Assembly: GCF_014639315.1 (NCBI RefSeq)
Contig: NZ_BMFY01000001.1
Span: 124,001 to 188,000, forward strand
DNA from: Sediminivirga luteola
GTDB taxonomy: Bacteria; Actinomycetota; Actinomycetes; Actinomycetales; Brevibacteriaceae
Length of the DNA stretch: 64,000 nt
Reading direction: 5' to 3'
The position numbers and the translations under genes were made by a program. Position 1 is the first letter of the stretch, and the number at the start of each line of letters is the position of its first letter. Positions 1 to 64,000 of this stretch are shown here, in pieces. The notes under the pieces were generated by a model that saw only the letters and a program-made list of their open reading frames with translations, was not told where the DNA came from and did no database searches.

Positions 1-352
1 CAGCGGCGGTCCCCGTATCCGGGTCGTGCTCGACGACGTGCTCGCCTCCTTCCCTGCCGCCGCGCTGCACCCCGGGGGTGGCTGGCCGGCACCGGACCTG
101 CTCGTGTGCAATCCGCCGTTCCACACCGGAGCTGCGGTGGACACCTCGGCTGCCCAGCGCATGATCCGCGCCGCCGGCGAGGTGCTCGCTCCCGACGGCG
201 TCGCGGTCTTCGTCTACAACTCGCATCTGCGGTACCGGCCCGTGCTGGAGCGGTGGATCGGCCCGGTCGAGCAGCTGGCCCGGGACCGCAGGTTCACCGT
301 CGTCGCCGCTTCGGGCCGCTACCGGGCGCGAAACGCCCCCGAAGTAGGATGA
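1..352 (+). CDS. Class I SAM-dependent methyltransferase, C-terminal part (RsmC/RlmG-like)
   Basis: The reading frame is open from the window edge, so the N-terminus is missing. The visible part holds an NPPFH motif (about base 110), the catalytic NPPF/NPPY signature of N-methyltransferases that act on exocyclic base amines. After it comes 'FHTGAAVDTSAAQRMI', which resembles the RsmC/RlmG family that makes m2G in 16S or 23S rRNA. The C-terminus follows the usual beta-strand pattern of the fold (VFVYNSHLRY). The stop is followed by a 53-base gap before the osmolyte operon, so it is probably a separate unit. Substrate is inferred from family only, because the SAM-binding half lies outside the window. 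Confidence 0.75.
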   Translation, partial: SGGPRIRVVLDDVLASFPAAALHPGGGWPAPDLLVCNPPFHTGAAVDTSAAQRMIRAAGEVLAPDGVAVFVYNSHLRYRPVLERWIGPVEQLARDRRFTVVAASGRYRARNAPEVG

Positions 353-405
353 CACTGCACCACTAGCTCAACCCCAACCGAAGCATCGAGTAAGGAAACA
401 GCAGC

Positions 406-2205
406 GTGTGTGGAATCGCCGGTGAGATCACCTATGGCCGTAAGCCGGATCTGGACGCCCTGGAGCGGATGTCCCGGTGCCTGGAGCCGCGAGGCCCCGA
501 CGGAAGCGGGATCTGGCAGGACGGGAACATCGCGTTCGCGCACCGGCGGCTGGCGATCATCGACCTCTCCCAGGCCGGCGCGCAGCCTTTCGTGGACGAG
601 GAGACGGGCCTGTCGATCGTCTTCAACGGGTGCATCTACAACTACCCCAAGCTGCGCGAGGAACTGATCTCCCGCGGTCACAGCTTCCGCTCACACAGCG
701 ACACCGAGGTCATCCTGAAGGCCTACCGCGAATGGGGCGAGTCCTTCGTGGACCGGCTGATCGGGATGTTCGCCTTCGCGCTGACCGAGATCGGCTCCGG
801 CCGGGTCCTGCTGGGCCGCGACCGCCTGGGCATCAAGCCGCTGTACTACGCGCAGGTGGACGGCGGGCTGCGCTTCGCCTCGACCCTGCCGGCGCTGCTC
901 CAGGCCGGCGGCGTGGACACCCGGATCGACCCCGAGGCGCTGCACTCCTACATGACCTTCCATTCCGTGGTGCCGGCGCCGCGCACCATCCTGACCGGCG
1001 TCCGCAAGCTCCCCCCGGCCACGCTGAAGTGGATCGAACCGGACGGCCGCTCCCAGGAGAAGCTCTACTGGGAGGCCTCCTTCACCCGCCGGGAGGAGTA
1101 CGCCGGGTGGAGCGAGGAAGACTGGCAGGACGCCGTCCTGGAGGCGCTCCGGGTGGCGGTCCGCCGGCGTCTGGTCGCCGACGTCCCGGTCGGCTGCCTG
1201 CTCTCGGGCGGCCTCGACTCCAGCCTCATCGTCGGCCTCCTGGCCGAGGAAGGGCAGCACGGGCTCAACACCTTCTCCATCGGCTTCGAGGCCGCCGGGG
1301 GAGAGGAGGGCGACGAGTTCCGCTACTCCGACATCATCGCCGAGCACTACGGCACCTCGCACCACCAGATCCGCATCGACACCGCCCGGATGCTGCCCGC
1401 GCTGGACGACGCCATCGGCGCCATGGCCGAACCCATGGTCAGCCACGACGCGGTGGCGTTCTACCTGCTCAGCCAGGAGGTCGCCAAGCACGTCAAGGTC
1501 GTGCAGTCCGGGCAGGGCGCCGATGAGGTGTTCGCCGGCTACCACTGGTACCCGCCGATGCACGCCGCAGGCAGCGACCTGGACGAGGCGGTGGCGCGCT
1601 ACCGGGGAGCGTTCTTCGACCGCAGCCACGAGGAGATGGCGCAGCTGGTCACGGCTCCGGCGCTCGCGGCCGCCGATGTCTCCGGCGAATTCGTCCGTGC
1701 CCACTTCGCCCGGGCCGGCGCCCAGACCGGCGTGGACCGGGCACTGCGACTGGACACCACGGTGATGCTGGTCGACGACCCGGTCAAGAGGGTCGACAAT
1801 ATGACGATGGCGCACGGCCTCGAAGCGCGCGTGCCGTTCCTGGACCACGAACTGGTGGAACTGGCCGCGGCCTGCCCGCCGGAGCTGAAGACCGCGCAGG
1901 AGGGCAAAGGCGTGCTCAAGGAAGCCGCCCGGAAAGTGATTCCCGCGGCGGTCATCGACCGGCCCAAGGGGTACTTCCCGGTGCCGGCACTCAAGCATCT
2001 GCAGGGCCCGTACCTGGAGATGGTCCGTGAGGCCGTGATCGGGCCGGCGGCGCAGGAGCGCAAGCTCTTCGAGCCGCGAGCGGTGCAGGCGCTGCTGGAA
2101 GCGCCCAACGACAACCTCACCCCGCTGAGGGGCAACCGGCTCTGGCAGATCGGCCTCCTGCAGCTCTGGCTCGACAAGCACGGCATCACGGGAGCAGCCG
2201 CATGA
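406..2205 (+). CDS. asnO: N-acetylglutaminylglutamine amidotransferase (asparagine synthetase family)
   Basis: Two-domain asparagine-synthetase-like enzyme of 599 residues. The GTG start at 406 places the nucleophilic Cys at position 2 (MCGIAGEI), as needed for the class II glutaminase domain, and a TAAGGAAA ribosome site lies upstream. The ATP pyrophosphatase loop LSGGLDSS is near residue 266. The next two genes are a GNAT/ATP-grasp ligase and an M42 peptidase. That trio is the known signature of synthesis of the osmoprotectant dipeptide NAGGN, where this enzyme amidates the C-terminal carboxylate of N-acetyl-Gln-Gln using glutamine nitrogen. The stop overlaps the next start by 4 bases (ATGA). 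A plain asparagine synthetase is the alternative but fits the context less well. Confidence 0.9.
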   Translation: MCGIAGEITYGRKPDLDALERMSRCLEPRGPDGSGIWQDGNIAFAHRRLAIIDLSQAGAQPFVDEETGLSIVFNGCIYNYPKLREELISRGHSFRSHSDTEVILKAYREWGESFVDRLIGMFAFALTEIGSGRVLLGRDRLGIKPLYYAQVDGGLRFASTLPALLQAGGVDTRIDPEALHSYMTFHSVVPAPRTILTGVRKLPPATLKWIEPDGRSQEKLYWEASFTRREEYAGWSEEDWQDAVLEALRVAVRRRLVADVPVGCLLSGGLDSSLIVGLLAEEGQHGLNTFSIGFEAAGGEEGDEFRYSDIIAEHYGTSHHQIRIDTARMLPALDDAIGAMAEPMVSHDAVAFYLLSQEVAKHVKVVQSGQGADEVFAGYHWYPPMHAAGSDLDEAVARYRGAFFDRSHEEMAQLVTAPALAAADVSGEFVRAHFARAGAQTGVDRALRLDTTVMLVDDPVKRVDNMTMAHGLEARVPFLDHELVELAAACPPELKTAQEGKGVLKEAARKVIPAAVIDRPKGYFPVPALKHLQGPYLEMVREAVIGPAAQERKLFEPRAVQALLEAPNDNLTPLRGNRLWQIGLLQLWLDKHGITGAAA

Positions 2206-3905
2206 AGAACGAGGCGATCCTGGACTTGGGCTGGGGCCGCCTGGTCTTCGGCCAGACCTTCGACGACGTCGAGAAGATCGGTGACGTCCTGCGGGACGAG
2301 ACCACCGGGCGCCGAGACATCTGCATGTACCTGGAGGACGCCCACATCCTGGTGGCGCTCCATCCCCAGGAGTACTTCATCGACCCGAGCATCACCCTGC
2401 GCCGCCGGCTCACCGATCTGGACGCGCCACGGGACACCGGCCTGACGATCCGCGAGGTCGCCTCCTACCAGGAGTGCGAGGCGATCTCGCGGATCTACAT
2501 CAGCTGCGGCATGGTGCCTGCCGACCCCCAGGTGATCTGGGACAACGCCCGCACCAATCCTGCCGTGACCTATCTCGTCGCGGTGGACCCGGCCGGCGGC
2601 GAGGTCAAGGGCACCGTGACCGGCGTGGACCACGTGGCGCTGTTCGAGGATCCGGACAACGGCTCGAGCCTGTGGTGCCTGGCGGTGGATCCGGAGGCCT
2701 CGCAACCGGGCATCGGCACGGCCCTGGTGATGGACCTGCTGCACCGGTTCGCCGATGCCGGCCGGGCGCAGCTGGACCTGTCCGTCATCCACGACAACGA
2801 CTCCGCCCTGAAGCTGTACCGCAAACTGGGTTTCAGCCGGGTCCCGGTGTACGGCCTCAAACGGAAGAACGCCATCAACGAGCCGCTGTTCTCCAAGCAG
2901 GCCGAGGACCAGGTGGAGAACCTCAACCCCTACGCCCGGATCATCGCAGACGAGGCGGCCCGCCGCGGCATCCGCGTCACCGTGCTGGACGCGGACACCG
3001 GCTACATGCAGCTGGAGCACGGCGGGCGGACCGTCATCACCCGCGAGTCCCTGTCCCAGTACACCACCGCCGTGGCGATGAGCCGCTGCGACGACAAGCG
3101 GGTGGCGCGCAAGGTCGTCGCCAAGGCCGGGATCAAGGTCCCGCGTTCGGTGACCGCCGCGTTCGACGAATCCGACGAAGCGTTCCTGCGCGAGGTCGGT
3201 TCCGTCGTGGTCAAACCGGCCCGCGGTGAGCAGGGGGTGGGCATCACCATCGGCGTGAAGAGCCCAGAGCAACTGCAGGAGGCCCTGGGCCGGGCCGGCG
3301 GGCCGGGCACGGAGATCCTCCTGGAGGAGTTCTGCGAAGGCGAGGATCTGCGCATCGTGGTGATCGACGGCAAGGTCGTCGCCGCGGCGGTCCGGCGCCC
3401 GGCAGCGGTGATCGGCACCGGCCAGCACACCATCACCGAGCTGATCGAGGCGCAGAGCCGCCGCCGCTCCGCCCAGACCGGCGGCGAGTCGCGCATTCCG
3501 CTGGACTCCCTGACCGAGGCCACCGTCAAGGAGGAGGGCTGGAGCCTGGACGACGTCCTGCCGGCGGGGCAGCGGCTCCAGGTGCGGCGCACCGCGAACC
3601 TGCACACCGGCGGCACCATCCACGACGTCACCGCCAAACTCAACCCCGTGCTGGCCGAGGCGGCCGTCACCTGCGCGGAGGCCATCGGCATCCCGGTCAC
3701 TGGAATTGACTTCCTCGTGCCCGATGTGGAGGGTGAGGACTACGTGTTCATCGAGGCCAACGAGCGCCCCGGGCTGGCCAACCATGAGCCCCAGCCGGTG
3801 CCGCAGGCGTTCATCGACTACCTCTTCCCGAACACGCGTCGCACGCCGTGGGCCTGGCAGCCGCCGGCCCCCACCTCCGATCAGCACAGCACGGGAAGGT
3901 CGTAA
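2202..3905 (+). CDS. ngg: N-acetylglutaminylglutamine synthetase (GNAT + ATP-grasp fusion)
   Basis: Fusion of two domains in 567 residues. About residues 75-225 form a GNAT acetyltransferase (acetyl-CoA loop around 'EASQPGIGTALV'). About residues 255-545 form an ATP-grasp ligase ('VVVKPARGEQGVGITIG' and a metal-binding end 'FIEANERPGLANHEP'). In the NAGGN pathway this protein acetylates and joins two glutamines, feeding the upstream amidotransferase. The start overlaps the previous stop, and its own stop is directly followed by the next GTG start, so all three genes are probably translationally coupled. The ATP-grasp half resembles cyanophycin and glutathione synthetases, but the N-terminal GNAT domain and the neighbours decide the call. 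Confidence 0.9.
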   Translation: MKNEAILDLGWGRLVFGQTFDDVEKIGDVLRDETTGRRDICMYLEDAHILVALHPQEYFIDPSITLRRRLTDLDAPRDTGLTIREVASYQECEAISRIYISCGMVPADPQVIWDNARTNPAVTYLVAVDPAGGEVKGTVTGVDHVALFEDPDNGSSLWCLAVDPEASQPGIGTALVMDLLHRFADAGRAQLDLSVIHDNDSALKLYRKLGFSRVPVYGLKRKNAINEPLFSKQAEDQVENLNPYARIIADEAARRGIRVTVLDADTGYMQLEHGGRTVITRESLSQYTTAVAMSRCDDKRVARKVVAKAGIKVPRSVTAAFDESDEAFLREVGSVVVKPARGEQGVGITIGVKSPEQLQEALGRAGGPGTEILLEEFCEGEDLRIVVIDGKVVAAAVRRPAAVIGTGQHTITELIEAQSRRRSAQTGGESRIPLDSLTEATVKEEGWSLDDVLPAGQRLQVRRTANLHTGGTIHDVTAKLNPVLAEAAVTCAEAIGIPVTGIDFLVPDVEGEDYVFIEANERPGLANHEPQPVPQAFIDYLFPNTRRTPWAWQPPAPTSDQHSTGRS

Positions 3906-5171
3906 GTGACCGAGCTCTACCGCAATCCGAACGAGAACGCCGAGGAGTACGCTCCAGCCGAGCCGATCACCCAGGAGACGCCCAGCCCGCTGGACATCGA
4001 CCGGGACTGGCTCGTCGGCGTCCTGGTCCGGCTTCTGCAGACTCCCAGCCCCACCGGGCGCACGGACGCGGTGATGCAGTTCGTCGGCGATATGTTCACC
4101 CGGCTCGGGGTCCCGTTCACCCTGACCCGGCGCGGCGCCCTGGTGGCGGAACTCCCCGGCGAGCCCAGCCCGGCCGACACCGCCGAGCGGGCCATCGTGG
4201 TGCACGCCGACACCATCGGCTGCATGGTGCAGCGGCTCAAACCCAACGGCCGGCTGGAGCTGACACCCATCGGCACCCACTCCGCCCGGTTCGCCGCCGG
4301 CGCCCGGGTGAAGCTCTTCGTCGACGGTCCCGACCGGGTGTACACCGGCACGGTGCTGCCGCTGATGGCCTCCGGGCACCGCTACAACGATGCCGTCGAC
4401 AGCCAGCCCGGCGACTGGGAGCACGTCGAACTGCGCATCGACGAGCCCGCAGAGAACATTGAGGACCTGCGCCGGCTCGGCGTCCAGGTGGGCGATTTCG
4501 TGGCGCTCGTGGCCACACCGGAGGTCACCGACAGCGGCTACATCGTCTCCCGGCATCTGGACGGCAAGGCGGGCGTGGCCGCCGCGCTCGCGGTCGCCAA
4601 GGCGATCACGGAGAACGGCATCGTCCTGCCGCACAAGACGAACATCATGGTGACCATCAGCGAAGAGGTCGGTCACGGCGCCAGCCACGGCCTGGTCGAC
4701 TCCGTCGCCGAGCTGGTCTCGCTGGACAACGCCGTCGTCGCCCCCGAGCAGGAGTCCATCGAAGACGGTGTGACGCTTCTCATGGCGGACCTCCACGGCC
4801 CCTACGACTACCACCTGACCCGGCGGCTGCACAGCCTGGCTCACAGCGGCGACATCCCCTGCGTGCGCGACGTGTTCCGGCATTACCGCTCCGATGCGGC
4901 CGCCGCGATCGAAGCCGGCGCCGGCACTCGCGCGGCGCTGCTGGGCTTCGGCGTCGACGGCAGCCACGGCTGGGAGCGCACCACCATCGCCTCCGTCGAG
5001 GCCGTCGCCCGCCTGGTCACCATGTGGCTGCGCACCAAGCTCACCTTCGCCAAATGGGACGCCAGCCCGGAGGGCGAGCTGGAGGGCTTCCCCTCCGCGC
5101 TGCAGCCGGCACCGGTGGAGCGCTGGACGCGCCTGGCGCCCGATGAGCATCCGGCCGGTCAGGACGACTGA
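3906..5171 (+). CDS. NAGGN-system M42-family peptidase
   Basis: 421-residue metallopeptidase of the M42 (glutamyl aminopeptidase) fold. Candidate ligands are visible in order: His/Asp in 'VVHADTIG' (about 98), Asp in 'HLDGKAG' (about 218), the Glu pair in 'SEEVGHG' (about 252) and His in 'GSHGWE' (about 353). The third gene of the NAGGN trio is characteristically an M42 hydrolase. Its role is unsettled; breakdown or trimming of the osmolyte dipeptide is a reasonable inference. The GTG start begins immediately after the preceding TAA. The gap to the mevalonate cluster is only 49 bases but contains a separate promoter-like hexamer. Confidence 0.85.
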   Translation: MTELYRNPNENAEEYAPAEPITQETPSPLDIDRDWLVGVLVRLLQTPSPTGRTDAVMQFVGDMFTRLGVPFTLTRRGALVAELPGEPSPADTAERAIVVHADTIGCMVQRLKPNGRLELTPIGTHSARFAAGARVKLFVDGPDRVYTGTVLPLMASGHRYNDAVDSQPGDWEHVELRIDEPAENIEDLRRLGVQVGDFVALVATPEVTDSGYIVSRHLDGKAGVAAALAVAKAITENGIVLPHKTNIMVTISEEVGHGASHGLVDSVAELVSLDNAVVAPEQESIEDGVTLLMADLHGPYDYHLTRRLHSLAHSGDIPCVRDVFRHYRSDAAAAIEAGAGTRAALLGFGVDGSHGWERTTIASVEAVARLVTMWLRTKLTFAKWDASPEGELEGFPSALQPAPVERWTRLAPDEHPAGQDD

Positions 5172-5216
5172 GCGTCCGGGCATCACGTCCTCAGCGGGTG
5201 CCCAGGCGGCCTCGGG

Positions 5217-5222
5217 TACGAT
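5217..5222 (+). promoter_or_regulatory. -10 hexamer of the mevalonate operon (putative)
   Basis: TACGAT matches the actinobacterial TANNNT -10 pattern. The first base 7-8 nt downstream is at the in-frame TTG at 5230. If transcription starts there, the ATG at 5221 (which overlaps the hexamer) is not in the mRNA and the gene is leaderless from TTG. Confidence 0.4.
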
Positions 5223-6192
5223 GGTCCAGTTGTCCAGAGCGATTGATACCCAGGATCCCAGTGCGGGCCACGGCCGCGCGCACGCCAAGGTCATACTCTT
5301 CGGCGAGCACGCGGTCGTCTACGGCTACCCCGCCATCGCCGTGCCGTTGCACGGCCTGTCGGTGTACGCTCAGGCCGCCTGGACTTCAGGCCCCTCGCGC
5401 GTGGACTCCTCCTATCTGGGCGATCCGGCCACCCGCCGGCCCGGCGCCGATGCGATCCCGCTGACCGCCGTCGCCGCCGCCCGGGCGCACTTCGGCCTGG
5501 AGCCGGGCATCGCCGTCGACGTGGACAGCGCCGTGCCGCCCGGCCGTGGGCTGGGCTCCTCCGCGGCCACCTCCACCGCCATCGTGCGGGCCATCGCCGA
5601 TCTGGCCGGGGTGCCGCTGGGCGAGGAGCTCTGCTTCGAACTAGTGCAGCACGCCGAACGCGTCGCCCATGGCACGCCGAGCGGACTCGACGCCCGCGCG
5701 ACCGCGGCCGAAGGCCCCATCCGCTTCCAGTCCGGCAGCGCCCACCGGCTGGGCGTGCGCACCACCGCGCACTTCCTCGTCGCCGACACCGGCGTGCACG
5801 GCAACACCCGCTCCGCCGTCGCCGATGTCCGCGCCCACCTGACGGCGCACCCGCAGCAGGGTCGCGCGGCGCTGGAACGGCTGGGCGCCATCAGCGGTCA
5901 GGTGGAGCAGGTCTTCGGCGGGGCCGACGGCGTGACGCAGCTGGGCGATCTGATGAACGAGGCGCAGGAACTGCTGGCCGGTCTGGGCGTCTCCAGCAAG
6001 GAGATCGACCGGCTCGCCACCGCCGGCCTGGCCGCGGGCGGGCTCGGGGCGAAACTCTCAGGTGGCGGCCAGGGCGGCTGCGTCGTCGTGCTGCTTCCCG
6101 GGGAAGAGGCCTCTGCTACGGTTGAACAGGCGCTCCGGGAGGCCGGCGCTGCAGGCATCTATCGTTTCGACACCAGGATGTTTCAGCCTTGA
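5221..6192 (+). CDS. mvk: Mevalonate kinase
   Basis: GHMP-family kinase that phosphorylates mevalonate at C5 with ATP. The family motifs are present: 'KVILFGEHAVVYG' at the N-terminus, the ATP loop 'PPGRGLGSSAA' (about residue 107) and the C-terminal 'LSGGGQGG' motif. About 323 residues from ATG 5221, normal for bacterial mevalonate kinases. That ATG lacks a good ribosome site and overlaps a -10-like TACGAT. The in-frame TTG at 5230 is an alternative leaderless start, removing three residues. First gene of a six-gene cluster in the order MVK, DPMDC, PMK, type 2 IDI, HMGR, HMGS, the arrangement known from mevalonate clusters of Streptomyces. Confidence 0.93.
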   Translation: MVQLSRAIDTQDPSAGHGRAHAKVILFGEHAVVYGYPAIAVPLHGLSVYAQAAWTSGPSRVDSSYLGDPATRRPGADAIPLTAVAAARAHFGLEPGIAVDVDSAVPPGRGLGSSAATSTAIVRAIADLAGVPLGEELCFELVQHAERVAHGTPSGLDARATAAEGPIRFQSGSAHRLGVRTTAHFLVADTGVHGNTRSAVADVRAHLTAHPQQGRAALERLGAISGQVEQVFGGADGVTQLGDLMNEAQELLAGLGVSSKEIDRLATAGLAAGGLGAKLSGGGQGGCVVVLLPGEEASATVEQALREAGAAGIYRFDTRMFQP

Positions 6193-7286
6193 CGACTACC
6201 TTCACCGCCGTGGCGCATCCCAATATCGCTCTCATCAAATACTGGGGCAAGAGCGATGAGGAACTGATCCTCCCGGCGAGCCCGAGCTTCTCCATGACGC
6301 TGGACGCCTATCCGACGACCACCACCGTGCGGCTGGACGCCACCGCGGCGGAGGACTCGCTGTCCCTGGACGGCCGTGCGGCCGGCGCCGGGCAGCGCGC
6401 CCGGGTGAGCGCCTTCCTCGACCTGGTGCGGCAGCGTGCCGGCCGCCGGGAGCGCGTCGTCGTCGAGTCTCGTAACACGGTGCCCACGGGTGCCGGGCTG
6501 GCCTCGTCCGCTGCCGGGTTCGCCGCCCTGGCGGGGGCCGCCTCCGCCGCTTTCGGGCTCGATCTCGATCTGGAGGAACTCTCCCGGCTGGCGCGTCGCG
6601 GCTCGGGCTCTGCCTCCCGCTCGGTGCATCCGGGCTTCGCGCTGTGGCGCACCGGCGATGACGCCGGCTCTTACGCCGAGGGACTCGATGCCGGTGATCT
6701 CGATGCCGCGCTCGTCATCGTCGTGCTCAACGACGCGGCCAAGGCGGTGTCCTCCCGGGTGGCGATGCGCGCCACCGCGGAGACCTCGCCGTTCTACTCC
6801 GCCTGGCTCCAGGCCAGCAACGACGACCTGGACCAGATGCTCGCCGCCTTCGAAGCCCGCGACCTCGACGGCATGGGACAGGTGGCCGAGCGCAACGCCC
6901 TGCGGATGCACGCGTCCATGCTGGGCGCGGTCCCCCCGATCCGTTACCTGGGCGCCGACTCGTTCACGGTGCTCGACGCCGTGGCCGCGCTGCGGGCTGA
7001 GGGCCTGACCGCCTACGCCACGATGGACGCCGGCCCGAACGTGAAGGTGCTGTGCCCGGCCGGGCAGGCTTCCCGCATCGCCGAGGCCCTGGCGCGGGTG
7101 GTGCCCGCTGCGAGCATCATCACCGCCGGCATGGGGCCCGGCGTGCGGGTGTACTCCGGCGAGACCGCCGGCGGCCCCGGGGAGCCCGCGGCTGACCCCG
7201 CCTCTCGCGTTCGGCCCCGGACGCGACCGGCGCCGGAAACCGGAAGCGGGGTCGCTGGGGCCGACGGGCAGGAGGTCGCCAGGTGA
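6189..7286 (+). CDS. mvaD: Diphosphomevalonate decarboxylase
   Basis: GHMP-fold enzyme that converts 5-diphosphomevalonate to isopentenyl diphosphate, using ATP and releasing CO2. Diagnostic motifs are 'AHPNIALIKYWGK' at the N-terminus, 'PTGAGLASSAAGFAAL' (about residue 100) and 'GSGSASRSV' (about 138). The TTG start at 6189 overlaps the preceding TGA (TTGA), which points to coupling. The product is 365 residues. The family core ends around residue 325, and the last 40 or so form a Pro/Gly/Arg-rich tail of no evident fold. The tail overlaps the next start by 4 bases (GTGA), so it may simply be an in-frame extension to the coupling site. Confidence 0.93.
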   Translation: MTTTFTAVAHPNIALIKYWGKSDEELILPASPSFSMTLDAYPTTTTVRLDATAAEDSLSLDGRAAGAGQRARVSAFLDLVRQRAGRRERVVVESRNTVPTGAGLASSAAGFAALAGAASAAFGLDLDLEELSRLARRGSGSASRSVHPGFALWRTGDDAGSYAEGLDAGDLDAALVIVVLNDAAKAVSSRVAMRATAETSPFYSAWLQASNDDLDQMLAAFEARDLDGMGQVAERNALRMHASMLGAVPPIRYLGADSFTVLDAVAALRAEGLTAYATMDAGPNVKVLCPAGQASRIAEALARVVPAASIITAGMGPGVRVYSGETAGGPGEPAADPASRVRPRTRPAPETGSGVAGADGQEVAR

Positions 7287-8365
7287 TCCGCAGCCAGGCC
7301 GCCGGCAAGCTGTTCGTGGCGGGAGAGTACGCCGTCGTCGAGCCGGGCAACCCGAGCGTGCTCGTGGCGGTGGACCGCTTCGTCTCCGTCGAACTGACTC
7401 CGAGCGTGGACCAGGGACGGATCCACTCGGACCAGTACGGGCGTCAGCCCCTGGTGTGGCGACGCGATGCCGGCCGCATCGTGCTGGAGCGGCAGGACCG
7501 CCCCGCCGATTACGTCCCGGTCGCCATCGACACCGTTGAGCGGTTCGCCGCCGAGCGGGGCACCTCCCTGTCCTTCTACGAGCTGGCCATCACGAGCGAG
7601 CTCGACGACGTCAACGGACGCAAGTTCGGCCTGGGCTCCTCCGCGGCGGTGACGGTCGCCACGGTCCGGGCGGTCGCCGAGTACTACGGCCTCGACCTGA
7701 CGCCCCTGGAGGTGTTCAAGCTCTCCCTGCTGGCCACCATCGACGTCAACCCGCGGGCCTCCGGCGGGGACATCGCCGCGAGCGTCTTCGGCGGCTGGAT
7801 CGCCTACTCCGCTCCCGACCGGGAGGCGCTGGCCGCCCGGCTGCGCACCGAGAGCGTCGCCGCCATCGTCGGTTCCGACTGGCCCGATCTGTCCGTGCGC
7901 CGGGTCAGCGCGCCGCGCTCGCTGCGCCTCGTGGTCGGCTGGACCGGAGAGCCGGCGTCCACCTCCCGGTACGTCTCCGAGCTGTCGGGCAGGCAGTGGC
8001 GGCAGTCCGCGCACTACGAACGGTTCCTGGACGCCTCGGGCGCATGCGTGAGCGGGCTGATCGCGGCGCTGGACGCCGACGACGCGCCCGGCGCCCTGCG
8101 GTCCATCCGCACCGCCCGCGGCCTGCTCTCCGAGCTGAGCACGGCGGCGTCCCTGAACATCGAGACTCCCGAGCTGGCGGCGCTGTGCCGCGCCGCGGAG
8201 GCCGTCGGAGGTGCGGGGAAGCCCTCCGGCGCCGGTGGCGGGGACTGCGGCATCGCCCTGCTGCCGGCCGAGGCGGATCTCGCCCCGCTGTTGCGGCGCT
8301 GGGAGCAGGAGGACATCCGCCACCTGGCGCTTCAGGTGCACCCGCCCGAGGGTGAGCCGGAATGA
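7283..8365 (+). CDS. mvaK2: Phosphomevalonate kinase
   Basis: 360-residue GHMP kinase. 'AAGKLFVAGEYAVVEPG' opens the protein, 'KFGLGSSAAVTVATVRA' (about residue 113) is the phosphate-binding loop, and 'KPSGAGGGDCGIALLP' is the C-terminal GHMP motif. It phosphorylates 5-phosphomevalonate to the diphosphate used by the preceding gene. The N-terminal 'GEYAVVEPGNPS' variant is typical of PMK rather than MVK, which separates the two kinases of the cluster. The GTG start overlaps the previous stop, and the stop overlaps the next ATG, so mvk to the isomerase read as one coupled block. Confidence 0.92.
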   Translation: MIRSQAAGKLFVAGEYAVVEPGNPSVLVAVDRFVSVELTPSVDQGRIHSDQYGRQPLVWRRDAGRIVLERQDRPADYVPVAIDTVERFAAERGTSLSFYELAITSELDDVNGRKFGLGSSAAVTVATVRAVAEYYGLDLTPLEVFKLSLLATIDVNPRASGGDIAASVFGGWIAYSAPDREALAARLRTESVAAIVGSDWPDLSVRRVSAPRSLRLVVGWTGEPASTSRYVSELSGRQWRQSAHYERFLDASGACVSGLIAALDADDAPGALRSIRTARGLLSELSTAASLNIETPELAALCRAAEAVGGAGKPSGAGGGDCGIALLPAEADLAPLLRRWEQEDIRHLALQVHPPEGEPE

Positions 8366-9417
8366 CCGCCGAGCGCAAGGACCAGCACATCGAGCTGGCC
8401 CTTGCCCAGCAGCCCGGCATCGGCGCCAACGACTTCGACGCGGTCCGGTTCGTCCACCACGCCCTGGCCGGCGGCGATGTGGCCGCGGTGGACCTGCGCA
8501 CCTCGTTCGCCGGCGTCCACTGGCCGGTGCCGCTGTACATCAACGGCATGACCGGCGGCAGTGCCCGCGCCGGTGAGGTCAACCACGGCCTGGCCATCGC
8601 CGCCCGGGAGACCGGCGTGCCGATCGCCTCCGGCTCCATGAGCGCGTATTTCAAGGATCCGTCGCAGGCGGACACCTACCGGGTGCTGCGCCGGGAGAAC
8701 CCGGACGGTTTCGTGCTGGCGAACATCAACGCCGAGACCAGCGTGGAGCAGGCCCGCCGCGGGATCGAGCTGCTGGCGGCCGACGCGCTGCAGATCCACA
8801 TCAACGCGGTGCAGGAGACGGCGATGCCGGAGGGCGACCGGGCCTTCTCGCACTGGCCGGAGCGGATCGCCGAGCTGGCGGCGGGAGCCGGTGTGCCCGT
8901 CGTGGTCAAGGAGGTCGGGTTCGGCCTGAGCCGGCGCACCCTGGAGCGGCTGCGGGACCTGGGGGTGCCGGCCGCCGATGTCGCGGGCCGGGGCGGCACC
9001 GATTTCGCCCGGATCGAGAACGACCGGCGGCGACTGGGCGAGTTCGCCTACCTGTCCGGCTGGGGGCAGTCCGCGCCCGCGTGCCTGCTGGAGGCCGGCG
9101 GCCTGGACGGCATCGACGTGCTCGGCTCCGGCGGGGTCCGGCATCCGCTGGACGTCGTGCGCGCCCTCGCCCTGGGGGCCGCGGCGGTGGGGGTGTCCGG
9201 GAGGTTCCTGGCCGTGCTGGTGCAGGAGGGTACCGAGGCGCTGATCGCGGAGATCCGCCGCTGGCAGGGGCAGCTGACCCAGCTGATGGCGCTGCTGGGC
9301 GCGGTGGACGTTCCCTCGCTGCGCCGCACCGATGTGCTGATCACCGGGGAGCTGGCGGAGTACTGCCGGCTCCGCGGCATCGACGTGACCGGACTGGCGC
9401 GGCGCAGCGGGACCTGA
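8362..9417 (+). CDS. fni: Type 2 isopentenyl-diphosphate delta-isomerase (FMN-dependent)
   Basis: 351-residue flavoenzyme interconverting IPP and DMAPP. Family motifs: 'ERKDQHIELAL' at the N-terminus, 'NGMTGGS' (about residue 60), 'VKEVGFGLS' (about 183), 'RGGTDFARIEN' and the FMN-phosphate segment 'GSGGVRHPLDV'. This is the FMN/NADPH-dependent type 2 isomerase, unrelated to the Nudix-type Idi. ATGA overlap with the phosphomevalonate kinase gene. A 62-base gap with a strong AAGGAGGGGGAGG ribosome site follows before the reductase gene. Confidence 0.93.
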   Translation: MTAERKDQHIELALAQQPGIGANDFDAVRFVHHALAGGDVAAVDLRTSFAGVHWPVPLYINGMTGGSARAGEVNHGLAIAARETGVPIASGSMSAYFKDPSQADTYRVLRRENPDGFVLANINAETSVEQARRGIELLAADALQIHINAVQETAMPEGDRAFSHWPERIAELAAGAGVPVVVKEVGFGLSRRTLERLRDLGVPAADVAGRGGTDFARIENDRRRLGEFAYLSGWGQSAPACLLEAGGLDGIDVLGSGGVRHPLDVVRALALGAAAVGVSGRFLAVLVQEGTEALIAEIRRWQGQLTQLMALLGAVDVPSLRRTDVLITGELAEYCRLRGIDVTGLARRSGT

Positions 9418-9479
9418 GCGCATGGCGCTGGAACGACGGCTTTCGGCGTAGAGGCCGTCAGCCAAGGAGGGGGAGGACG

Positions 9480-10526
9480 ATGAGCGAGGCGAACACGACG
9501 GACGTGACGAGCGCGGCGGTACCGCTGAAGTGGGTGGGACCGGTGCGGGTCACCATCGACGGCGCCACCGAGGAGCTGGAGATTCCGCTGGCGACCTATG
9601 AGACCACCCTGTGGCCCTCGGTCAAGCGGGGCGGGCGCATCTCCACCCTGGCGGAGAAGGGCATCGTCGCCACCATCGTCGACGAGCGGATGACCCGCTC
9701 GGTGCTGTTCGAGGCGGAGGGCGCGGGAGCCGCCCACGCCGCCTGGCAGCGCATCAACGACGCCCGTGCCGAGCTGCAGGACGTCGTGGCCGGCAGCAGC
9801 CGGTTCGCGCGGCTGATCGACCTGAACGTGGAGATCGCCGCGAACCTGCTCTTCGTGCGGTTCGAGTTCACCACCGGGGACGCGGCCGGGCACAATATGG
9901 TCACCCTGGCCGCTGACCGGCTGATGGAGCACATCCTGCGGACCGTCCCGGGCCTGCGCTACGAGTCGATCTCCGGGAACTACTGCAGTGACAAGAAGGC
10001 GACCGCGGTGAACGGGATCCTCGGGCGCGGCAAGAACGTCATCACCGAGCTGCTCGTCCCGCGTGAGCACGTCGAACGGCGCCTGCACACCACCCCGGAG
10101 AAGATCGAGGCGCTCAACGTCCGCAAGAACCTGATCGGGTCCATCATGGCCGGCAGCCTGCGTTCGGCGAACGCGCACTACGCGAATATGCTGCTGGCGT
10201 TCTACCTGGCCACGGGCCAGGACGCCGCGAACATCGTGGAGGGATCCCAGGGGCTCACGCACGCGGAGGTCCGCGACGGCGACCTCTACTTCTCCTGCAC
10301 CGTGCCCAGCGTGATCGTCGGGACCGTCGGCAACGGCAAGGATCTGGCCTTTGTGGGGGAGAATCTTCAGCGCATAGGATGCAAGGACGAGCGCGAGCCC
10401 GGGCAGAACGCCCGGCGCCTGGCGGCTCTCGTCGGAGCAGCGGTGCTCTGCGGGGAGCTCTCGCTCATGGCGGCGCAGACGAACCCGGGTGAGCTGATGA
10501 ACGCTCACCTGCGGTTCGAGCGCTAG
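9480..10526 (+). CDS. hmgR: Hydroxymethylglutaryl-CoA reductase (class I, soluble)
   Basis: 348 residues from ATG 9480, behind a purine-rich AAGGAGGGGGAGG ribosome site. It reduces HMG-CoA to mevalonate with NADPH, the committed step of the pathway. It resembles the catalytic domain of eukaryotic and archaeal class I reductases: 'SGNYCSDKKATAVNG', 'GRGKNVITELL', 'MAGSLRSANAHYANM' with the catalytic His region, 'GQDAANIVEGSQ' and 'GTVGNGKDL'. There is no membrane domain, so the enzyme should be cytosolic. Fifth gene of the mevalonate cluster. Confidence 0.93.
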   Translation: MSEANTTDVTSAAVPLKWVGPVRVTIDGATEELEIPLATYETTLWPSVKRGGRISTLAEKGIVATIVDERMTRSVLFEAEGAGAAHAAWQRINDARAELQDVVAGSSRFARLIDLNVEIAANLLFVRFEFTTGDAAGHNMVTLAADRLMEHILRTVPGLRYESISGNYCSDKKATAVNGILGRGKNVITELLVPREHVERRLHTTPEKIEALNVRKNLIGSIMAGSLRSANAHYANMLLAFYLATGQDAANIVEGSQGLTHAEVRDGDLYFSCTVPSVIVGTVGNGKDLAFVGENLQRIGCKDEREPGQNARRLAALVGAAVLCGELSLMAAQTNPGELMNAHLRFER

Positions 10527-10565
10527 GGGTCGTTCCGCCTCGCCGCCGCTGTTCCCGCCGGACCG

Positions 10566-11807
10566 GTGGCCGTGCCCGATCGCTCGGGCCGCGCCCGTGA
10601 AGAGAAGGATGTCAGAGCCATCAGTACCTCCACCAGCACGGTAAGCGTCGGAATCCACGACATCTCCACCGCCACGGGGCACTATGCGCTGCCCCTGGAG
10701 ACCCTGGCCGCTCAGCACGGGATCGACCCGCAGAAGTTCCTGGTGGGCATCGGGCAGGAAGCCATGAGCCTGCCCGCCGAGGACGAAGACCCGGTCACGC
10801 TGGCGGCTTCCGCGGCCGCGCCGATCCTGGCGCGCCACGGCGCGGAGAACATCCGCACGGTGCTGTTCGCCACCGAGACCGGCGTGGACCAGTCCACCGC
10901 CGCCGGCGTGTACGTGCACTCCCTGCTGGGGCTGCCGCGCACCGCCCGTACCGTGGAGCTCAAGCAGGCGTGCTACTCCGGCACCGCGGCGCTGCAGTTC
11001 GCCGCGAGCCTGGTCGCCCGGGACCCCTCGCAGCAGGTCCTCGTGATCGCCAGCGACATCGCCCGGTACGCGCTGGACAGCGGCGGGGAGCCTACGCAGG
11101 GCGCGGGTGCCGTGGCGATGCTGGTGGCGGCGGATCCGGCCGTGCTGGAACTCGACCCGTTCTCCGGCGTGTACACCCGGGACATCCCCGACTTCTGGCG
11201 GCCGAACTACCTGAGCACCGCTCTGGTGGATGGGAAACTGTCGATCCGGGCATATATCGACGCGCTCACCGGCGCCTGGCGGGACTACCGCGAGCACGGT
11301 GGCCGGGCGTTCGAGGACCTCGCGACGATCTGCTACCACCAGCCCTTCACCAAGATGGCGGTCAAAGCGCATGTCGCGCTCGCCGAGGTGGCCGGCCAGC
11401 CGGTGGAGAAGGACGTAGCCGCTGCTCAGCTGGCAGACACCCTGCATTACAACCGGCTGATCGGCAACAGCTACACCGCCTCCATGTACTACGGCCTGGC
11501 CTCGCTACTGGACCATCGCGAGGATCTGGCCGGCCAGGCGGTGGGCCTGGCCAGCTACGGCTCGGGCTCCGTGTCCGAGTTCTTCTCCGGCACGGTCCGG
11601 GATGGGTACCGCTCACACGGCCGGGCTGCGGAGACCCGCGCGGGCATCGAGGCCAGGGAGGTCATCGACTATGCCCGCTACCGTGAGCTGCACGAACGCG
11701 AGGTGCCCGTGGACGGCGGTGAGCACGAGCTGCCGCGGGTCACGCGGGCGCCGTTCCGCCTGGCGGGGTATTCCGGCCACCGGCGCCTTTACGAGCGCAA
11801 CGCCTGA
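10566..11807 (+). CDS. mvaS: Hydroxymethylglutaryl-CoA synthase
   Basis: Condenses acetyl-CoA with acetoacetyl-CoA. The thiolase-fold catalytic residues are visible: Glu in 'ATETGVDQS' (about 100), Cys in 'KQACYSGTAAL' (about 136) and His in 'CYHQPFTKM' (about 258). The start is awkward. The only GTG starts in frame (10566, 10572) lack a ribosome site and add about 17 residues before 'STVSVGIHDIS', where family members usually begin. A good AGAAGG site (10602-10607) instead sits before an in-frame ATC at 10619, with no ATG or GTG nearby. Coordinates here use the GTG; the true start may be the rare codon. Last gene of the mevalonate cluster. Confidence 0.9.
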   Translation: MAVPDRSGRAREEKDVRAISTSTSTVSVGIHDISTATGHYALPLETLAAQHGIDPQKFLVGIGQEAMSLPAEDEDPVTLAASAAAPILARHGAENIRTVLFATETGVDQSTAAGVYVHSLLGLPRTARTVELKQACYSGTAALQFAASLVARDPSQQVLVIASDIARYALDSGGEPTQGAGAVAMLVAADPAVLELDPFSGVYTRDIPDFWRPNYLSTALVDGKLSIRAYIDALTGAWRDYREHGGRAFEDLATICYHQPFTKMAVKAHVALAEVAGQPVEKDVAAAQLADTLHYNRLIGNSYTASMYYGLASLLDHREDLAGQAVGLASYGSGSVSEFFSGTVRDGYRSHGRAAETRAGIEAREVIDYARYRELHEREVPVDGGEHELPRVTRAPFRLAGYSGHRRLYERNA

Positions 11808-11865
11808 GCAGCGGCGCGCCTGGCGAGGTCCATCCAGTGACCCGAGTCGTGTCAGCGGCGCGGCG

Positions 11866-11871
11866 TACACT
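11866..11871 (+). promoter_or_regulatory. -10 hexamer of leaderless antitoxin-like gene
   Basis: TACACT ends 6 bases before the ATG at 11878, the spacing expected when transcription begins at the start codon. No ribosome-binding purine run lies between them. Confidence 0.4.
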
Positions 11872-11877
11872 TGAGGC

Positions 11878-12141
11878 ATGTCCAAAAGCGCTGCAGAGGT
11901 TGAGCAGGCACTTCTCGCCCTTAGTCAGCATGATCGTGCCGCCGTCATCCATCGTGGTCTGCGAAGCCTGGATGGCCAAGACGCGGACGTCGCCCAAGAC
12001 GAGATCGATGCGGCTTGGCGTGCCGAGCTGCGGCGCCGTATCGACGACGTCGAGAGTGGCGAAGCCGAGCTGCTGGACGTGGACGAATCGCATGCCCAGC
12101 TGCGGGCCGAGTTGGCTTCCGGGGCGCCATCCGGCGTGTAG
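11878..12141 (+). CDS. Addiction-module antitoxin-like protein (TIGR02574 type), orphan
   Basis: 87 residues, strongly acidic in the second half ('DEIDAAWRAELRRRIDDVESGEAELLDVDE'), the layout of small antitoxins of the TIGR02574/Unstab_antitox family. These normally precede a ParE/RelE toxin by a few bases. Here the next 400 bases on this strand contain no toxin, and the opposite-strand Lrp gene ends 6 bases downstream. It is therefore an orphan or the remains of a toxin-antitoxin pair. A TACACT hexamer 6 bases before the ATG suggests leaderless translation. It lies at the junction between the mevalonate cluster and an accessory segment. Confidence 0.7.
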   Translation: MSKSAAEVEQALLALSQHDRAAVIHRGLRSLDGQDADVAQDEIDAAWRAELRRRIDDVESGEAELLDVDESHAQLRAELASGAPSGV

Positions 12142-12146
12142 TCGTA

Positions 12147-12584
12147 TCACCTGCTTGCGAGGGCTCGGTTCCAGGCGGAGATCACGATGAGCGTTTTCGT
12201 GCCCACCACGTTCTCCTGGCGGCGGATCGTGTTGATCACCGAGTGCAGATGCTCCACGTTGTCGACGGTGAAGCGCGTGAGCACGTCCGGGTCCCCCGCG
12301 ACGACGAAGTACTCGGAGATCTCCGGGATGAGTGCCGCGATCTGTGCCATCCGGTCGCCGCTGGTCTCGCCGCCAAGCCGGATCTCGGCGAACGCCTCAA
12401 GCGTGCGCGTCGAGGCCGGGCTCACCACGGCGACATATCCCTGAATCACGCCATCCTGTTCCAGCCGCGCGATCCGGCGCCCCGTGGCGGCGTTCGACAG
12501 GCCGATCGATCGCGCGATCTTGGTCACCGGGGTACGCGCGTCGTGGCGTAGATACTCCACAATGCGCTCGTCCAGTACGTCCAT
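12147..12584 (-). CDS. Lrp/AsnC-family transcriptional regulator
   Basis: 145 residues. The N-terminal AsnC-type helix-turn-helix ('VEYLRHDARTPVTKIARSIGLSNAATGRRIARLE') is followed by a RAM (AsnC_trans_reg) ligand-binding domain ('VVAGDPDVLTRFTVDNVEHLHSVI'). Proteins of this family sense amino acids. A GAGGAGGG ribosome site precedes the ATG. A perfect palindrome lies 17-35 bases upstream of the start and is probably its own operator. The divergent NTF2-like gene and the downstream D-amino-acid enzyme are plausible targets (inference). Confidence 0.92.
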   Translation of the reverse strand: MDVLDERIVEYLRHDARTPVTKIARSIGLSNAATGRRIARLEQDGVIQGYVAVVSPASTRTLEAFAEIRLGGETSGDRMAQIAALIPEISEYFVVAGDPDVLTRFTVDNVEHLHSVINTIRRQENVVGTKTLIVISAWNRALASR

Positions 12585-12600
12585 GCGCCCTCCTCAATGA

Positions 12601-12619
12601 ATGTGCGTTCTACGCACAT
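12601..12619. promoter_or_regulatory. Perfect palindrome, likely Lrp operator
   Basis: ATGTGCGTTCTACGCACAT has 8-base perfect arms around TCT. It sits between the lrp gene and the divergent NTF2-like gene, where an autoregulatory Lrp-family site is expected. A looser related stretch (ATATGCGTTCATAT) lies about 55 bases further on. Confidence 0.55.
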
Positions 12620-12819
12620 CATCATCTCGTAAGTGTGCTGTTTTTGCGCGTGTGAAGCGATGTATGTGTGACATATGCGTTCATATTGCGCACTGTTCTG
12701 GCTTGTTGCCACAGTGATCGGGTCTGGTCCGGGCAGGTCACTGCCCCCGGCAGAGATCCGTGATCGAGCAAGCAAGAAGGACGCACAGTGCATGAAACCG
12801 CAGCGTGGCGGGAGTTGAG

Positions 12820-13170
12820 ATGAGCGAGTCCGCGATTCACCGCTACTACGAAACCGTCGACGGCCCCGATCCGATGGCGGTAGTCGACCTCTTCACTCCC
12901 GACGCGATCTACCGCCGACCCGGATACCCGCCGATGGTGGGGCACGACGCACTGCGCCGCTTCTATGGCGGGGAACGAGTGATCGTCGAGGGACGGCACA
13001 CCATCGAACGACTCATCTGCCCCGACCAGACGACGGCAGCGGTCGCCGGGCGCTTCGACGGACGCCTTAACGACGGCCGTGATGTCTCCATCGGCTTCGC
13101 GGACTTCTTCACCCTGCGCGACGAGCTGATCGCTGAGCGTGCGACCTACTTCGATGCCCCGGCGGTCTAG
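12820..13170 (+). CDS. SnoaL/NTF2-like small protein
   Basis: 116 residues from ATG 12820, chosen because GGGAG lies 5 bases before it; a GTG at 12805 is in frame but lacks a site. The sequence has the cone-shaped NTF2/SnoaL pattern: N-terminal helix 'IHRYYETVDGPDPMAVVDLFTPDAIYRRPG', then 'GHDALRRFYGGERVI' and beta strands ending 'ADFFTLRDELIAERATYFD'. This fold serves as isomerase, hydrolase or simple ligand pocket, so no reaction can be assigned. It is divergent from lrp, with the palindrome between, and may be Lrp-controlled. Confidence 0.75.
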   Translation: MSESAIHRYYETVDGPDPMAVVDLFTPDAIYRRPGYPPMVGHDALRRFYGGERVIVEGRHTIERLICPDQTTAAVAGRFDGRLNDGRDVSIGFADFFTLRDELIAERATYFDAPAV

Positions 13171-13523
13171 CTTCCGGGCGTGATGCGCACCAGCAAGGCC
13201 GGTAGCACGTGAGTGAGCCGAGCAGGAGCTGTGGGTTTCCGTGATCGTGCGGGACCTGGAGCCGGGCCGGCTGGGAGGGAGCGGGCATGACCGCGGAGAG
13301 GCAGCCCTGGCGGCTTGAACGCAAAATTGCGCAGTTGGGGACACGTCCTCGGCGGAATCGCGCAGGCGGCGCAACCGCCCAGCCGGCTTCGGAGGACGCT
13401 GAACGCGCTGTGCGGGTCGCGGCGCGACGATCCGCCGACGGCGACTCGACTTCGACGAGTCGCTTCAGGTTGGCGAGAAACTCCTGGAGATTCAGTCTCG
13501 GGAGGCTGGAGAGCTATCCCCGT
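13171..13523. other. Gene-free interval between convergent genes
   Basis: No reading frame here has family-like sequence or a ribosome site. A hairpin with perfect 8-base arms (GCGACTCG and CGAGTCGC, 13441-13463, 7-base loop) could slow or end transcription between the convergent genes, but no T-run follows. Confidence 0.5.
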
Positions 13524-14765
13524 TCAGAAGTACGTGCGGACGGCGTCGATCACCTCGTATGTGTCCGTGACGACCGGAATCAGTCGCCACTTGTCGAACG
13601 TCGTGCAGGGATGGGAGATGCCGAGGCACACGAGGTCGCCGACCTCTAGCGAGACGTCCTCCGGGACGGAGACCATCGCATGCTGATCGTTGACCGCGGT
13701 GACCTGAAGACCCTCGGCAGGCCAAGTGCGGCCGTCGCGCCGGATCGCGCAAGGCTGTGGGAGGTCCGCGTCGGTCGAGACATCGCGGCGACCGGCGCCC
13801 AGGATCGCGAGACCCGGCTCTGGCCGCGACAGCACCTCGGCCCATACCTCGAGCGCCGGCAGCGGCGCCGGATCGTGCCCGACGAAGGGTGATGTGCGTT
13901 CGTAGAGGCCATGGTCATGCGTGAGGTAACAACCGCTGCGCAGCACCACCTCGACTCGGCCGCCGCTCCAGGCTTCGCGGAACCGTGCGACGACGAGGTC
14001 GAAGTACGAGCTGCCGCCGAAGGAGACCAGTGCGCCTTGCGCCGACAGCAGCCCGCGGTCCACGAGCTCACTGACGACACTCGCGGACCACTCGAGGAAC
14101 TCTGCGGCGTTACGTCGGCGCTCGACCAGGTCGGCTCCGGGAACCAGCCCCTCGAATCCGGCGACGCCGACGAGTTCGAGCCCGTCGGCATCGCCAACGG
14201 CCCGAGCGACCCGTACACCGTCGTCAATCGAGCGCACACCGCCCCGGCCGCCGGCGTAGCCGAGTTCGACTAACACGGGCTGGGGTCGGAGGCCAGCCGA
14301 GTCGTCCCTCGCCCGGTCGGCGAGGACGGAGACCGCCTCGACCGAGTCGACCAGTAGCAGAACGTCCAGGTCCGGGTCGGCCCGCCGACGGGCCGCGAGG
14401 TACGCGAGGTCGGCCGGGCCGACGACGGGATTGGCTATCAGGAGCCGCCGCACTCCTGCGGCGATGAAGATCCTCGCCTGCTGGACGTTGGCGACCGTGA
14501 TGCCCCACGCACCGCCGGCGAGCTGACGCTCGACGAGCGCCGGACTCATCGTGGTCTTCGCGTGCGGCGCGATCAGCACATCGTGTCGTGCGCAGTAGTC
14601 CCGCATCAGCTCGAGGTTGCGCTCCAGGGCAGTCGCCCGCAGCGCAACCACTGGTAGATGGAAGTCGCCGTCGAGAAGGTGCCAACCCTGCGCACCGACC
14701 TCGGTGAGTGACACGCCAAGGTCGGGGAAGGCTCGGTAGCGCCAGGTGACCGTGTCGTCCGTCAT
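13524..14765 (-). CDS. D-serine dehydratase / D-threonine aldolase-like PLP enzyme
   Basis: 413 residues with an alanine-racemase-type N-terminal barrel and a D-serine-dehydratase-like C-terminal domain. The PLP lysine is in 'LIAPHAKTTMSP' (about residue 67). The paired His/Cys that bind the catalytic metal in eukaryotic-type D-serine dehydratases are in 'ISHPCTTFDKWRLIP' (about 387-389). It probably dehydrates D-serine to pyruvate and ammonia or cleaves a beta-hydroxy D-amino acid; the sequence does not separate these. It lies 3' of the lrp segment and next to tRNA-Leu, in DNA with slightly lower GC than the mevalonate cluster. It may belong to the Lrp regulon. Confidence 0.8.
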   Translation of the reverse strand: MTDDTVTWRYRAFPDLGVSLTEVGAQGWHLLDGDFHLPVVALRATALERNLELMRDYCARHDVLIAPHAKTTMSPALVERQLAGGAWGITVANVQQARIFIAAGVRRLLIANPVVGPADLAYLAARRRADPDLDVLLLVDSVEAVSVLADRARDDSAGLRPQPVLVELGYAGGRGGVRSIDDGVRVARAVGDADGLELVGVAGFEGLVPGADLVERRRNAAEFLEWSASVVSELVDRGLLSAQGALVSFGGSSYFDLVVARFREAWSGGRVEVVLRSGCYLTHDHGLYERTSPFVGHDPAPLPALEVWAEVLSRPEPGLAILGAGRRDVSTDADLPQPCAIRRDGRTWPAEGLQVTAVNDQHAMVSVPEDVSLEVGDLVCLGISHPCTTFDKWRLIPVVTDTYEVIDAVRTYF

Positions 14766-14834
14766 GCGTGCTCCTCATCCTCTCGGCCGCCTATGCACCC
14801 ACACAATTGCGCCATGATGCGAAGATGGCCCCCA

Positions 14835-14857
14835 ACCAAGAGTTGCAAACTCCTGGT
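14835..14857 (-). terminator. Hairpin downstream of tRNA-Leu
   Basis: 10-base arms (ACCAAGAGTT / AACTCCTGGT, one G-T pair) around a 3-base loop, 20 bases after the tRNA 3' end on the minus strand. No clear T-run follows, so termination is only probable. Confidence 0.4.
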
Positions 14858-14877
14858 CAGAGACCATTTTTCTCCTG

Positions 14878-14959
<82 letters not shown>

Positions 14960-15129
14960 GAGCCGCGACGCGTGCAGAACTGTGTCGCGACAGGCTTCGG
15001 CCCCTCAAGAGCCGGCTTCACCGTACCATGTGGCGCAGCCGCGTTTGCTTCGGCAAAAGAGCGCGGTCTGCGCTACCCGGCCCGCCGGTTTTCCGCCAGG
15101 CGCGGTCAGTCGCGCAGACCCGCAGGCGC

Positions 15130-15606
15130 TCAGTCCAGGCCGAGGGTCTTGCGCAGCCGGGCCACGTGGCCGGTCGCCTTGACGTTGTAGAGGGCGTGTT
15201 CCACCTTGCCCTCGGCGTCGACCACGACGGTCGAACGGATGACGCCCTGGATCACGCGGCCGTAGTTCTTCTTCTCCCCGAACGCGCCCCAGGCGGTGAG
15301 GACCGTCTTCTCCGGATCACCGGCCAGCGGGAAGTTCAGGCCTTCCTTCTCCGCGAAGGCGGCCAGCTTCTCCGGGGTATCGGGGGAGACGCCGATGACC
15401 TGCACGCCGGCGGACTGCAGCGCCGGCAGGGAATCCCGGAAGTCACAGGCCTGGGTGGTGCAGCCGGGGGTCATCGCCGCCGGGTAGAAGTAGACGACGA
15501 CCCGCTGGCCGCGGTAGTCGGAGAGCGTGACGGAGGACCCGTCAGCGGTCGGCAGGGTGAAGTCCGGGGCCTCCTGGCCCACCTGAAGGCGAGTCGCGTC
15601 TGACAT
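15130..15606 (-). CDS. bcp: Thioredoxin-dependent thiol peroxidase (Bcp/PrxQ peroxiredoxin)
   Basis: 158 residues from the ATG at 15606, which has an AGGAG site upstream; longer in-frame starts add 20 atypical residues. It reduces peroxides using thioredoxin. The peroxidatic Cys lies in 'AMTPGCTTQACDFRD', and a second Cys five residues later is the resolving Cys of Bcp-type enzymes. 'APDFTLPTADG' and 'YPLAGDPEKTV'-like segments (here 'FPLAGDPEKTV') fit the family. Single gene, divergent from the DUF3618 gene. Confidence 0.93.
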   Translation of the reverse strand: MSDATRLQVGQEAPDFTLPTADGSSVTLSDYRGQRVVVYFYPAAMTPGCTTQACDFRDSLPALQSAGVQVIGVSPDTPEKLAAFAEKEGLNFPLAGDPEKTVLTAWGAFGEKKNYGRVIQGVIRSTVVVDAEGKVEHALYNVKATGHVARLRKTLGLD

Positions 15607-15776
15607 GGTTCTCCTGATCGCAGTGTTCGCAGGGGCGAGGTGTCTGGGCCCGACTCTACCGCCGGTCACGGACAGTGCGCCGCGGTCTGCGTCACGGCCG
15701 CCGCCGCAGCCAGGGGCCGACAGGATAAGCTCGAGACAGTCATGAAGCGTGAAGGCACTAGCGAAGGGCAGTGGTC

Positions 15777-16064
15777 ATGAGCACGACCGTCTACACCTCG
15801 GATCTGACCGTCGATGACGCCCCCAAGGAGGCGCTGGTCGAATCCATCCGCCTGCGCGAGCAGCGGATCGCGTCCAACATCGACGAGCTGATCGGCCGGC
15901 TGCGTCCCAATGTGCTCGCAGGCCGTGCCGTGGACAAGGCCGCCGGCGCCTTCACCGACGCCCAGGGGCGCCCCGATACCGGGCGCATCGCCGCTGCCGG
16001 CGGTGCGGTCCTGGTGGTGGCGGGACTGGTGGTGGCGGGCGTGCTCAGGAAGCGCGGCCGGTGA
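15777..16064 (+). CDS. DUF3618 family membrane-anchored protein
   Basis: 95 residues from ATG 15777 (GAAGG 9 bases upstream; a GTG at 15771 is too close to it). The N-terminal half has the DUF3618 pattern 'LVESIRLREQRIASNIDELIGRLRP', an amphipathic helix. The C-terminus has one hydrophobic segment, 'AAAGGAVLVVAGLVVAGVL', followed by RKRGR, so the protein is probably a single-pass membrane protein with a cytoplasmic basic tail. Function is unknown; in actinobacteria the family is often near bcp. The stop overlaps a possible GTG start of the GroES-like gene. Confidence 0.8.
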   Translation: MSTTVYTSDLTVDDAPKEALVESIRLREQRIASNIDELIGRLRPNVLAGRAVDKAAGAFTDAQGRPDTGRIAAAGGAVLVVAGLVVAGVLRKRGR

Positions 16065-16087
16065 GCGAAGACCGGCACGGAGACTCC

Positions 16088-16405
16088 ATGAGCGCGACGC
16101 TGCCCATCCGGATGCTGCACGACCGCATCCTCGTGCAAGTGGACGAGGACTCCGGGGAGCGCACCTCGAAGGCGGGAATCGTGATTCCCGCGACGGCGCA
16201 GGTGGGCAAGCGGCTCGGCTGGGCGGAGGTCGTGGCCGCGGGGCCGCACGTCCGCCAGGCCGTCATCGGCGACCGCGTACTGTTCGACCCGGCCGACCGC
16301 GCCGAGGTCGAGTTGCAGGGCAACACCTACATCCTGCTGCGGGAGCGTGATGTCCACGCCATCGCCGAGACCGAGTCCGAAGCCGCCGCCGGGCTGTACC
16401 TGTAA
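16088..16405 (+). CDS. GroES-like co-chaperonin (Cpn10 family)
   Basis: About 105 residues of Cpn10 fold: 'RMLHDRILVQVDEDSGERTSKAGIVIP' includes the mobile-loop region that contacts GroEL, and 'GDRVLFDPADRAEVELQGNTYILLRERDVHAI' is the typical C-terminal barrel. No groEL lies next to it, so it is probably an accessory copy rather than the main groES. ATG 16088 has GGAG 5 bases upstream. A GTG at 16061 overlaps the preceding stop and would give 9 more residues through coupling. Confidence 0.85.
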   Translation: MSATLPIRMLHDRILVQVDEDSGERTSKAGIVIPATAQVGKRLGWAEVVAAGPHVRQAVIGDRVLFDPADRAEVELQGNTYILLRERDVHAIAETESEAAAGLYL

Positions 16406-16580
16406 GACCCGCCGCTCCGGCCGGGGCTGGCGGCCGTGGACGACAGGGAAACCCACGCCCGTTCCTAAAAACCACTGGCGATCTTCGGTGGGAATCGAGA
16501 ACTGCCGTGGCTTTGTGGCTTTCCCGGCCCTGGTGCAGACGACCGCGGGCGTCTCGGCCGTCGCGGGCGGCGATGGAGAT

Positions 16581-16609
16581 TTGCGTCGCCGGTAGGACGT
16601 GGGTAAAGT
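16581..16609 (+). promoter_or_regulatory. Promoter of tRNA-Lys
   Basis: TTGCGT (-35) and TAAAGT (-10) are separated by exactly 17 bases. The expected start is about 12 bases before the tRNA 5' end. Confidence 0.7.
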
Positions 16610-16628
16610 ACTCATCTGGCATTGCCGC

Positions 16629-16701
<73 letters not shown>

Positions 16702-16707
16702 CGAAAG

Positions 16708-16739
16708 AAGGCTCCTCACCCGCGCGGTGAGGAGCCTTT
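16708..16739 (+). terminator. Terminator after tRNA-Lys
   Basis: Perfect 13-base arms (AAGGCTCCTCACC / GGTGAGGAGCCTT) around a 5-base loop, 7 bases after the tRNA, followed by TTC. Its strength comes from the stem rather than a T-run. Confidence 0.75.
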
Positions 16740-16934
16740 CGCCTTGATCCCCGGGTTCGCTCCCGGGAAGGACCTGGGGTTCGTCCCCATGAAAGGAGCA
16801 GTGGCCCTCGTGGCCTGCATCATCTCCCGCTGATTCCTCCCGCCCTCACAGCACGGGCGGGCCGGACGCACCGCGATGAGCGCCGGGCGTCCCGGTTCGT
16901 CGTGCGCACGGAACGAATCAGTAGGAGATGCCTC

Positions 16935-17414
16935 ATGGATGCACTCACGAACGCCACGCTCGCCAAGTCCTTCGTCAACGCCTCCCGCCGCGATGTCACG
17001 CGGATGACGCTGCCCTTCGACCTGGACACCCTCGACTGGGATCGGCTGGAGTACCTCGGCTGGACCGACCCCAAGACGCCGCAGCGCGCCTATGCGGTCG
17101 TCCCGGTGGACGGGACCCCGGGCGGGATCCTGCTGCGGGCAGTCCCCTCCACCAGGAACCAGGCCATGTGCAATTGGTGCGAGGACATCACGGACGTCGC
17201 CGATGTCCGTATGTTCTCCGCCCGCCGTGCCGGTGCCAGCGGACGGCAGGGCAACTCGGTCGCCACGCTGCTGCACGCCGATTTCCGCTGCCCCGCACTG
17301 GTCAGGCGGCTCCCCACCGCAGTGGAGGGAGGGGATCCGGAGGCGTTCATCGGCCGCCGGGTGGAGAACCTGCGGGCCCGAGCGGAGGCCTTTGCCCGCA
17401 AGGTGATGGCCTGA
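16935..17414 (+). CDS. FBP-domain protein (EF-G-binding/FusB-like zinc-finger type)
   Basis: 159 residues from ATG 16935, with TAGGAG 7 bases upstream. It resembles the FBP_C family of treble-clef proteins related to the C-terminal domain of FusB, which binds elongation factor G and helps ribosomes recover from fusidic acid. Visible features are 'CNWCEDITDVADVRMFSARR' and a later Cys in 'FRCPALVRRL', a plausible zinc site. Actinobacterial members are chromosomal and not proven resistance genes, so a role in translation recycling is inference. It lies downstream of tRNA-Lys as its own unit. Confidence 0.8.
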   Translation: MDALTNATLAKSFVNASRRDVTRMTLPFDLDTLDWDRLEYLGWTDPKTPQRAYAVVPVDGTPGGILLRAVPSTRNQAMCNWCEDITDVADVRMFSARRAGASGRQGNSVATLLHADFRCPALVRRLPTAVEGGDPEAFIGRRVENLRARAEAFARKVMA

Positions 17415-17459
17415 CGTCCTGCGCCGGGTGTCGCGGCGGCGGGGTGGGTGCGGGCGTCC

Positions 17460-17465
17460 TAGGAT
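17460..17465 (+). promoter_or_regulatory. -10 hexamer of leaderless aminotransferase gene
   Basis: TAGGAT ends 6 bases before ATG 17472, leaving no room for a ribosome site after the predicted start. Confidence 0.45.
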
Positions 17466-17471
17466 GAGCCC

Positions 17472-18680
17472 ATGTACTCCGCACCGCTGCCGCTGGCCGG
17501 CCGGACATCGGACCTGAGCGGCTCGATCATCGACTCCTGCGCTTCCCTGCTGGCCCGCCAGCAGCACGACATCGTGCGGTTCGCGGTGGGTGCGCCCAGT
17601 GACGATCTGCTGCCGGTGGACATGCTCGACGAGTGTTACGCCCGGCCCTCTGCCGGGAAGTACGGTTACGGCGCCACGGAGGGCGAGGCGGCGCTCGTCG
17701 AGCAGATCCTGGCGCTGTCGGAATCGGCGGGCACGCCGACCTCCGCCGACCGGATCCTGGTGACCACCGGTGGCATGCAGGGCCTGGACCTGGCGTTCCG
17801 GTTGTTCGTCGATCCCGGCGACCTCGTGATCGTCGAGGGCCCCACCTACACCAACGGCAGCGTCACGGCGCGCGGCTACGGGGCCCGCCTGATGCAGGTG
17901 CCGGTGGACGAGGACGGCATGGTGGTGGATGCGCTACCGGACCTGGTCGCGTCAGCCGGCCAGCCGCCGAAGGTGATCTACACCGTCCCGACGTTCCAGA
18001 ACCCCTCCGGCGTGACCCTCACCCTGGAGCGCCGGCGACGGCTCCTGGAACTCGCCGAGCAATGGGGCGCCATGATCGTCGACGACGATCCGTACGGCAT
18101 GCTGCGCTTCACCGGAGAGGAGGTGCCGGGTTTCCTGTCGATCGCGCCGGGACATCCGCTGGTGTTCTCGGTGCGGACGTTCTCCAAGATCATCGCGCCG
18201 GGCCTGCGGATCGGATGGGTGGACGCCGATGCGAGGCTGCAGCCGCTGCTGATCAGCGCACGTCAGGCGATGGACACCTGCACCAGCATGCCGACGCAGC
18301 GGTTGGTGACGCAGTTCGTCGCCAGCGGCCAGCTGGCCGCGCATCTGAGCCGTACCACGGGCCTGTTCCGGGAGCGGAAGGACGCGATGCGCGCGGCGCT
18401 GGAACGCACGTTCGGTGCCGATGCGCGGGTCACGGACCCCGAGGGAGGGTTCTTCCTCTGGCTGACCTTCACCGGCCGGTACGCTCACGCTGATACGGAG
18501 GCGATGTTCGAGCCGGCGATCCGCGAAGGCGTCGCGTTCATCCCGGGCCCGGCGTTCTCCATCGACGGTTCGTTCCGGCAGTCCCTGCGGCTCTCCTATG
18601 CCACCTCGGGGCCGGAGCGGATCGAGGAGGGCGTTCGGCGGCTGCAGCGTGCCGTGGACCTGGTGGCCGCGCCAGTGTGA
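17472..18680 (+). CDS. PLP-dependent aminotransferase (class I/II, LysN/MocR-like without DNA-binding domain)
   Basis: 402 residues of fold-type I aminotransferase. 'TTGGMQGLDLAFRLFVDPGD' is the cofactor-phosphate region, 'VPTFQNPSGVTL' is the conserved NPxG segment, 'VDDDPYGMLRF' holds the Asp that binds the pyridine N, and 'SFSKIIAP'-like 'TFSKIIAPGLRIGW' (about residue 238) holds the PLP lysine. The closest group is the 2-aminoadipate/MocR-type branch, but no GntR domain is attached. Amino-acid substrate unknown. Probably leaderless, from a TAGGAT hexamer. Confidence 0.88.
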   Translation: MYSAPLPLAGRTSDLSGSIIDSCASLLARQQHDIVRFAVGAPSDDLLPVDMLDECYARPSAGKYGYGATEGEAALVEQILALSESAGTPTSADRILVTTGGMQGLDLAFRLFVDPGDLVIVEGPTYTNGSVTARGYGARLMQVPVDEDGMVVDALPDLVASAGQPPKVIYTVPTFQNPSGVTLTLERRRRLLELAEQWGAMIVDDDPYGMLRFTGEEVPGFLSIAPGHPLVFSVRTFSKIIAPGLRIGWVDADARLQPLLISARQAMDTCTSMPTQRLVTQFVASGQLAAHLSRTTGLFRERKDAMRAALERTFGADARVTDPEGGFFLWLTFTGRYAHADTEAMFEPAIREGVAFIPGPAFSIDGSFRQSLRLSYATSGPERIEEGVRRLQRAVDLVAAPV

Positions 18681-18744
18681 GTCCCGGCGGGCTCCGGGCG
18701 GTTACGACCTGGCTGTCGCGGGGTGGGCGAGTAGCGTGCCGGAC

Positions 18745-18807
18745 ATGGCCATCGCATTCGAGGGCATCGGCATCGCCGACCTCGGAGACGTCGCCGCGAC
18801 CGCATGA
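18745..18807 (+). CDS. Possible 20-residue leaderless small protein
   Basis: ATG 18745 opens a 20-codon frame ending in TGA at 18807. Its product is hydrophobic with two acidic patches ('MAIAFEGIGIADLG' then 'DVAATA'). A TAGCGT hexamer ends 7 bases before the ATG, the spacing of the leaderless genes in this window. There is no homology I recognise and no partner enzyme nearby. It could be chance in the 278-base gap before tRNA-His, which otherwise holds only that tRNA's promoter. Confidence 0.2.
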   Translation: MAIAFEGIGIADLGDVAATA

Positions 18808-18903
18808 TGGCGTGGCGCCCGCGCATGGCGGTACCGTTCGTGTGCATTGCCGGTCCGGTGCCGGACGTGGCCGGCGGACCCTGGGCGCCCCCGGTCCGCG
18901 GGT

Positions 18904-18933
18904 TTGGCGAACTGCGCTCGGGCGGGGTAGGAT
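18904..18933 (+). promoter_or_regulatory. Promoter of tRNA-His
   Basis: TTGGCG and TAGGAT are separated by 18 bases, ending 25 bases before the tRNA. Confidence 0.55.
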
Positions 18934-18958
18934 TGTCGGTGCTGCCTGCGCAGCAGAT

Positions 18959-19032
18959 GGTGGCTATAGCTCAGTTGGTAGAGCACCGCGTTGTGGTCGC
19001 GGGGGCCGCGGGTTCAAGTCCCGTTAGCCACC
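18959..19032 (+). tRNA. tRNA-His (GUG)
   Basis: Closely matches the canonical bacterial histidine tRNA. The extra 5' G (18959) pairs with C73, acceptor arms are GTGGCTA/TAGCCAC, the anticodon loop TTGTGGT gives GUG, and the T-arm is 'GCGGGTTCAAGTCCCGT'. CCA is not encoded (CCG follows). It stands at the left edge of a lower-GC catabolic region. Confidence 0.95.
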
Positions 19033-19038
19033 CCGATG

Positions 19039-19076
19039 AAACAGTCCAGGTCGAACGACCTGGACTGTTTCCGTTT
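19039..19076 (+). terminator. Terminator after tRNA-His
   Basis: Perfect inverted repeat with 15-base arms (AAACAGTCCAGGTCG and its complement, AA between), then CCGTTT. Confidence 0.8.
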
Positions 19077-19181
19077 ACCGGTTCCCCGCATTCCCGCCCT
19101 GCACGCCTCATAGGCCTCGTCCCGGCGTGTAATGAGCGATACTTTCAAGAAGGTGTCTGCGAAAGGGAAGGGGCGCGGATC

Positions 19182-20414
19182 ATGGTGGCGGACCAGGCCG
19201 CGCACTTCCTCGAAGCCGGACTCAACGAACGGACGCGAATTCAGTCCACTTTGGACTACCTCGCGGAGAAGCTGGCTGGTTCGGTATACGTCGAGGACAC
19301 ACAGGGGCGCTTGCTCTATACGAGTGCGGAGGCGCCTCCTGACAGCTGGCGCGCGGACTTCACCCCTTTCGCCGCGACCGAGCATCCGCGCCGGGAGAAA
19401 CTGCTGGCCGAATGGAAATCTTCGGTCGGCCTCTACCGGGCGCGCACCGTGGACCTGAGCCTCAAGGAGTACCGTGTCCTCCTCGCGCTGACGTACCAGG
19501 GCGATCTCTTCGCTTTCGTTCACATCGTGTCGTCTATGCCGGAGTTGGTGCCCCTTGCCACTGACCCGCACTCGGTGAAAATCATCGGCGACAAGCTCTA
19601 CATCGTCATCATGGGTACGATGAATGCGCTACGCCGGAAGTACCTGACTCCCGACGATCCTGCGGAGAAGGTGCGCGCCTGGCCCGAGCATTCCGACGAT
19701 GCCGAGGCACACTATCAAGCCGCGGTGGTCCACTTCGGGCAGATCAGTTCTTCCGATGTTCAGCAGTCGATCATCGATTACGCCAGTATCGCGGCGTACC
19801 ACACACTTGAACTGCTGGGGCATCTTCGTGACTCCTGGTCTCATGACCATTGGCAAGAACCGCATATCCTGCCGAACGACGGCAATGTTCTGCGGTGCGC
19901 CATCGTCTTCGAACACGTCGGAGCCGGTGCTCCACCAGGCTGGATCGAGAGCCGGTTCCGCAGGGCGCTGGAGGCCGAAAGCTGGCGGGCCACCGTCGGA
20001 ATCAGCCCACCGTTCACGCATGCCGAGGAAGCGCAGGAGAAGGTCCAGCAGGCAGATGAGATCCGGGGGCTGGCATGGAAGCAGCAGATCGAGGGCCGCG
20101 TCTACACTCAACGGGACATCGGCGTTGAAGCCTTTCTTTTCCCGCTGACTCGTTCGGCGGAACTGCGGAAGTATGCCGCTGGCCTGGTCAACACGCTCCG
20201 CCGGAAAGACCACACGCTGTTGGAGACACTTCAGGTCTACATCGCGCTGGACTGCAACGCCACCCGTACCGCTGACCACTTTCAGGTCGACCGCCGGACC
20301 GTCACCTATCGCCTGGGCAGGATCTCAGAAACGCTTGGAGTCGATCTCGCCGCCTTCGAGACCAAGGTGCTCCTGTACCTGGCACTCAAAGCAACGGAGT
20401 CGATGCGTCCCTGA
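19182..20414 (+). CDS. PucR-family transcriptional regulator
   Basis: 410 residues from ATG 19182, with AAGGGG about 8 bases upstream. The C-terminus has the PucR-type helix-turn-helix 'LDCNATRTADHFQVDRRTVTYRLGRI'. The middle part is a GGDEF-like/CdaR sensor region, and the N-terminus has no recognised family. PucR-type proteins usually activate catabolic operons in response to their substrate. This gene stands just upstream of, and on the same strand as, the racemase-OPT-DUF917 operon, separated by a 181-base gap containing a palindrome, so it is very likely that operon's regulator. The DNA here is less GC-rich than in the tRNA segment. Confidence 0.85.
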   Translation: MVADQAAHFLEAGLNERTRIQSTLDYLAEKLAGSVYVEDTQGRLLYTSAEAPPDSWRADFTPFAATEHPRREKLLAEWKSSVGLYRARTVDLSLKEYRVLLALTYQGDLFAFVHIVSSMPELVPLATDPHSVKIIGDKLYIVIMGTMNALRRKYLTPDDPAEKVRAWPEHSDDAEAHYQAAVVHFGQISSSDVQQSIIDYASIAAYHTLELLGHLRDSWSHDHWQEPHILPNDGNVLRCAIVFEHVGAGAPPGWIESRFRRALEAESWRATVGISPPFTHAEEAQEKVQQADEIRGLAWKQQIEGRVYTQRDIGVEAFLFPLTRSAELRKYAAGLVNTLRRKDHTLLETLQVYIALDCNATRTADHFQVDRRTVTYRLGRISETLGVDLAAFETKVLLYLALKATESMRP

Positions 20415-20469
20415 AACGCGCACGAAACATGATTTCTCACCTGGGAATCGTCGAGCGGAAAATCCTGCA

Positions 20470-20487
20470 TGTTCCGTGCATGGAACA
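20470..20487. promoter_or_regulatory. Palindrome upstream of the OPT operon, putative PucR site
   Basis: TGTTCCGTGCATGGAACA has perfect 6-base arms with a nearly symmetric centre. It lies between pucR and the operon, 126 bases before the first start. TTGACG at 20509 is a possible -35, but no convincing -10 follows. Confidence 0.45.
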
Positions 20488-20595
20488 CACGATCTGTTCT
20501 GGATAGCGTTGACGTACTAACGCCGGAATGTTGTCTGCAGCACACTCCTGTGCCGCGACTTGAATCATTCCTCCCGGAACGAAGAGGTCTTATCG

Positions 20596-21237
20596 ATGCT
20601 GGGCATCATCCGTGTCCTCACCACAGAGGACGAGTCTGTGCTCCAGGAGCACGGCCGTCTTATGAAGGACGAGTCCTCCGTGGACTCACTGACCAGATGT
20701 ATTCCGGACCAGCCGTTCGGGATCTACGATGCGGTCACGGAAGCCCAGGCCGTACCGAAGATCGTCGAACTGGCCCGCACCCTCGAAGCTGACGAGCGCA
20801 TCGACGCGATTTCCATCAACTGCGCAGCGGACCCTGCTCTGGAGGAGACGCGTCAAGCAGTGTCTCTGCCTGTGATCGGCGCCGGCGTCAGCGGCGCCTA
20901 TGCGGCACGGATGATTTCGAGTTCCGTCGCAGTCCTGGGCATCACTGAAACCGTCCCGGATCAGATGAGAATCGCCCTGGGTCCGGCGCTCCACTCCGTG
21001 CGTTTTCACCCGCTTTACCGTAAAGCGACCGATCTGCATGCGGACGGAGCCCGGAAAGCATTGCTGGAATGTGCGCAAGAAGCGGAGGGAGAGGGCGCCA
21101 CCGCAATACTCTTTGCCTGCACCGGGTTTTCTACGATTCATTTGAAATCGTATTTCGACTCTCACCTGACGATCCCCTCGATTGATCTCGTCCGGGCTCA
21201 GGCCATCGCTTACACACTCCTAGCCGTAGAGGGATAG
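20596..21237 (+). CDS. Aspartate/glutamate/hydantoin racemase family protein
   Basis: 213 residues from ATG 20596 (GAAGAGG 8 bases upstream). Both cysteines of the cofactor-independent two-base racemase mechanism are visible: 'SINCAADP' (about 75) and 'LFACTGFST' (about 175). The closest fit is the hydantoin racemase/AroM-like branch rather than MurI. It opens the operon with the OPT transporter, 2 bases upstream of that gene. It may epimerise an amino acid or hydantoin-like intermediate so that downstream enzymes can use either enantiomer (inference). Confidence 0.8.
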   Translation: MLGIIRVLTTEDESVLQEHGRLMKDESSVDSLTRCIPDQPFGIYDAVTEAQAVPKIVELARTLEADERIDAISINCAADPALEETRQAVSLPVIGAGVSGAYAARMISSSVAVLGITETVPDQMRIALGPALHSVRFHPLYRKATDLHADGARKALLECAQEAEGEGATAILFACTGFSTIHLKSYFDSHLTIPSIDLVRAQAIAYTLLAVEG

Positions 21238-21239
21238 CC

Positions 21240-22898
21240 ATGTCGCAGGAGACAACACAGACAAGCACGACCACGGTTCCGCAGAAGTCGTTCAACTTCA
21301 CGTTCGTCGTCGTCTCGGCCGGCGTGGCGGTCCTGGGATCGATCATCGGGATCCAGCTCATCACCTCGTTGGGCATCACGCCGAACACATCGATCATCGG
21401 TGTACTGATCGCGATCATCATCGCGCGAATCCCGATTCGCTGGTTCCTGCAGTTCCGGAACATCCATAACCAGAACCTGATCCAGACCACGATCTCTGCG
21501 GCGACGTTCGGTGCTGCCAATAGCCTGATGATTCCCATCGGCATTCCCTATGTCCTGGGAATGCCCGAGCTGGTGTGGCCGATGCTCTTCGGTGCCGGCT
21601 TTGCCCTGGCGGTCGACGTCTTCGTGCTTTACAAGCTCTTCGACTCCAAGCTGTTCGGATCGAACGAAGCGTGGCCCGTCGGTGTCGCCTCCGCCGAAGC
21701 GCTGCGAGCTGGGGACCAGGGCGGTAAGAAGGCGAAGTTGCTCGGCTTGGGCATCCTCGGAGGGGCGGCAGGGGCACACTTCGGGGTCTCGATGTCCGCA
21801 TTCGGGGTCGCCTTCATCGGCAATATCTGGGCGCTCGGCTTCTTCGGGGTGGGCCTCCTGTCGCGGGCATACTCCGACCCTCTGTTCGGCGTCGACCTCG
21901 ACGCCCTCTACGTGCCGCACGGCATGATGGTCGGTGCCGGTGTGGTCGCCCTCGGTCAGTTCGTCTTCATTCTGATCAAGTCCCGGCGCAAGGCAAAGGT
22001 CGAAAAAGCCGCGGAGCCATCACCGCAGGCTTCCCCCGCCGAAGTAAATCCCGGACCGTCGGCTGAAGTGGACCATCAGTACACCCGGAATGACCGGGAC
22101 ATCCGCAACGCCTTCATGGTGGGCGGAGGGCTCTACCTTTCGGGCTCCCTGATGATGGCTCTGATCGGCGGTCTCATCACGGACCTTTCTATCGGGCAGC
22201 TGCTGCTCTTCATGGCGTTCGCAGCTGCAGCCACTTTTGCCACGGAGATCATCGTTGGCATCGCGGCGATGCATTCGGGGTGGTTTCCTGCTTTCGCGGT
22301 CACTCTCATCATGCTCATCGTCGGAATTCTCCTGGGCTTCCCGCCGGTCGCCCTGGCGTTGCTCACAGGCTACGTGGCCGCGACCGGGCCGGCGTTCGCC
22401 GACATGGGGTACGACCTGAAGACCGGCAGGCTCATCCGCGAGGGAATGAGCGTCCAGCAGGAACTCTTCGGTCGCCGCCAGCAGCTCAAGGCCGGCATCA
22501 TCGGTTTCACGGTCGCTTTCGTCGTCGTCATGCTCGCCCATGACAGCTACTTCTCCCAGGACCTCTTCGCTCCGGTGAACCACGTCTACGCGGCGACCAT
22601 CGAATCGGGTATCAGCGGCGAGGTCGGCGTACTCCTGCTGCTGTGGGCCATCCCCGGTGCCCTGGTCCAGCTCCTGGGCGGACCGAAGCGCCAGATCGGC
22701 GTCATGTTCGCCACCGGTCTCCTGATCCTCAACCCTCTGGCCGGCTGGGCTGTGATCGCGGGGATCACGCTCCGTTTCATCATCCTGCGCCTGCGTGGCG
22801 AGGAGTCCCAGAACACGATGTACACGGTCGCGGCGGGCTTCATCGCCGGTGACGCGCTCTACAGCTTCTTCAGTTCACTTTGGAAGGCACGTGCATGA
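21240..22898 (+). CDS. OPT-family oligopeptide transporter
   Basis: 552-residue integral membrane protein with about a dozen hydrophobic segments. OPT hallmarks include 'NIHNQNLIQTTISAATFGAANSLMIPIGIPYVLG' (positions about 78-111), 'EAWPVGVASAEALRAG' (about 142) and a long cytoplasmic loop near residues 245-285. OPT proteins import peptides or peptide-like metal chelates with protons. Here the transporter sits among hydrolases and a racemase, so it probably brings in the pathway substrate. Its stop overlaps the next start (ATGA). Confidence 0.88.
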   Translation: MSQETTQTSTTTVPQKSFNFTFVVVSAGVAVLGSIIGIQLITSLGITPNTSIIGVLIAIIIARIPIRWFLQFRNIHNQNLIQTTISAATFGAANSLMIPIGIPYVLGMPELVWPMLFGAGFALAVDVFVLYKLFDSKLFGSNEAWPVGVASAEALRAGDQGGKKAKLLGLGILGGAAGAHFGVSMSAFGVAFIGNIWALGFFGVGLLSRAYSDPLFGVDLDALYVPHGMMVGAGVVALGQFVFILIKSRRKAKVEKAAEPSPQASPAEVNPGPSAEVDHQYTRNDRDIRNAFMVGGGLYLSGSLMMALIGGLITDLSIGQLLLFMAFAAAATFATEIIVGIAAMHSGWFPAFAVTLIMLIVGILLGFPPVALALLTGYVAATGPAFADMGYDLKTGRLIREGMSVQQELFGRRQQLKAGIIGFTVAFVVVMLAHDSYFSQDLFAPVNHVYAATIESGISGEVGVLLLLWAIPGALVQLLGGPKRQIGVMFATGLLILNPLAGWAVIAGITLRFIILRLRGEESQNTMYTVAAGFIAGDALYSFFSSLWKARA

Positions 22899-23971
22899 CA
22901 CAACGGAGACTTACCCACGACGACGGCGTCGCGGCCATCTACGGCGGATGCATCCTCGGCGGCGGAGGCGGTGGCCTCATCGCGGAGGGTGAGGCCAAGG
23001 TGCGGGATTTGTTCGAACGGTCCGAGGGACCGACTTTGATCAGCCTCGACGAACTGGATGACGACCAGACGGTGGCGTGCGTGGCGCTGGTAGGGGCTCC
23101 TTCGGCGCAAGACGCTTTTCTCACCGCTGATCAGATGGTCGAGGCGGTCGAACTGGTCCAGCAGCATGCCGACAGCGGGCTCAGCGCGCTGATGACCAAC
23201 GAGAACGGCGCGGCGACGACGATCAACGGCTGGTTGCAGGCGGCTGCCCTGGGACTTCCGGTGGTGGACAGCCCTGCGAACGGCCGTGCGCATCCGACCG
23301 GGTCGATGGGTGCGCTGAGTCTTCATGCACGGACTGGATACCGCTCGTTGCAAGGCTTCAGCGGCGGCAGTGGCACCAGACGCTTTGCCGGAACGATCGC
23401 CGGGACGCTCAGCGAGGCGTCCGATGTGGTTCGTCAGGTTTCGGTCTACGCCGGTGGGCTCGTCAGCGTGTGCCGCAACCCGGTCGAGGTGGCGTACATC
23501 CGCCAGCATGCTGCGCTGGGCGGAGTCTCTCAGGCGATTGAGCTGGGCAAAGTCTTCCTCGGCGCCGAGCAGGGTCAGGCGCGGGTCGATGCCGTCGTCG
23601 GGCATCTGGGCGCTGAGCGGCTGGCCGAGGGTCCGGTGAGTGAAGTCCAGATCGTGCAACGCGGCGGTTTCGACGTCGGCCTCGTCCGCGTCGACGGCGT
23701 TGAGCTGACGTTCTGGAACGAGTACATGACCGCCGAGTGCGGGCAGGAACGTATCGGCACCTTCCCGGAGCTTCTCATGACATTGGATGCGCGCACCGGG
23801 GCGCCGGTCGTCACCGCCGAGATCCAGGAACAGCAGCACGTTGTTGTGATCAAAGTTGCCGTGGACCGGCTGCTTTTGGGAAGCACCATGCGTGACGCGT
23901 CGCTGCTCGCCGGAATCGAACCCATCGTGAACAAGAAGATCATCGAACACCAGGAGGCTCTGTGGCGCTGA
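22895..23971 (+). CDS. DUF917 / S-methyl-thiohydantoin desulfurase-like protein
   Basis: 358 residues from ATG 22895, which overlaps the OPT stop. The N-terminal 'GGCILGGGGGGL' glycine run and 'ENGAATTINGWLQAAALGLPVVD' are typical of the DUF917 (COG3535) family, related to hydantoinase subunits and now named after a thiohydantoin desulfurase. No metal-binding histidine cluster is evident. With a hydantoin-racemase-like protein, AroM and DUF1177 in the same operon it suggests catabolism of a cyclic peptide-like ring, but the reaction is unknown. Confidence 0.82.
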   Translation: MTQRRLTHDDGVAAIYGGCILGGGGGGLIAEGEAKVRDLFERSEGPTLISLDELDDDQTVACVALVGAPSAQDAFLTADQMVEAVELVQQHADSGLSALMTNENGAATTINGWLQAAALGLPVVDSPANGRAHPTGSMGALSLHARTGYRSLQGFSGGSGTRRFAGTIAGTLSEASDVVRQVSVYAGGLVSVCRNPVEVAYIRQHAALGGVSQAIELGKVFLGAEQGQARVDAVVGHLGAERLAEGPVSEVQIVQRGGFDVGLVRVDGVELTFWNEYMTAECGQERIGTFPELLMTLDARTGAPVVTAEIQEQQHVVVIKVAVDRLLLGSTMRDASLLAGIEPIVNKKIIEHQEALWR

Positions 23972-24900
23972 AGGAAGTTCTGGAGGTCGTCGACCTGTTC
24001 GACGACGCGAAAGTGAGCGGCGAGCAGGTGGTGCAGTTGCTCGCCGCCTACCCCGGAGTCACGGTCTCGACACAGCGTGTCACTACGGCGAAGGGCGGCA
24101 CGGATTTCGTCCGTATCGATATCCCCGGAGCGGCGGGAAAGAGCACCGGCGGACAGGCCAGGACTCTCGGCGTGATCGGCCGACTCGGCGGCATCGGCGC
24201 GCGGCCGGATCGCATCGGGTTGGTCTCTGACGGCGACGGCGCCGTCGCGGCCGTGGCCACAGCACTCAAGCTGGCGCGGATGCACGAGCGGGGTGACCAG
24301 CTCACCGGTGACGTGCTCATCGCGACCCACATCTGTCCCGACGCCCCTACCCTGCCGCATGAGCCGGTGGAGTTCATGGACTCGCCGGTGGACATCGCCA
24401 CCATGAACGCCCATGAGGTGATCCCGGAGATGGACGCGATCCTCTCCATCGATACCACCAAGGGAAACCGGATAGTGAATCACCGGGGCGTCGCAGTTTC
24501 CGCCCCCGTGCTGGGCGGATACATCCTGCGGTTCTCGGAGGATCTCCTGCGGATACTGGAGACCGTCTCAGGGGTGCCGGCGCAGACCCTTCCCATCACC
24601 ACGCAGGACATCACGCCCTACGGGAACGGGATTCATCACATCAACAGCATCCTGCAGCCCGCCGTCACCGCCCAGGTCCCCGTCGTCGGTGTGGCCATCA
24701 CGGCGCAGAGCGTGGTCCCGGGCAGCGCAACCGGTGCCAGTCACGAGACGGACATCGCGTTGGCCGCACGATTCGCCATCGAGGTCGCCAAGGAATTCGG
24801 CATTGAGCGCGCGGCCTTCATCGACGAGGCGGAGTATGCCTCTCTGGTGGACCTGTACGGCTCGCTGGAACATCTCTACGTCCCGCCGGCCCCGGCATGA
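23962..24900 (+). CDS. DUF1177 family protein
   Basis: 312 residues starting at GTG 23962, overlapping DUF917 by 10 bases. It contains the family pattern 'GGTDFVRIDIPG', 'VSDGDGAVAAVATALKLARM', 'THICPDAPTLPHEPVEFMDSPVDIATMN' and 'SIDTTKGNRIVNHRG'. DUF1177 has no established activity. The acidic and histidine residues in the central motif could bind metal (inference), in keeping with an aminopeptidase-like fold. DUF1177 genes are often near AroM and OPT genes, as here. Confidence 0.82.
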   Translation: MALKEVLEVVDLFDDAKVSGEQVVQLLAAYPGVTVSTQRVTTAKGGTDFVRIDIPGAAGKSTGGQARTLGVIGRLGGIGARPDRIGLVSDGDGAVAAVATALKLARMHERGDQLTGDVLIATHICPDAPTLPHEPVEFMDSPVDIATMNAHEVIPEMDAILSIDTTKGNRIVNHRGVAVSAPVLGGYILRFSEDLLRILETVSGVPAQTLPITTQDITPYGNGIHHINSILQPAVTAQVPVVGVAITAQSVVPGSATGASHETDIALAARFAIEVAKEFGIERAAFIDEAEYASLVDLYGSLEHLYVPPAPA

Positions 24901-25574
24901 GCGCCCTCGGCGTCGTCACGATCGGGCAGGCCCCGAGGGAGGACATCGCCCAGTCCTTCGCGCCTCATTTCGATCGTGCCGGTATAGGGATCGTCCAGGC
25001 CGGGGCGCTCGATGGCCTGAGCGAAGACGCGATCAGGTCTACATTGGCCCCTGCCGAAGGTGAGACCACCTACATCACCAGGCTGCTTTCGGGCACCAGT
25101 GTCGAACTGGCCAAGAGGCACGTCGTCCCGCTGCTGCAGCAGCGGGTCAACGAGCTGGAGTCTCAGTGCGCAGCCGTCGTGGTCGTATGCACGGGTGATT
25201 TCCCGATGCTCACCTCTGGGTTGCCGCTGTTTTTCCCCGACCAGCTCTTGCTTCAGGCAGCGCGTGACCGTCAGCTGGACGGGAGCCTCGGACTGGTCGT
25301 GCCGCTCAGCAGGCAGACGGAAGACATCAGCGCCAAATGGGACGAGCTCGGCGTCACCATCCATACCGCCGTGGCGACGCCTTACGGAGAGGCCGATCTG
25401 GCGGCTGCGGCGGCCGTGCTGGCCGTCCACCGGCCGGAGCTGATCGTGCTGGATTGCATGGGATACACCGCGGCGCATGGACAGACGGTCCAGGAAGCCA
25501 GTGGATGTGAGGTGCTTGTGCCGCAGGAGTTCATTCCGCGGTACGTCGCGCAGAAGCTCGGAGAGGCAGAATGA
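24897..25574 (+). CDS. AroM family protein
   Basis: 225 residues with the AroM family start 'LGVVTIGQAPREDIAQSF', the Cys-containing 'VVVVCTGDFP' (about residue 100) and 'LIVLDCMGYT' near the end, a pair placed like the two catalytic cysteines of Asp/Glu racemases. AroM was named for its position next to aroL in E. coli and has no proven role. Here it is coupled by 4-base overlaps to both neighbours, so it works in this catabolic operon, not in shikimate metabolism. Confidence 0.85.
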   Translation: MSALGVVTIGQAPREDIAQSFAPHFDRAGIGIVQAGALDGLSEDAIRSTLAPAEGETTYITRLLSGTSVELAKRHVVPLLQQRVNELESQCAAVVVVCTGDFPMLTSGLPLFFPDQLLLQAARDRQLDGSLGLVVPLSRQTEDISAKWDELGVTIHTAVATPYGEADLAAAAAVLAVHRPELIVLDCMGYTAAHGQTVQEASGCEVLVPQEFIPRYVAQKLGEAE

Positions 25575-26509
25575 CAACGATGCCCAGCGACCGGACACTT
25601 GAGGCGACAGTCCGGAACATCCTCGATCAGAACGTCGCGCTCGAGCCCGGCGACAGGATCCTTGTCCTCAGCGACGATTCCACCTGTGAACTGGCCACGC
25701 GATTCACCACTGCGATGCGAACTGTGCACGGGCACGCTGAGATCCACACATTCGCTGATCGGTCACGCTCAGGTGAGGAACCGCCAGAGACCGCGGTGCA
25801 CACGCTCTTGCAGTTCGATGCGGTGTTCTGCCTCACGCGGCACTCGCTCACCCATACCGCGGCGCGGAGGCAGGCGATCAACGCAGGCAAGCTGTTCATC
25901 ACCATGCCGGGTATCACAGCGCAGATGCTCACATCGGGCGCCTTGACCGCCGATTACGCCCGGGTGGAGCGGGAAACCCTGGATATGGCGGAGCGGCTGA
26001 CCCGCGCCGATGAAGTGGTCTTGAGAACCGGGAAGGATTGTGTGCTGCGCATCCCGGTCGCGGGCCGGGCCGGGATTGCCAGTACCGGCGTCTACCGGGG
26101 TAAGGCAACCGGAGGGAATCTCCCGAGCGGCGAGGCGTATCTGGCGCCCCTGGAGTATCGCGCCTCCGGCACCCTGCAAGTGAACGGTTCCATTGCCGGG
26201 ATCGGACTGCTGCGGGAACCAGTGCTGCTGGCCATTGAGGAGGGGCGTCTCCTCTCTGCGTCCGGGAGTGCGGGTGAGCGTCTTCTCGAGCTGCTCGGTG
26301 ACGGACTCGGCCGGCAGGTCGCCGAGCTCGGGATCGGTACGAACCACAAGGCGCGGATCATCGGTGAGATCCTGGAAGATGAGAAGGCCTATGACACCGT
26401 TCATGTCGCCTTCGGCTCCAACGACACATTCGGCGGCACGCTCGCGGCAGGCGTTCACATCGATTGCGTGGTGTCCGGTCCGACGATCGAATGGGTACCG
26501 GCGCCGTGA
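25571..26509 (+). CDS. M29-like leucyl aminopeptidase family protein
   Basis: 312 residues. The C-terminal half carries the family motifs 'GNLPSGEAYLAPLEY' (Glu ligand), 'ELGIGTNHKAR' and 'HVAFGSNDTFGGTLAAGVHID' (His and Asp ligands), shared by M29 thermophilic aminopeptidases and by NicX-type dihydroxypyridine dioxygenases. A metal-dependent hydrolase acting on the imported compound or on its opened-ring dipeptide is likely. The gene overlaps aroM by 4 bases, and its stop overlaps the nitroreductase GTG. Dioxygenase activity is the alternative. Confidence 0.8.
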   Translation: MTTMPSDRTLEATVRNILDQNVALEPGDRILVLSDDSTCELATRFTTAMRTVHGHAEIHTFADRSRSGEEPPETAVHTLLQFDAVFCLTRHSLTHTAARRQAINAGKLFITMPGITAQMLTSGALTADYARVERETLDMAERLTRADEVVLRTGKDCVLRIPVAGRAGIASTGVYRGKATGGNLPSGEAYLAPLEYRASGTLQVNGSIAGIGLLREPVLLAIEEGRLLSASGSAGERLLELLGDGLGRQVAELGIGTNHKARIIGEILEDEKAYDTVHVAFGSNDTFGGTLAAGVHIDCVVSGPTIEWVPAP

Positions 26510-27513
26510 ATGACCGGTTCCCGACGCCTCTGGAACGGATGACAGCCTCATCCAGTGCATGCGATTGCGGTGTGCAGAACGGCGGGACTCACGAGCCGGG
26601 CGATGACCTGGTGATGCACGAGAGCGCCATGGTCGCAGAACGCTTCGAGAGGTTCCGCGCACCCGAGACGCCGCGCCCCGGCGTGGCATTGCCGCCTGGT
26701 AACATCGAGGCGCATTTACGGCTTGAGACTCACCGTATCGAGAAGGGCCTGAGCATCGCCGAGCCTCGTCGCCCATTCGGGCGGTTGGCACAGGAACGCC
26801 TCACATTCCTTCTCGCGCTGGCTGCCGAGCTCTCCGGTAAGGGCGATGGTTTGGTGAGCGCAGAAGACCAGGCGCGGGAGGCACTGCGGGCATTGCAGCG
26901 GTGGAATAGCGCTGACAGGGGCACGCGCGATCCCGACCTCACCCAGCCAGCTCTGTTGGCGCCCGATGATGGTCCCAGCCGGAAACGGGACGCGCTGACT
27001 GAGTTCTTCGCGCAGCGGAGTAGCGTACGGTCGTTTGACCCCGAGAAACCGGTAAGTCCGGAAGCGATCGAGCGCGCAGTCGAAGTGGCCCTGCATTCGC
27101 CATCTGTATGCAATCGGGCGGCGGGCCGGGTGCACTTCTACGAGGGGCGGGCGGCTATCGGCCCGCTTCTTGACCTGCAGCAGGGAAACCGAGGGCTGAC
27201 GGGGATCAGGCATCTGGCCGTCGCGACCGTAGAACTGAGCATGTTCGCCGGTGCGAAGGAACTCACGCAACCGTGGATCGACGGCGGGCTCTTCCTGATG
27301 AATCTGGTGTGGGGGTTCCAGTCGCAGGGCATCGGAAGCTGTCTGTTGAATTGGTCTATGCCGGACGCCGCGAGCAGGGAACTCCGGAAGGTCGCCGCGA
27401 TTCCCGAATCAGAACTCATCGTCTGCATGCTGGCGTTTGGATACGCCCAGGAGGGCACCTACGTCACGCGTTCGGCCAAACCGCCACTGGCTCACGTCAT
27501 GACGCTGCACTGA
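26506..27513 (+). CDS. Nitroreductase-family protein with N-terminal extension
   Basis: 335 residues from GTG 26506, which overlaps the preceding stop (GTGA); an ATG at 26614 is also possible. The C-terminal 180 residues are a nitroreductase fold: 'RSSVRSFDPEKPVSPEAIERAV' (FMN phosphate region), 'HSPSVCNRAAGRVHFY' and 'WGFQSQGIGSCLLNW'. The N-terminal region includes 'LRLETHRIEKGLSI', seen in larger nitroreductases linked to polysaccharide and secondary metabolism loci. FMN-dependent reduction is expected; the substrate is unknown. Last gene of the OPT operon, followed by a hairpin. Confidence 0.8.
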   Translation: MNDRFPTPLERMTASSSACDCGVQNGGTHEPGDDLVMHESAMVAERFERFRAPETPRPGVALPPGNIEAHLRLETHRIEKGLSIAEPRRPFGRLAQERLTFLLALAAELSGKGDGLVSAEDQAREALRALQRWNSADRGTRDPDLTQPALLAPDDGPSRKRDALTEFFAQRSSVRSFDPEKPVSPEAIERAVEVALHSPSVCNRAAGRVHFYEGRAAIGPLLDLQQGNRGLTGIRHLAVATVELSMFAGAKELTQPWIDGGLFLMNLVWGFQSQGIGSCLLNWSMPDAASRELRKVAAIPESELIVCMLAFGYAQEGTYVTRSAKPPLAHVMTLH

Positions 27514-27550
27514 CACCGGCGCGGCCAGGCCAGGCCCCGGAGCTTCAGAC

Positions 27551-27588
27551 GAGGCGCTCCTGACCCCCATCGTCAGGGGCGCCTCGCT
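27551..27588. terminator. Terminator between convergent genes
   Basis: 14-base arms (GAGGCGCTCCTGAC / GTCAGGGGCGCCTC, one G-T pair) with a 7-base loop, placed between the nitroreductase stop and the stop of the opposite-strand gene, so it may serve both. No T-run. Confidence 0.6.
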
Positions 27589-27608
27589 GTGCACGTCACG
27601 TCCTAGCG

Positions 27609-28055
27609 CTACGCCGCCCCCAGCTCCCCGCGCCGCCATTCGGCGAAACGTCGGTCCAGGACGGCGCAGATCCGTGCGTACTTCTCCGGCGAATTCGGCT
27701 CGTGGTAGATGGTCGGGAGGCGGTCGTCGGAGAGCGCCACATAGTCGTCCAGGTAGTGCTCCTCGTAGTAGTCGCCGGCGAACGCCCTGCCGGTCTCGGA
27801 GAAGCAGTCGTCGCTGAGGGTGTCGTCACAGGTGTCACGGAGGACCTCGGCGCCGGTGAGGGTTCCTGCCCGCAGGCTGTCCGCAAGGCCGGGCTGTGAC
27901 TCGTGGACCAGTTCGCCGCCCAGGCCCCGTTCGATCGCCCAGGCCAGGAACATCCCGATGTGGGTGCGGCCGGCGTGGGTGTCGAGTTCCTCGGGGAAGT
28001 CGCTGCCAGTGTGCCAGGAGGCATCGTCGTAGGTCACTCCGTCGTGACGGCCCAT
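27609..28055 (-). CDS. Conserved hypothetical protein (DUF7832-like)
   Basis: 148 residues, acidic and soluble. 'YDDASWHTGSDFPEELDTHAGRTHIGMFLAWAI' near the N-terminus is a recurring motif of a small family of unknown function. It is followed by a variable middle and 'PEKYARICAVLDRRF' at the end. No catalytic motif can be pointed out. It lies alone on the minus strand between two catabolic operons, which suggests those operons arrived or assembled separately. It may be polymorphic-toxin immunity-like, but nothing here proves it. Confidence 0.65.
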   Translation of the reverse strand: MGRHDGVTYDDASWHTGSDFPEELDTHAGRTHIGMFLAWAIERGLGGELVHESQPGLADSLRAGTLTGAEVLRDTCDDTLSDDCFSETGRAFAGDYYEEHYLDDYVALSDDRLPTIYHEPNSPEKYARICAVLDRRFAEWRRGELGAA

Positions 28056-28256
28056 GTGCGCTCACTTCCTCTTCACGGTCGTTTCCGGCTTGCGCGGGAT
28101 CTTCTCCCTGGTGGGAGACCTCGCCCGCGGTGACTCCCCAAGCTAGAAGCCCGGAGTGTTCACCCGGTCGCGGCACCGTGACAGGCGCATGAACACTTGC
28201 CGAACGTGTCCGTCTGTAGGGACAAGCCGCCTGGCGGCAGCCTTTGCCGAGCGGTC

Positions 28257-28282
28257 GTGAGTGTGGTGGGGCCCACACTCAC
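28257..28282. repeat. Inverted repeat upstream of the ABC operon
   Basis: Perfect 10-base arms GTGAGTGTGG and CCACACTCAC with a 6-base centre, ending 8 bases before the next palindrome. It could be a second operator or a hairpin in the leader region of a longer transcript. Confidence 0.5.
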
Positions 28283-28283
28283 G

Positions 28284-28302
28284 TGCTATATTGTGGAACA
28301 AT
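28284..28302 (+). promoter_or_regulatory. Extended -10 promoter overlapped by a FadR/GntR-type operator
   Basis: TGCTATATT (28284-28292) is an extended -10. Overlapping it, ATTGTGGAACAAT (28290-28302) is a perfect palindrome that fits the FCD-type GntR consensus TNGTNNNACNA. A repressor bound there would block the ABC operon. The matching regulator gene lies at the far end of the operon (35534-36235). Confidence 0.6.
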
Positions 28303-28332
28303 CTTGAAGCGAAACGTACCGATTGGGGACTC

Positions 28333-29400
28333 ATGCCGGTGAACACGGACTCTCCTGCTGCGCGTGCCACCTCGGTTGACGGCGCATCGATCAAGGTGGT
28401 GGGAGCGGTCAAACAGTACGGATCGATGCGTGCCCTCGACGAGGTCACCCTGTCGGTCCGACCCGGTGAGTTCGTCGCGCTGCTGGGACCGAGCGGCTCG
28501 GGGAAGACGACCCTGCTGATGTCACTGGCCGGGTTCGTGCAACTCGACGAGGGAGAGGTCTCCATCGGCGGGGTACCGCAGACGCGCGTACCCACCTACC
28601 GGAGAAACCTCGGCATGGTGTTCCAGAAGTACGCGCTGTTTCCTCATCTCACTGTCGAGAAGAACATCGCCTACCCCCTGCGCAACCGCAGATGGGACCG
28701 GGAGGATAAGAAGCGGGCGATCGCAGAGGTCCTTGAGCTGACTGATATGACGCATCTCGCCGGCCGGAAGGTCCATCAGCTTTCCGGCGGCCAGCAGCAG
28801 CGCGTGGCACTTGCCCGGGCCCTGGTGTACAAACCGCCGGTACTGCTGATGGACGAACCGCTGGGCGCCCTGGACCGGAAGCTGCGAGAACAGGTTCAGC
28901 TGGAGATCCGCAGGATCCACCGGGTTCTGGGAACCACCATCATCTTCGTCACGCACGATCAGGGCGAAGCGATGTCCATGGCCGACCGCATTGCCGTTAT
29001 GAACCACGGCCGGATACTCCAGATGGACGGGCCGGAGGAACTCTACAACGCCCCGAATTCCGAGTTCGTCGCCGCCTTTGTCGGGCAGATGAACTTCTTC
29101 CGCCGCGAGTCGGGCCAGGTCCGGGCTGTCGATGCGGAGGCTACCGGTGCGTCGGATCCGGCCGCCGGGGCGCAGAACTTCGGCATTCGCCCCGAACTCA
29201 TGCGCATTGGAGCCGATGACGCATCCGGCCTCCGTGGGACGGTCTCGGAGACCATTTTCGAAGGCGCGAACCGTCATGTCCTCGTCGATGTCGACGGGGT
29301 GGCGCTGCGTGTGCAGGAACCCGCCAGCAATCCGTCCCGGACGATGGGGGACCGCGTCTCCCTGACCTGGGATCGGAGATCCGAAGTCATCTTCCCGTGA
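28333..29400 (+). CDS. ABC transporter ATP-binding protein (PotA-like)
   Basis: 355 residues from ATG 28333. Walker A 'GPSGSGKTT' (about 58), Q-loop '[11 protein letters not shown]', signature '[15 protein letters not shown]' and Walker B '[13 protein letters not shown]' are all intact. The C-terminal 80 residues form a TOBE-like regulatory domain, as in PotA and other spermidine/putrescine or iron(III) importers. It energises the fused permease two genes downstream. First gene of the operon, 31 bases after the operator. Its stop overlaps a possible GTG start of the binding protein gene. Confidence 0.92.
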
Positions 29401-29435
29401 ACAGTTCCGTGAACCCGCAGCGAAGGAAAAACATC

Positions 29436-30524
29436 ATGCCCCGGACGACAAAACTGACGACGATCCTCGGCGCCTCGGCCGCCGCCACGCTCCTCGCCAC
29501 AGGATGCGGCTCCGGCGCGGGAGGCGATGCCTCGGCGCAGCTCTATGTGGCGGACGGCGGTGGTGCGTGGGGAGAAGCGCAACGCCAGGCGTTCTTCGAG
29601 CCCTTCACCGAAGAGACCGGGATCGAGATCGTGCCGGCCTCGCAAGAATCACAAACAGCCATCTACGCTGCAGCGGAGGCGGGCAATCCCGGCATGGATG
29701 TGGTGAACATCGCCGCTTCGATGTTGCCGAACTGGGAGAACGCCGAACTTCTGCAGCCGGTCTCTTCGGATGGCTGGGAGACGGTCGACACCGCGGACTT
29801 CGACCCGTTCCCGGTACTCGACCACGCTGTCCCCTCGCTCATCTACGCCACCCAGATCGCCTACCGACCGGACACCACAGGCGGCGACTTGGAAGACTGG
29901 TCGGACTTCTTCGACACCGCCGCCTATCCCGGCCAGCGTTCGATGGGAGAGGGCTCGGTGCTGGCGAACGGCGTCTTCGAGATTGCGCTTCTCGCCGACG
30001 GCGTCGCACCCGATGATTTGTATCCTATCGATTACGAGCGAGCACTCGCGAAGATGGACGACTTGCGTCCGGACATCCTGACGTTCTGGTCCTCCGGCGC
30101 CGAGTCCGCCCAGCTCCTCGCCGATCAGCAGGTCGCCGCGGTGTCGGCATGGAACGGACGCGTGAACGACCTCGCGGCGGATGACGATTCCATCGCATAC
30201 ACATGGAACCAGGCGCTGCTGCATGTCGACTACTGGGCTGTTCCCGAGGGCGCCGACAATGTCGAAGCCGCTCAGCAGTTCATCGAGTTCGCCAGCCGCC
30301 CCGATCGCCAGGCGGAGTTCGCCGGCCTCATCACCTATGCGCCGACCAACGCCGCGGCCTATGACGACATCGACGAAGACCGGCAGGCTGCGTTGCCCAC
30401 CGCGCCCGGTCATGCCGACCAGGTCGTGCCGCAGAGCACCGAGTACTGGGGCGAGGAGTCCCCTGAGGGCGGCCTCTGGTCCGAGGTCGCGATCGGTTAC
30501 TGGCAGGACTGGATCTCCGGATGA
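29436..30524 (+). CDS. ABC transporter substrate-binding lipoprotein (PotD/AfuA-like)
   Basis: 362 residues from ATG 29436 (GAAGGA about 9 bases upstream); a GTG at 29397 is in frame but would lengthen the signal peptide. Basic N-terminus, hydrophobic stretch 'ILGASAAATLLATGC' and a lipobox Cys near residue 24 predict a lipid-anchored extracellular protein. The rest is a type 2 periplasmic binding fold of the polyamine/iron group ('FEPFTEETGIEIVPAS', 'YPGQRSMGEGSVLANGVFEIALLADG'). It captures the operon's unknown substrate. A 16-base-pair hairpin follows in the gap to the permease gene. Confidence 0.9.
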   Translation: MPRTTKLTTILGASAAATLLATGCGSGAGGDASAQLYVADGGGAWGEAQRQAFFEPFTEETGIEIVPASQESQTAIYAAAEAGNPGMDVVNIAASMLPNWENAELLQPVSSDGWETVDTADFDPFPVLDHAVPSLIYATQIAYRPDTTGGDLEDWSDFFDTAAYPGQRSMGEGSVLANGVFEIALLADGVAPDDLYPIDYERALAKMDDLRPDILTFWSSGAESAQLLADQQVAAVSAWNGRVNDLAADDDSIAYTWNQALLHVDYWAVPEGADNVEAAQQFIEFASRPDRQAEFAGLITYAPTNAAAYDDIDEDRQAALPTAPGHADQVVPQSTEYWGEESPEGGLWSEVAIGYWQDWISG

Positions 30525-30573
30525 GCCGCTGACCGCTGCTCCTGCTGTATTCCCTCCAGACAGCTCCTGGCGC

Positions 30574-30613
30574 ATGCCGCTGACGGGACCGTGCACCGTC
30601 CCGTCAGCGGCAT
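30574..30613 (+). promoter_or_regulatory. Intercistronic hairpin (mRNA stabiliser or attenuator)
   Basis: Perfect 16-base arms (ATGCCGCTGACGGGAC and complement) around an 8-base loop, between the binding-protein and permease genes and 19 bases before the next ATG. Hairpins at this point often protect the upstream mRNA or cut readthrough, giving more binding protein than permease. Confidence 0.7.
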
Positions 30614-30632
30614 CCGCGGATGAAGGATTCCC

Positions 30633-32429
30633 ATGAGACTTCCGTTCCACGGCTCTGCACGGGCCGCTTCGCGCCGACGCGCCACGCCGGGTGGCGCCAA
30701 GCGGGCACCGGTCCTGGCGGCTCTGCTGATTCCGGCTGTCGTGTTCGCCGTCATCGTGTTCCTTCTGCCGCTGGTGAACATGGTGTACGGCGCGCTCTTC
30801 GCCGACGGCGGGACGAGCACGTTCTTCGCCGACGCGACGGACCCGGTCTTCGTGCGGGTCCTGTTACGGACAGCAACCATCAGCGCAATCGTGACCGTGG
30901 TCTGCCTCGTGCTCGGGTATCCGGTCGCGTACATCGCTTCGCGGCAGGGCAGCGTCGTCGGGATCATCCTGCTCGGACTCGTCTGCCTCCCGTTCTTCAC
31001 CTCGGCTCTCGTCCGCACCTACGCCTGGACCATCATCCTGGCGGACCGCGGGCCCATCAACTCCTTTCTGATCGGCATCGGCGTCATCGACGATCCCATC
31101 CGGCTCGTCTACAACGACATCGGGGTGGTCATCGGCATGTCCCAGGTGCTCCTGCCGATGATGGTCTTCCCGCTATACAACACCATGCGCGGGATCGACA
31201 GGTCCTTGCTCCAAGCTTCCCGGAGTCTCGGCAGCAACGCGGTGCAGAGCTGGGCTCGGGTCTACCTGCCGCTGTCCCGCCCGGGCATCCTTGCCGGGTC
31301 CACTCTGGTGTTCATCTCAGCGATGGGCTACTACATCACGCCGATGCTCCTCCAGGGCCCGTCTTCGCCGATGTTCGCCCAGCGGATGGACACACTGCTG
31401 GGACAGCCGGGGCAACGCGGAACAGTGGCCACCGAGTCCGTGGTGATGCTGCTCATCACCCTTGTGCTCATGGTGCTCTTCCGCAAGCAGCTGGGGCTGA
31501 CACTCGACGCGTCTGCAGGTGCCCGCCGGAAGCTCAAGCAGAAGGCGGTCACTACAAGACGCGGGGACATGGGACGGTATCTGTCCGATGGCCTGCTCTC
31601 CCGATGCGGAACCGCTGTGAGCCGGGTGCTCGAGCCGGTCAGGCTCTGGATCGCCTGGGTGTTGACCCTCACGGCGATCCTGCTGGCCCTGGCGCCGTTC
31701 ATCATCATCTCGATCCTGGCGTTCAGCCAGGACGCCTATCTCAGGTTCCCGCCGTCCGGTTATTCGACCCAGTGGATCGAGTCGTACTTCTCCTCTCCGC
31801 AGTGGCTCGCAGCCACGGAGCTGAGCGTGCGAGTCTCCATCCTCGCCGCGCTCATCGGCACCGCGATCGGTTCGCTGGCGGCGTTCGCCATCGCTCGCGG
31901 AGCAGCGGGCCGTTGGTCGCCTATGGCCTATGTTTTCCTGATCGCTCCGCTCGTGGTGCCGCAGATCGTCGTCGCGGTGGCGCTGTTGTTCAGTTTCGTC
32001 GAGGTGGATGTCCAGGGCACCGAGACCGCGGTCTTCCTCGCATATGTGCTGCTATGCCTGCCGTATGCCGTCATCGTCATGAACACGGCTTTTCAGGGAC
32101 TCGACCGCGTCTACGAGAACGCTGCTGCGAGCCTCGGGTCATCACCGTCGCGGGTGGCCTACACGGTTGTGCTGCCACTGGTCGCTCCGGCCCTTATCGC
32201 CTCGGTGATGTTCGGTTTCGTGATGGGCTTCAGCGACCTGGTGTTCGCGCAGTTCGTCGGCGGGCCGGGAGCGGAGACGCTCGAACGGCTCATGTTCAGG
32301 ACGATCAGGGAAGTCGTCAGTCCCCAGGTCGCCGCAGTCGGCTTCCTCTTCTTCGTGGCCATCCTGATCGTCGGGATCGTCGCGGTCATCGTCATGCGCC
32401 GGCGTCAGAACGTCGCCGCGTCCCTCTGA
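30633..32429 (+). CDS. ABC transporter permease, two permease domains fused
   Basis: 598 residues holding two complete BPD_transp_1 domains that are usually separate PotB- and PotC-like proteins. The first has its EAA-type loop at 'ASRSLGSNAVQSWARVYLPLSRPGI' (about residue 195); the second at 'NAAASLGSSPSRVAYTVVLPLVAPA' (about 500). Each domain has about six hydrophobic segments, separated by a basic linker near residues 290-330. The fusion fixes the permease stoichiometry at one polypeptide per transporter. Fused permeases of this kind occur among iron/thiamine/polyamine-type importers. The start has GAAGGA upstream (30622-30627). Confidence 0.9.
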   Translation: MRLPFHGSARAASRRRATPGGAKRAPVLAALLIPAVVFAVIVFLLPLVNMVYGALFADGGTSTFFADATDPVFVRVLLRTATISAIVTVVCLVLGYPVAYIASRQGSVVGIILLGLVCLPFFTSALVRTYAWTIILADRGPINSFLIGIGVIDDPIRLVYNDIGVVIGMSQVLLPMMVFPLYNTMRGIDRSLLQASRSLGSNAVQSWARVYLPLSRPGILAGSTLVFISAMGYYITPMLLQGPSSPMFAQRMDTLLGQPGQRGTVATESVVMLLITLVLMVLFRKQLGLTLDASAGARRKLKQKAVTTRRGDMGRYLSDGLLSRCGTAVSRVLEPVRLWIAWVLTLTAILLALAPFIIISILAFSQDAYLRFPPSGYSTQWIESYFSSPQWLAATELSVRVSILAALIGTAIGSLAAFAIARGAAGRWSPMAYVFLIAPLVVPQIVVAVALLFSFVEVDVQGTETAVFLAYVLLCLPYAVIVMNTAFQGLDRVYENAAASLGSSPSRVAYTVVLPLVAPALIASVMFGFVMGFSDLVFAQFVGGPGAETLERLMFRTIREVVSPQVAAVGFLFFVAILIVGIVAVIVMRRRQNVAASL

Positions 32430-32468
32430 TACCTACTCATTCCTGGAAGAAAGGACACCCACGCTCGC

Positions 32469-33587
32469 ATGTGGTTCGCACCGGAAGAATACGATGCCCG
32501 CTTGGAACGTCTGCGTGAGCGGATGCGTCACGAAGGGCTGGACTGGGTCCTGATCTTCGAACCGGAGAATCTCACTTACATCTCGGGATTCTTCACCAAC
32601 GGTTATGCCACGTCGTTCGGCTTCCTGGCGGTCCCGATGACGGGAGAGCCGGTCAACGTCGTGCGCAAGGCGGAAGCGTTCTGGTTCCGCGACTCCCGCT
32701 ATCCGGATTCCGTGGTGTGGTGGGAAGACTGGCAGACGGTGGACGAGGTCGTCCGCATGGCGCTTGCGGAAGCCGGCGTGACGGGACGGGTGGGATATGA
32801 AGGCAGTTCCTGGCGGGCGAACGCGCGTTTGATCAACGGGATGATCGCCGCGTATCCGTCGATCGACTTCGTCGATGTGGGGCTTCTGGTCACGGCGCTG
32901 CGCTTCACCAAGTCTCCGGCGGAAATCGAGTACCAGCGCAAGGCCGGAAAGATCGTCGACGCTATGTACGCTGCGGCACAGGACACCCTCCGCGCCGGGA
33001 CGAACGAACGCGACTTCGCCGCGGAAATCTCACGGGTGGCGGTTTCGGCCGGCAGCGACTGGGCCCAGCCCGGGCCGATCTCCACCGGCGAACGCGCCTT
33101 CCACATCCACGCCTCCTACGAGGACAGGGAGATCGTCCCCGGTGACAGGGCATTCCTGGAGTTCACCCCGAGGGTGCTCGGTTACCACGCTCGTGCGATG
33201 CGCACCGCCGTCATCGGAGAACCCGCCCCCGAGATTCTCAGGACCTATGACGCGATGGTCCAGATCCAGGAGAGCGCCCTGCAGCATGTCAGGGCCGGAG
33301 TCAGCTGCCGGCCGGCCGATGCGGCGTATCGCGATGGGATGCGCGAGGCAGGTATCGCGGAGAACTACATCAACAAGACCTTCTACAGCGTCGGGCTGAT
33401 GCTTCCGCCGATCAGCTGGGAGCCTCTGCAGGTGACGAGCGCCAGCGATTTCACCTTCGAGGAGGGCATGACCTTCCATACCTATCTGAGCTATGACGGA
33501 TTGAACATCTCGGACACCATCGCCATCACTGCCGATGGCTACGAGAGGCTGACCAACTACCCCCGGGAACTGATGGTGATCCCCTGA
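32469..33587 (+). CDS. Creatinase-fold (M24-like) protein lacking canonical metal ligands
   Basis: 372 residues with the two-domain creatinase/prolidase layout. N-terminal domain 'LRERMRHEGLDWVLIFEPENLTYISGF' is typical; the C-terminal 'pita-bread' part starts near residue 140. The five metal ligands of M24 peptidases do not align. The DFG position reads 'FLEFTP', the SDxTRT position reads 'HARAMRT', the HGxGH position reads 'FYSVGLM', and both Glu positions are Tyr or Ser. The 'GERAFHIHASYEDREIVPGD' stretch does match the creatinase region with its catalytic His. A metal-independent amidinohydrolase-like reaction is plausible, but creatinase's own Glu in ALERT is Met here. Substrate unknown. 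Confidence 0.8.
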   Translation: MWFAPEEYDARLERLRERMRHEGLDWVLIFEPENLTYISGFFTNGYATSFGFLAVPMTGEPVNVVRKAEAFWFRDSRYPDSVVWWEDWQTVDEVVRMALAEAGVTGRVGYEGSSWRANARLINGMIAAYPSIDFVDVGLLVTALRFTKSPAEIEYQRKAGKIVDAMYAAAQDTLRAGTNERDFAAEISRVAVSAGSDWAQPGPISTGERAFHIHASYEDREIVPGDRAFLEFTPRVLGYHARAMRTAVIGEPAPEILRTYDAMVQIQESALQHVRAGVSCRPADAAYRDGMREAGIAENYINKTFYSVGLMLPPISWEPLQVTSASDFTFEEGMTFHTYLSYDGLNISDTIAITADGYERLTNYPRELMVIP

Positions 33588-34339
33588 TGCCCGTCATCGG
33601 CGTCACCGCGGATCTGGCGACCCTGGAGGAGTTCACCCACTGGCGGGTGATGCTCCAGGGAATCGCGGAGCTTCAGGCGGTGCCGCTCCTGATCGACCGG
33701 GAACAGGCTGGTGGTGTCCGGCAGTGGGTGGGCAGAATCGACGGCCTGCTCCTGAGCGGCGGCGGCGATGTCGCGCCGCTCCGGTATGGACACGCTGACG
33801 CCGATGCGTTCACAGCCAACGTCTCGGTGCTCCGGGACGACTTCGAAGAGTCGTTATACCGCACCGCGGTGAACCTGGGCGTTCCGGTGCTCGCGATCTG
33901 CCGGGGGATGCAGTTGGTCAATGTGATCCACGGAGGCACGCTCGTGACCGACCTCGGCGTTGCAGGGTTCTCCGCGGAGAAACATCGTCCAGGCCTGGAG
34001 CAGCTGACCGGGCCGGCACATGAGGCGAGCGTCGAGCCAGGTTCGTACCTCGAACGGATCTTCGCGGGGCTTCCGCAGACCGGCATGGTCGTGAACAGTC
34101 AGCACCACCAGGTGCTGAACCGGCTCGGCACCGGCGTCGCGCGGAGCGCTCAGGCCTATGACGGCACAGTTGAAGCCATCGAGATCGGAGGCCCCGCTCC
34201 CCGGGCCGTTGGCGTTCAATGGCATCCGGAGGTCGACTGGCCCTCAAATGCCCACTCACGCCGGTTGCTGGAGCGATTCGTGGATGCCGCCCGCGCTCGC
34301 GAGAACTCGGGAGCCGCCGGGTGGGAGGCCATCGCGTGA
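33587..34339 (+). CDS. Class I glutamine amidotransferase-like gamma-glutamyl hydrolase (peptidase C26)
   Basis: 250 residues of the PuuD/C26 family, which cleaves gamma-glutamyl amide bonds such as gamma-glutamyl-GABA in polyamine breakdown. The triad is intact: Cys in 'PVLAICRGMQLVNV' (about 106), His and Glu in 'GVQWHPEVDW' (about 214 and 216). The oxyanion glycines are in 'LLSGGGDVAP'. The start overlaps the stop of the creatinase-like gene by 1 base, and the stop overlaps the following GTG. With a polyamine-type ABC importer upstream, hydrolysis of a gamma-glutamylated amine is a reasonable inference. Confidence 0.88.
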   Translation: MPVIGVTADLATLEEFTHWRVMLQGIAELQAVPLLIDREQAGGVRQWVGRIDGLLLSGGGDVAPLRYGHADADAFTANVSVLRDDFEESLYRTAVNLGVPVLAICRGMQLVNVIHGGTLVTDLGVAGFSAEKHRPGLEQLTGPAHEASVEPGSYLERIFAGLPQTGMVVNSQHHQVLNRLGTGVARSAQAYDGTVEAIEIGGPAPRAVGVQWHPEVDWPSNAHSRRLLERFVDAARARENSGAAGWEAIA

Positions 34340-35526
34340 ACCTGGACCGGGACGAGAGCATCCGCACGCTGCAGCGGCTGGTGCAGTTCGACAGCCGCAC
34401 AGAGACGCCGGGCGAGTCCGAGGTCGTGGAGTACGTCGCCGAGAGGATGTCGGCGCACGGGCTTGGGACCCGGCTCGTCGACGCCGGCGAGGGCCGGCTG
34501 AACGCCGTCGGCGTGTGGAAAGGGCATGGCCGGGGGCCGCGGCTGATGTTCAACGGGCACCTCGACACGAATCATGTGGGCGAGGGGTGGACCGTGGACC
34601 CATGGGAGGGGCGAGTCGCGGACGGCCACATCTATGGGATAGGCGTGTCCAATATGAAGGCGGGATGCGCGGCCTATCTCCGTGCCGTGGAGGAGCTTGC
34701 TGCGGAAGGCTTTCAGCCTGCCGGCGATGTCGTCCTCACCCATGTGGTCGGAGAGCTTCAGAACGGCATCGGCACCCTCGCCCTGCTTCAGGATGGCTGG
34801 TCCGCTGACTTCTTCATCAACTGCGAACCGACCGATCTGGCGGCGATGACGATGCATGCGGGTTCCATCAACTTCCGCGTGGTCCTGCGGGGCCGCACTC
34901 GCCATCTATCCAAGCGGGAGGAAGCGGTCGATGTGATCCCCGCCGCGATGGCCCTCGTACCCATGTTGAACGGGCTCGTATTCTCCGGGGCCGAGGATCC
35001 GGACCACCGTGCTGTCAATCGGTGTCACATCGGGCTGGTCCGTGCGGGCATAGGCGAGTCGCTGGACGAATCCAGGCCACCCCAGATTGCCGATGTGGCT
35101 CACCTGACGGGGAGTGCCCGGTTCGCGCCCGGCCAGACGGTCGCGGGAGTGCTCGAGGATATCCGGCGCGAAGCGGCCGCGGTGCAGGACCTCATTCCCG
35201 GGCTGCACGTCGAGGTACTGTGGCTGGACGAAATCCAGAAGCGCCCGTACTTTCCTCCGTTCGAGGCCCACACGGACAGCCTGCTGGTCCGGACGCTGAA
35301 CCAGGAATGGGCGGATCTTCGGGGAGCGTCGCAGCCGACCGGGCTGCTTTTTCCCTCGTCGTTCTTCGGCAGCGACGCGGCGCATCTCGCCGCGACGGGC
35401 ATGCCCGGGGTCGTGTGTGGTCCAGGTGGCCAGTTCAACACAATGCCTGATGAGCGTGTCGCGGTGGATGATTATCTGGACGCGATACAGCTGTACAAGC
35501 GTGTGATCGTGCGTCTCTGCGGCTGA
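34336..35526 (+). CDS. M20-family deacylase-like protein with a degraded second metal site
   Basis: 396 residues from GTG 34336, overlapping the previous stop (GTGA). Fold and length match ArgE/DapE-type deacylases: 'LMFNGHLDTN' (His ligand and catalytic Asp), 'NCEPTD' (Glu ligand) and 'GSDAAHLAATGMPGVVCGPGG'. Three other ligands are changed: bridging Asp is Asn ('GVSNMKAG'), the second Glu of the EE pair is Leu ('VVGELQNG'), and the C-terminal His is Thr ('NTMPDE'). All site-2 ligands are therefore lost while site 1 largely remains. It may work with one metal or have a new role. Last gene of the operon. Confidence 0.82.
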   Translation: MNLDRDESIRTLQRLVQFDSRTETPGESEVVEYVAERMSAHGLGTRLVDAGEGRLNAVGVWKGHGRGPRLMFNGHLDTNHVGEGWTVDPWEGRVADGHIYGIGVSNMKAGCAAYLRAVEELAAEGFQPAGDVVLTHVVGELQNGIGTLALLQDGWSADFFINCEPTDLAAMTMHAGSINFRVVLRGRTRHLSKREEAVDVIPAAMALVPMLNGLVFSGAEDPDHRAVNRCHIGLVRAGIGESLDESRPPQIADVAHLTGSARFAPGQTVAGVLEDIRREAAAVQDLIPGLHVEVLWLDEIQKRPYFPPFEAHTDSLLVRTLNQEWADLRGASQPTGLLFPSSFFGSDAAHLAATGMPGVVCGPGGQFNTMPDERVAVDDYLDAIQLYKRVIVRLCG

Positions 35527-35533
35527 CGGGTCT

Positions 35534-36235
35534 CTACCGGGGTGGATCCGCGAAATGCTCGAGGAGATCGCCTTCGGCCCGGGTCAGGTAGTCGGAAAGG
35601 TAGCGCTCTGCGTCTTGCCTGCGACCTGCAGCGATCAGCTCGACGAGTTCCGCATTCTGTCGTGGATAGTCGTTGTGGAAGCCGGGATCCCCGCCCATGA
35701 TGGCGAATACTAGGCGCATCCGGGCGAGGATCCTCTCCATCAGCGCATCTAGCATGTCGCTGCGGACCTGAGCCACGATCGTACGGTGAAAATCCTGGTT
35801 CGCCTCGGTCATGAGGAAGGTGTTCTCCACCTCGCGTGCCGCAGCGGCTTGGGCGACGATGTCACGCAGAGCGGAGATGGCCTCGGCGGGGAACTCCGAG
35901 GACCGGACCGCCCCGGTCTCGACGATCCGCCTGACCCGGTAGATCTCGCGCACATCCTCGGCGGTGGGGGAGAGGACGAACACACCGACGTTGGGACGCC
36001 GCTCGACGAGTCCTTCCCCCGCGAGGATGCGGAAGGCGCTCCGGAGGGTGTGACGCGAGACCCGCAGCTCCTCGGTGAGCCGAATCTCGGGCAGCTTGGC
36101 ACCCGGGGGGATACGTCCTTCGGAGATCGTCCTCCGCAGGGCATCGGCGACGCGATCGGGGCCGTGCGCGTGCTCCGGTGTGCCGATCAAGCGGAGTGCG
36201 CCCCACTCTATTGTGGGGTGATCGGAACGGGACAT
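35534..36235 (-). CDS. GntR-family regulator (FadR/FCD subfamily)
   Basis: 233 residues. Winged helix at about 25-95 ('RVADALRRTISEGRIPPGAKLPEIRLTEELRVSRHTLRSAFRIL'), FCD effector domain at about 100-225 ('VRRIVETGAVRSSE', 'ANQDFHRTIVAQ' with a likely metal-binding His). It is convergent with the ABC/hydrolase operon, 7 bases between stops. The TNGTNNNACNA-type palindrome over that operon's promoter fits this subfamily, so it is the likely repressor. A TAGATT hexamer 6 bases before its ATG suggests a leaderless transcript. Confidence 0.9.
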   Translation of the reverse strand: MSRSDHPTIEWGALRLIGTPEHAHGPDRVADALRRTISEGRIPPGAKLPEIRLTEELRVSRHTLRSAFRILAGEGLVERRPNVGVFVLSPTAEDVREIYRVRRIVETGAVRSSEFPAEAISALRDIVAQAAAAREVENTFLMTEANQDFHRTIVAQVRSDMLDALMERILARMRLVFAIMGGDPGFHNDYPRQNAELVELIAAGRRQDAERYLSDYLTRAEGDLLEHFADPPR

Positions 36236-36241
36236 ACCTTA

Positions 36242-36247
36242 AATCTA
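36242..36247 (-). promoter_or_regulatory. -10 hexamer of leaderless gntR gene
   Basis: On the minus strand, TAGATT is followed by six bases (TAAGGT) and then the ATG. Confidence 0.45.
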
Positions 36248-36349
36248 TCCTCTGCGATGACGCCGGGCGGGCGTTCGCGGTCACACGACGGCGTAGATGC
36301 GGGCGACTCGTGGTGCCCGCGCCGCTGACCCTCAGCCGTTCTGTGTCTC

Positions 36350-37360
36350 TCAGCTCTCAGCCGCCTGCTCCGGGCCGTCCTGTTCGGGGCCACCGTAGGC
36401 GGCGTCGGCGTCGGGGTGGGGTTCGGCGGTCACCGCGATCACCAGATCCTGGACCCGCCAGTCCATCTGGACGGATCGGCGGCGGAGGTCCTCCAGCCAG
36501 GCGACCTCCACGACCGGTTCGCTGACCTGGATGAACACCTCGGCATGGAGGACGTGGCCCTCATCCCGGGCGCGGGTCTGCACGGCGACCACCTTCGGAT
36601 CCTGGAGGATGGCCGCGTTCAACTGGGCGATGATCGGGTGCGGCCGTGAGTTGTCCACCGTGGTGGCGCGTGCGTCGGTGAGGTCGCGGATGGCGTCCCG
36701 GACGTTCTCCCAGCCGTCCTTGGTGATGCTCACCGAGATCAGCAGTGCCGCAGCGGCGTCGGCCCACCACCACCCGACGCCGATGCCGGCCACGCCCGCC
36801 GCGGTCGCCGCCCCGGTCATCCAGTCGGCGCGGTTCATATCGGCATCCGCGCGGAGCACCTTGTCGTGCAGCTGCTCGGCCAGCCGCCGTTTCATCCGGC
36901 CCAGGATCACCGGCGCCACGCAGCTGGCCAGGGCGACGGCGATCATCAGCCAGCCCAGCCAGACCGGATGGCCGAAGACCGATACAGCACCGATGGGCGG
37001 ACGTTCCTGCATGATGAGGCTGCTCGCGCCGTCGTAGATCAGCATCAGCCCGACACCGGCCAGCGCCACTCCGGACACCAGATGCCCGACGCCGACCGCC
37101 CGGTGGAAGCCGAAGGGGAAGGCGGAGGTGGGTGTGCGGGTCGCGACGCGGGCGCCGATGAGGAACGCCAGCGGCGGCAGGAACGACAGCAGGTCCTCCG
37201 CCCAGGCGGTCTTCATCGCCTGCGAATTGCCCATCACCGCCGCCATCGCCAGTACGGTGACCAGCAGGATACCCAGCCACAGGTACTGGATGCGCCGTGC
37301 TCTGGCGAGGGCTTCGCGCTGCTCGGCGGGCAGCTCGGCACGCCCGAACGCGGCGTTCAC
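36350..37360 (-). CDS. Cation diffusion facilitator family transporter
   Basis: 336 residues with six predicted membrane helices in the first 215 residues and a cytosolic C-terminal domain ('IIAQLNAAILQDPKVVAVQTRARDEGHVLHAEVFIQV') as in CDF metal exporters. The usual DxxxD metal sites are altered: TM2 has 'SFLPPLAFLIGARVA', while the later motif 'RADADMNRADWMTGAATAAG' keeps Asn/Asp in the expected place. It exports a divalent metal or another cation by proton antiport in known members; which ion is uncertain. The start overlaps the stop of the half-size binding protein gene by 4 bases. Confidence 0.85.
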   Translation of the reverse strand: MNAAFGRAELPAEQREALARARRIQYLWLGILLVTVLAMAAVMGNSQAMKTAWAEDLLSFLPPLAFLIGARVATRTPTSAFPFGFHRAVGVGHLVSGVALAGVGLMLIYDGASSLIMQERPPIGAVSVFGHPVWLGWLMIAVALASCVAPVILGRMKRRLAEQLHDKVLRADADMNRADWMTGAATAAGVAGIGVGWWWADAAAALLISVSITKDGWENVRDAIRDLTDARATTVDNSRPHPIIAQLNAAILQDPKVVAVQTRARDEGHVLHAEVFIQVSEPVVEVAWLEDLRRRSVQMDWRVQDLVIAVTAEPHPDADAAYGGPEQDGPEQAAES

Positions 37361-37872
37361 CGGCTCGCCCCCGCCGCCTCTTCGCGTTCCACCAGGAAGC
37401 TCTCCAGATCGAACAGGAAGCCGTTCTCGCCCTGCCGGGTCAGCAGCACCCGACCGGTGCCATCGGCGCTCGTGGCGTACGGCCGGGTGACCGCGGCCTC
37501 CTTCTCCCAGGGCGTCTGATCGTCGAACCCGCCGATGATCAGGTCGATCTCACCGTCCCGCAGCTGGCGGACCAGCTCGCCCTCGCTGCCGAGCACCCAG
37601 ACGACGTCGGCCTCCGCCCTCCCGGCGTAGTCCTCCACGAGATCCACTTCCGGGCCGGCGGGGCGCTCCCCGGAGAGATCGACCCATGGGAGGTGCTCGG
37701 TGGCGCCGACGAGCAGCTCACCGCCGCGGATCCGCTCCAGGCTGTCCTCCGGGTCGAGCGGCAGCGCGCACCCGCCGAGCAGGGCCAATGTCGCGATGAG
37801 CGCCGTCAGGACCCGTGGCGGCGCGCCTCTCGTGGCCGGGCTGGGACGGTGGGGCGTCGTCGATGCGTCCAT
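37357..37872 (-). CDS. Half-size substrate-binding lipoprotein (amino-acid-type SBP lobe)
   Basis: 171 residues. The N-terminal hydrophobic segment ends in 'LLGGCALP', a lipobox with Cys near residue 35, so it is probably a surface lipoprotein. The mature part resembles one lobe of a family 3 solute-binding protein ('LLVGATEHLPWVDLSGERPAGPEVDLVEDYA', 'LRDGEIDLIIGGFDDQTPW', 'VTRPYA'), but at about 135 residues it is roughly half the usual size and has no linked permease or ATPase. It overlaps the CDF gene (ATGA), which suggests a joint task such as sensing or delivering the exported ion. The truncation could also mean decay. Confidence 0.72.
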   Translation of the reverse strand: MDASTTPHRPSPATRGAPPRVLTALIATLALLGGCALPLDPEDSLERIRGGELLVGATEHLPWVDLSGERPAGPEVDLVEDYAGRAEADVVWVLGSEGELVRQLRDGEIDLIIGGFDDQTPWEKEAAVTRPYATSADGTGRVLLTRQGENGFLFDLESFLVEREEAAGASR

Positions 37873-38429
37873 GCACCGTTCCTTCCTCGTTCCCGGCCGG
37901 CTGCGGCCTCACCAATCCTCGCGCGTGGCTCCAGGCAGCGCGTGCACCTGACCCTTCACCCGTTGTCCCCGGGGACTCCTCCGCGGCACCCCGGGCGCGC
38001 TCTCACGCACTCCGCCACCCGAGGCGCGGGTACTCCACGTGTGGCCCCCGGGCGGCTGCCCGGAACAGGAGTCCTTGCGCTTTAGCAGAACAGTACCTCC
38101 GTGGTGCCCGGGGCAGGTGGAAGAGGCCCCGGTGAGTGCGGAAGAGGCCCTGGCGCGCGGCGCAGCAGATCACCCGGCGCCGGCGTCCGATCGCGATGGC
38201 TGCTGCCGCAGGTTGCGCACCAGTTCCGCGTGAGCTCATGCCACGTGAGCTCAGCGGGACTTAGTGCATAACTGCAACGCCAGCCGGAGAACCGGCAGTG
38301 GAAACCGCCCGGGTCGAGGACCGGGCGGCGCGAGGGCCGGCCGGCGTACTCACTTGCTGGGTGCGAGCTCTGGCCGGACCACGGGCCGCGGCTGAAACAG
38401 GCGACGAGGCCGCCCGGCACCTGTGGGTG
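37873..38429. other. Gene-free interval with repeats
   Basis: No credible reading frame. It holds an 11-base direct repeat GGAAGAGGCCC (38119 and 38140) and the larger palindromic repeat at 38211-38272. The rest is GC-rich with no recognised signal. Confidence 0.5.
38211..38272. repeat. Palindromic dispersed repeat, copy 1
   Basis: Left arm begins GGTTGCGCACCAGTTCC and right arm ends TTAGTGCATAAC. Two GTGAGCTCA units (38230 and 38245) stand in the middle. The arms match copy 2 at 39465-39512 in 24 of 28 and 23 of 28 positions by direct comparison. The two copies bracket the merR-hydrolase pair. Confidence 0.65.
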
Positions 38430-38777
38430 TCAGCAGCCGGTGAGCGCGCCCAGCCTCTCCTGCGTCACGCGGATCCGGCGGGATTCGCTCTCCAGCCGCT
38501 CCTGCAGCGCGTCGAGCTGTGCGCGCAGATCGGGGCACATCTCCAGGCGGACGCCGTCTTCCTCGCTCCGCGCGCAGTCCAGGAACCGGCAGATGGCCGC
38601 GGTGTTCATCCCGGCCGCCAGCATCGTCCTGATCTGAGCCACCCGGGTGATGTCGTGCTCGTCGTAGCGCCGGTAACCGCTGGTATCGCGTTCGGGCCGC
38701 AGTAAACCCTGGTCTTCATAGTGGCGCAGCGCGCGCGTGCTCACCCCGGTGCGGCGGGAGAGGTCCCCGATCAGCAC
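38430..38777 (-). CDS. MerR-family transcriptional regulator
   Basis: 115 residues: a MerR DNA-binding domain ('LIGDLSRRTGVSTRALRHYEDQGLLRPERDTSGYRRYDEHDI') and a short coiled-coil dimer helix ('DLRAQLDALQERLESESRRIRVTQERL'). The ligand domain is absent. The Cys in 'RFLDCARSEEDG' and 'LEMCPDL' might sense metal or redox (inference). It is divergent from the hydrolase gene, whose promoter has the long spacer that MerR proteins remodel. Confidence 0.9.
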   Translation of the reverse strand: MLIGDLSRRTGVSTRALRHYEDQGLLRPERDTSGYRRYDEHDITRVAQIRTMLAAGMNTAAICRFLDCARSEEDGVRLEMCPDLRAQLDALQERLESESRRIRVTQERLGALTGC

Positions 38778-38800
38778 ATCTGCCTCCTGGTCTCACGGGC

Positions 38801-38832
38801 TTGACCTTCACGCCGGCGTGAAGCCCTAGCCT
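38801..38832 (+). promoter_or_regulatory. MerR-type promoter with operator
   Basis: -35 TTGACC and -10 TAGCCT are 20 bases apart, longer than the normal 17. The spacer is filled by the perfect palindrome CTTCACGCCGGCGTGAAG (38806-38823). This is the classic architecture of MerR-activated promoters. The -10 ends 8 bases before the hydrolase ATG, so that mRNA is nearly leaderless. Confidence 0.8.
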
Positions 38833-38840
38833 TCCGGAAC

Positions 38841-39413
38841 ATGACGGAAACGACAACGCTGAGGCGCGCCATCATCATCCACGGCTACCTCGCCACCCCG
38901 CGGGACCACTGGTTCCCCTGGCTGGCGGAGCAACTCGCCGCGACGGGAGCGCATGTCCGCATCCCGGAGCTACCGGCGCCGGACTCGCCGGACCCCGTGG
39001 GATGGCAGCGCGCGGTCGGGGAGTGCCTCGGCACACCGGATGGCGGGACCGCGGTGATCGCGCACAGCCTGGGCGGCCTGGCGATCCTCCGCCACCTGGC
39101 GACGCTGCGCGGACCATGGGAGCTGGGCGCTCTGGTCCTGGTGGCGCCGTTCGCCGAGCCGCTGCCCTCGCTGCCGGAGCTGGACGCGCACATCGGCGAC
39201 GGAGCCGCCGTCGAGGGGATCGAACGCCATCTCGGCCGGCTCCTGGTGATCCGGTCGGACGCCGACGAGCTCGTGCTGCCGTGTCAGACCGACCGCCTGG
39301 CGCGGCGGCTGGGGACCGAACCGGTTGTCGTCCCGGATGCGGGGCACTTCCTCGGTGCCGACGGAGTCACGGAACTACCTCCCGTACTCGGCTTCCTGGT
39401 GGACGAGGGGTGA
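38841..39413 (+). CDS. RBBP9/YdeN-type alpha/beta hydrolase
   Basis: 190 residues. 'RAIIIHGYLATPRDHWFPWL' is the N-terminal oxyanion region, 'VIAHSLGGLAILRHL' carries the nucleophilic Ser (about 76), 'VIRSDADELV' the Asp (about 139) and 'PDAGHFLG' the His (about 169). These are the elements of the RBBP9/YdeN serine hydrolase family. Substrate is unknown; small esters are likely. Expression is probably switched by the divergent MerR protein through the 20-base-spacer promoter. Confidence 0.87.
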   Translation: MTETTTLRRAIIIHGYLATPRDHWFPWLAEQLAATGAHVRIPELPAPDSPDPVGWQRAVGECLGTPDGGTAVIAHSLGGLAILRHLATLRGPWELGALVLVAPFAEPLPSLPELDAHIGDGAAVEGIERHLGRLLVIRSDADELVLPCQTDRLARRLGTEPVVVPDAGHFLGADGVTELPPVLGFLVDEG

Positions 39414-39464
39414 CGGCACTGCCGCGGTCGGCTGAACCTGTACCCGTGCGAGTGTTGCTGCCGG

Positions 39465-39512
39465 GGTTGTGCACTATTTCCGGGTGAGCTCACCAGGAAA
39501 TAGTGCACAACC
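39465..39512. repeat. Palindromic dispersed repeat, copy 2
   Basis: Perfect 17-base arms (GGTTGTGCACTATTTCC and complement) enclose 14 bases whose centre GGTGAGCTCACC is itself palindromic. It lies between the convergent hydrolase and oxidoreductase genes and could double as a two-way terminator. See copy 1 at 38211. Confidence 0.8.
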
Positions 39513-39527
39513 GTGGAACCAGCCGGT

Positions 39528-40505
39528 CTACTCCTCGACGGCGATGACGGTCTTGCCGGTACCGTGGCCGCGGCCCAGCCGGCGGATGGCCTCCGCCGTG
39601 CGGTCCAGGGGCAGCGTGGCCGTCACCGTGGGGGCGAGCTTCCCGGCCTCGGCCAGCGCGCTCAGATCGGTGAGGGCGTCGCGGTCCACCGCGGAGGCGA
39701 GCATGACCAGCCGTTGGCGGGAGAAGGGGTTCAGCGCACCGGCCAGCATCGAGCGGCCCATGCCTCCCAGGGGTGCCCCCTCCGGCTCGGAACCGACCAG
39801 GACCAGGGTCCCGCGCGGGGCGAGCGCGCGGCGCAGCGACCGCAGGCTGCGGTGGCCGCCGGTGTCGATGATGACGTCGAAGGGACCTCGATGGAGCGGG
39901 TCTTCGGCCGTGTAATCGATCACGGTCTCGGCCCCGAGGTCTCGCACCACCGCCATCTTCGCGGTGCTGCAGGCGCCGGTCACCCGGGCGCCGGCCGCAT
40001 CGGCGATCTGGACGGCGAAATGGCCGACCCCGCCGGCCGTGCCCAGGACCAGGACGCGCTGCCCGGCACGGACGGCCGCGGCGTCCCGCACCGCCTGCAG
40101 GGCGGTGGTGGCGGAGACCGGAATCGCCGCGGCGTGATGGAAAGACAGGCGGCGTGGCTTCAAGGCGAGCTTGCTCGCCGTGGTCCGGGCGTACTCGGCG
40201 AAAGAGCCGTCCCCGCCGGCCGGGCACACGCCGAAGACCTCATCGCCGGGGCGGAACTCGGTGACTCGTTCTCCGACGGCGTGGACCACCCCGGCGACGT
40301 CGGTACCCAGTACGCGCGGGCCGCGTAGCGGCAACGCCATCCGCACCGGGAACGGCCTGCCCTCCAGCAGGTGCACCACGCCGGCGTCGACTCCCGCCGC
40401 GACCACGCGCACCACCACCTCCTCCGGGCCGGGGACCGGCATGGTCCTGTCCGTCAGCCGGAGCACCTCCGGGCCGCCGTAGCGGTCATGCACGATCGCT
40501 TTCAT
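39528..40505 (-). CDS. MDR/zinc-type alcohol dehydrogenase-like NAD(P)-dependent oxidoreductase (quinone oxidoreductase group)
   Basis: 325 residues. N-terminal GroES-like domain ('[34 protein letters not shown]') and Rossmann domain with '[28 protein letters not shown]' (about 145). The catalytic zinc ligands of classical alcohol dehydrogenases are not evident, so it belongs with the zinc-independent quinone oxidoreductase/enoyl reductase group. It is divergent from a TetR gene with two operators in between, so its expression is probably induced by a TetR ligand such as a toxic quinone or aldehyde (inference). Confidence 0.87.
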
Positions 40506-40538
40506 CCGGGTTCCCTCCCGTATGGGCGCAAGACCGAA

Positions 40539-40575
40539 ACTTACGCTGTAAGTAGCCTAGGCTTACACTGTAAGC
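40539..40575. promoter_or_regulatory. Two TetR operators in a divergent promoter
   Basis: ACTTACGCTGTAAGT (40539-40553) and GCTTACACTGTAAGC (40561-40575) are perfect 6-3-6 palindromes sharing the core CTTACNCTGTAAG, 22 bases centre to centre. They lie between tetR and the oxidoreductase gene. Confidence 0.8.
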
Positions 40576-40604
40576 AGGTCAAGATCGCGAAGGAGCACGG
40601 CCCG

Positions 40605-41273
40605 ATGAGTCCCGACCGGCAGCCGAGAGGACGGCAGAAGACGCCGTTGAGCCGTGAGCGCGTCATCGCCGCCGCCATGGAGATCGCCTCGGAGAAAGGG
40701 AGGGCGGCCGCGACCATGCGAGCCATCGGCGCGCGTCTCGGCGTCGAGGCGATGTCGCTCTACAATCACGTTTCCAGCAGGGACGATCTCCTCGACGGCA
40801 TGGTGGACGCCGTCTTCGCTGAGATCGAACTGCCGGAGCCGGGAGCGCACTGGAAAGAGGCCATGCGCCGCCGCGCGTTCTCCGCGCGCGCAGCGCTCGG
40901 CCGGCATCCATGGGCAGTGGGGCTGATGGATTCGCGGAGCCGCCCGGGCGACGCCACCTTGCGCCATCACGATGCGGTGCTCGGCTCCCTTCGCTCCGGC
41001 GGCTTCTCGATCCGGCAGGCGGCGCACGCCGTTTCCGTCCTGGACAGCTACATCTACGGTTTCGTCCTGCAGGAGGTCGCGCTTCCCTTCGGGAACGCCG
41101 AGGAGGCCGGCGATGTCGCCGAGGGCATCTTCGGCGACCTGCCGGAGGACCGGTACCCCTACCTGAGGGAGATCGCGATGGAGCACGCGCTCGCGCCGGG
41201 CTATGACTACGGCGACGAGTTCGAGTTCGGGCTCGCCCTGATCCTCGACGGCCTGGTGCCCGATGAGGTGTGA
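40605..41273 (+). CDS. TetR-family transcriptional regulator (TetR_C_1 type)
   Basis: 222 residues from ATG 40605, with AAGGAG about 9 bases upstream. The DNA-binding domain is '[52 protein letters not shown]'; the C-terminal domain ('[15 protein letters not shown]', '[12 protein letters not shown]') matches the TetR_C_1 group. It should repress itself and the divergent oxidoreductase through the two CTTAC-GTAAG palindromes. The ligand is unknown. Confidence 0.92.
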
Positions 41274-41316
41274 CGACTACCGCCGGGGCGGTGCATCACC
41301 GCGAAACCAACCGGCT

Positions 41317-42879
41317 TCAGCGCAGTGGCTGCCCCACCGCCGCCGATGCCGCATCCAGCAGGCTGCCGGCGGCCACCAGCGTGTTCACGGCCTCGATCTC
41401 GGGGGCCAGGAACCGGTCCGTGCCCGGGCCCTCGACGTGCTCGCGGATCAGCGTGCGCACGGCGGTCACCCCGGGCGATGAGGACGAGGCGGCCACGCCG
41501 CCGTCGCGCATGTCCAGCGCCCGTGCCGCGGTGAGGAGCTCGACGGCCAGCACGCGCTGCAGCCCGTCGACCGCGCGGCGGAGCTTGAGACCTGCGGCCC
41601 AGCCCATCGAGACGTGGTCTTCCTGCATGGCCGAGCTGGGGATGGAGTCCACCGACGCCGGGACCGCCAGCCGTTTCATCTCCGAGACGATCCCCGCCTG
41701 CGTGTACTGGGCGATCATGTGGCCGGAGTCCACGCCGGGGTCATCGGCGAGGAACGGGTTGAGCCCGTGACTGCGGTTCTTGTCCAGCATGCGATCGGTA
41801 CGCCGCTCGGAGATGGAGGCGCAGTCCGCCGCCGCGATGGCCAGGAAGTCGAGCACATAGCCGACCGGCGCGCCGTGGAAGTTGCCATTGGACTCCACCC
41901 GGCCGTCCGGGGTGACGACCGGGTTGTCGATGGCCGAGGCCAGCTCGTAGTCGGCCACCTGCCGGGCGTGTGCCAGGGTGGCGCGGCCAGCGCCGTGCAC
42001 CTGCGGTGCGCAGCGCAGCGAGTACGCGTCCTGCACGCGGGTGAAGCGGTGTTCGCCGTCCTTCGTCGCGGCGATCAGCGGTGAACCGGCCAGCAGCGCG
42101 CGGATGTTCGCCGCCGACTCGATCTGGCCGGGCTGCGGCCTGAGCGCGTGCAGATCCTCGGCGAAGACCGCATCCGTGCCCAGCAGCGCCTCGACGGTCA
42201 TCGCCGCCGCCACGTCGGCGGTGGTGAACAGGCGGGCCAGGTCCTCGGCGGCCATCAGCAGCATGCCCAGCATGCCGTCGGTGCCGTTGATGAGCGCCAG
42301 GCCCTCCTTCTCCCGCAGTTCGACCGGTGCGATGCCGGCTTCACGCAGGGCCTCCCCGGCGGAGGTGCGGGCACCCGAGCGGTCGAAGACCTCGCCTTCG
42401 CCCATGAGGGCCAGGGCGCAGTGAGAGAGGGGAGCCAGGTCTCCCGAGCAGCCCAGGGAGCCGTACTCGCCGATGACCGGGGTGATGCCGGCGTTCAGCA
42501 GCGCCGCATAACCTTGCGCGACGAGCGGCCGGACCCCCGTGCGCCCGGTGGTCATGGTGGCCAGCCGGTTGACCATCAGGGCCCGCACCACCTCGCGGTC
42601 CACCGGCCGCCCCGAGGAGGCCGCATGCGAGCGGATGAGGGAGCGCTGGAGCTGCGCGCGCTGCTCGTGCGGGATCTGCTTGGTGGCCAGCGCCCCGAAG
42701 CCGGTGGAGACCCCGTAGTGCGGAACGGTGTCCTCGGCCAGGGCGTCGATGATCGCGCGGGACTCCGCCATCGCCCGCAGGGCCTCCGCGCCGATCTCCA
42801 CCGCCGCATCCCGGCGGGCGATGTCCACGACCTCCCCGGCCGTGAGCGGAGCGGTGGTGAGGGTGACGGTGGACGGCAT
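41317..42879 (-). CDS. hutH: Histidine ammonia-lyase
   Basis: 520 residues from ATG 42879. Converts histidine to urocanate and ammonia, the first step of histidine catabolism. 'YGVSTGFGALA' holds the catalytic Tyr (about 55), and 'GSLGCSGDLAPLSH' (about 140-153) holds the MIO-forming triad. The triad reads Cys-Ser-Gly (144-146) instead of the usual Ala-Ser-Gly; the central Ser that matters most is kept. 'NGNFHGAPVGYVLDFLAIA' and 'QEDHVSMGWAAGLK' are also standard. It lies last behind the IclR/ABC genes on the minus strand, about 130 bases from the binding protein gene. Confidence 0.95.
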   Translation of the reverse strand: MPSTVTLTTAPLTAGEVVDIARRDAAVEIGAEALRAMAESRAIIDALAEDTVPHYGVSTGFGALATKQIPHEQRAQLQRSLIRSHAASSGRPVDREVVRALMVNRLATMTTGRTGVRPLVAQGYAALLNAGITPVIGEYGSLGCSGDLAPLSHCALALMGEGEVFDRSGARTSAGEALREAGIAPVELREKEGLALINGTDGMLGMLLMAAEDLARLFTTADVAAAMTVEALLGTDAVFAEDLHALRPQPGQIESAANIRALLAGSPLIAATKDGEHRFTRVQDAYSLRCAPQVHGAGRATLAHARQVADYELASAIDNPVVTPDGRVESNGNFHGAPVGYVLDFLAIAAADCASISERRTDRMLDKNRSHGLNPFLADDPGVDSGHMIAQYTQAGIVSEMKRLAVPASVDSIPSSAMQEDHVSMGWAAGLKLRRAVDGLQRVLAVELLTAARALDMRDGGVAASSSSPGVTAVRTLIREHVEGPGTDRFLAPEIEAVNTLVAAGSLLDAASAAVGQPLR

Positions 42880-42905
42880 GAGCGGTCGCCTTTCTCGTTT
42901 CATTC

Positions 42906-42943
42906 GGGTCAAGCTGCGGGGGTGAACCGGGTCAAACTGCGGG
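42906..42943. repeat. 15-base direct repeat upstream of hutH
   Basis: GGGTCAAGCTGCGGG and GGGTCAAACTGCGGG (14 of 15 identical) with a 23-base period, about two helical turns. On the minus strand each contains TTGACC. They may be tandem activator sites or -35 elements for hutH. Confidence 0.45.
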
Positions 42944-43010
42944 GATCAGAATCGTCGGACCGGGACCTCGCGGAGGTGTCCGCAAGGCCCCGGTCCCGTC
43001 GCCGGCGCGG

Positions 43011-43919
43011 TCAGACCAGGCCGTTGCTGCTCAGCCAGTCCTCCGCGATCGAACCGATGTTCTCACCTTCCGAGGCCCGCTGGTTCATCGCCATGAGGTC
43101 CTCCGTGGTCAGCACGGCGGAGACGGCGTTGAGCGCCTCCTCGATCTCCGGCGTGACGGTGCCCTCGGAGAGGATGGGGACGATGTTCTCCGCGGCGAAC
43201 AGCGAGCGGTCGTCCTCCAGGACCACCAGGTCGTTGGCCTCCACCTGGGGATCGCTGCTGAACAGGTTGGCCACGTCGATCTGCCCGGTGGTCACCGCGG
43301 TCAGGGTGAGCGGGCCTCCGGCGTCGAGCACCTGGAAGTCCTGGAAGTGCAGGCCGTACACCTCCTCCAGGCCGACCACCCCGTTGTAGCGGTCGATCCA
43401 TTCCGGCGGCCCGCCGAGCACGAGTTCCGAGGCGTGCGGCTCCAGATCCGAGAAGGTCTCCAGGCCGTAGTCCGCCGCGGTCTCCTGGGTCACGGCCAGG
43501 ACGTTGCGGTTCTCCGCCTCCGCGGCCTCCAGGCGGGTCAGGCCCTCCGGGGGAAGCAGCTCGTCGAGCGCGGCGAGCACCTCATCGGTCTCGGAGGCGT
43601 CCGAGGAGGAGTCCAGGTGCATCATCAGGGCGCCGGCGTAGTCGGGCACCAGATCGATCGAGCCGTCCTGTACCGCGGCGATGTACACCTCGCGGCTGCC
43701 GATGTTGAAGTTCTCGGAGACCTCGACCCCGGCGTCCTGCAGGGCGAGGGAGTAGATGGTGGCGATCAGCTGGCTCTCGGGGAAGTCCGCGGAGCCGATC
43801 GCGACGGCGCCGGAACCGGCGTCGTTCCCGCCGCCGTCATCGGCGAGCGGATCGCCCCCGCAGGCCGACAGTGCCAGGATTCCCGCCGCTGCCAGAGCGG
43901 TGAAGGATCGCGTTCTCAT
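43011..43919 (-). CDS. Glycine betaine/quaternary-amine-type substrate-binding lipoprotein
   Basis: 302 residues. Signal 'ALAAAGILALSACGG' with a lipobox Cys at residue 20. The mature part is an OpuAC/OsmX type 2 fold: 'GSADFPESQLIATIYSLALQDAG', 'YIAAVQDGSIDLVPDYAGALMMHL', 'ADYGLETFSDLEPHASELVLGGPPEW'. This subfamily binds betaine, choline or proline. The gene lies between hutH and the two permeases, and histidine importers of the HutXWV type belong to the same transporter group, so histidine or urocanate is a good candidate ligand here (inference). Confidence 0.9.
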   Translation of the reverse strand: MRTRSFTALAAAGILALSACGGDPLADDGGGNDAGSGAVAIGSADFPESQLIATIYSLALQDAGVEVSENFNIGSREVYIAAVQDGSIDLVPDYAGALMMHLDSSSDASETDEVLAALDELLPPEGLTRLEAAEAENRNVLAVTQETAADYGLETFSDLEPHASELVLGGPPEWIDRYNGVVGLEEVYGLHFQDFQVLDAGGPLTLTAVTTGQIDVANLFSSDPQVEANDLVVLEDDRSLFAAENIVPILSEGTVTPEIEEALNAVSAVLTTEDLMAMNQRASEGENIGSIAEDWLSSNGLV

Positions 43920-43984
43920 GATGTGCTCCTCAAGGTGTGTGGTGTCGGTGTGCGGTGCGGTGTGTGGTGAAGGGGGAACCGGGA

Positions 43985-44704
43985 TCAGGCCGCCGGTTCG
44001 ACGGCACCCGGCATCCGGGTGCGGCGTACGGATCTGCGCAGGCCCGGGGAGACGACCAGCCGGCCGATGAGCAGGAACGCCAGTTCCAGCGCGAGGGCCA
44101 CCAGCGCGACCAGGGCGGCGCCGGCGGCCATCTGGCCGAAGTCGCTGTTGGCGCGCCCGTCGATGATGTAGCGGCCCAGGCCGTTGAGCGAGACGTAGGC
44201 GGCGACGGTCGCGGTGGAGACGATCTGCAGCATCGCGCCCCGGATGCCGGAGATGATGAGGGGGAGCGCGCAGGGCAGCTGGACGTGCAGCAGCACCTGC
44301 GACGGCTTATAGCCCATGCCGCGGGCGGCGTCGACGGCACTGCGGTCCGCGGACTGGATGCCGGTGTAGGTGCCCGTCAGGATGGGCGGGACGGCCAGCA
44401 GGACCAGGACCAGGATGGCCGGCGCGGTGAAGACCAGGGAACTGCTGAACAGCGGCGCGGCGAGCATCACCACGACGATCAGCAGGCCGAGCGTCGGCAG
44501 CGCCCGGAGCGAGTTCGCGATCCCCGCCACGCTGGCCTCTCCACGGCCGGTGTGACCCACGTAGATGCCCAGCGGCACCGCGATGACCAGGGCGATGCCG
44601 AGTGCGATCAGGGAATACATCAGGTGGTACCAGACCCGCATCGGGATGCCGGTGCTGCCGCTCCAGTTCGCCGGATCGGCGAAGAACTCGACCAGGCCGC
44701 TCAT
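43985..44704 (-). CDS. ABC permease (OpuCD/ProW-like)
   Basis: 239 residues from ATG 44704, overlapping the stop of the next upstream gene by 4 bases. Six hydrophobic segments and the EAA-like loop 'SAVDAARGMGYKPSQVLLHVQLPCALPLIISG' are typical of quaternary-amine permeases. 'NSLRALPTLGLLIVVVML' is the conserved N-terminal helix region. It pairs with the second permease to form the membrane channel. The C-terminus is basic ('LRRSVRRTRMPG'). Confidence 0.9.
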   Translation of the reverse strand: MSGLVEFFADPANWSGSTGIPMRVWYHLMYSLIALGIALVIAVPLGIYVGHTGRGEASVAGIANSLRALPTLGLLIVVVMLAAPLFSSSLVFTAPAILVLVLLAVPPILTGTYTGIQSADRSAVDAARGMGYKPSQVLLHVQLPCALPLIISGIRGAMLQIVSTATVAAYVSLNGLGRYIIDGRANSDFGQMAAGAALVALVALALELAFLLIGRLVVSPGLRRSVRRTRMPGAVEPAA

Positions 44705-45351
44705 GCCGCCACCTCCTTGGGTCGCCACGGGGTGAGGGCGCGCGAGGCCCACAGGATGAGCAGGTCGAGGACGACGGCGATCGCCAGGCACAGCACGATG
44801 CCGGTGACGATGGGCGTCATGAGCCCGAGCGAGTACCCCTGGGTGAACAGCGACCCGAGCTGCTGGACGCCGATGATCGCCGCCATCGTCACGATGCTGA
44901 TGTTCGAGACCACCGCGACCCGCAGGCCGCCGAGGATGACGGGGACGGCGACGGGAAGCTGCACCAGGACGAACCGCTGGAACGCCCGGTATCCCATCGC
45001 CTCGGCGGCCTGGACGGTCTCCGGCGGGATGGAGGCGAGACCGTCGGCGACGACCCGCACCATGAGCGCGATGGTGTAGACGGTCAGCGCGATCACCACG
45101 TTCAGCGGATCCAGGATCCTGGTGCCGATGATGCCCGGGAGCAGGACGAAGAAGGCCAGGGAGGGAACGGTGTAGAACAGGCCGGAGGACCCGACGATGA
45201 ACCCGTAGAGCCGCGGGACCTGATGGGCCCACCAGCCCAGCGGCAGGGCGAGGACGAGGCCGAGCGCCGTCGGCACGACTGTCAGCCACAGATGAGCGAA
45301 GGTCAGCTCCGCGATCCAGGAGAGGTTGGAGCTCAGCCAGACGGTGTTCAT
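44701..45351 (-). CDS. ABC permease (OpuCB/ProW-like)
   Basis: 216 residues with the same architecture as its neighbour: 'LFYTVPSLAFFVLLPGI' and the EAA loop 'ETVQAAEAMGYRAFQRFVLVQLPVAVPVILGG' (about residue 125). It overlaps both flanking genes by 4 bases, so ATPase and both permeases are translated in step. Together they form the importer of the hut regulon. Confidence 0.9.
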   Translation of the reverse strand: MNTVWLSSNLSWIAELTFAHLWLTVVPTALGLVLALPLGWWAHQVPRLYGFIVGSSGLFYTVPSLAFFVLLPGIIGTRILDPLNVVIALTVYTIALMVRVVADGLASIPPETVQAAEAMGYRAFQRFVLVQLPVAVPVILGGLRVAVVSNISIVTMAAIIGVQQLGSLFTQGYSLGLMTPIVTGIVLCLAIAVVLDLLILWASRALTPWRPKEVAA

Positions 45352-46478
45352 GCCCGGTCGCCGGCTTCCTCGTCCGCGGGCCGCGCGCGGCCGCGTTTGG
45401 AACGCTGGATGGCGGCGACGATGTCGCTGGTGCCGACGGTGCCCAGGTAGCCGCCGTCGGCCCCGGCCACGATCCCGTCGCCGCTGGGACTGGACAGCGC
45501 CGCGTCGAGCAGATCGCGCAGCGGGGCGTCCTCGGCGGCGATGGACCCGGCGTGATCGACGGCCTCGGCCGTGACGACCTCGCCGATGCGCTCCCGGTGG
45601 ATCCAGCCCAGCGGGCGGGCCTGCTCGTCCACGGCGACCAGCCAGCCGTCCGAGCCGGGAGGAAGGGCGGCCGCGGAACTGCCGAGAGGCGCGGCCGGCG
45701 TGTGCCGGACGGTGAGCTGCTCGTCGGCGTGGATGAACCCGAGGGACCGGTAACCGCGGGAGGTCCCGACGAAGTCGGCGACGAACCTGTCCGCCGGGGC
45801 GCGCAGCAGTTCCTCCGGTGAGGCGATCTGGGCGAGGCGTCCGCCCTGGCGCAGCACCGCGATCTGGTCACCGAGGATGAGCGCCTCGTCGATGTCGTGG
45901 GTGACCATGACGATGGTCTTGCCGATGGTCTCCTGCAGCTTGAGGAACTCGTCCTGCAGCTGGGCCCGCACGATGGGGTCGACGGCGCTGAAGGGCTCGT
46001 CCATCAGCAGGAACGGCGGGTCCGTCGCCAGGGCGCGGGCGACGCCGACGCGTTGCTGCTGTCCGCCGGAGAGCTGCCAGGGATATTTGCGGGCGAAGCT
46101 CTCGTCGAGCCCGACCAGGTTCAGGAGCTGGCGCGCCCGGTCCCGCGCGTCCTGCTTCCTCTCGCCGAGCAGTCGGGGCAGGGCGGCGACGTTGTCGACG
46201 ACGGTGCGGTGGGGGAACAGCCCGGCGTTCTGGATGACGTAGCCGATCTTCCGGCGCAGCTCCACCTTGTCGATGCCGGCGGTGGGCTGGCCGTCGAGGG
46301 TGATCGTGCCGGACGTCGGGTCGATCAGCCGGTTGATCATCCGCATGGAGGTGGTCTTGCCGCAGCCGCTGGGCCCGACCAGCACCGTGATCTTCCCGTT
46401 GGGGGCGGTGAAGCTCAGATCCTCGACGGCCATGGTGCCGTCCGGGTAGGTCTTCGAGACGTGGTCGAACACGATCAT
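45348..46478 (-). CDS. ABC transporter ATP-binding protein with CBS domains (OpuCA-like)
   Basis: 376 residues from ATG 46478. Walker A 'VGPSGCGKTTS' (about 38), Q-loop 'VIQNAGLFPHRTV', signature '[15 protein letters not shown]', Walker B 'FLLMDEPFSAVD', H-loop 'VTHDIDEA'. The C-terminal 130 residues contain a tandem CBS module ('LVAVDEQARPLGWIHRERIGEVV', 'GGYLGTVGTSDIVAAI'), which in OpuA/OpuC senses ionic strength or nucleotides. The gene overlaps iclR by 4 bases, so regulator and transporter share one transcript. Confidence 0.92.
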   Translation of the reverse strand: MIVFDHVSKTYPDGTMAVEDLSFTAPNGKITVLVGPSGCGKTTSMRMINRLIDPTSGTITLDGQPTAGIDKVELRRKIGYVIQNAGLFPHRTVVDNVAALPRLLGERKQDARDRARQLLNLVGLDESFARKYPWQLSGGQQQRVGVARALATDPPFLLMDEPFSAVDPIVRAQLQDEFLKLQETIGKTIVMVTHDIDEALILGDQIAVLRQGGRLAQIASPEELLRAPADRFVADFVGTSRGYRSLGFIHADEQLTVRHTPAAPLGSSAAALPPGSDGWLVAVDEQARPLGWIHRERIGEVVTAEAVDHAGSIAAEDAPLRDLLDAALSSPSGDGIVAGADGGYLGTVGTSDIVAAIQRSKRGRARPADEEAGDRA

Positions 46479-47158
46479 CGCGAGCTCTCCTTGTCGTCGC
46501 CGGCTCCGCTGCCTTCTCCCAGGCCGTGGGAGACCTCCCGCGCGGCTTCGAGCAGGAGCTGTCCGAAGCGTGCCGCCTTGACGTCGTCCACCCGGTAGGT
46601 GGGCACCAGGATGCTCAGCGCCGCGACCACCCGTTCTCCCGCGCGGATCGGTGCCGAGATCGCGGTGACATCGGATTCCACCGTGCTCTCCACGACGACG
46701 TATCCGGCCTCCGGGACCGCGTCCCGGAGCACCCGTCCGGCCGCCGAGGTCTCCAGCGGGATGGTCCTGCCGACCCAGTTGGTGTGGCGGACCGAATGGG
46801 TGCCTTCGACGATGGCGATGTAGAGCGCCGTCTCGTGATGCCCTTCGATGCTGAGGTACACCGACTCGCCGGTCAGTTCGACCACGTCCTCCATCGGCCG
46901 CCGGCACAGGGAGACCAGCATCTCCTTGCTGAACGCGCGGGCCCCCAGCTGGATGAGCCTGCTCCCGGCCCGGTAGGTGCCGTCCTCGTCCCGGCGGAGG
47001 AAGCTGGCGTTCTCCAGGGTGCGCATCAGCCTCAGCGCCGTGCTGGCGGGCAGGCCGACGTCCCTCGCCGCTTCCGCCAGGCTCGCGTTCCCGCGCTCGC
47101 AGACGGCGGCGACGAGCCCGAGCGCGCGCTCCACGGTGCGGGTCGATGCTTCGGCCAC
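46475..47158 (-). CDS. IclR-family transcriptional regulator (likely hut regulator)
   Basis: 227 residues: winged helix 'VERALGLVAAVCERGNASLAEAARDVGLPASTALRLMRTLENASFLRR' and IclR effector domain ('VELTGESVYLSIEGHHETALYIAIVEGTHSVRHTNWVGRTIPLETSAAGRVLRD' region). It is first in the leftward operon and divergent from the lyase-hutU operon, so it probably controls both in response to histidine or urocanate. Inverted repeats at 47290 and 48863 are candidate targets. Confidence 0.9.
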   Translation of the reverse strand: MAEASTRTVERALGLVAAVCERGNASLAEAARDVGLPASTALRLMRTLENASFLRRDEDGTYRAGSRLIQLGARAFSKEMLVSLCRRPMEDVVELTGESVYLSIEGHHETALYIAIVEGTHSVRHTNWVGRTIPLETSAAGRVLRDAVPEAGYVVVESTVESDVTAISAPIRAGERVVAALSILVPTYRVDDVKAARFGQLLLEAAREVSHGLGEGSGAGDDKESSR

Positions 47159-47289
47159 AGATCATCCTCTCGATCGGGTATCGTCTCGGCAGTTCACCGG
47201 TGGCCTGCGCATTTGTGTGGTGATACGCGGCACAATGCCGCAAATGTTTCCACTAAGTAAAATGCGAGGGCCATCTAGTGAAATTGTCG

Positions 47290-47306
47290 ATAGTCAGGCA
47301 GACTAT
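47290..47306. promoter_or_regulatory. Inverted repeat upstream of the lyase gene, putative IclR site
   Basis: ATAGTCAGGCAGACTAT has perfect 6-base arms and a 5-base centre, ending 5 bases before ATG 47312. It would sit at the transcription start, a repressing position. Confidence 0.5.
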
Positions 47307-47311
47307 CCGTC

Positions 47312-48793
47312 ATGCAAGACCAAGGCAATACCTCGGCGGTGATTTCCCGCCCCGGGCACGATTCGAGCTCAGTCGTCGAGATCGGCGGAGGGCCGTTGCG
47401 CGCCGAGCAGATCGTCCGCGTGGCCGGCGGCGCACCGGTGGCGCTCGCCCCGCATGTCCTGCCCGCCTTGGAGCGGGCCTGCCTTCAGGCGGCGGCCATC
47501 AGCGAGCGCCGGGCCGTCTACGGGCGCTCCACCGGGGTCGGCGCGAACCGGCTGACGGCGGTGGACCCGCGCGACACCGAGCATGGCATGCGGTTGCTGC
47601 GCAGTCACGCCGCCGACGCCGGTGCCGTCATCCCCGCTCCCACGGTCCGCGCGATGCTCGCCATCCGCCTGTCCCAGCTGGCGCGCGGCAAGAGCGGCAT
47701 CGAACCGAGGATCGTGGCCGGCCTGGAGCGGATGCTGCGGACCGGGGCCCTGCCGGAACTGCGCGAACTCGGCAGCATCGGGACGGCGGACCTCGCTGCC
47801 CTGGCCGGGACCGCTCTGGCGCTGACCGGCGAGCGCCCGACGGCGGTCCCGTTCGAGCCGCTCGCACCGTTCGGCATGGAAAGCGCTTTGCCGTTCATGA
47901 GCAGCAGCGCCCTCACCCTGGCCCGCGCGGTGCTGGCCCTGGAGGAACTGCGCCGCCTGGACCGGGCGGGGCGCGTGATCGCCGCGCTGTCCGCCCGGGC
48001 CGTCCGCGCCAACACCCAGGCGTTCTCCGAGGCCGCCGCGCAGGCATGCGCCGCACCCGGCGCGGTCCGGGTGGCGCGCGAGATGCGGCTGCTCACGGGC
48101 CGGATCCCCTATCCGGCCCGGGTCCAGGATCCGTTCGGCTTCCGTGCCTATGTGCCCTCCCAGGCCGCGGTCGTCGCGGCGATGGACGATCTCCGCGTCC
48201 GCGTGGAGCGGCTCGCCTCGGCAGGTCAGGAGAACCCGCTCTTCGACTTCCGCCACTCGCGCGTGGTGCACCACGGAAACTTCCACCAGGTGGCGCTGGG
48301 GCTTGCGGTGGATGCGCTGAACCTCGGGCTGGCCCAGAGCGCGCCCCTGGTGCTGGCGCGCATCGCGATGCTCCACGATCCGATGTTCAACGGCGGCCGG
48401 CCGTTCCTGGCGACCGGGCCCGCCGGGTCCTCCGGGCACATGATGACCGAGTACATCGCCGCGGCCGCGGCGGCGGAACTGCGCAACGCCGCGCAGCCGG
48501 CATCGCTGGGCTCCGTGGTGCTCTCGCGCGGGGCGGAGGAGGACGCGAGCTTCGCTAGCCAGGCGGTCGTCCAGCTCGAGCGGGCCGTCCGGCACTACCG
48601 GCCCCTGCTCGCGGTCGAGCTGCTCTCGGCGCACCGGGCGGCCCATCAGCAGGGAACCGCCATGCCCGGCCGGCTCGACGCCGTGGCGGCCCGGTTGCGC
48701 GAGGCGCTGCCGGTCGTGGACGAGGACCACGACCTCAGGCCGGAGATGGAGAAGGCGCAGGAGCTGCTGGCGGAGCTCGCGGTGATGCTCTGA
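47312..48793 (+). CDS. HAL/PAL-family lyase homologue lacking the MIO triad
   Basis: 493 residues aligning with histidine ammonia-lyase along its length: 'VYGRSTGVGANRLTAVD' (catalytic Tyr region kept), 'SGHMMTEYIAAAAAAELRN' and 'HSRVVHHGNFHQVALGLAVDALNLG'. The MIO loop is different. Where histidases read GSxGASGDLAPL, this protein reads 'GSIGTADLAAL' (Thr at about 158), one residue shorter and without the cyclising Ser. It therefore cannot form the canonical electrophile. It may be a regulatory or structural partner of HutH, a lyase with another mechanism, or decaying. It heads the rightward hut operon. Confidence 0.85.
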   Translation: MQDQGNTSAVISRPGHDSSSVVEIGGGPLRAEQIVRVAGGAPVALAPHVLPALERACLQAAAISERRAVYGRSTGVGANRLTAVDPRDTEHGMRLLRSHAADAGAVIPAPTVRAMLAIRLSQLARGKSGIEPRIVAGLERMLRTGALPELRELGSIGTADLAALAGTALALTGERPTAVPFEPLAPFGMESALPFMSSSALTLARAVLALEELRRLDRAGRVIAALSARAVRANTQAFSEAAAQACAAPGAVRVAREMRLLTGRIPYPARVQDPFGFRAYVPSQAAVVAAMDDLRVRVERLASAGQENPLFDFRHSRVVHHGNFHQVALGLAVDALNLGLAQSAPLVLARIAMLHDPMFNGGRPFLATGPAGSSGHMMTEYIAAAAAAELRNAAQPASLGSVVLSRGAEEDASFASQAVVQLERAVRHYRPLLAVELLSAHRAAHQQGTAMPGRLDAVAARLREALPVVDEDHDLRPEMEKAQELLAELAVML

Positions 48794-48862
48794 TGCTGCC
48801 CGTGTCCTTCAACGCCGGCCGGAGCCCGATGCCGCGCACTCTTGCCACCGGGCGGAATTCAC

Positions 48863-48879
48863 GTTTCAATGTATGAAAC
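48863..48879. promoter_or_regulatory. Inverted repeat upstream of hutU, putative operator
   Basis: GTTTCAATGTATGAAAC: perfect 6-base arms and 5-base centre, the same 6-5-6 layout as the site at 47290 but a different sequence. It lies 31 bases before the hutU ATG. Confidence 0.5.
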
Positions 48880-48910
48880 TCATCTGCCATTGAATGCACA
48901 AGGAGCGCCC

Positions 48911-50602
48911 ATGCCCGCCGGCTTCACGCAGCACGATCCCTCCCGGACCATCCGGGCTCCCCGCGGCACTGAGATCAGTGCCAAGTCCTGGCAGACCGAG
49001 GCGCCGCTGCGCATGCTCATGAACAACCTCGACCCGGAGGTCGCCGAGCGCCCCGAGGACCTGGTGGTCTACGGCGGCACCGGGCGGGCGGCGCGCAGCT
49101 GGGAGGCCTACGACGCCATCGTCGCGACCCTGAAGGACCTGGAAGAGGACGAGACCCTCCTGGTGCAGTCCGGCAAGCCCGTCGGCGTGCTGCGCACCAA
49201 CCGCTGGGCACCGCGCGTACTGCTCGCCAACTCCAATCTGGTGGGGGACTGGGCCACCTGGCCCGAATTCCGCAAGCTGGAGGCCGAAGGGCTGATGATG
49301 TACGGCCAGATGACGGCCGGATCCTGGATCTACATCGCCACCCAGGGCATCCTCCAGGGCACCTTCGAGACCTTCGCGGCCATCGGGCGCAAGCGGTTCG
49401 GCGGCACCCTCGCCGGCACCCTCACCCTCACCGGCGGCTGCGGCGGCATGGGCGGGGCGCAGCCCCTGGCCGTGACCCTCAACGGCGGCGCGGTGCTCAT
49501 CGTCGACGTGTCCGAGGACCGGCTGAAGCGCCGCCGTTCCAAGCGCTACCTGGACGAGGTCGAAACGGACCTGGACACCGCCCTGGCCAAGGTCGTCGCC
49601 GCGAAGAACGACAAGCGCGCCCTCTCGGTGGGGTACGTCGGCAACGCCGCCGAGGTGTTCCCCGAGCTGCTGCGGCGGCACCGGGCGGGCGAGGTCGAGT
49701 TCGACATCGTCACCGACCAGACCAGCGCCCACGACCCGCTCTCCTACCTGCCCGTCGAGCACACCGTCGATGAATGGCAGGACGCCGCCGCGGACGACCC
49801 GGAGGGCTTCACCAAGAAGGCCCGCGAATCCATGGCGCGTCACGTCGAGGCGATGGTGGGGTTCCAGGACGCCGGGGCCGAGGTCTTCGACTACGGCAAC
49901 TCCATCCGCGACGAGGCCCGCGCCGCCGGCTACGACCGCGCTTTCGACTTCCCCGGCTTCGTCCCGGCCTATATCCGCCCGCTCTTCTGCGAAGGCCTGG
50001 GCCCGTTCCGCTGGGTGGCGCTCTCCGGCGATCCGGAGGACATCCGCGTCACCGACGAGGCGATCAAAGAGCTCTTCCCCGAGAACGAGCACCTGCACCG
50101 CTGGATCGACGCCGCCGCGGAATACGTGGAGTTCGAGGGCCTGCCCGCCCGGATCTGCTGGCTCGGCTACGGCGACCGGCACAAGGCCGGGCTGCTGTTC
50201 AACCGTCTCGTCGCCGAGGGCAAGGTGTCCGCGCCCATCGTCATCGGCCGCGACCATCTGGACTCCGGCTCCGTGGCCTCTCCCTACCGGGAGACCGAAG
50301 CGATGCTGGACGGCTCCGACGCCATCGCCGACTGGCCGCTGCTGAACGCGCTGACCGCCGCCAGCTCCGGCGCCACCTGGGTCTCCATCCACCACGGCGG
50401 CGGCGTCGGCATCGGGCGGTCCATCCACGCCGGCCAGGTCGGCGTCGCCGACGGTACCGAACTGGCCGCGGCCAAGCTGGAGGCGCTGCTGACCAACGAC
50501 CCGGCCATGGGCGTCATCCGCCACGTCGACGCCGGCTACGAGAAGGCGCAGGAGGTCGCCGTGGAGCGCGGAGTCCGCATCCCGATGAACCCCAAGGCCT
50601 GA
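48911..50602 (+). CDS. hutU: Urocanate hydratase
   Basis: 563 residues from ATG 48911, with AGGAG 5 bases upstream. Converts urocanate to imidazolonepropionate using tightly bound NAD. Urocanase signatures: '[21 protein letters not shown]', '[23 protein letters not shown]' and '[21 protein letters not shown]' (NAD-binding glycines, about residue 175-195), '[10 protein letters not shown]' with the catalytic Cys (about 360) and '[17 protein letters not shown]'. Length is normal. It has its own upstream inverted repeat, so it may be transcribed separately from the lyase homologue. Confidence 0.96.
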
Positions 50603-50649
50603 ACGCAACCCCCAGTGGCCCGTCCGGGTGACGCCATGAGGAGACCGTG

Positions 50650-51924
50650 ATGAGCACCGATGTGAACGCGCTGATGTCCGCCATCGCGGACATCGGCACC
50701 GATCCGAAACGGGGCGGCTACAGCCGTCCGGTCTACTCGGACGCGGAGCTGACGCTGCGCGAGTGGTTCGTCGCCGAGGCGCAGGCACGACGGCTGGACG
50801 TCCGCACCGACCGCAACGGCATCATCTGGGCCTGGTGGGATCTGCCCCTGGCCGGTGGCGGTGTCGCGCCTCGCCAGGGCGCGCTCGTCACCGGCTCGCA
50901 TCTGGACTCCGTACCGGGCGGCGGTGCCTTCGACGGACCCCTCGGCGTGGCCTCCGCACTGGCGGCCGTGGACCTGCTCAAGCAGCGGGAGACGACGGGC
51001 GCGCTCAAACGCCGGCGCCCGCTGGCCATCAGCGTCTTCCCCGAGGAGGAAGGCTCCCGCTTCGGCGTCGCCTGCCTGGGCTCGCGTCTGCTCACCGGGG
51101 CCATCGCACCGGAGCGGGCGCTGAACCTCACCGACGCCGAGGGCATCACCTTCGGGGAGGCGATCCGGAAGAACGGCCTGGACCCGGCGCTGGTCGGCCA
51201 CGACCCGGACACGATGCGCCTCATCGGTGACTTCGTCGAACTGCACGTCGAGCAGGGAAGGGGCCTCAATACGCCCGGGTTCACTGCCCCGGACGGCGCT
51301 CAGCCGCCGGTCGCGGTGGGGTCCTCCATCCTGGGACACGGCCGCTGGCGGCTCAGCGTCCACGGCCAGGGCAACCACGCCGGGACCACGCTGATGACCG
51401 ACCGCGCCGATCCGATGGTCGCCGCCGCCCAGATCGTCCTGGCGGTCAAGCAGGCCGCCGCCGCGCGCGAGGGCGCTCGCGGGACCGTCGGCCGCGTCGA
51501 GCCGGTACCCGGCGGCACCAATGTCATCGCCTCCCGGGTGGACCTGTGGCTGGACGTACGTCATCCGGACGATGCGGTGACCGCGGCGCTCGTCGAGGAG
51601 ATCCACCGGCGCGCGCGGGAGCTCGCCGCTGCGGAGGGCTGCACCATGACCATGACGGAGGAGTCCTACTCCCGGACCGTGCATTTCACGCCCGATCTCA
51701 CCCGGGCACTCCAGGACGCGGTCCGCCGCGGCACGCCCCGGGCACCGGTCCTGGACACCGGCGCCGGGCACGATGCCGGGGTGCTGGCTTCGGCAGTGCC
51801 CTCCGGGATGCTCTTCGTGCGGAACCCGTCCGGCATCAGCCATTCGCCGGAGGAGCACGTGGAACCCTCGGACGCCGATGCCGGAGTGCTGGCGCTCGCG
51901 GACGCCCTGGAGGCGCTGCTGTGA
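50650..51924 (+). CDS. M20-family amidohydrolase (allantoate amidohydrolase/N-carbamoylase-like), probable final hut hydrolase
   Basis: 424 residues from ATG 50650 (GAGGAG 6 bases upstream). Metal ligands of the AAH/HyuC group are present: 'GSHLDSVPGGGAFDG' (His, Asp), 'FPEEEGSRFG' (Glu), 'ELHVEQG' (His) and 'ISHSPEEHV' (His). The family hydrolyses N-carbamoyl, allantoyl or formyl amides. No hutG-type deformylase is in the cluster, and hutF next door makes N-formylglutamate, so this enzyme probably releases formate and glutamate (inference). The stop overlaps the hutF GTG. Confidence 0.85.
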   Translation: MSTDVNALMSAIADIGTDPKRGGYSRPVYSDAELTLREWFVAEAQARRLDVRTDRNGIIWAWWDLPLAGGGVAPRQGALVTGSHLDSVPGGGAFDGPLGVASALAAVDLLKQRETTGALKRRRPLAISVFPEEEGSRFGVACLGSRLLTGAIAPERALNLTDAEGITFGEAIRKNGLDPALVGHDPDTMRLIGDFVELHVEQGRGLNTPGFTAPDGAQPPVAVGSSILGHGRWRLSVHGQGNHAGTTLMTDRADPMVAAAQIVLAVKQAAAAREGARGTVGRVEPVPGGTNVIASRVDLWLDVRHPDDAVTAALVEEIHRRARELAAAEGCTMTMTEESYSRTVHFTPDLTRALQDAVRRGTPRAPVLDTGAGHDAGVLASAVPSGMLFVRNPSGISHSPEEHVEPSDADAGVLALADALEALL

Positions 51925-53204
51925 CCGGCGATGGCGGCCTCATCCGGGTGCCCGCCCCGGTCAACGCCCATTCGCACGCATTCCACCGGATCCTGCGCGG
52001 CCGGACCCACGCCGCGGCAGTCCCCGGCACAGGTCTCGCCGGCACCGGCGGATCCGGCAGGTCGACGTCGGGCGCCGGGGACTTCTGGGTCTGGCGGGAG
52101 CAGATGTACGACGCCGCGGCGGCCCTGACCCCCGAGGAGTACGAGAAGCTCGCCACCGCCGTGTTCGCGGAAATGGTCGTGACCGGATTCAGCGCCGTCG
52201 GCGAGTTCCACTACCTGCACCACCGCCCGGGCGGGCAGCCGTACCCCGGTCACGATATGGAGCGTGCTCTGGCCCGCGCAGCCGTCGCCGCGGGCATCCG
52301 GCTCACCCTGCTGGACACCTGCTACCTCAGCGGCGGGCTGGACTCCAGGGGCGCGCGCCTGCCGCTGAACGATACCCAGCGGCGATTCTCCGACCGCGAT
52401 GCGGACGGCTGGATCACCCGCTGGGAGAGCCTGGTCGCCGCCCTGGCGGAGGAGGACGGCGGCAGCGGGCTGGTCACCCTCGGTGCTGCGTTCCACTCGT
52501 TGCGCGCGGTTCCCGAGGAAGCGCTGGAGCCGCTGGCGGCCTGGGCGCGTGAACACCCGGAGGAGCCGCTGCACATCCACCTGTCCGAGCAGCCGGCGGA
52601 GAACACCGCCGTCGAGGCGGCCTACGGGACCTCGCCCACTGGGCTCCTGGCCCGTCACGGGCTGCTCGGCCCGCGGCTCTCGGCGGTGCACGCCACGCAC
52701 CTGAGCCCGGAGGACATCCGGTTGCTGGGTGAACACGGCGTCACCGTCGTCATGTGCCCCACCACGGAGGCGGACCTGGCCGACGGGATCGGCCCCGCCC
52801 GCGAACTCGCCGACGCCGGGGCCGTCATTGCCCTGGGCACGGATCAGCACGCCGTCGTCGACCCCTATCTGGAGATGCGCGCGCTCGAGCATGGCGAACG
52901 CCTGCGCAGCGGCACTCGCGGCCGGTTCAGTCCCGACGAGATCGGCGCCGCCGCGCGCGCAGGCGGGCTGCGCAGCCTCGGCCTGCCCGAGAACGACGAC
53001 CATATCCTCGTCGGCACCGGTTCCCTGCGCACCGCGGGAAGCCGGCCGGAGCAGCTGCCGCTGACCGCGACGGCCGCGGACGTCGTCTCCGTCGTCATCA
53101 ACGGCACCGAGGTGGCCCGGGACGGCGTGCACACCCGCCTGGGTCCGCCGGCAGAGCTGTACCGTGAGGTCCTCTCCAGCGGCGGCGCGGCATCCGGGAT
53201 CTAG
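51921..53204 (+). CDS. hutF: Formimidoylglutamate deiminase
   Basis: 427 residues from GTG 51921, overlapping the previous stop (GTGA). Amidohydrolase-superfamily enzyme that turns N-formimidoyl-L-glutamate into N-formyl-L-glutamate and ammonia. 'PVNAHSHAFHRILRGRTH' is the metal HxH with family-specific context; 'PLHIHLSEQPAENTAVEAAYG' gives further His/Glu positions, 'HATHLSPEDIRLL' a third His, and 'ALGTDQHAVVDPYLEMRALE' the catalytic Asp region. Together with HutI it defines the five-step deiminase branch of histidine breakdown. Confidence 0.93.
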   Translation: MTGDGGLIRVPAPVNAHSHAFHRILRGRTHAAAVPGTGLAGTGGSGRSTSGAGDFWVWREQMYDAAAALTPEEYEKLATAVFAEMVVTGFSAVGEFHYLHHRPGGQPYPGHDMERALARAAVAAGIRLTLLDTCYLSGGLDSRGARLPLNDTQRRFSDRDADGWITRWESLVAALAEEDGGSGLVTLGAAFHSLRAVPEEALEPLAAWAREHPEEPLHIHLSEQPAENTAVEAAYGTSPTGLLARHGLLGPRLSAVHATHLSPEDIRLLGEHGVTVVMCPTTEADLADGIGPARELADAGAVIALGTDQHAVVDPYLEMRALEHGERLRSGTRGRFSPDEIGAAARAGGLRSLGLPENDDHILVGTGSLRTAGSRPEQLPLTATAADVVSVVINGTEVARDGVHTRLGPPAELYREVLSSGGAASGI

Positions 53205-53265
53205 ACACTGCCGCACCTGTGGCCACCGCCCGCTGATCAGCGCCCGAAGGAAGGAGACACGGCCC

Positions 53266-54453
53266 GTGTCCACTCTCATCACCGGCATCGCCGAGCTGAC
53301 CACACAGGACCCTGAGCGGCGTGTGCTGCACGACGCCGCGATCATCGTCGACGGTGACCGCATCGCCTGGCTCGGGTCCGCGGCCAAGGCCCCGGCCGCG
53401 GACGAACGCGTGGACGCCGGAGGCCGCGCGATGCTGCCCGGCTGGGTCGATTCGCACACCCATATGGTCTTCGCCGGGGACCGCAGCGCCGAGTTCGAGG
53501 CGCGGATGGCGGGACAGTCCTATGCGGCCGGCGGCATCAACGTGACCACCCGCGCCACCCGCGAGGCCGGGGATGAACAGCTCGCCGCACTGCTGCGAGC
53601 GCGCATCGCCGAGGCCGTGCGCGGTGGCACCACCTATCTGGAGACCAAGACCGGGTACGGACTGGATGTGGCGGAAGAGGCGCGCCACGCCAGGATCGCC
53701 GCCGGTGAGGTGGACGCGGTGACGTTCCTGGGAGCGCATCTGGTTCCGGCGGGCGCCGATGCGGGGGAATACACGGACCTGGTCTGCGGGCCGATGCTCG
53801 CGGCCGTGCGGCCCTACGCGCAGTGGGCGGACGTGTTCTGCGAGCGCGGAGCGTTCGATGAGGAACAGTCCCGGCGGGTGCTGCTGGCCTGCCGTGAGGC
53901 GGGCTTGGGATTGCGCGTGCACGGCAATCAGCTCGGTCCCGGTCCGGGCGTGCGGATCGCTGTGGAGGTGGCAGCCGCCAGCGTGGACCATGTGAACCAT
54001 CTTGAGCAGGCCGATGTCGATGCCCTCGCCGGGAGCTGGACGGGCTGGGACCGGGACTCGGCGGAGGGGGAACCGGGCACGGTGGCGACGTGCCTGCCTG
54101 CCTGCGATCTGTCCACCCGGGAACCTCTGGCGCCGGGCCGGCTGCTGCTGGACGCCGGCGTCGAGGTCGCACTGGCCTCCAACTGCAACCCCGGCACCAG
54201 CTACACCACCTCGATGAACTTCTGCGTGGGCACCGCCGTGCTGCAGATGGGCCTGAGCCTGGATGAGGCCGTCCGCGCCGGCACCTACGGTGGTGCCCTG
54301 GCCTTGCGTGCCCAGGACGAGGTGGGGTCCATCGAGGTCGGCAAGCGCGCCGATCTGCATCTGCTGCAGGCCCCAGCGGCGATCCACCTCGCCTACCGGC
54401 CGGGCATGCCCCTGACCCATGCCGTCTGGAGGGCGGGAAAGCGCATCGTCTGA
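53266..54453 (+). CDS. hutI: Imidazolonepropionase
   Basis: 395 residues from GTG 53266, with GAAGGAAGGAG about 9 bases upstream. Opens the imidazolone ring to formimidoylglutamate. Motifs: 'LPGWVDSHTHMVFAGDRSAEFEARMAG' (metal HTH, about residue 66), 'YLETKTGYGLDVAEE', 'LRVHGNQLGPGPGVRIAVEVAAASVDHVNHL' (His ligand) and 'ALASNCNPGTSYTTSMNF' (Asp replaced by Asn-Cys-Asn, the HutI form). Last gene of the rightward hut operon, 61 bases after hutF. Confidence 0.95.
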   Translation: MSTLITGIAELTTQDPERRVLHDAAIIVDGDRIAWLGSAAKAPAADERVDAGGRAMLPGWVDSHTHMVFAGDRSAEFEARMAGQSYAAGGINVTTRATREAGDEQLAALLRARIAEAVRGGTTYLETKTGYGLDVAEEARHARIAAGEVDAVTFLGAHLVPAGADAGEYTDLVCGPMLAAVRPYAQWADVFCERGAFDEEQSRRVLLACREAGLGLRVHGNQLGPGPGVRIAVEVAAASVDHVNHLEQADVDALAGSWTGWDRDSAEGEPGTVATCLPACDLSTREPLAPGRLLLDAGVEVALASNCNPGTSYTTSMNFCVGTAVLQMGLSLDEAVRAGTYGGALALRAQDEVGSIEVGKRADLHLLQAPAAIHLAYRPGMPLTHAVWRAGKRIV

Positions 54454-54519
54454 ATCCTCCCGGGGCGTTCGTATACCGTTCTGCCGCCTGCGGTATGTCA
54501 TCGCTGCCCGGGCGGGGAG

Positions 54520-54551
54520 GCTGACGACGTACGGGCGCAGGGAGGTCGTAA
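54520..54551. repeat. Intergenic repeat related to 63409-63440
   Basis: 32 bases that match the right arm of the inverted repeat at 63363-63440 in 23 positions, including an unbroken GTACGGGCGC. Located between hutI and the ATPase gene. Function unknown; a small dispersed palindromic element is possible. Confidence 0.4.
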
Positions 54552-54592
54552 GGACGACATCAGCGGGACGGTCTGCGCCCGGGCTGCCCGGA

Positions 54593-55363
54593 TCAGTCCA
54601 GCAGGTGCCGCAGGTAGCGTTCGGGCGCCGCGAGGTAGTTGCGGTGCTGCTGCACCAGTTCCAGATCCTCCCAGGTGGTCTCGCGGATGCCCCATTCCCC
54701 GAGTTCGAGGATCGTCGCGCCCGGCAGTGAGGCGAGCATCGGCGAGTGCGTCGCGCAGATGACCTGGGTGCCGCGCGAGCGCATCCGGTCCAGCCCGGCG
54801 AGCCAGCGCAGGCAGGAGGAGAAGGACAGTCCCGCTTCCGGCTCGTCCAGGCAGGCCAGACCGGTGACGAACTGGTGGTGGTCGAGCTTGTCGTCGAGCA
54901 GGGCGTTGAACGATTCGCCGTGACTGAGCCGGTGCAGTTCCGGCCCCGGTCCGCCGAGGTCCTCCAGATAGGTGTAGTAGCCGTGCATGGTCTCGGCCCG
55001 GAGGAAGAAGCCCCACCGGTGCGCGGCAGGGCTGCGTTCGATCCACAGCCAGCTGCCCAGCGGTGATTCGGTGCGCCGGGTGGTGGTGCCGCCGTTGATG
55101 CTGCCACCCTCCGGCGGCAAGCCGAAGGCCTCGGCCACGCCCTCGATGAGAGTGGACTTCCCCGAACCGTTCTCACCGACCAGGAACGTCACGCCGGGCC
55201 GGAACTCCCAGCCGCCGTCGCGTGCGGTCTCGATGAACTGCGCGATGGCCGGGATCGAGAACAGCCATTTGCCATCACCGCGACCACCACCGCCACCGCC
55301 GTTCCGGTACATGTGCACGCGACGGATGGGACGGTCGTCGCTCAGCCAGTCGTCCTCGTTCAT
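54593..55363 (-). CDS. AAA-family ATPase (ABC-type, SMC/AAA_21-like)
   Basis: 256 residues. Walker A 'FLVGENGSGKSTLIEGVAEAFG' (about residue 60-80), signature-like 'LSHGESFNALL', Walker B 'LACLDEPEAGLSFSSCL' and H-loop 'VICATHSPMLASLPGA'. This is the compact ABC ATPase type often annotated as AAA_21, related to RecF/SMC heads but without a coiled coil. There is no membrane partner, so it is not a transporter. A polyglycine stretch ('NGGGGGGRGDG') lies near the N-terminus. Function unknown; DNA or RNA handling or phage defence are possibilities without local support. Confidence 0.82.
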   Translation of the reverse strand: MNEDDWLSDDRPIRRVHMYRNGGGGGGRGDGKWLFSIPAIAQFIETARDGGWEFRPGVTFLVGENGSGKSTLIEGVAEAFGLPPEGGSINGGTTTRRTESPLGSWLWIERSPAAHRWGFFLRAETMHGYYTYLEDLGGPGPELHRLSHGESFNALLDDKLDHHQFVTGLACLDEPEAGLSFSSCLRWLAGLDRMRSRGTQVICATHSPMLASLPGATILELGEWGIRETTWEDLELVQQHRNYLAAPERYLRHLLD

Positions 55364-55451
55364 CGCCGCAGAGTCTAGCCGTGCCCCCTGACAGCGTCAG
55401 TGACGTGTTTCCGGCGGGCGGGTGAACGGATGCGTGCGTGGCCGGTGCGGC

Positions 55452-55796
55452 TCATCCGATGGTGAGCCTGGTGATCCTTCCGTCCTCATCGAGATCGAAG
55501 GCGTAGGTCAGATCGGCCACGCCTCCGGGGAAGTTCCCCTCGATCCGCACCGCCGCCCTTCCCGGCTGGTAGCCGATGAGCGTGGACGTGTAGTCGAAGG
55601 CGGTGGAGGCCTCGGCCAGCCAGGAGGCGATGGCCGCCCGGCCGCTGTGGGTGCGGCCGTCGTCCTGCACCACGGCCCCAGCAGTGAAGCCCGCTAGCAG
55701 TTCGGGATCCGGCGCGCCGGAACCGTGCTCGATCACGCGGAGCACCGCTGCGGGCACCTGCTGGCGGAGCTGGTCGGAGGCGGAACCGGTCGTCAT
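55452..55796 (-). CDS. NTF2/SnoaL-like protein
   Basis: 114 residues from ATG 55796, with GGAG about 7 bases upstream; a longer start at 55835 adds 13 residues. It has the SnoaL pattern: N-terminal helix ('QQVPAAVLRVIEHGSGAPDPELLAGFTAGAVVQDDGRTHSGRAAIASWLAEAS'), then strands ending 'VADLTYAFDLDEDGRITRLTIG'. Probably a small-molecule binding or isomerase-type fold. Divergent from the HxlR gene, with palindromes in between, so likely HxlR-regulated. Confidence 0.75.
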   Translation of the reverse strand: MTTGSASDQLRQQVPAAVLRVIEHGSGAPDPELLAGFTAGAVVQDDGRTHSGRAAIASWLAEASTAFDYTSTLIGYQPGRAAVRIEGNFPGGVADLTYAFDLDEDGRITRLTIG

Positions 55797-55836
55797 GGGC
55801 GTGCTCCATTCATGAGGGATATTCATCTCGGCCACT

Positions 55837-55881
55837 AGTGACTTCTAAAATCGAAGTAACTCGTTACTGCTACTTTAGCAG
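55837..55881. promoter_or_regulatory. HxlR operator region
   Basis: Three nested symmetries in an AT-rich divergent promoter: AGTAACTCGTTACT (55855-55868, perfect 14-base palindrome), CTGCTACTTTAGCAG (55867-55881) and an imperfect 9-base-arm repeat at 55837-55861. The AGTAAC-GTTACT core resembles sites of HxlR-family regulators. Confidence 0.65.
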
Positions 55882-55944
55882 CGAGTGAGGATGCCAAGAA
55901 CCGTCGGCCGCGATTCCGCCGGTGAGGAGCGACGAGGAGAGCTG

Positions 55945-56454
55945 ATGGGTGCACGGGTGAGGCTGGAGGACCGGGAATGCCCGCTCTCGGCGACCATGGG
56001 ATACGTGGGGGAGTGGTGGACCATTCTGATCCTCCACGACTGCTTCGACGGGTTTTCCCGTTTCGACGAGTTCCAGGCGAACATCGGCTTGTCCTCGAGC
56101 ATGCTCACGGCGCGGCTGAAGGAACTGGTCGCACGAGGGGTCCTCGACAAGCGGCTGTACCAGGAGCGGCCGCCGCGCTACGAGTATGTGCTGACCGAGT
56201 TCGGGCGGTCGCTACGGCCGGTTCTCGTCGCCATGGCGGCATGGCGCAACGCCCAGCTCGCGCCGGAACAGCGCGCCATGGTGCTGATGGATGAGGAGAC
56301 CGGCCGCGAGGTGGAGCCCCTCGTCGTCGACCCGGCTTCCGGGGCGGAGGTGAGCCAGGCCCGTTTCGTCTACGCCGCGGGGCCGGCCGCGGGCCCGGAG
56401 ATGATTGCCCGCTATGCCGGCCGCCGGGCGCGGGCCTCGTCCGGCACGAGCTGA
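55945..56454 (+). CDS. HxlR-family transcriptional regulator
   Basis: 169 residues from ATG 55945 (GAGGAGAG upstream). Starts with the family's 'CPLSATMGYVGEWWTILILHDCFDGFSRFDEFQANIGLSSSMLTARLKELVARGVL', a winged helix with the conserved redox-type Cys near residue 12. The C-terminal 60 residues form an extra domain with 'YEYVLTEFGRSLRPVLVAMAAW'. HxlR proteins sense formaldehyde, quinones or electrophiles. It should control itself and the divergent NTF2-like gene. Confidence 0.9.
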   Translation: MGARVRLEDRECPLSATMGYVGEWWTILILHDCFDGFSRFDEFQANIGLSSSMLTARLKELVARGVLDKRLYQERPPRYEYVLTEFGRSLRPVLVAMAAWRNAQLAPEQRAMVLMDEETGREVEPLVVDPASGAEVSQARFVYAAGPAAGPEMIARYAGRRARASSGTS

Positions 56455-56524
56455 GGCGTTTCCGGGCGTCCCGGCCGAGGGGCGTATCCCCGTGATGCCG
56501 GCCGGTGATGGCGCCGTGCCTCAG

Positions 56525-56544
56525 AGGAGACAGTACCGTCTCCT
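56525..56544. repeat. Near-perfect palindrome without a matching regulator
   Basis: AGGAGACAGTACCGTCTCCT: 7-base perfect arms around AGTACC, in the 176-base gap between hxlR and the aminotransferase gene. It resembles a TetR-type operator, or it could be a small hairpin terminator for hxlR. Confidence 0.4.
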
Positions 56545-56618
56545 AGGGGAAAGAAGCGTGCGCGGCGTGCTGCAGAAGGGTATTTCATCGCGTAGCGGGG
56601 AGATGCGCGCGCTACGGC

Positions 56619-56624
56619 TACAGT
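56619..56624 (+). promoter_or_regulatory. -10 hexamer of leaderless aminotransferase gene
   Basis: TACAGT ends 6 bases before ATG 56631. Confidence 0.45.
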
Positions 56625-56630
56625 GGTGCC

Positions 56631-57662
56631 ATGCGTGAGGCATTCGGAGCCGTTTTCGACGTCGATGCGGGATACCTGGACACCCCCAGCGTGGGACTGC
56701 CGCCGGTCCGGACCGCGGAGGCGGTGGAGGAATCGATCCGCCGATGGCGTCGCGGCGCCGACCGCGCGCCCGACTTCGACGCGGCTGTGGAGACCTCCCG
56801 CGAAGCCTTCGGTCAGATCATCGGCGTGCCCGCGGACCGCGTCGCGGTGGGGTCCTCGGCCGCGCAGCTGATCTCCGCCGTCGCCGCGGGAGTCCCCGCC
56901 GGCGCCACTGTGCTGGCGGCCCAGGGCGAGTTCACCTCGGTGACCTTTCCCTTCGCCGCGCGCCCGGACGTGACGGTGCACGAGGTGCCCTTCGCCGAGC
57001 TTCCCGCTCACGTCCCGGGGCACGATCTGGTGGCGGTAGCCGTCGTGCAGTCCGCCGATGGCGCCGTGGCGGACCTGGATGCGCTGCGCGAGGCCGCCGA
57101 CCGGTCAGGGGTCCCCGTCCTGCTGGACGTCACGCAGGCCGCCGGCTGGCTGCCGCTGCAGCTGGACTGGGCCGACTGGGTGGTCGGCGCCGGATACAAG
57201 TGGCTGCTGGCCCCGCGCGGATGCGCCTGGCTGGCCGTCCATCCCCGTGCCCACGAGCGCACCGTCCCGGTGGCCGCGAACTGGTACGCCGGGGAAGACC
57301 GTTGGAGCAGCGTCTACGGGCTGCCGCTCCGGCTGGCCCAGGACGCCCGGGCGTTCGATCTCTCCCCGGCCTGGTACGCCTTCGTCGGCGCGGCGGAGTC
57401 ACTGCCGTATCTGGCCGCGCTCGATGCCGAGGCGGTCCGGGCCCACTGCGCCGGCCTCGCCGATGATCTCCTCGGCCGCCTCGGGCTTCCTCCGCGCGGC
57501 AGCGCCATCGTCTCGCTTGACATCGAGGGTGCCGCCGAGCGGCTCGCCGATGCCGGGGTGCGGGCGGCGGTGCGCGCCGGCAGGGCACGCCTCGGCTTTC
57601 ACCTGTGCAACACGGACGAGGATGTCGCGATGGTCGCCGGGGTGCTCGGTGCGCCGCGCTGA
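56631..57662 (+). CDS. Class V aminotransferase-family PLP enzyme
   Basis: 343 residues. 'GYLDTPSVGLPP' and 'AVGSSAAQLISAVAAGVPAGATVL' are the N-terminal segments, 'VPVLLDVTQAAGWLPLQLDWADWVVGAGYKWLLAPRG' contains the cofactor Asp/Gln and the PLP lysine (about 188). It belongs to the NifS/CsdA-like superfamily, but the active-site Cys loop of cysteine desulfurases is not visible and no Fe-S genes are nearby. An aminotransferase or lyase acting on an unknown amino acid is likely. Apparently leaderless, as a TACAGT hexamer lies 6 bases before the ATG. Confidence 0.85.
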   Translation: MREAFGAVFDVDAGYLDTPSVGLPPVRTAEAVEESIRRWRRGADRAPDFDAAVETSREAFGQIIGVPADRVAVGSSAAQLISAVAAGVPAGATVLAAQGEFTSVTFPFAARPDVTVHEVPFAELPAHVPGHDLVAVAVVQSADGAVADLDALREAADRSGVPVLLDVTQAAGWLPLQLDWADWVVGAGYKWLLAPRGCAWLAVHPRAHERTVPVAANWYAGEDRWSSVYGLPLRLAQDARAFDLSPAWYAFVGAAESLPYLAALDAEAVRAHCAGLADDLLGRLGLPPRGSAIVSLDIEGAAERLADAGVRAAVRAGRARLGFHLCNTDEDVAMVAGVLGAPR

Positions 57663-57740
57663 GGAGCGCCGCCGGCATCAGGGCTGCGGAAATCACAGGA
57701 CCGCCGAGGCACAGCAATCACGGTGCCGCTGAACTCCAGC

Positions 57741-58187
57741 TCAGAGCAGCGCGCTCACGCCGTCGCGGATCCGCTGCAGGCTCACCGTCCCCGGGCACGC
57801 GGTGGGAACGACGGAGCTGTGCGGGATGATCTGAGTTTGCGGATCGAGACCGTAGTCGGCGCAGATCCGCGCGCACAGCTCGATCGAGGTGTCATAGGTG
57901 AAGGCGTCCGGGGCGCGGTCGGCGTCGGCGGAGTGCTCGATGCCGATGCCGCGCAGGTTCATCGACCAGTTCCCGGCGTGCCAGGCCGTGTTCATCTCGC
58001 TCACGTACTGGTGCAGGGCCCCTTCGCCGATGCCGTAGTGGGCGCTCACGCCGGAGGCCGGATCGGCGAAGGTCGCGTCGGCCGCGGCGAGCGTGCCGAC
58101 GATGTAGTGGATGACGATGCGGTCCACGACGGTGCCCTCGCGCCCGCCTGTGTAGTTCTCGGTGTACTTCCACACGGGGGTCGGCAT
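57741..58187 (-). pseudogene. N-acetylmuramoyl-L-alanine amidase catalytic part, separated from its signal by a frameshift
   Basis: 148 residues of the Amidase_2/PGRP family, which cuts the bond between N-acetylmuramic acid and L-alanine in peptidoglycan. Zinc-site and catalytic motifs are intact: 'VDRIVIHYIVGT' (His), 'WHAGNWSMNLRGIGIEHSAD' and 'IIPHSSVVPTACPG' (His, Cys). Immediately upstream in another frame lies a Tat-type signal ORF. Removing one G from the five-G run of the coding strand (58197-58201) fuses the two as '...LGKGHEPMPTPVWKY'. So this is probably one secreted amidase gene broken by a homopolymer change, or a sequencing error. If read alone it would be a cytosolic protein. 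Confidence 0.75.
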
Positions 58188-58191
58188 CGGC

Positions 58192-58401
58192 TCATGCCCC
58201 CTTGCCCAGCGGGCAGCCGAGGCGATTGCCCGGGTTCGCCTGCAGGCCCTTCAGGTCGTATTCGGTCTCCAGTCCGCGCGCCCCGGGACGGGCGGCAATG
58301 CGGTCGGCTGCGGTGCTCGCAGACGCCATGAACACGGTGCCCCCGGCTGCGACGGCAGTGCCGGCGCTGAGGGCTATCAGGCTGCGCCTCGTAATGTCCA
58401 T
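58192..58401 (-). pseudogene. Tat signal peptide part of the frameshifted amidase
   Basis: 69 residues beginning 'MDITRRSLIALSAGTAVAAGG', with a twin-arginine (TRRSL) motif and hydrophobic core, then 'AARPGARGLETEYDLKGLQ' and a TGA just after the five-G run. It makes sense only as the export signal and linker of the adjacent amidase, whose ATG follows within 5 bases in a different frame. Alone it would yield a short exported peptide. Confidence 0.7.
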
Positions 58402-58557
58402 GCATCCATCGTTATGGTTCCGTGACCACAGCGTCAATGGGCCCTCGGGCCCAAATGGTCACAGCCTGACTTGCCTCTTCGGCGCGCTCGGAGCCGGCGC
58501 CGGCCCGTGTGGAACAGCGGTTCAGAGCAGAGACCCGGTCTCAGGCGGAGGCGGGGC

Positions 58558-59358
58558 TCATGGCAGGATCGAGTCGACGTAGCCGCCGTCGACGCGCACC
58601 GCTCCGCCCGTCGTGGCGGAAGCCAGCGGGGAGCTCAGGTAGACCACCAGATTGGCGATCTCCTCCGGCTCGATCAGGCGATGCAGCAGGGACTGCGGCC
58701 GGTGACTCCGCATGAACTCCCGCTGTGCCTCCTCCCACGGCAGGTCCCGGTCCACCAGCTGGTAGACGAACTCTTCGACGCCCTCGGTGTGCGTGGGCCC
58801 GGCGATCACGGAGTTCACCGTCACCCCGGATCCGGCAGCGTCCTTCGCGAACCCGCGCGAGACCGCGAGCAGGGCGGACTTCGTGGCGCCGTAGTGCACC
58901 ATCTCCTCCGGGATCACCACGGCGGAGTCGCTCGCGATGTTCAGCACGCGTCCCCAGCCGCGGGCGGTCATCCCGGGCAGCAGAGCCCGGATCAGCCGCA
59001 CCGCGGTCAGCACATTCGTGTCCCAGAACCGCTGCCATTCGCTGTCGGGGATCTCCAGGGCCGGCTGCGCGCCGAAGACGCCGAGGTTGTTCACCAGGAT
59101 GTCCACATCCCCGGCCGCCTTGAGCGCGCTGGCCAGGCCGTCCTCGGCGGTGAGATCGCCAGCGGCCGGGAGCAGCCGGTCCGCCGGGACGCCGGCGCCG
59201 GCCAGGGCGTCGATGGCGGTCTGCACCTTGGCGGCGCTGCGGCCGTTGACCGCCACGCGGGCGCCGGCCTCCGCGAGCCGGCGGGCGATGGCCAGGCCGA
59301 TGCCCTGGGTCGAACCGCTGACGAACGCGGTCCTTCCGGAGAGGTCGATCGAGATCAT
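58558..59358 (-). CDS. Short-chain dehydrogenase/reductase (SDR)
   Basis: 266 residues. 'TAFVSGSTQGIGLAIARRL' is the NAD(P) glycine motif (about 11-29), 'DILVNNLGVFG' the NNxG motif, and Ser in 'LNIASDSAVV' with 'YGATKSALLAVSRGFAKD' give the Ser-Tyr-Lys active site (Tyr about 156). The C-terminus 'VRVDGGYVDSI' is typical of FabG-like SDRs. Substrate unknown. It lies 126 bases downstream of the decarboxylase gene on the same strand and could reduce its aldehyde product (inference). Confidence 0.9.
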   Translation of the reverse strand: MISIDLSGRTAFVSGSTQGIGLAIARRLAEAGARVAVNGRSAAKVQTAIDALAGAGVPADRLLPAAGDLTAEDGLASALKAAGDVDILVNNLGVFGAQPALEIPDSEWQRFWDTNVLTAVRLIRALLPGMTARGWGRVLNIASDSAVVIPEEMVHYGATKSALLAVSRGFAKDAAGSGVTVNSVIAGPTHTEGVEEFVYQLVDRDLPWEEAQREFMRSHRPQSLLHRLIEPEEIANLVVYLSSPLASATTGGAVRVDGGYVDSILP

Positions 59359-59424
59359 GGGTGTTCCTCCTTGCGATGCGGCGATTCGCTGGCCCGGGCA
59401 GCCGGGCCCCTCACTGCCAAGGCG

Positions 59425-59456
59425 CTGCCCGCGCCGGGAATTCCCGGCGCGGGCAG
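59425..59456. terminator. Perfect 32-base palindrome downstream of the decarboxylase gene
   Basis: Complementary 16-base halves (CTGCCCGCGCCGGGAA and its complement) centred on GAATTC, 29 bases after the decarboxylase stop on the minus strand. A very stable hairpin without a T-run, probably ending or processing that transcript before the SDR gene. Confidence 0.6.
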
Positions 59457-59484
59457 GGGACGACCGTGACCGCTCGCCCCGCCG

Positions 59485-61254
59485 TCACTTCTTCTGCAGG
59501 GCCTCCGCCACGTCCTGGAGCAGGCGCGGCACATCGTCGCGGGCCGTGATCGCCTCGATGAACACCAGCTTCTCCGGCGCGGCCAGGGCGTCCCGGCAGG
59601 CGGCGAGCAGCTCGGGCTCCGTGGCCGCACGGCGGTAGAGGTACCCGTCCTCGGGAGCGCCGAACATCCGCGGCGCCAGTTCCCAGTTCCACGTGGCGAT
59701 GTCGTTGTACGGCTGCTCGGCACCGTGAATGGCACGCTCGACCGTGTAGCCGTCGTTGTTCACCAGCACGATCACGGCCGGCAGCCGCTCCCGCACGATG
59801 GTGCCCAGCTCCTGGATGGTCAGCTGGGCCGAGCCGTCGCCGATCAGCAGCACAGGCCTGCGTGCCGGGTCAGCGAGCCCGGCGCCCAGGATCGCCGGCA
59901 GCGTATAGCCGATCGAGCCCCACATCGGCTGCCCGATGAACGTCGACCCCGCCGGGAACCGGTGCGTCGCCATGCCGAAGTAGCTCGTGCCCTGCTCGGC
60001 CGCGACGATGGTGGCCGATTGCAGGTGCGCGGCGAGGATCTCCCACAGGGCGTCCTGGCGCAGCGGCCCCTCCCCGGGCTCCCGGCTCGCAGCGGTCTCC
60101 CGCGGAGCAGGCACGGGCATCGGCGGCACCTCGATCTCGCCGATGACCCGGTCCAGGACCTCGAGCGCGGCTTCGAGGGAGATCGGCGTGAAGACCTGGT
60201 CGCCGACGCGTGCCTCGAACCGGGAGACCTCGACCAGATTCGGCCGGTGCAGGTCCATCGAGAATCCCGCAGTCGTGTTGTCGGTGTACTCCACGCCGAG
60301 GGTGATGAGCGCCTCGGCGCCTTCGACCGCCTCCCGGACGTGGGGCTGGGAGGCGGCCCCGGCGTAGATGCCGATGAAGTTCTCCGCCGACTCGTCCACG
60401 AGCGTCTTTCCCCAGGCGAGCGTCGCGACCGGCAGGCGGGAGGACTCCAGGAACCGGGCGAGCCGTTCGCCGGCATGCAGTCTGTGCACCAGCAGATCGG
60501 CCAGCACCGCCGTGCGGCGGCCGGGCAGGAAGTGCCGCAGCGCCGCCTCGAAGGCGTGCTCGGCTCCCGGCGTGGTCACCGGCAGGTCGGTGCGCAGCGG
60601 CTCCGAGGGCGGATAGGCGGGAACCTTGGCGACGTCGTGCGCGAGCATCAGGTACCCCGGTTTCTTCCGGAACACCACGTCGCGCAGCACCCGGTCGATC
60701 TCCCAGGTGGCGGTGGCGGCGTCCAGGTCCGCGTGCGCGCAGGTGACCTCCTCGGCCATCCGTACGAAATGCCGGAAATCGCCGTCCCCGAGCGAGTGAT
60801 GGATCTTCGCGCCGGACGCCTGGGTCTCCTTGGGCGGGGCACCGACGATCTGCACGACGGGAACCGACTCGGCATAGGAACCGGCGACCGCGTTGATGGC
60901 GGAGAGCTCGCCCACCCCATAGGTGGTGAGGAAGGCGCCGATGCCGCGGATGCGGGCGTACCCGTCGGCGGCATACCCGGCGCCGAGCTCGTTCGCCGCG
61001 CCCACCCAGCGGATCCGGGGATGGGCGACGACGTGGTCCAGGAAATGCAGGTTGAAATCGCCCGGCACGCCGAAGAGCTCGGTGACGCCGAGTTCGGCCA
61101 GCCGGTCCAGCAGATAGTCGCCGATGGTGTACGCGTGATGGCCGGAGGCCTGTCCGGCGCCTGCCGGTGCAGGCACGTGGCCGCCGGTGGCGTGCGCGGA
61201 CGTGGCGGTGCCGGTTGCGGACGCGGCGGCGGGGGTGGCGCTGTGCTCGGTCAT
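59485..61254 (-). CDS. Thiamine-diphosphate-dependent 2-oxo acid decarboxylase (PDC/IPDC family)
   Basis: 589 residues from ATG 61254 (GGGAG upstream). Three ThDP-fold domains: 'YTIGDYLLDRLAELGVTELFGVPGDFNLHFLDHV' with the catalytic Glu in 'ANELGAGYAADGYAR', the HH pair in 'AKIHHSLGDGDFRHF' (typical of PDC, IPDC and branched-chain decarboxylases), and the ThDP motif from 'GDGSAQLTIQELG' to 'VIVLVNNDGY'. It decarboxylates pyruvate or another 2-oxo acid to an aldehyde. The first 40 residues are an Ala/Thr/His-rich low-complexity tail not found in the core fold. Substrate cannot be settled by eye. Confidence 0.9.
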   Translation of the reverse strand: MTEHSATPAAASATGTATSAHATGGHVPAPAGAGQASGHHAYTIGDYLLDRLAELGVTELFGVPGDFNLHFLDHVVAHPRIRWVGAANELGAGYAADGYARIRGIGAFLTTYGVGELSAINAVAGSYAESVPVVQIVGAPPKETQASGAKIHHSLGDGDFRHFVRMAEEVTCAHADLDAATATWEIDRVLRDVVFRKKPGYLMLAHDVAKVPAYPPSEPLRTDLPVTTPGAEHAFEAALRHFLPGRRTAVLADLLVHRLHAGERLARFLESSRLPVATLAWGKTLVDESAENFIGIYAGAASQPHVREAVEGAEALITLGVEYTDNTTAGFSMDLHRPNLVEVSRFEARVGDQVFTPISLEAALEVLDRVIGEIEVPPMPVPAPRETAASREPGEGPLRQDALWEILAAHLQSATIVAAEQGTSYFGMATHRFPAGSTFIGQPMWGSIGYTLPAILGAGLADPARRPVLLIGDGSAQLTIQELGTIVRERLPAVIVLVNNDGYTVERAIHGAEQPYNDIATWNWELAPRMFGAPEDGYLYRRAATEPELLAACRDALAAPEKLVFIEAITARDDVPRLLQDVAEALQKK

Positions 61255-61672
61255 AGAGGTCGTCTCCCGGTAGCGGTGCGCGCCGCGACGGCCTTGTGGG
61301 CCCGGCACGCGGGTGTCGAACTGCCCGACCATGTTCCCGCACTCATGTGACGGGAAGATGTCGTCGCCGGTGAGCCGTGGGCGACGGTCCTCCCTGGCCC
61401 TGCGGGGCTGTGCCCGGCAGGCTCGTTCCGGTGCCGGCGCCGAGCCGTCTGCGGCCGTATTAGACTGGCAGGGCGTCAAGGAAGTGCAGCAGCTGAAGCC
61501 ATTGGCTGGTGTGCGGGAGCTTCGAGTGCATTCGCCCCGCGCCCCGTGAAGGCCGCGCGGCCTGACCGCTCGTCTCCCACTGGCGTAGGACCTTCGTCGA
61601 AGCCCCATAGCATTCAGTGCGGCACTCAGGGCCATCGAGTGCAGCTCTTACGTACGGAAGGAAGCGAGCCCC
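61255..61672. other. Gene-free divergent region between decarboxylase and cysK
   Basis: No credible reading frame. A TAGACT hexamer near 61460 is a possible -10 of cysK and would leave a 5' leader of about 200 bases. In that leader, GCACTC and GAGTGC (61622-61642) form a small inverted repeat. No known riboswitch was recognised. Confidence 0.45.
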
Positions 61673-62599
61673 ATGGCGATCTACGCCGATATTTCCGAGG
61701 CCGTCGGCCGCACCCCCCTGGTCAGGCTCAGCAAAGCCAGCGAGGCCACGGGAGCCGAGATCCTCGCCAAGCTCGAGTCGTTCAACCCGGCCAACAGCGT
61801 CAAGGACCGCATCGGCGTCGCCATGATCGATGCCGCCGAGAAGTCGGGCGAGCTCAAGCCGGGCGGCACCATCGTCGAGGCGACCTCGGGCAACACGGGC
61901 ATCGCCCTGGCCATGGTCGGCGCGGCCCGTGGCTACAACGTGGTGCTGACCATGCCGGAGTCGATGTCCAAGGAGCGGCGCGCGCTGCTGCGGGCGTTCG
62001 GCGCGCAGCTGGAGCTCACGCCCAAGGCCGACGGGATGCGCGGCGCCGTGCAGAAGGCCGAGGCCCTCGCTGCGGAGGGCGCGGTCCTGGTGCGGCAGTT
62101 CGCCAATCCCGCCAATGTCGAGGTGCACCGGCGCACCACCGCCAAGGAGATCCTCGACGACACCGGCGGTGAGCTCTCTGCGTTCGTCTCCGGCATCGGC
62201 ACCGGCGGGACCATCACGGGCGTGGGCCAGGTGCTCAAGGAGCACGACTCCTCCATCCAGGTGATCGCCGTCGAACCGGCCGATTCGCCGCTGCTGGCCG
62301 GTGGGCAGCCCGGCGGCCACATGATCCAGGGCATCGGCGCCAACTTCGTGCCTGAGATCCTGGACACCGACATCTACGACGAGGTCATCGGCGTCACCAA
62401 CGACGACGCCTTCGCCAAGGCACGCCAGCTGGCCAAGGACGAGGGCATCCTGGTCGGGATCTCCTCCGGCGCGGCCCTCACCGCCGCGCTGGAGATCGCC
62501 GCGCGCCCGGAGCACCAGGGCAAGCGGGTCGTCGTCGTGCTCCCGGACTTCGGCGAACGCTACCTCTCCACGCCGCTGTTCGCGGAGTACATGGACTGA
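61673..62599 (+). CDS. cysK: Cysteine synthase A (O-acetylserine sulfhydrylase)
   Basis: 308 residues with a GGAAGGAAG site upstream. Makes cysteine from O-acetylserine and sulfide. '[10 protein letters not shown]' and '[14 protein letters not shown]' with the PLP Lys (about 43), '[20 protein letters not shown]' (substrate-binding loop), '[16 protein letters not shown]' (PLP phosphate) and '[12 protein letters not shown]' are standard. cysE follows 2 bases later, so donor and acceptor steps are co-expressed and the two proteins can form the cysteine synthase complex. Confidence 0.96.
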
Positions 62600-62601
62600 A
62601 C

Positions 62602-63264
62602 GTGGCCCGTCCCGCAAAGACCCTGAAAACCCTCGCCGGGGTGGCTGCGGCGGCCACGCTCACCGCCGCCGCCACCCTGGCGTCCAAGAAGTCCGTCCGC
62701 GAGACGCTCGCCGAGGATCTCGCCAATGCGCGCGAGCACGATCCCGCGGCGCGCAACGACCTCGTGACGCTGCTCAGTTACCCCGGATTGCACGCGATCT
62801 GGGCCTACCGGGGGCTGCACCACCTGTGGCAGCGGCCCGGCGGGCAGGTTCCCGCCCGGCTGCTCTCTCAGTTCGTGCGCACCCTGACCGGAGTGGAGAT
62901 CCACCCGGGGGCGAGCATCGGGCGCCGGTTCTTCATCGACCACGCCGCAGGCGTCGTCATCGGCGAGACCACCGAGATCGGCGACGGCGTGATGCTCTAC
63001 CAGGGCGTCACCCTGGGCGGCCGGTCGCTGGAGCAGGGCAAACGGCATCCCACCCTGGAGGACGATGTGGTGGTCGGCGCCGGCGCCAAAGTGATCGGCC
63101 CGGTCGTGATCGGCGCGCGCTCGGCCGTGGGCGCCAACGCGGTCGTGGTCAAGGACGTGCCGGCCGATTCCGTCGCTGTGGGCGTGCCGGCGCAGATCAA
63201 GCGCAGCCGGGAAGCGCGGGAGCCGGAGCATGATGTGCTCACGGATCCTGCCATCTGGATCTGA
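62602..63264 (+). CDS. cysE: Serine O-acetyltransferase
   Basis: 220 residues from GTG 62602. Acetylates serine with acetyl-CoA to feed CysK. The C-terminal two thirds is a left-handed beta helix: '[44 protein letters not shown]' (catalytic Asp/His region, about 95-138) and '[36 protein letters not shown]'. The N-terminus differs from most CysE proteins, with an Ala/Thr-rich hydrophobic stretch ('[20 protein letters not shown]') before the first helix. The terminal 'PAIWI' fits the family's habit of ending in Ile for docking into CysK. Confidence 0.95.
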
Positions 63265-63362
63265 AGTCCCTCACCCGAGGCGGGGCCAGTCGCTGCCGCT
63301 GGTCGCCGTAGTCGGTTCGGGACGTGCCCTCGTTTCGGCACCCTTCAATCGCTACGGCCCCC

Positions 63363-63440
63363 TTAGATCGCCGCTGCACCCGTAGGTCGTCACCGCCCAG
63401 GTCTGGAGAGCGGCGATGTACGGGCGCGGCGACGACGTAA
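63363..63440. repeat. Imperfect inverted repeat with arms shared with 54520-54551
   Basis: Two 32-base arms (63363-63394 and 63409-63440) match each other in 22 positions as inverted copies. The right arm also matches 54520-54551 in 23 positions. It occupies the gap between cysE and the dehydrogenase gene. Confidence 0.45.
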
Positions 63441-63499
63441 CTTCTCGGGCAGGGCGCCAGGCAGGGCGCCACGTGCCGGTGGCGGCCGCCTGTCGATGG

Positions 63500-63505
63500 C
63501 AGAAT
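63500..63505 (+). promoter_or_regulatory. -10-like hexamer of leaderless dehydrogenase gene
   Basis: CAGAAT ends 6 bases before ATG 63512; no ribosome site precedes the ATG. Confidence 0.35.
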
Positions 63506-63511
63506 GGCGCC

Positions 63512-64000
63512 ATGACGACCCTCGACATCTCCACCATCGCCTTCCCCGAGCCGGTCCTGCGGGACCGGGTGGCCCGCGAACTGCCAGCCGAGCACCGCGA
63601 GACCCTGGACCTCGTGGTGTGGTCGGCCGAGCATCCCGACGCCGATCCGGCCGGCATCGACGCCGTCATCCTGCCCTACCTGGATTCCGGCCGGACTCTG
63701 GCGAGGGCCGGGGAACTGACCCGGCTGAAGCTCGCCCACACGCAGACGACCGGGTACGACGGCGTTCCCGCGGCCGTGGGGGAGGGCGTGGCCATCGCCA
63801 CGGCCCGGGGCGTGCACGCCGCAGCCACCGCAGAGCTGGCGCTCGGACTGACCCTGGCCAGCCTGCGGGGCATCGACGAGGCGGCCCGGGACATGACCAC
63901 CGCCAGCTGGAACCATCTGCGCCGGCCCTCCCTGGCCGACCGCAGGGTGATGGTGATCGGCGTCGGCGGCATCGGCGAGGAGATCGCCCGCCGCCTGGAC
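63512..64000 (+). CDS. D-2-hydroxyacid dehydrogenase family protein (5' part)
   Basis: The frame runs off the right edge after 163 codons. The visible part has the substrate domain ('LDSGRTLARAGELTRLKLAHTQTTGYDGVPAAVGEGVAIATARGVHAAATAELALGLTLA' in order, about 62-121) and the beginning of the NAD domain with 'VMVIGVGGIGEEIARRL' (about 146). This is the pattern of D-isomer-specific 2-hydroxyacid dehydrogenases (SerA/LdhA/GyaR superfamily). The substrate and catalytic His/Glu pair lie outside the window. The start was chosen at ATG 63512, 6 bases behind a -10-like hexamer. Confidence 0.85.
   Translation, partial: MTTLDISTIAFPEPVLRDRVARELPAEHRETLDLVVWSAEHPDADPAGIDAVILPYLDSGRTLARAGELTRLKLAHTQTTGYDGVPAAVGEGVAIATARGVHAAATAELALGLTLASLRGIDEAARDMTTASWNHLRRPSLADRRVMVIGVGGIGEEIARRLD

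What the first reader, a model, noticed from the sequence alone, without database searches (positions are those of the whole stretch)
20596..27513. Seven-gene operon of mostly uncharacterised families: an unnamed peptide-like or hydantoin-like catabolic pathway
Seen: seven same-strand genes with 4-10-base overlaps or tiny gaps encode an Asp/Glu (hydantoin) racemase-like protein, OPT transporter, DUF917, DUF1177, AroM, M29-type aminopeptidase and nitroreductase, behind a PucR regulator. Known: OPT imports peptides, DUF917 is tied to hydantoin/thiohydantoin chemistry, PucR regulators respond to catabolic substrates; DUF1177 and AroM have no proven reaction. Inference: the operon imports a small cyclic or modified peptide, racemises it, opens a ring and hydrolyses the product, with a reductive step by the nitroreductase. 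Two cysteine pairs (racemase and AroM) suggest two related epimerisation or lyase steps.
Basis: partly seen in the sequence, partly recalled or inferred. Interest (0 to 1): 0.75.

Follow-up and report, generated by a model that had tools for sequence, protein, structure and literature searches.

The report
Peptide-import operon explaining E. coli AroM
This is a real seven-gene operon, part of a widespread and mobile module that probably imports small peptide-like molecules, flips a stereocentre and cuts them up; comparing it across genomes suggests that the puzzling AroM protein of E. coli is a left-over of such an operon that has lost its active site and taken on another role.

Summary
Confirmed: seven collinear genes at 20596-27513 (racemase, OPT, DUF917, DUF1177, AroM, M29-like, nitroreductase) behind a PucR-type regulator, in a lower-GC stretch beside tRNA-His. 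The set recurs: of 199 Bacillota genomes 15 carry AroM, 14 of these DUF1177, 12 within 2.1 kb; DUF917-DUF1177-AroM-aminopeptidase is collinear on a haloarchaeal plasmid. Importers and peptidases are exchanged around a DUF1177-AroM core, which points to a peptide-like substrate. AroM has the Asp/Glu-racemase fold; DUF1177 a metallopeptidase-like fold without conserved HxD/EE motifs. New here: E. coli aroM occupies the spot where Pantoea and relatives carry IclR-OPT-DUF1177-aroM. Full-length AroM linked to DUF1177 keep both catalytic cysteines (113 of 113); enteric copies without OPT/DUF1177 keep them in 4 of 65, from at least two events, yet stay under purifying selection. Four non-enteric AroM not beside DUF1177 are intact. 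Substrate and reactions are inferred. A 2024 paper (PMC11055893) already linked racemase, DUF917, AroM and OPT to cyclodipeptide-oxidase clusters.

The parts
18960..19034 (+). tRNA-His (gtg), immediately upstream; left edge of a lower-GC stretch (0.60-0.67 per kb against 0.67-0.72 outside) running to about 36000
   Evidence: no second copy of its 3' end in the window within 3 mismatches
19182..20414 (+). PucR-type regulator (C-terminal HTH_30); start codon inferred
   Evidence: a homologue stands at the same place in Leucobacter L020 (36% identity)
20415..20595 (.). intergenic stretch, presumed promoter/operator of the operon
   Evidence: sequence; no sigma-70 consensus found
20596..21237 (+). 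Asp/Glu/hydantoin racemase family protein, two-cysteine (C76, C175)
   Evidence: PF01177 2e-18; PDB 2eq5 hypothetical hydantoin racemase 9.4e-39; cysteines invariant in 20 of 20
21240..22898 (+). OPT family transporter
   Evidence: PF03169 9.5e-39
22895..23971 (+). DUF917 / S-Me-THD-like protein (ring-amide hydrolase-like), below the cut-off of both characterised subfamilies
23962..24900 (+). DUF1177; predicted fold of the M17/M20/M28/M42 metallopeptidases
   Evidence: PF06675 3.2e-125; model pLDDT 85; Foldseek 3e-9, VIA Z 16.8
24897..25574 (+). AroM; Asp/Glu racemase fold, keeps all 20 signature residues including C98 and C187
   Evidence: PF07302 5.5e-60; model pLDDT 95; Foldseek; hhalign with the racemase
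25571..26509 (+). short M29-like aminopeptidase with conserved putative metal ligands (E188, E252, H278, H296, D298)
26539..27513 (+). nitroreductase-family protein with an N-terminal extension; optional member of the module
   Evidence: PF00881 2.2e-14; same position in Leucobacter L020 at 52% identity

Best explanation
The operon is one instance of a mobile, probably substrate-induced catabolic module whose core is importer + DUF1177 + AroM (often with a second racemase) + peptidase. OPT (replaced by a Dpp-type ABC importer elsewhere) brings in a small peptide or peptide-derived amide. AroM and the racemase-family protein act on an acidic alpha-proton with their two cysteines, most likely inverting a D-configured or otherwise non-standard residue. 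DUF917 (optional) opens a ring form such as a hydantoin, diketopiperazine or imide. DUF1177 and the M29-like enzyme (elsewhere S51, M20 or alpha/beta-hydrolase S33-type enzymes) hydrolyse the linear product. PucR switches the operon on with the substrate; the nitroreductase handles an optional redox variant. Shown: gene set, conserved linkage, folds, conserved catalytic cysteines, exchange of importers and peptidases, and, in Enterobacterales, erosion of AroM's active site where OPT and DUF1177 are gone. Inferred: substrate class, order of steps, each reaction.
For: Gene set and families. Linkage of AroM and DUF1177: Bacillota 14 of 15 AroM genomes among 199 (1.7 expected), nominal p 1e-14; family of the enteric query genome 18 genomes with both among 198 (AroM 79, DUF1177 21), nominal p 7e-6; both samples include the centre genome, which was known to carry DUF1177, and the Bacillota one also G403. 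Permuted gene orders with the same content. Of 80 DUF1177 loci: AroM within 6 kb in 75, OPT or Dpp importer in 69, a peptidase of a tested type in 42. Exchange of OPT and Dpp and of M29, S51, M20, S33-type enzymes. Archaeal plasmid with DUF917-DUF1177-AroM-aminopeptidase in the window's order. AroM fold, DUF1177 fold. Both cysteines kept in 113 of 113 full-length linked AroM (89, 24 more) and in 4 of 65 enteric AroM without OPT/DUF1177. In one genome (G806) the linked copy is intact and the copy at the aroL locus eroded. A paper reports racemase, DUF917, AroM, OPT and peptidase genes in cyclodipeptide-oxidase clusters (PMC11055893, passages read).
Against: No substrate, activity or transcript is known. 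DUF1177 shows no conserved HxD or EE motif in 40 sequences, so it may not be a peptidase. Outside the enterics AroM does not need DUF1177 beside it: four such copies (G257, G856, and G862 and G945, whose DUF1177 is on another contig) keep both cysteines; G856 shows no DUF1177 at all, and G257 none. One linked AroM (L071) is broken. OPT proteins also carry metal chelates (recalled). DUF917 and HyuA-type clusters near some loci keep a hydantoin reading alive. In 7 of 15 DUF1177-anchored actinobacterial loci (L011-L017) neither AroM/racemase nor an importer lies within 6 kb, and in two more (L230, L233) no racemase-fold gene does. The 80-locus panel holds the nearest relatives of the query, so its counts are inflated.
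Confidence: 0.5

Rival explanations
1. Hydantoin-type pathway: the operon degrades a hydantoin, thiohydantoin or N-carbamoyl amino acid derivative; the racemase and AroM are hydantoin racemases, DUF917 is the ring opener, and the peptidase-like proteins are decarbamoylases or deacylases.
For: The racemase is close to a hypothetical hydantoin racemase, PDB 2eq5; DUF917 relatives act on thiohydantoins (family names); HyuA-DUF917-permease clusters lie beside some modules.
Against: DUF917 is far below both thiohydantoin models and lies near only 21 of 80 DUF1177 loci; no cyclic amidohydrolase or HyuA/HyuB is in this operon; OPT and Dpp-type importers and S51/M20/M29 peptidases fit peptides better.
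Confidence: 0.25
2. Cyclic-dipeptide pathway: the module salvages diketopiperazines, some of them dehydrogenated; the nitroreductase, like cyclodipeptide oxidase elsewhere, changes the oxidation state of the ring.
For: PMC11055893 finds the same families enriched in clusters with cyclodipeptide oxidases; nitroreductase-family genes follow the module in Leucobacter and five Bacillota loci.
Against: The window's nitroreductase matched 4 PDB chains at E 0.01, none described as a cyclodipeptide oxidase (no direct comparison was made); nitroreductases of the tested subfamilies lie near 6 of 80 and 2 of 26 loci.
Confidence: 0.15
3. Chance cluster: neighbouring genes of unrelated function brought together in a horizontally acquired low-GC stretch.
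For: The stretch is lower in GC and tRNA-adjacent, and DUF1177 is in only 2 of the 10 listed genomes of the window's own family, its own included.
Against: The same set recurs in several phyla and in an archaeon, in permuted orders.
Confidence: 0.03

Closest known systems
Non-CDPS cyclodipeptide oxidase clusters (PMC11055893)
   Same: Hydantoin racemase (PF01177), DUF917, AroM and OPT genes are enriched there, with peptidase genes in many
   Different: DUF1177 is not named in that paper (0 occurrences); no cyclodipeptide oxidase was recognised in the window; in the passages read the paper does not discuss the history of the E. coli aroM locus
E. coli aroL-yaiA-aroM locus
   Same: aroM stands where Pantoea and relatives carry IclR-OPT-DUF1177-aroM between yaiA and ppnP
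   Different: OPT and DUF1177 are absent; AroM lost C98 and most other signature residues
Thiohydantoin and S-methyl-thiohydantoin desulfurases (NCBIfam NF058529, NF058532)
   Same: Homologous over nearly the whole DUF917 protein
   Different: 254.2 and 237.9 bits against cut-offs of 440 and 450
M17/M20/M28/M42 metallopeptidases
   Same: The DUF1177 model has their fold (best Z 16.8, 234 residues, 3.6 A)
   Different: No credible match in the PDB sequence search; HxD and EE motifs not conserved in DUF1177
Glutamate/aspartate racemase, arylmalonate decarboxylase and maleate isomerase superfamily
   Same: AroM fold and two cysteine motifs
   Different: AroM is a Pfam family of its own with its own invariant motifs (TIGQxPR, GxLD)

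Membership tests
Asp/Glu racemase superfamily (AroM) | Fold | tested here: met
   Foldseek: arylmalonate decarboxylase, MurI, aspartate racemase, maleate isomerase lead the list, best E 1.8e-6; a few unrelated Rossmann-like chains also pass 1e-3 with low TM. hhalign with the racemase alignment 95%
Asp/Glu racemase superfamily (AroM) | Two catalytic cysteines | tested here: met
   C98 and C187 in the window protein and in 113 of 113 full-length linked AroM; their catalytic role is recalled from the superfamily
Asp/Glu racemase superfamily (AroM) | Racemase or lyase activity | not testable with these tools
   needs an enzyme assay
Thiohydantoin / S-methyl-thiohydantoin desulfurase (DUF917) | NCBIfam equivalog score | tested here: not met
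   254.2 of 440 and 237.9 of 450 bits
S-Me-THD-like superfamily (DUF917) | Both Pfam domains over cut-off | tested here: met
   PF06032 86.6 bits, PF20906 81.3 bits, cut-offs 27
Clan MH-type metallopeptidases (DUF1177; clan name recalled) | Fold | tested here: met
Clan MH-type metallopeptidases (DUF1177; clan name recalled) | Conserved metal/catalytic motifs (HxD, EE; recalled) | tested here: inconclusive
   No conserved HxD or EE among 40 sequences; other invariant D and H residues could bind metal; hhalign with M20 gave 1.2% probability
Peptidase M29 | Pfam cut-off and metal ligands | tested here: met
   29.7 bits against 27; E188 aligns with residue 250 of AmpT 2ayi (weak match, E 0.028); E188, E252, H278, H296, D298 invariant in 17; that these are the ligands is recalled
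Cyclodipeptide oxidase (nitroreductase) | Sequence similarity to known oxidases | tested here: inconclusive
   none described as such among 4 PDB chains at E 0.01; no direct comparison was made
Classical hydantoin-utilisation operon (recalled) | Hydantoinase plus carbamoylase genes | tested here: not met
   no cyclic amidohydrolase, HyuA/HyuB or carbamoylase family among the operon's proteins

The most novel reading that the evidence does not exclude
DUF1177 and AroM are the core of an undescribed catabolic pathway, shared by Bacteria and Archaea and spread on plasmids, that epimerises and hydrolyses damaged, D-residue or cyclised small peptides. E. coli AroM, the namesake of the family, is a former enzyme of that pathway that lost its partners and its active site and was repurposed in the aroL operon.
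Probability: 0.35. Interest if true: 0.8.

Novelty: new variant of a known kind. Interest (0 to 1): 0.6.

Why it matters
It gives three poorly characterised families (DUF1177, AroM, this DUF917 branch) a shared context and a testable role. It also offers an explanation for a gene of unknown function in E. coli K-12: aroM sits in the aroL operon apparently because the rest of a catabolic operon was lost around it. E. coli AroM is then the wrong protein in which to look for the family's activity, and the linked AroM proteins are the right ones. In enterics the erosion of AroM's active site after loss of OPT and DUF1177 is genetic evidence that the three worked together there; the few unlinked but intact AroM in other phyla show that this dependence is not universal.

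Tried and rejected
Rejected: DUF917 as a thiohydantoin desulfurase (scores far below cut-off). Rejected: chance clustering. Tried without result: PDB sequence search with AroM alone (5 unrelated chains) and with the DUF1177 profile (4 chance-level matches); hhalign of DUF1177 with M20 peptidases (1.2% probability); a direct repeat of the tRNA-His end as an island boundary; promoter scan. Literature: searches of the open-licence library (listings only, apart from passages of PMC11055893) showed no paper on a DUF1177 function and none that treats E. coli aroM as a relic; subscription papers are not held, so this is not proof of absence.

Limits on counts. The 80 loci are the best of 575 confirmed in a list cut at 600 candidates. 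Eleven of the 26 loci of panel B were fetched around AroM hits, so their AroM counts are not independent. Two weak AroM matches (G884, G920) were dropped from the Bacillota count, as were G142 and G021 from the Actinomycetota count. The Bacillota sample includes its centre G397 and G403, the enteric sample its centre G396, all known beforehand to carry DUF1177; without G397 the Bacillota figures are 13 of 14 and 11 within 2.1 kb. Genomes are related, so p-values are nominal. The Actinomycetota counts (AroM 4, DUF1177 9, both 2 of 396; p 0.003) include the window's own genome. Gene partners were sought by BLAST with chosen representatives, so other subfamilies of peptidase, importer or nitroreductase may be missed. 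The first set of 89 linked AroM left out loci where my gene caller did not pick a full AroM frame (L041, L070, L071, L072) and the later samples; one search read these: 24 more full-length linked AroM all keep both cysteines (21 of 24 all 20 signature residues), L071 is broken, and the AroM of G212 is cut off by its contig end. G672, whose AroM and DUF1177 are in fragments, was left out of the signature count. The tree needs at least two changes of state, so the contrast between linked and orphan copies rests on few events. One linked copy (L238, G694) whose DUF1177 is broken by a stop has lost two signature residues but keeps both cysteines.

Full report
OBSERVATION. The seven genes and their regulator are in place. 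Pfam gives Asp/Glu racemase, OPT, S-Me-THD (DUF917), DUF1177, AroM, M29 and nitroreductase; the regulator has a PucR-type HTH. The first six genes overlap by 4-10 bases or lie 2 bases apart; the nitroreductase follows after 29 bases if its first ATG is used. The stretch from tRNA-His (18960-19034) to about 36 kb has lower GC than its flanks. DUF1177 matches 9 of 139 genomes of the window's order (one of the nine only a fragment below the cut-off) and 2 of the 10 listed genomes of its own family, the window's included, so the operon was probably acquired.

HOW WIDESPREAD IS THE SET? A DUF1177 profile search brought 80 loci from Enterobacterales, Bacillota, Burkholderiales and other Pseudomonadota, Chloroflexota, Actinomycetota and one archaeal MAG. 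AroM lies within 6 kb in 75 of 80, an OPT or Dpp-type importer in 69, a second racemase in 29, DUF917 in 21, a peptidase of a tested type in 42, a nitroreductase of a tested subfamily in 6. Without the 28 enteric loci at the aroL position the figures are 48, 41, 29, 21, 42 and 6 of 52. Leucobacter chinensis (L020) has the window's whole order PucR-racemase-OPT-DUF917-DUF1177-AroM-M29-nitroreductase. These 80 are the nearest relatives of the query, so whole-genome samples were searched too. In 199 Bacillota genomes AroM (over 100 bits) is in 15, DUF1177 in 23, both in 14, 12 of them within 2.1 kb. In 198 genomes of the family of the enteric query genome the figures are 79, 21 and 18. In 396 Actinomycetota genomes they are 4, 9 and 2, the window's own genome included. 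The first two samples contain their centre genome, known to carry DUF1177. Loci read from these samples show the same members in permuted orders. Against the trend, in the actinobacterial group L011-L017 DUF1177 stands with M29 and DUF917 but with neither AroM/racemase nor an importer within 6 kb.

MOBILITY. Seven of 72,556 plasmid records carry DUF1177; four were read. A haloarchaeal plasmid has an ABC importer, then DUF917-DUF1177-AroM-aminopeptidase in the window's order, then a racemase and an aspartoacylase-family gene. A conjugative enterobacterial plasmid has IclR-OPT-DUF1177-AroM-PepE-racemase between transposase genes. A Paenibacillus plasmid has an ABC importer, a deacylase, DUF1177 and AroM. 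A Planococcus plasmid has DUF1177 with hydantoinase-family and DUF917 genes but no listed AroM.

FOLDS AND ACTIVE SITES. AroM models as an Asp/Glu-racemase-type protein (pLDDT 95), and its profile aligns with the operon's other racemase. DUF1177 models with pLDDT 85 and matches M17/M20/M28/M42 metallopeptidases (best Z 16.8 over 234 residues, 3.6 A). In 40 sequences it has many invariant residues (D90, H123, C125, D164, D216, H226, H261 among them) but no conserved HxD or EE pair, the classical motifs as I recall them. It is either a metallopeptidase with a changed site or another enzyme on that fold. The M29-like protein is short but keeps five putative metal ligands in 17 of 17 sequences (ligand roles recalled).

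PEPTIDASE AND IMPORTER EXCHANGE. In Pseudomonadota the module often carries Peptidase S51; in Paenibacillus an M20-type deacylase and a Dpp-type importer; in the window's order S51, alpha/beta hydrolases with an S33-type match, and longer proteins with 23-24% identity to the M29-like one but no Pfam match in the one scanned. Different importers and peptidases around the same DUF1177-AroM core are best explained by a peptide-like substrate.

E. COLI AROM. In E. coli K-12 the order is proC-yaiI-aroL-yaiA-aroM-ppnP-rdgC-mak. In 28 loci of Pantoea, Erwinia, Serratia, Rahnella, Hafnia and relatives OPT-DUF1177 stands between the aroL/yaiA side and aroM-ppnP-rdgC (L048 lacks aroM, the contig of L049 starts after aroL, a few lack a detected yaiA), each with a gene of the IclR cluster before OPT (two members of that cluster confirmed by Pfam). 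aroM is in 5375 of 5426 E. coli genomes; DUF1177 DNA of a Pantoea-like record (L018) finds no match in them at the sensitivity of that search. AroM linked to DUF1177 keeps all 20 signature residues in 85 of 89 and both cysteines in 89 of 89; enteric copies without OPT/DUF1177 beside them 0 of 65 and 4 of 65. Reading the linked copies first left out gave 24 more full-length ones, 24 with both cysteines and 21 with all 20 residues, and one broken copy, L071. One genome (G806) holds an intact linked copy and an eroded copy at the aroL locus. In the tree of 67 rows the E. coli-type orphans form one fully supported group on a long stem, and the starred group that holds them also holds 24 linked enteric copies; with 115 rows at least two changes of state are needed. 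The 20 orphans tested are under purifying selection (median dN/dS 0.10 in 42 pairs, against 0.19 in 194 pairs of 22 linked ones), so they are not decaying pseudogenes. The reading is loss of OPT and DUF1177, loss of AroM's enzymatic site, and a new role for the protein. A gain of OPT-DUF1177 next to a pre-existing AroM was not formally tested; it is less likely because the linked form is shared with other phyla.

A QUALIFICATION. Outside the enterics four AroM without DUF1177 beside them keep both cysteines: G257 (with IclR, OPT and DUF917), G945 (with DUF917 and a deacylase), G862 and G856. G862 and G945 have DUF1177 on other contigs. So AroM can stay intact without a DUF1177 neighbour, perhaps in a variant pathway; erosion is shown for the aroL-locus copies only.

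PRIOR WORK. One paper (PMC11055893; passages read) reports hydantoin racemases, DUF917, AroM and OPT enriched in clusters with cyclodipeptide oxidases, with peptidase genes in many, and suggests hydantoinase-like and racemase-like roles. It does not name DUF1177. Searches (listings only) showed no functional paper on DUF1177 or E. coli aroM in the open-licence library.

VERDICT. The operon is real and its members belong together. The pathway, most likely import, epimerisation and hydrolysis of a peptide-like compound, is inferred. The most solid new result is the contrast between linked and aroL-locus AroM in enterics, which gives E. coli aroM an origin.

Noticed in passing
window 28261-36235: A second catabolic set follows in the same low-GC stretch: ABC importer with a spermidine/putrescine-like (SBP_bac_8) binding protein, M24 peptidase, Peptidase C26 (glutamine-amidotransferase type), M20 peptidase and a GntR/FCD regulator on the other strand.
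   Followed up: partly
window 27609-28055, minus strand: A DUF7832 protein (PF25191, 6.2e-35) lies between the two catabolic sets.
   Followed up: no
L020 284-13800: Leucobacter chinensis carries two modules in tandem: M20-type gene, DUF1177, ABC ATPases, AroM, then PucR-racemase-OPT-DUF917-DUF1177-AroM-M29-nitroreductase.
   Followed up: partly
L018, L078: Record titles look doubtful: the AroM of 'Enterobacter cancerogenus M004' is almost identical to Pantoea/Erwinia ones, and that of 'Roseburia sp. 1XD42-34' groups with Bacillaceae.
   Followed up: no
L071, L078, L283: A separate HyuA-DUF917-cytosine permease cluster lies beside some DUF1177 loci; L071 and L078 also have a carbon-nitrogen-hydrolase cluster gene.
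   Followed up: no
L219 (G945, 7.4-kb contig): AroM and DUF917 lie with an AstE/AspA-type deacylase and a dicarboxylate-type carrier; no DUF1177 or OPT on this contig.
   Followed up: no
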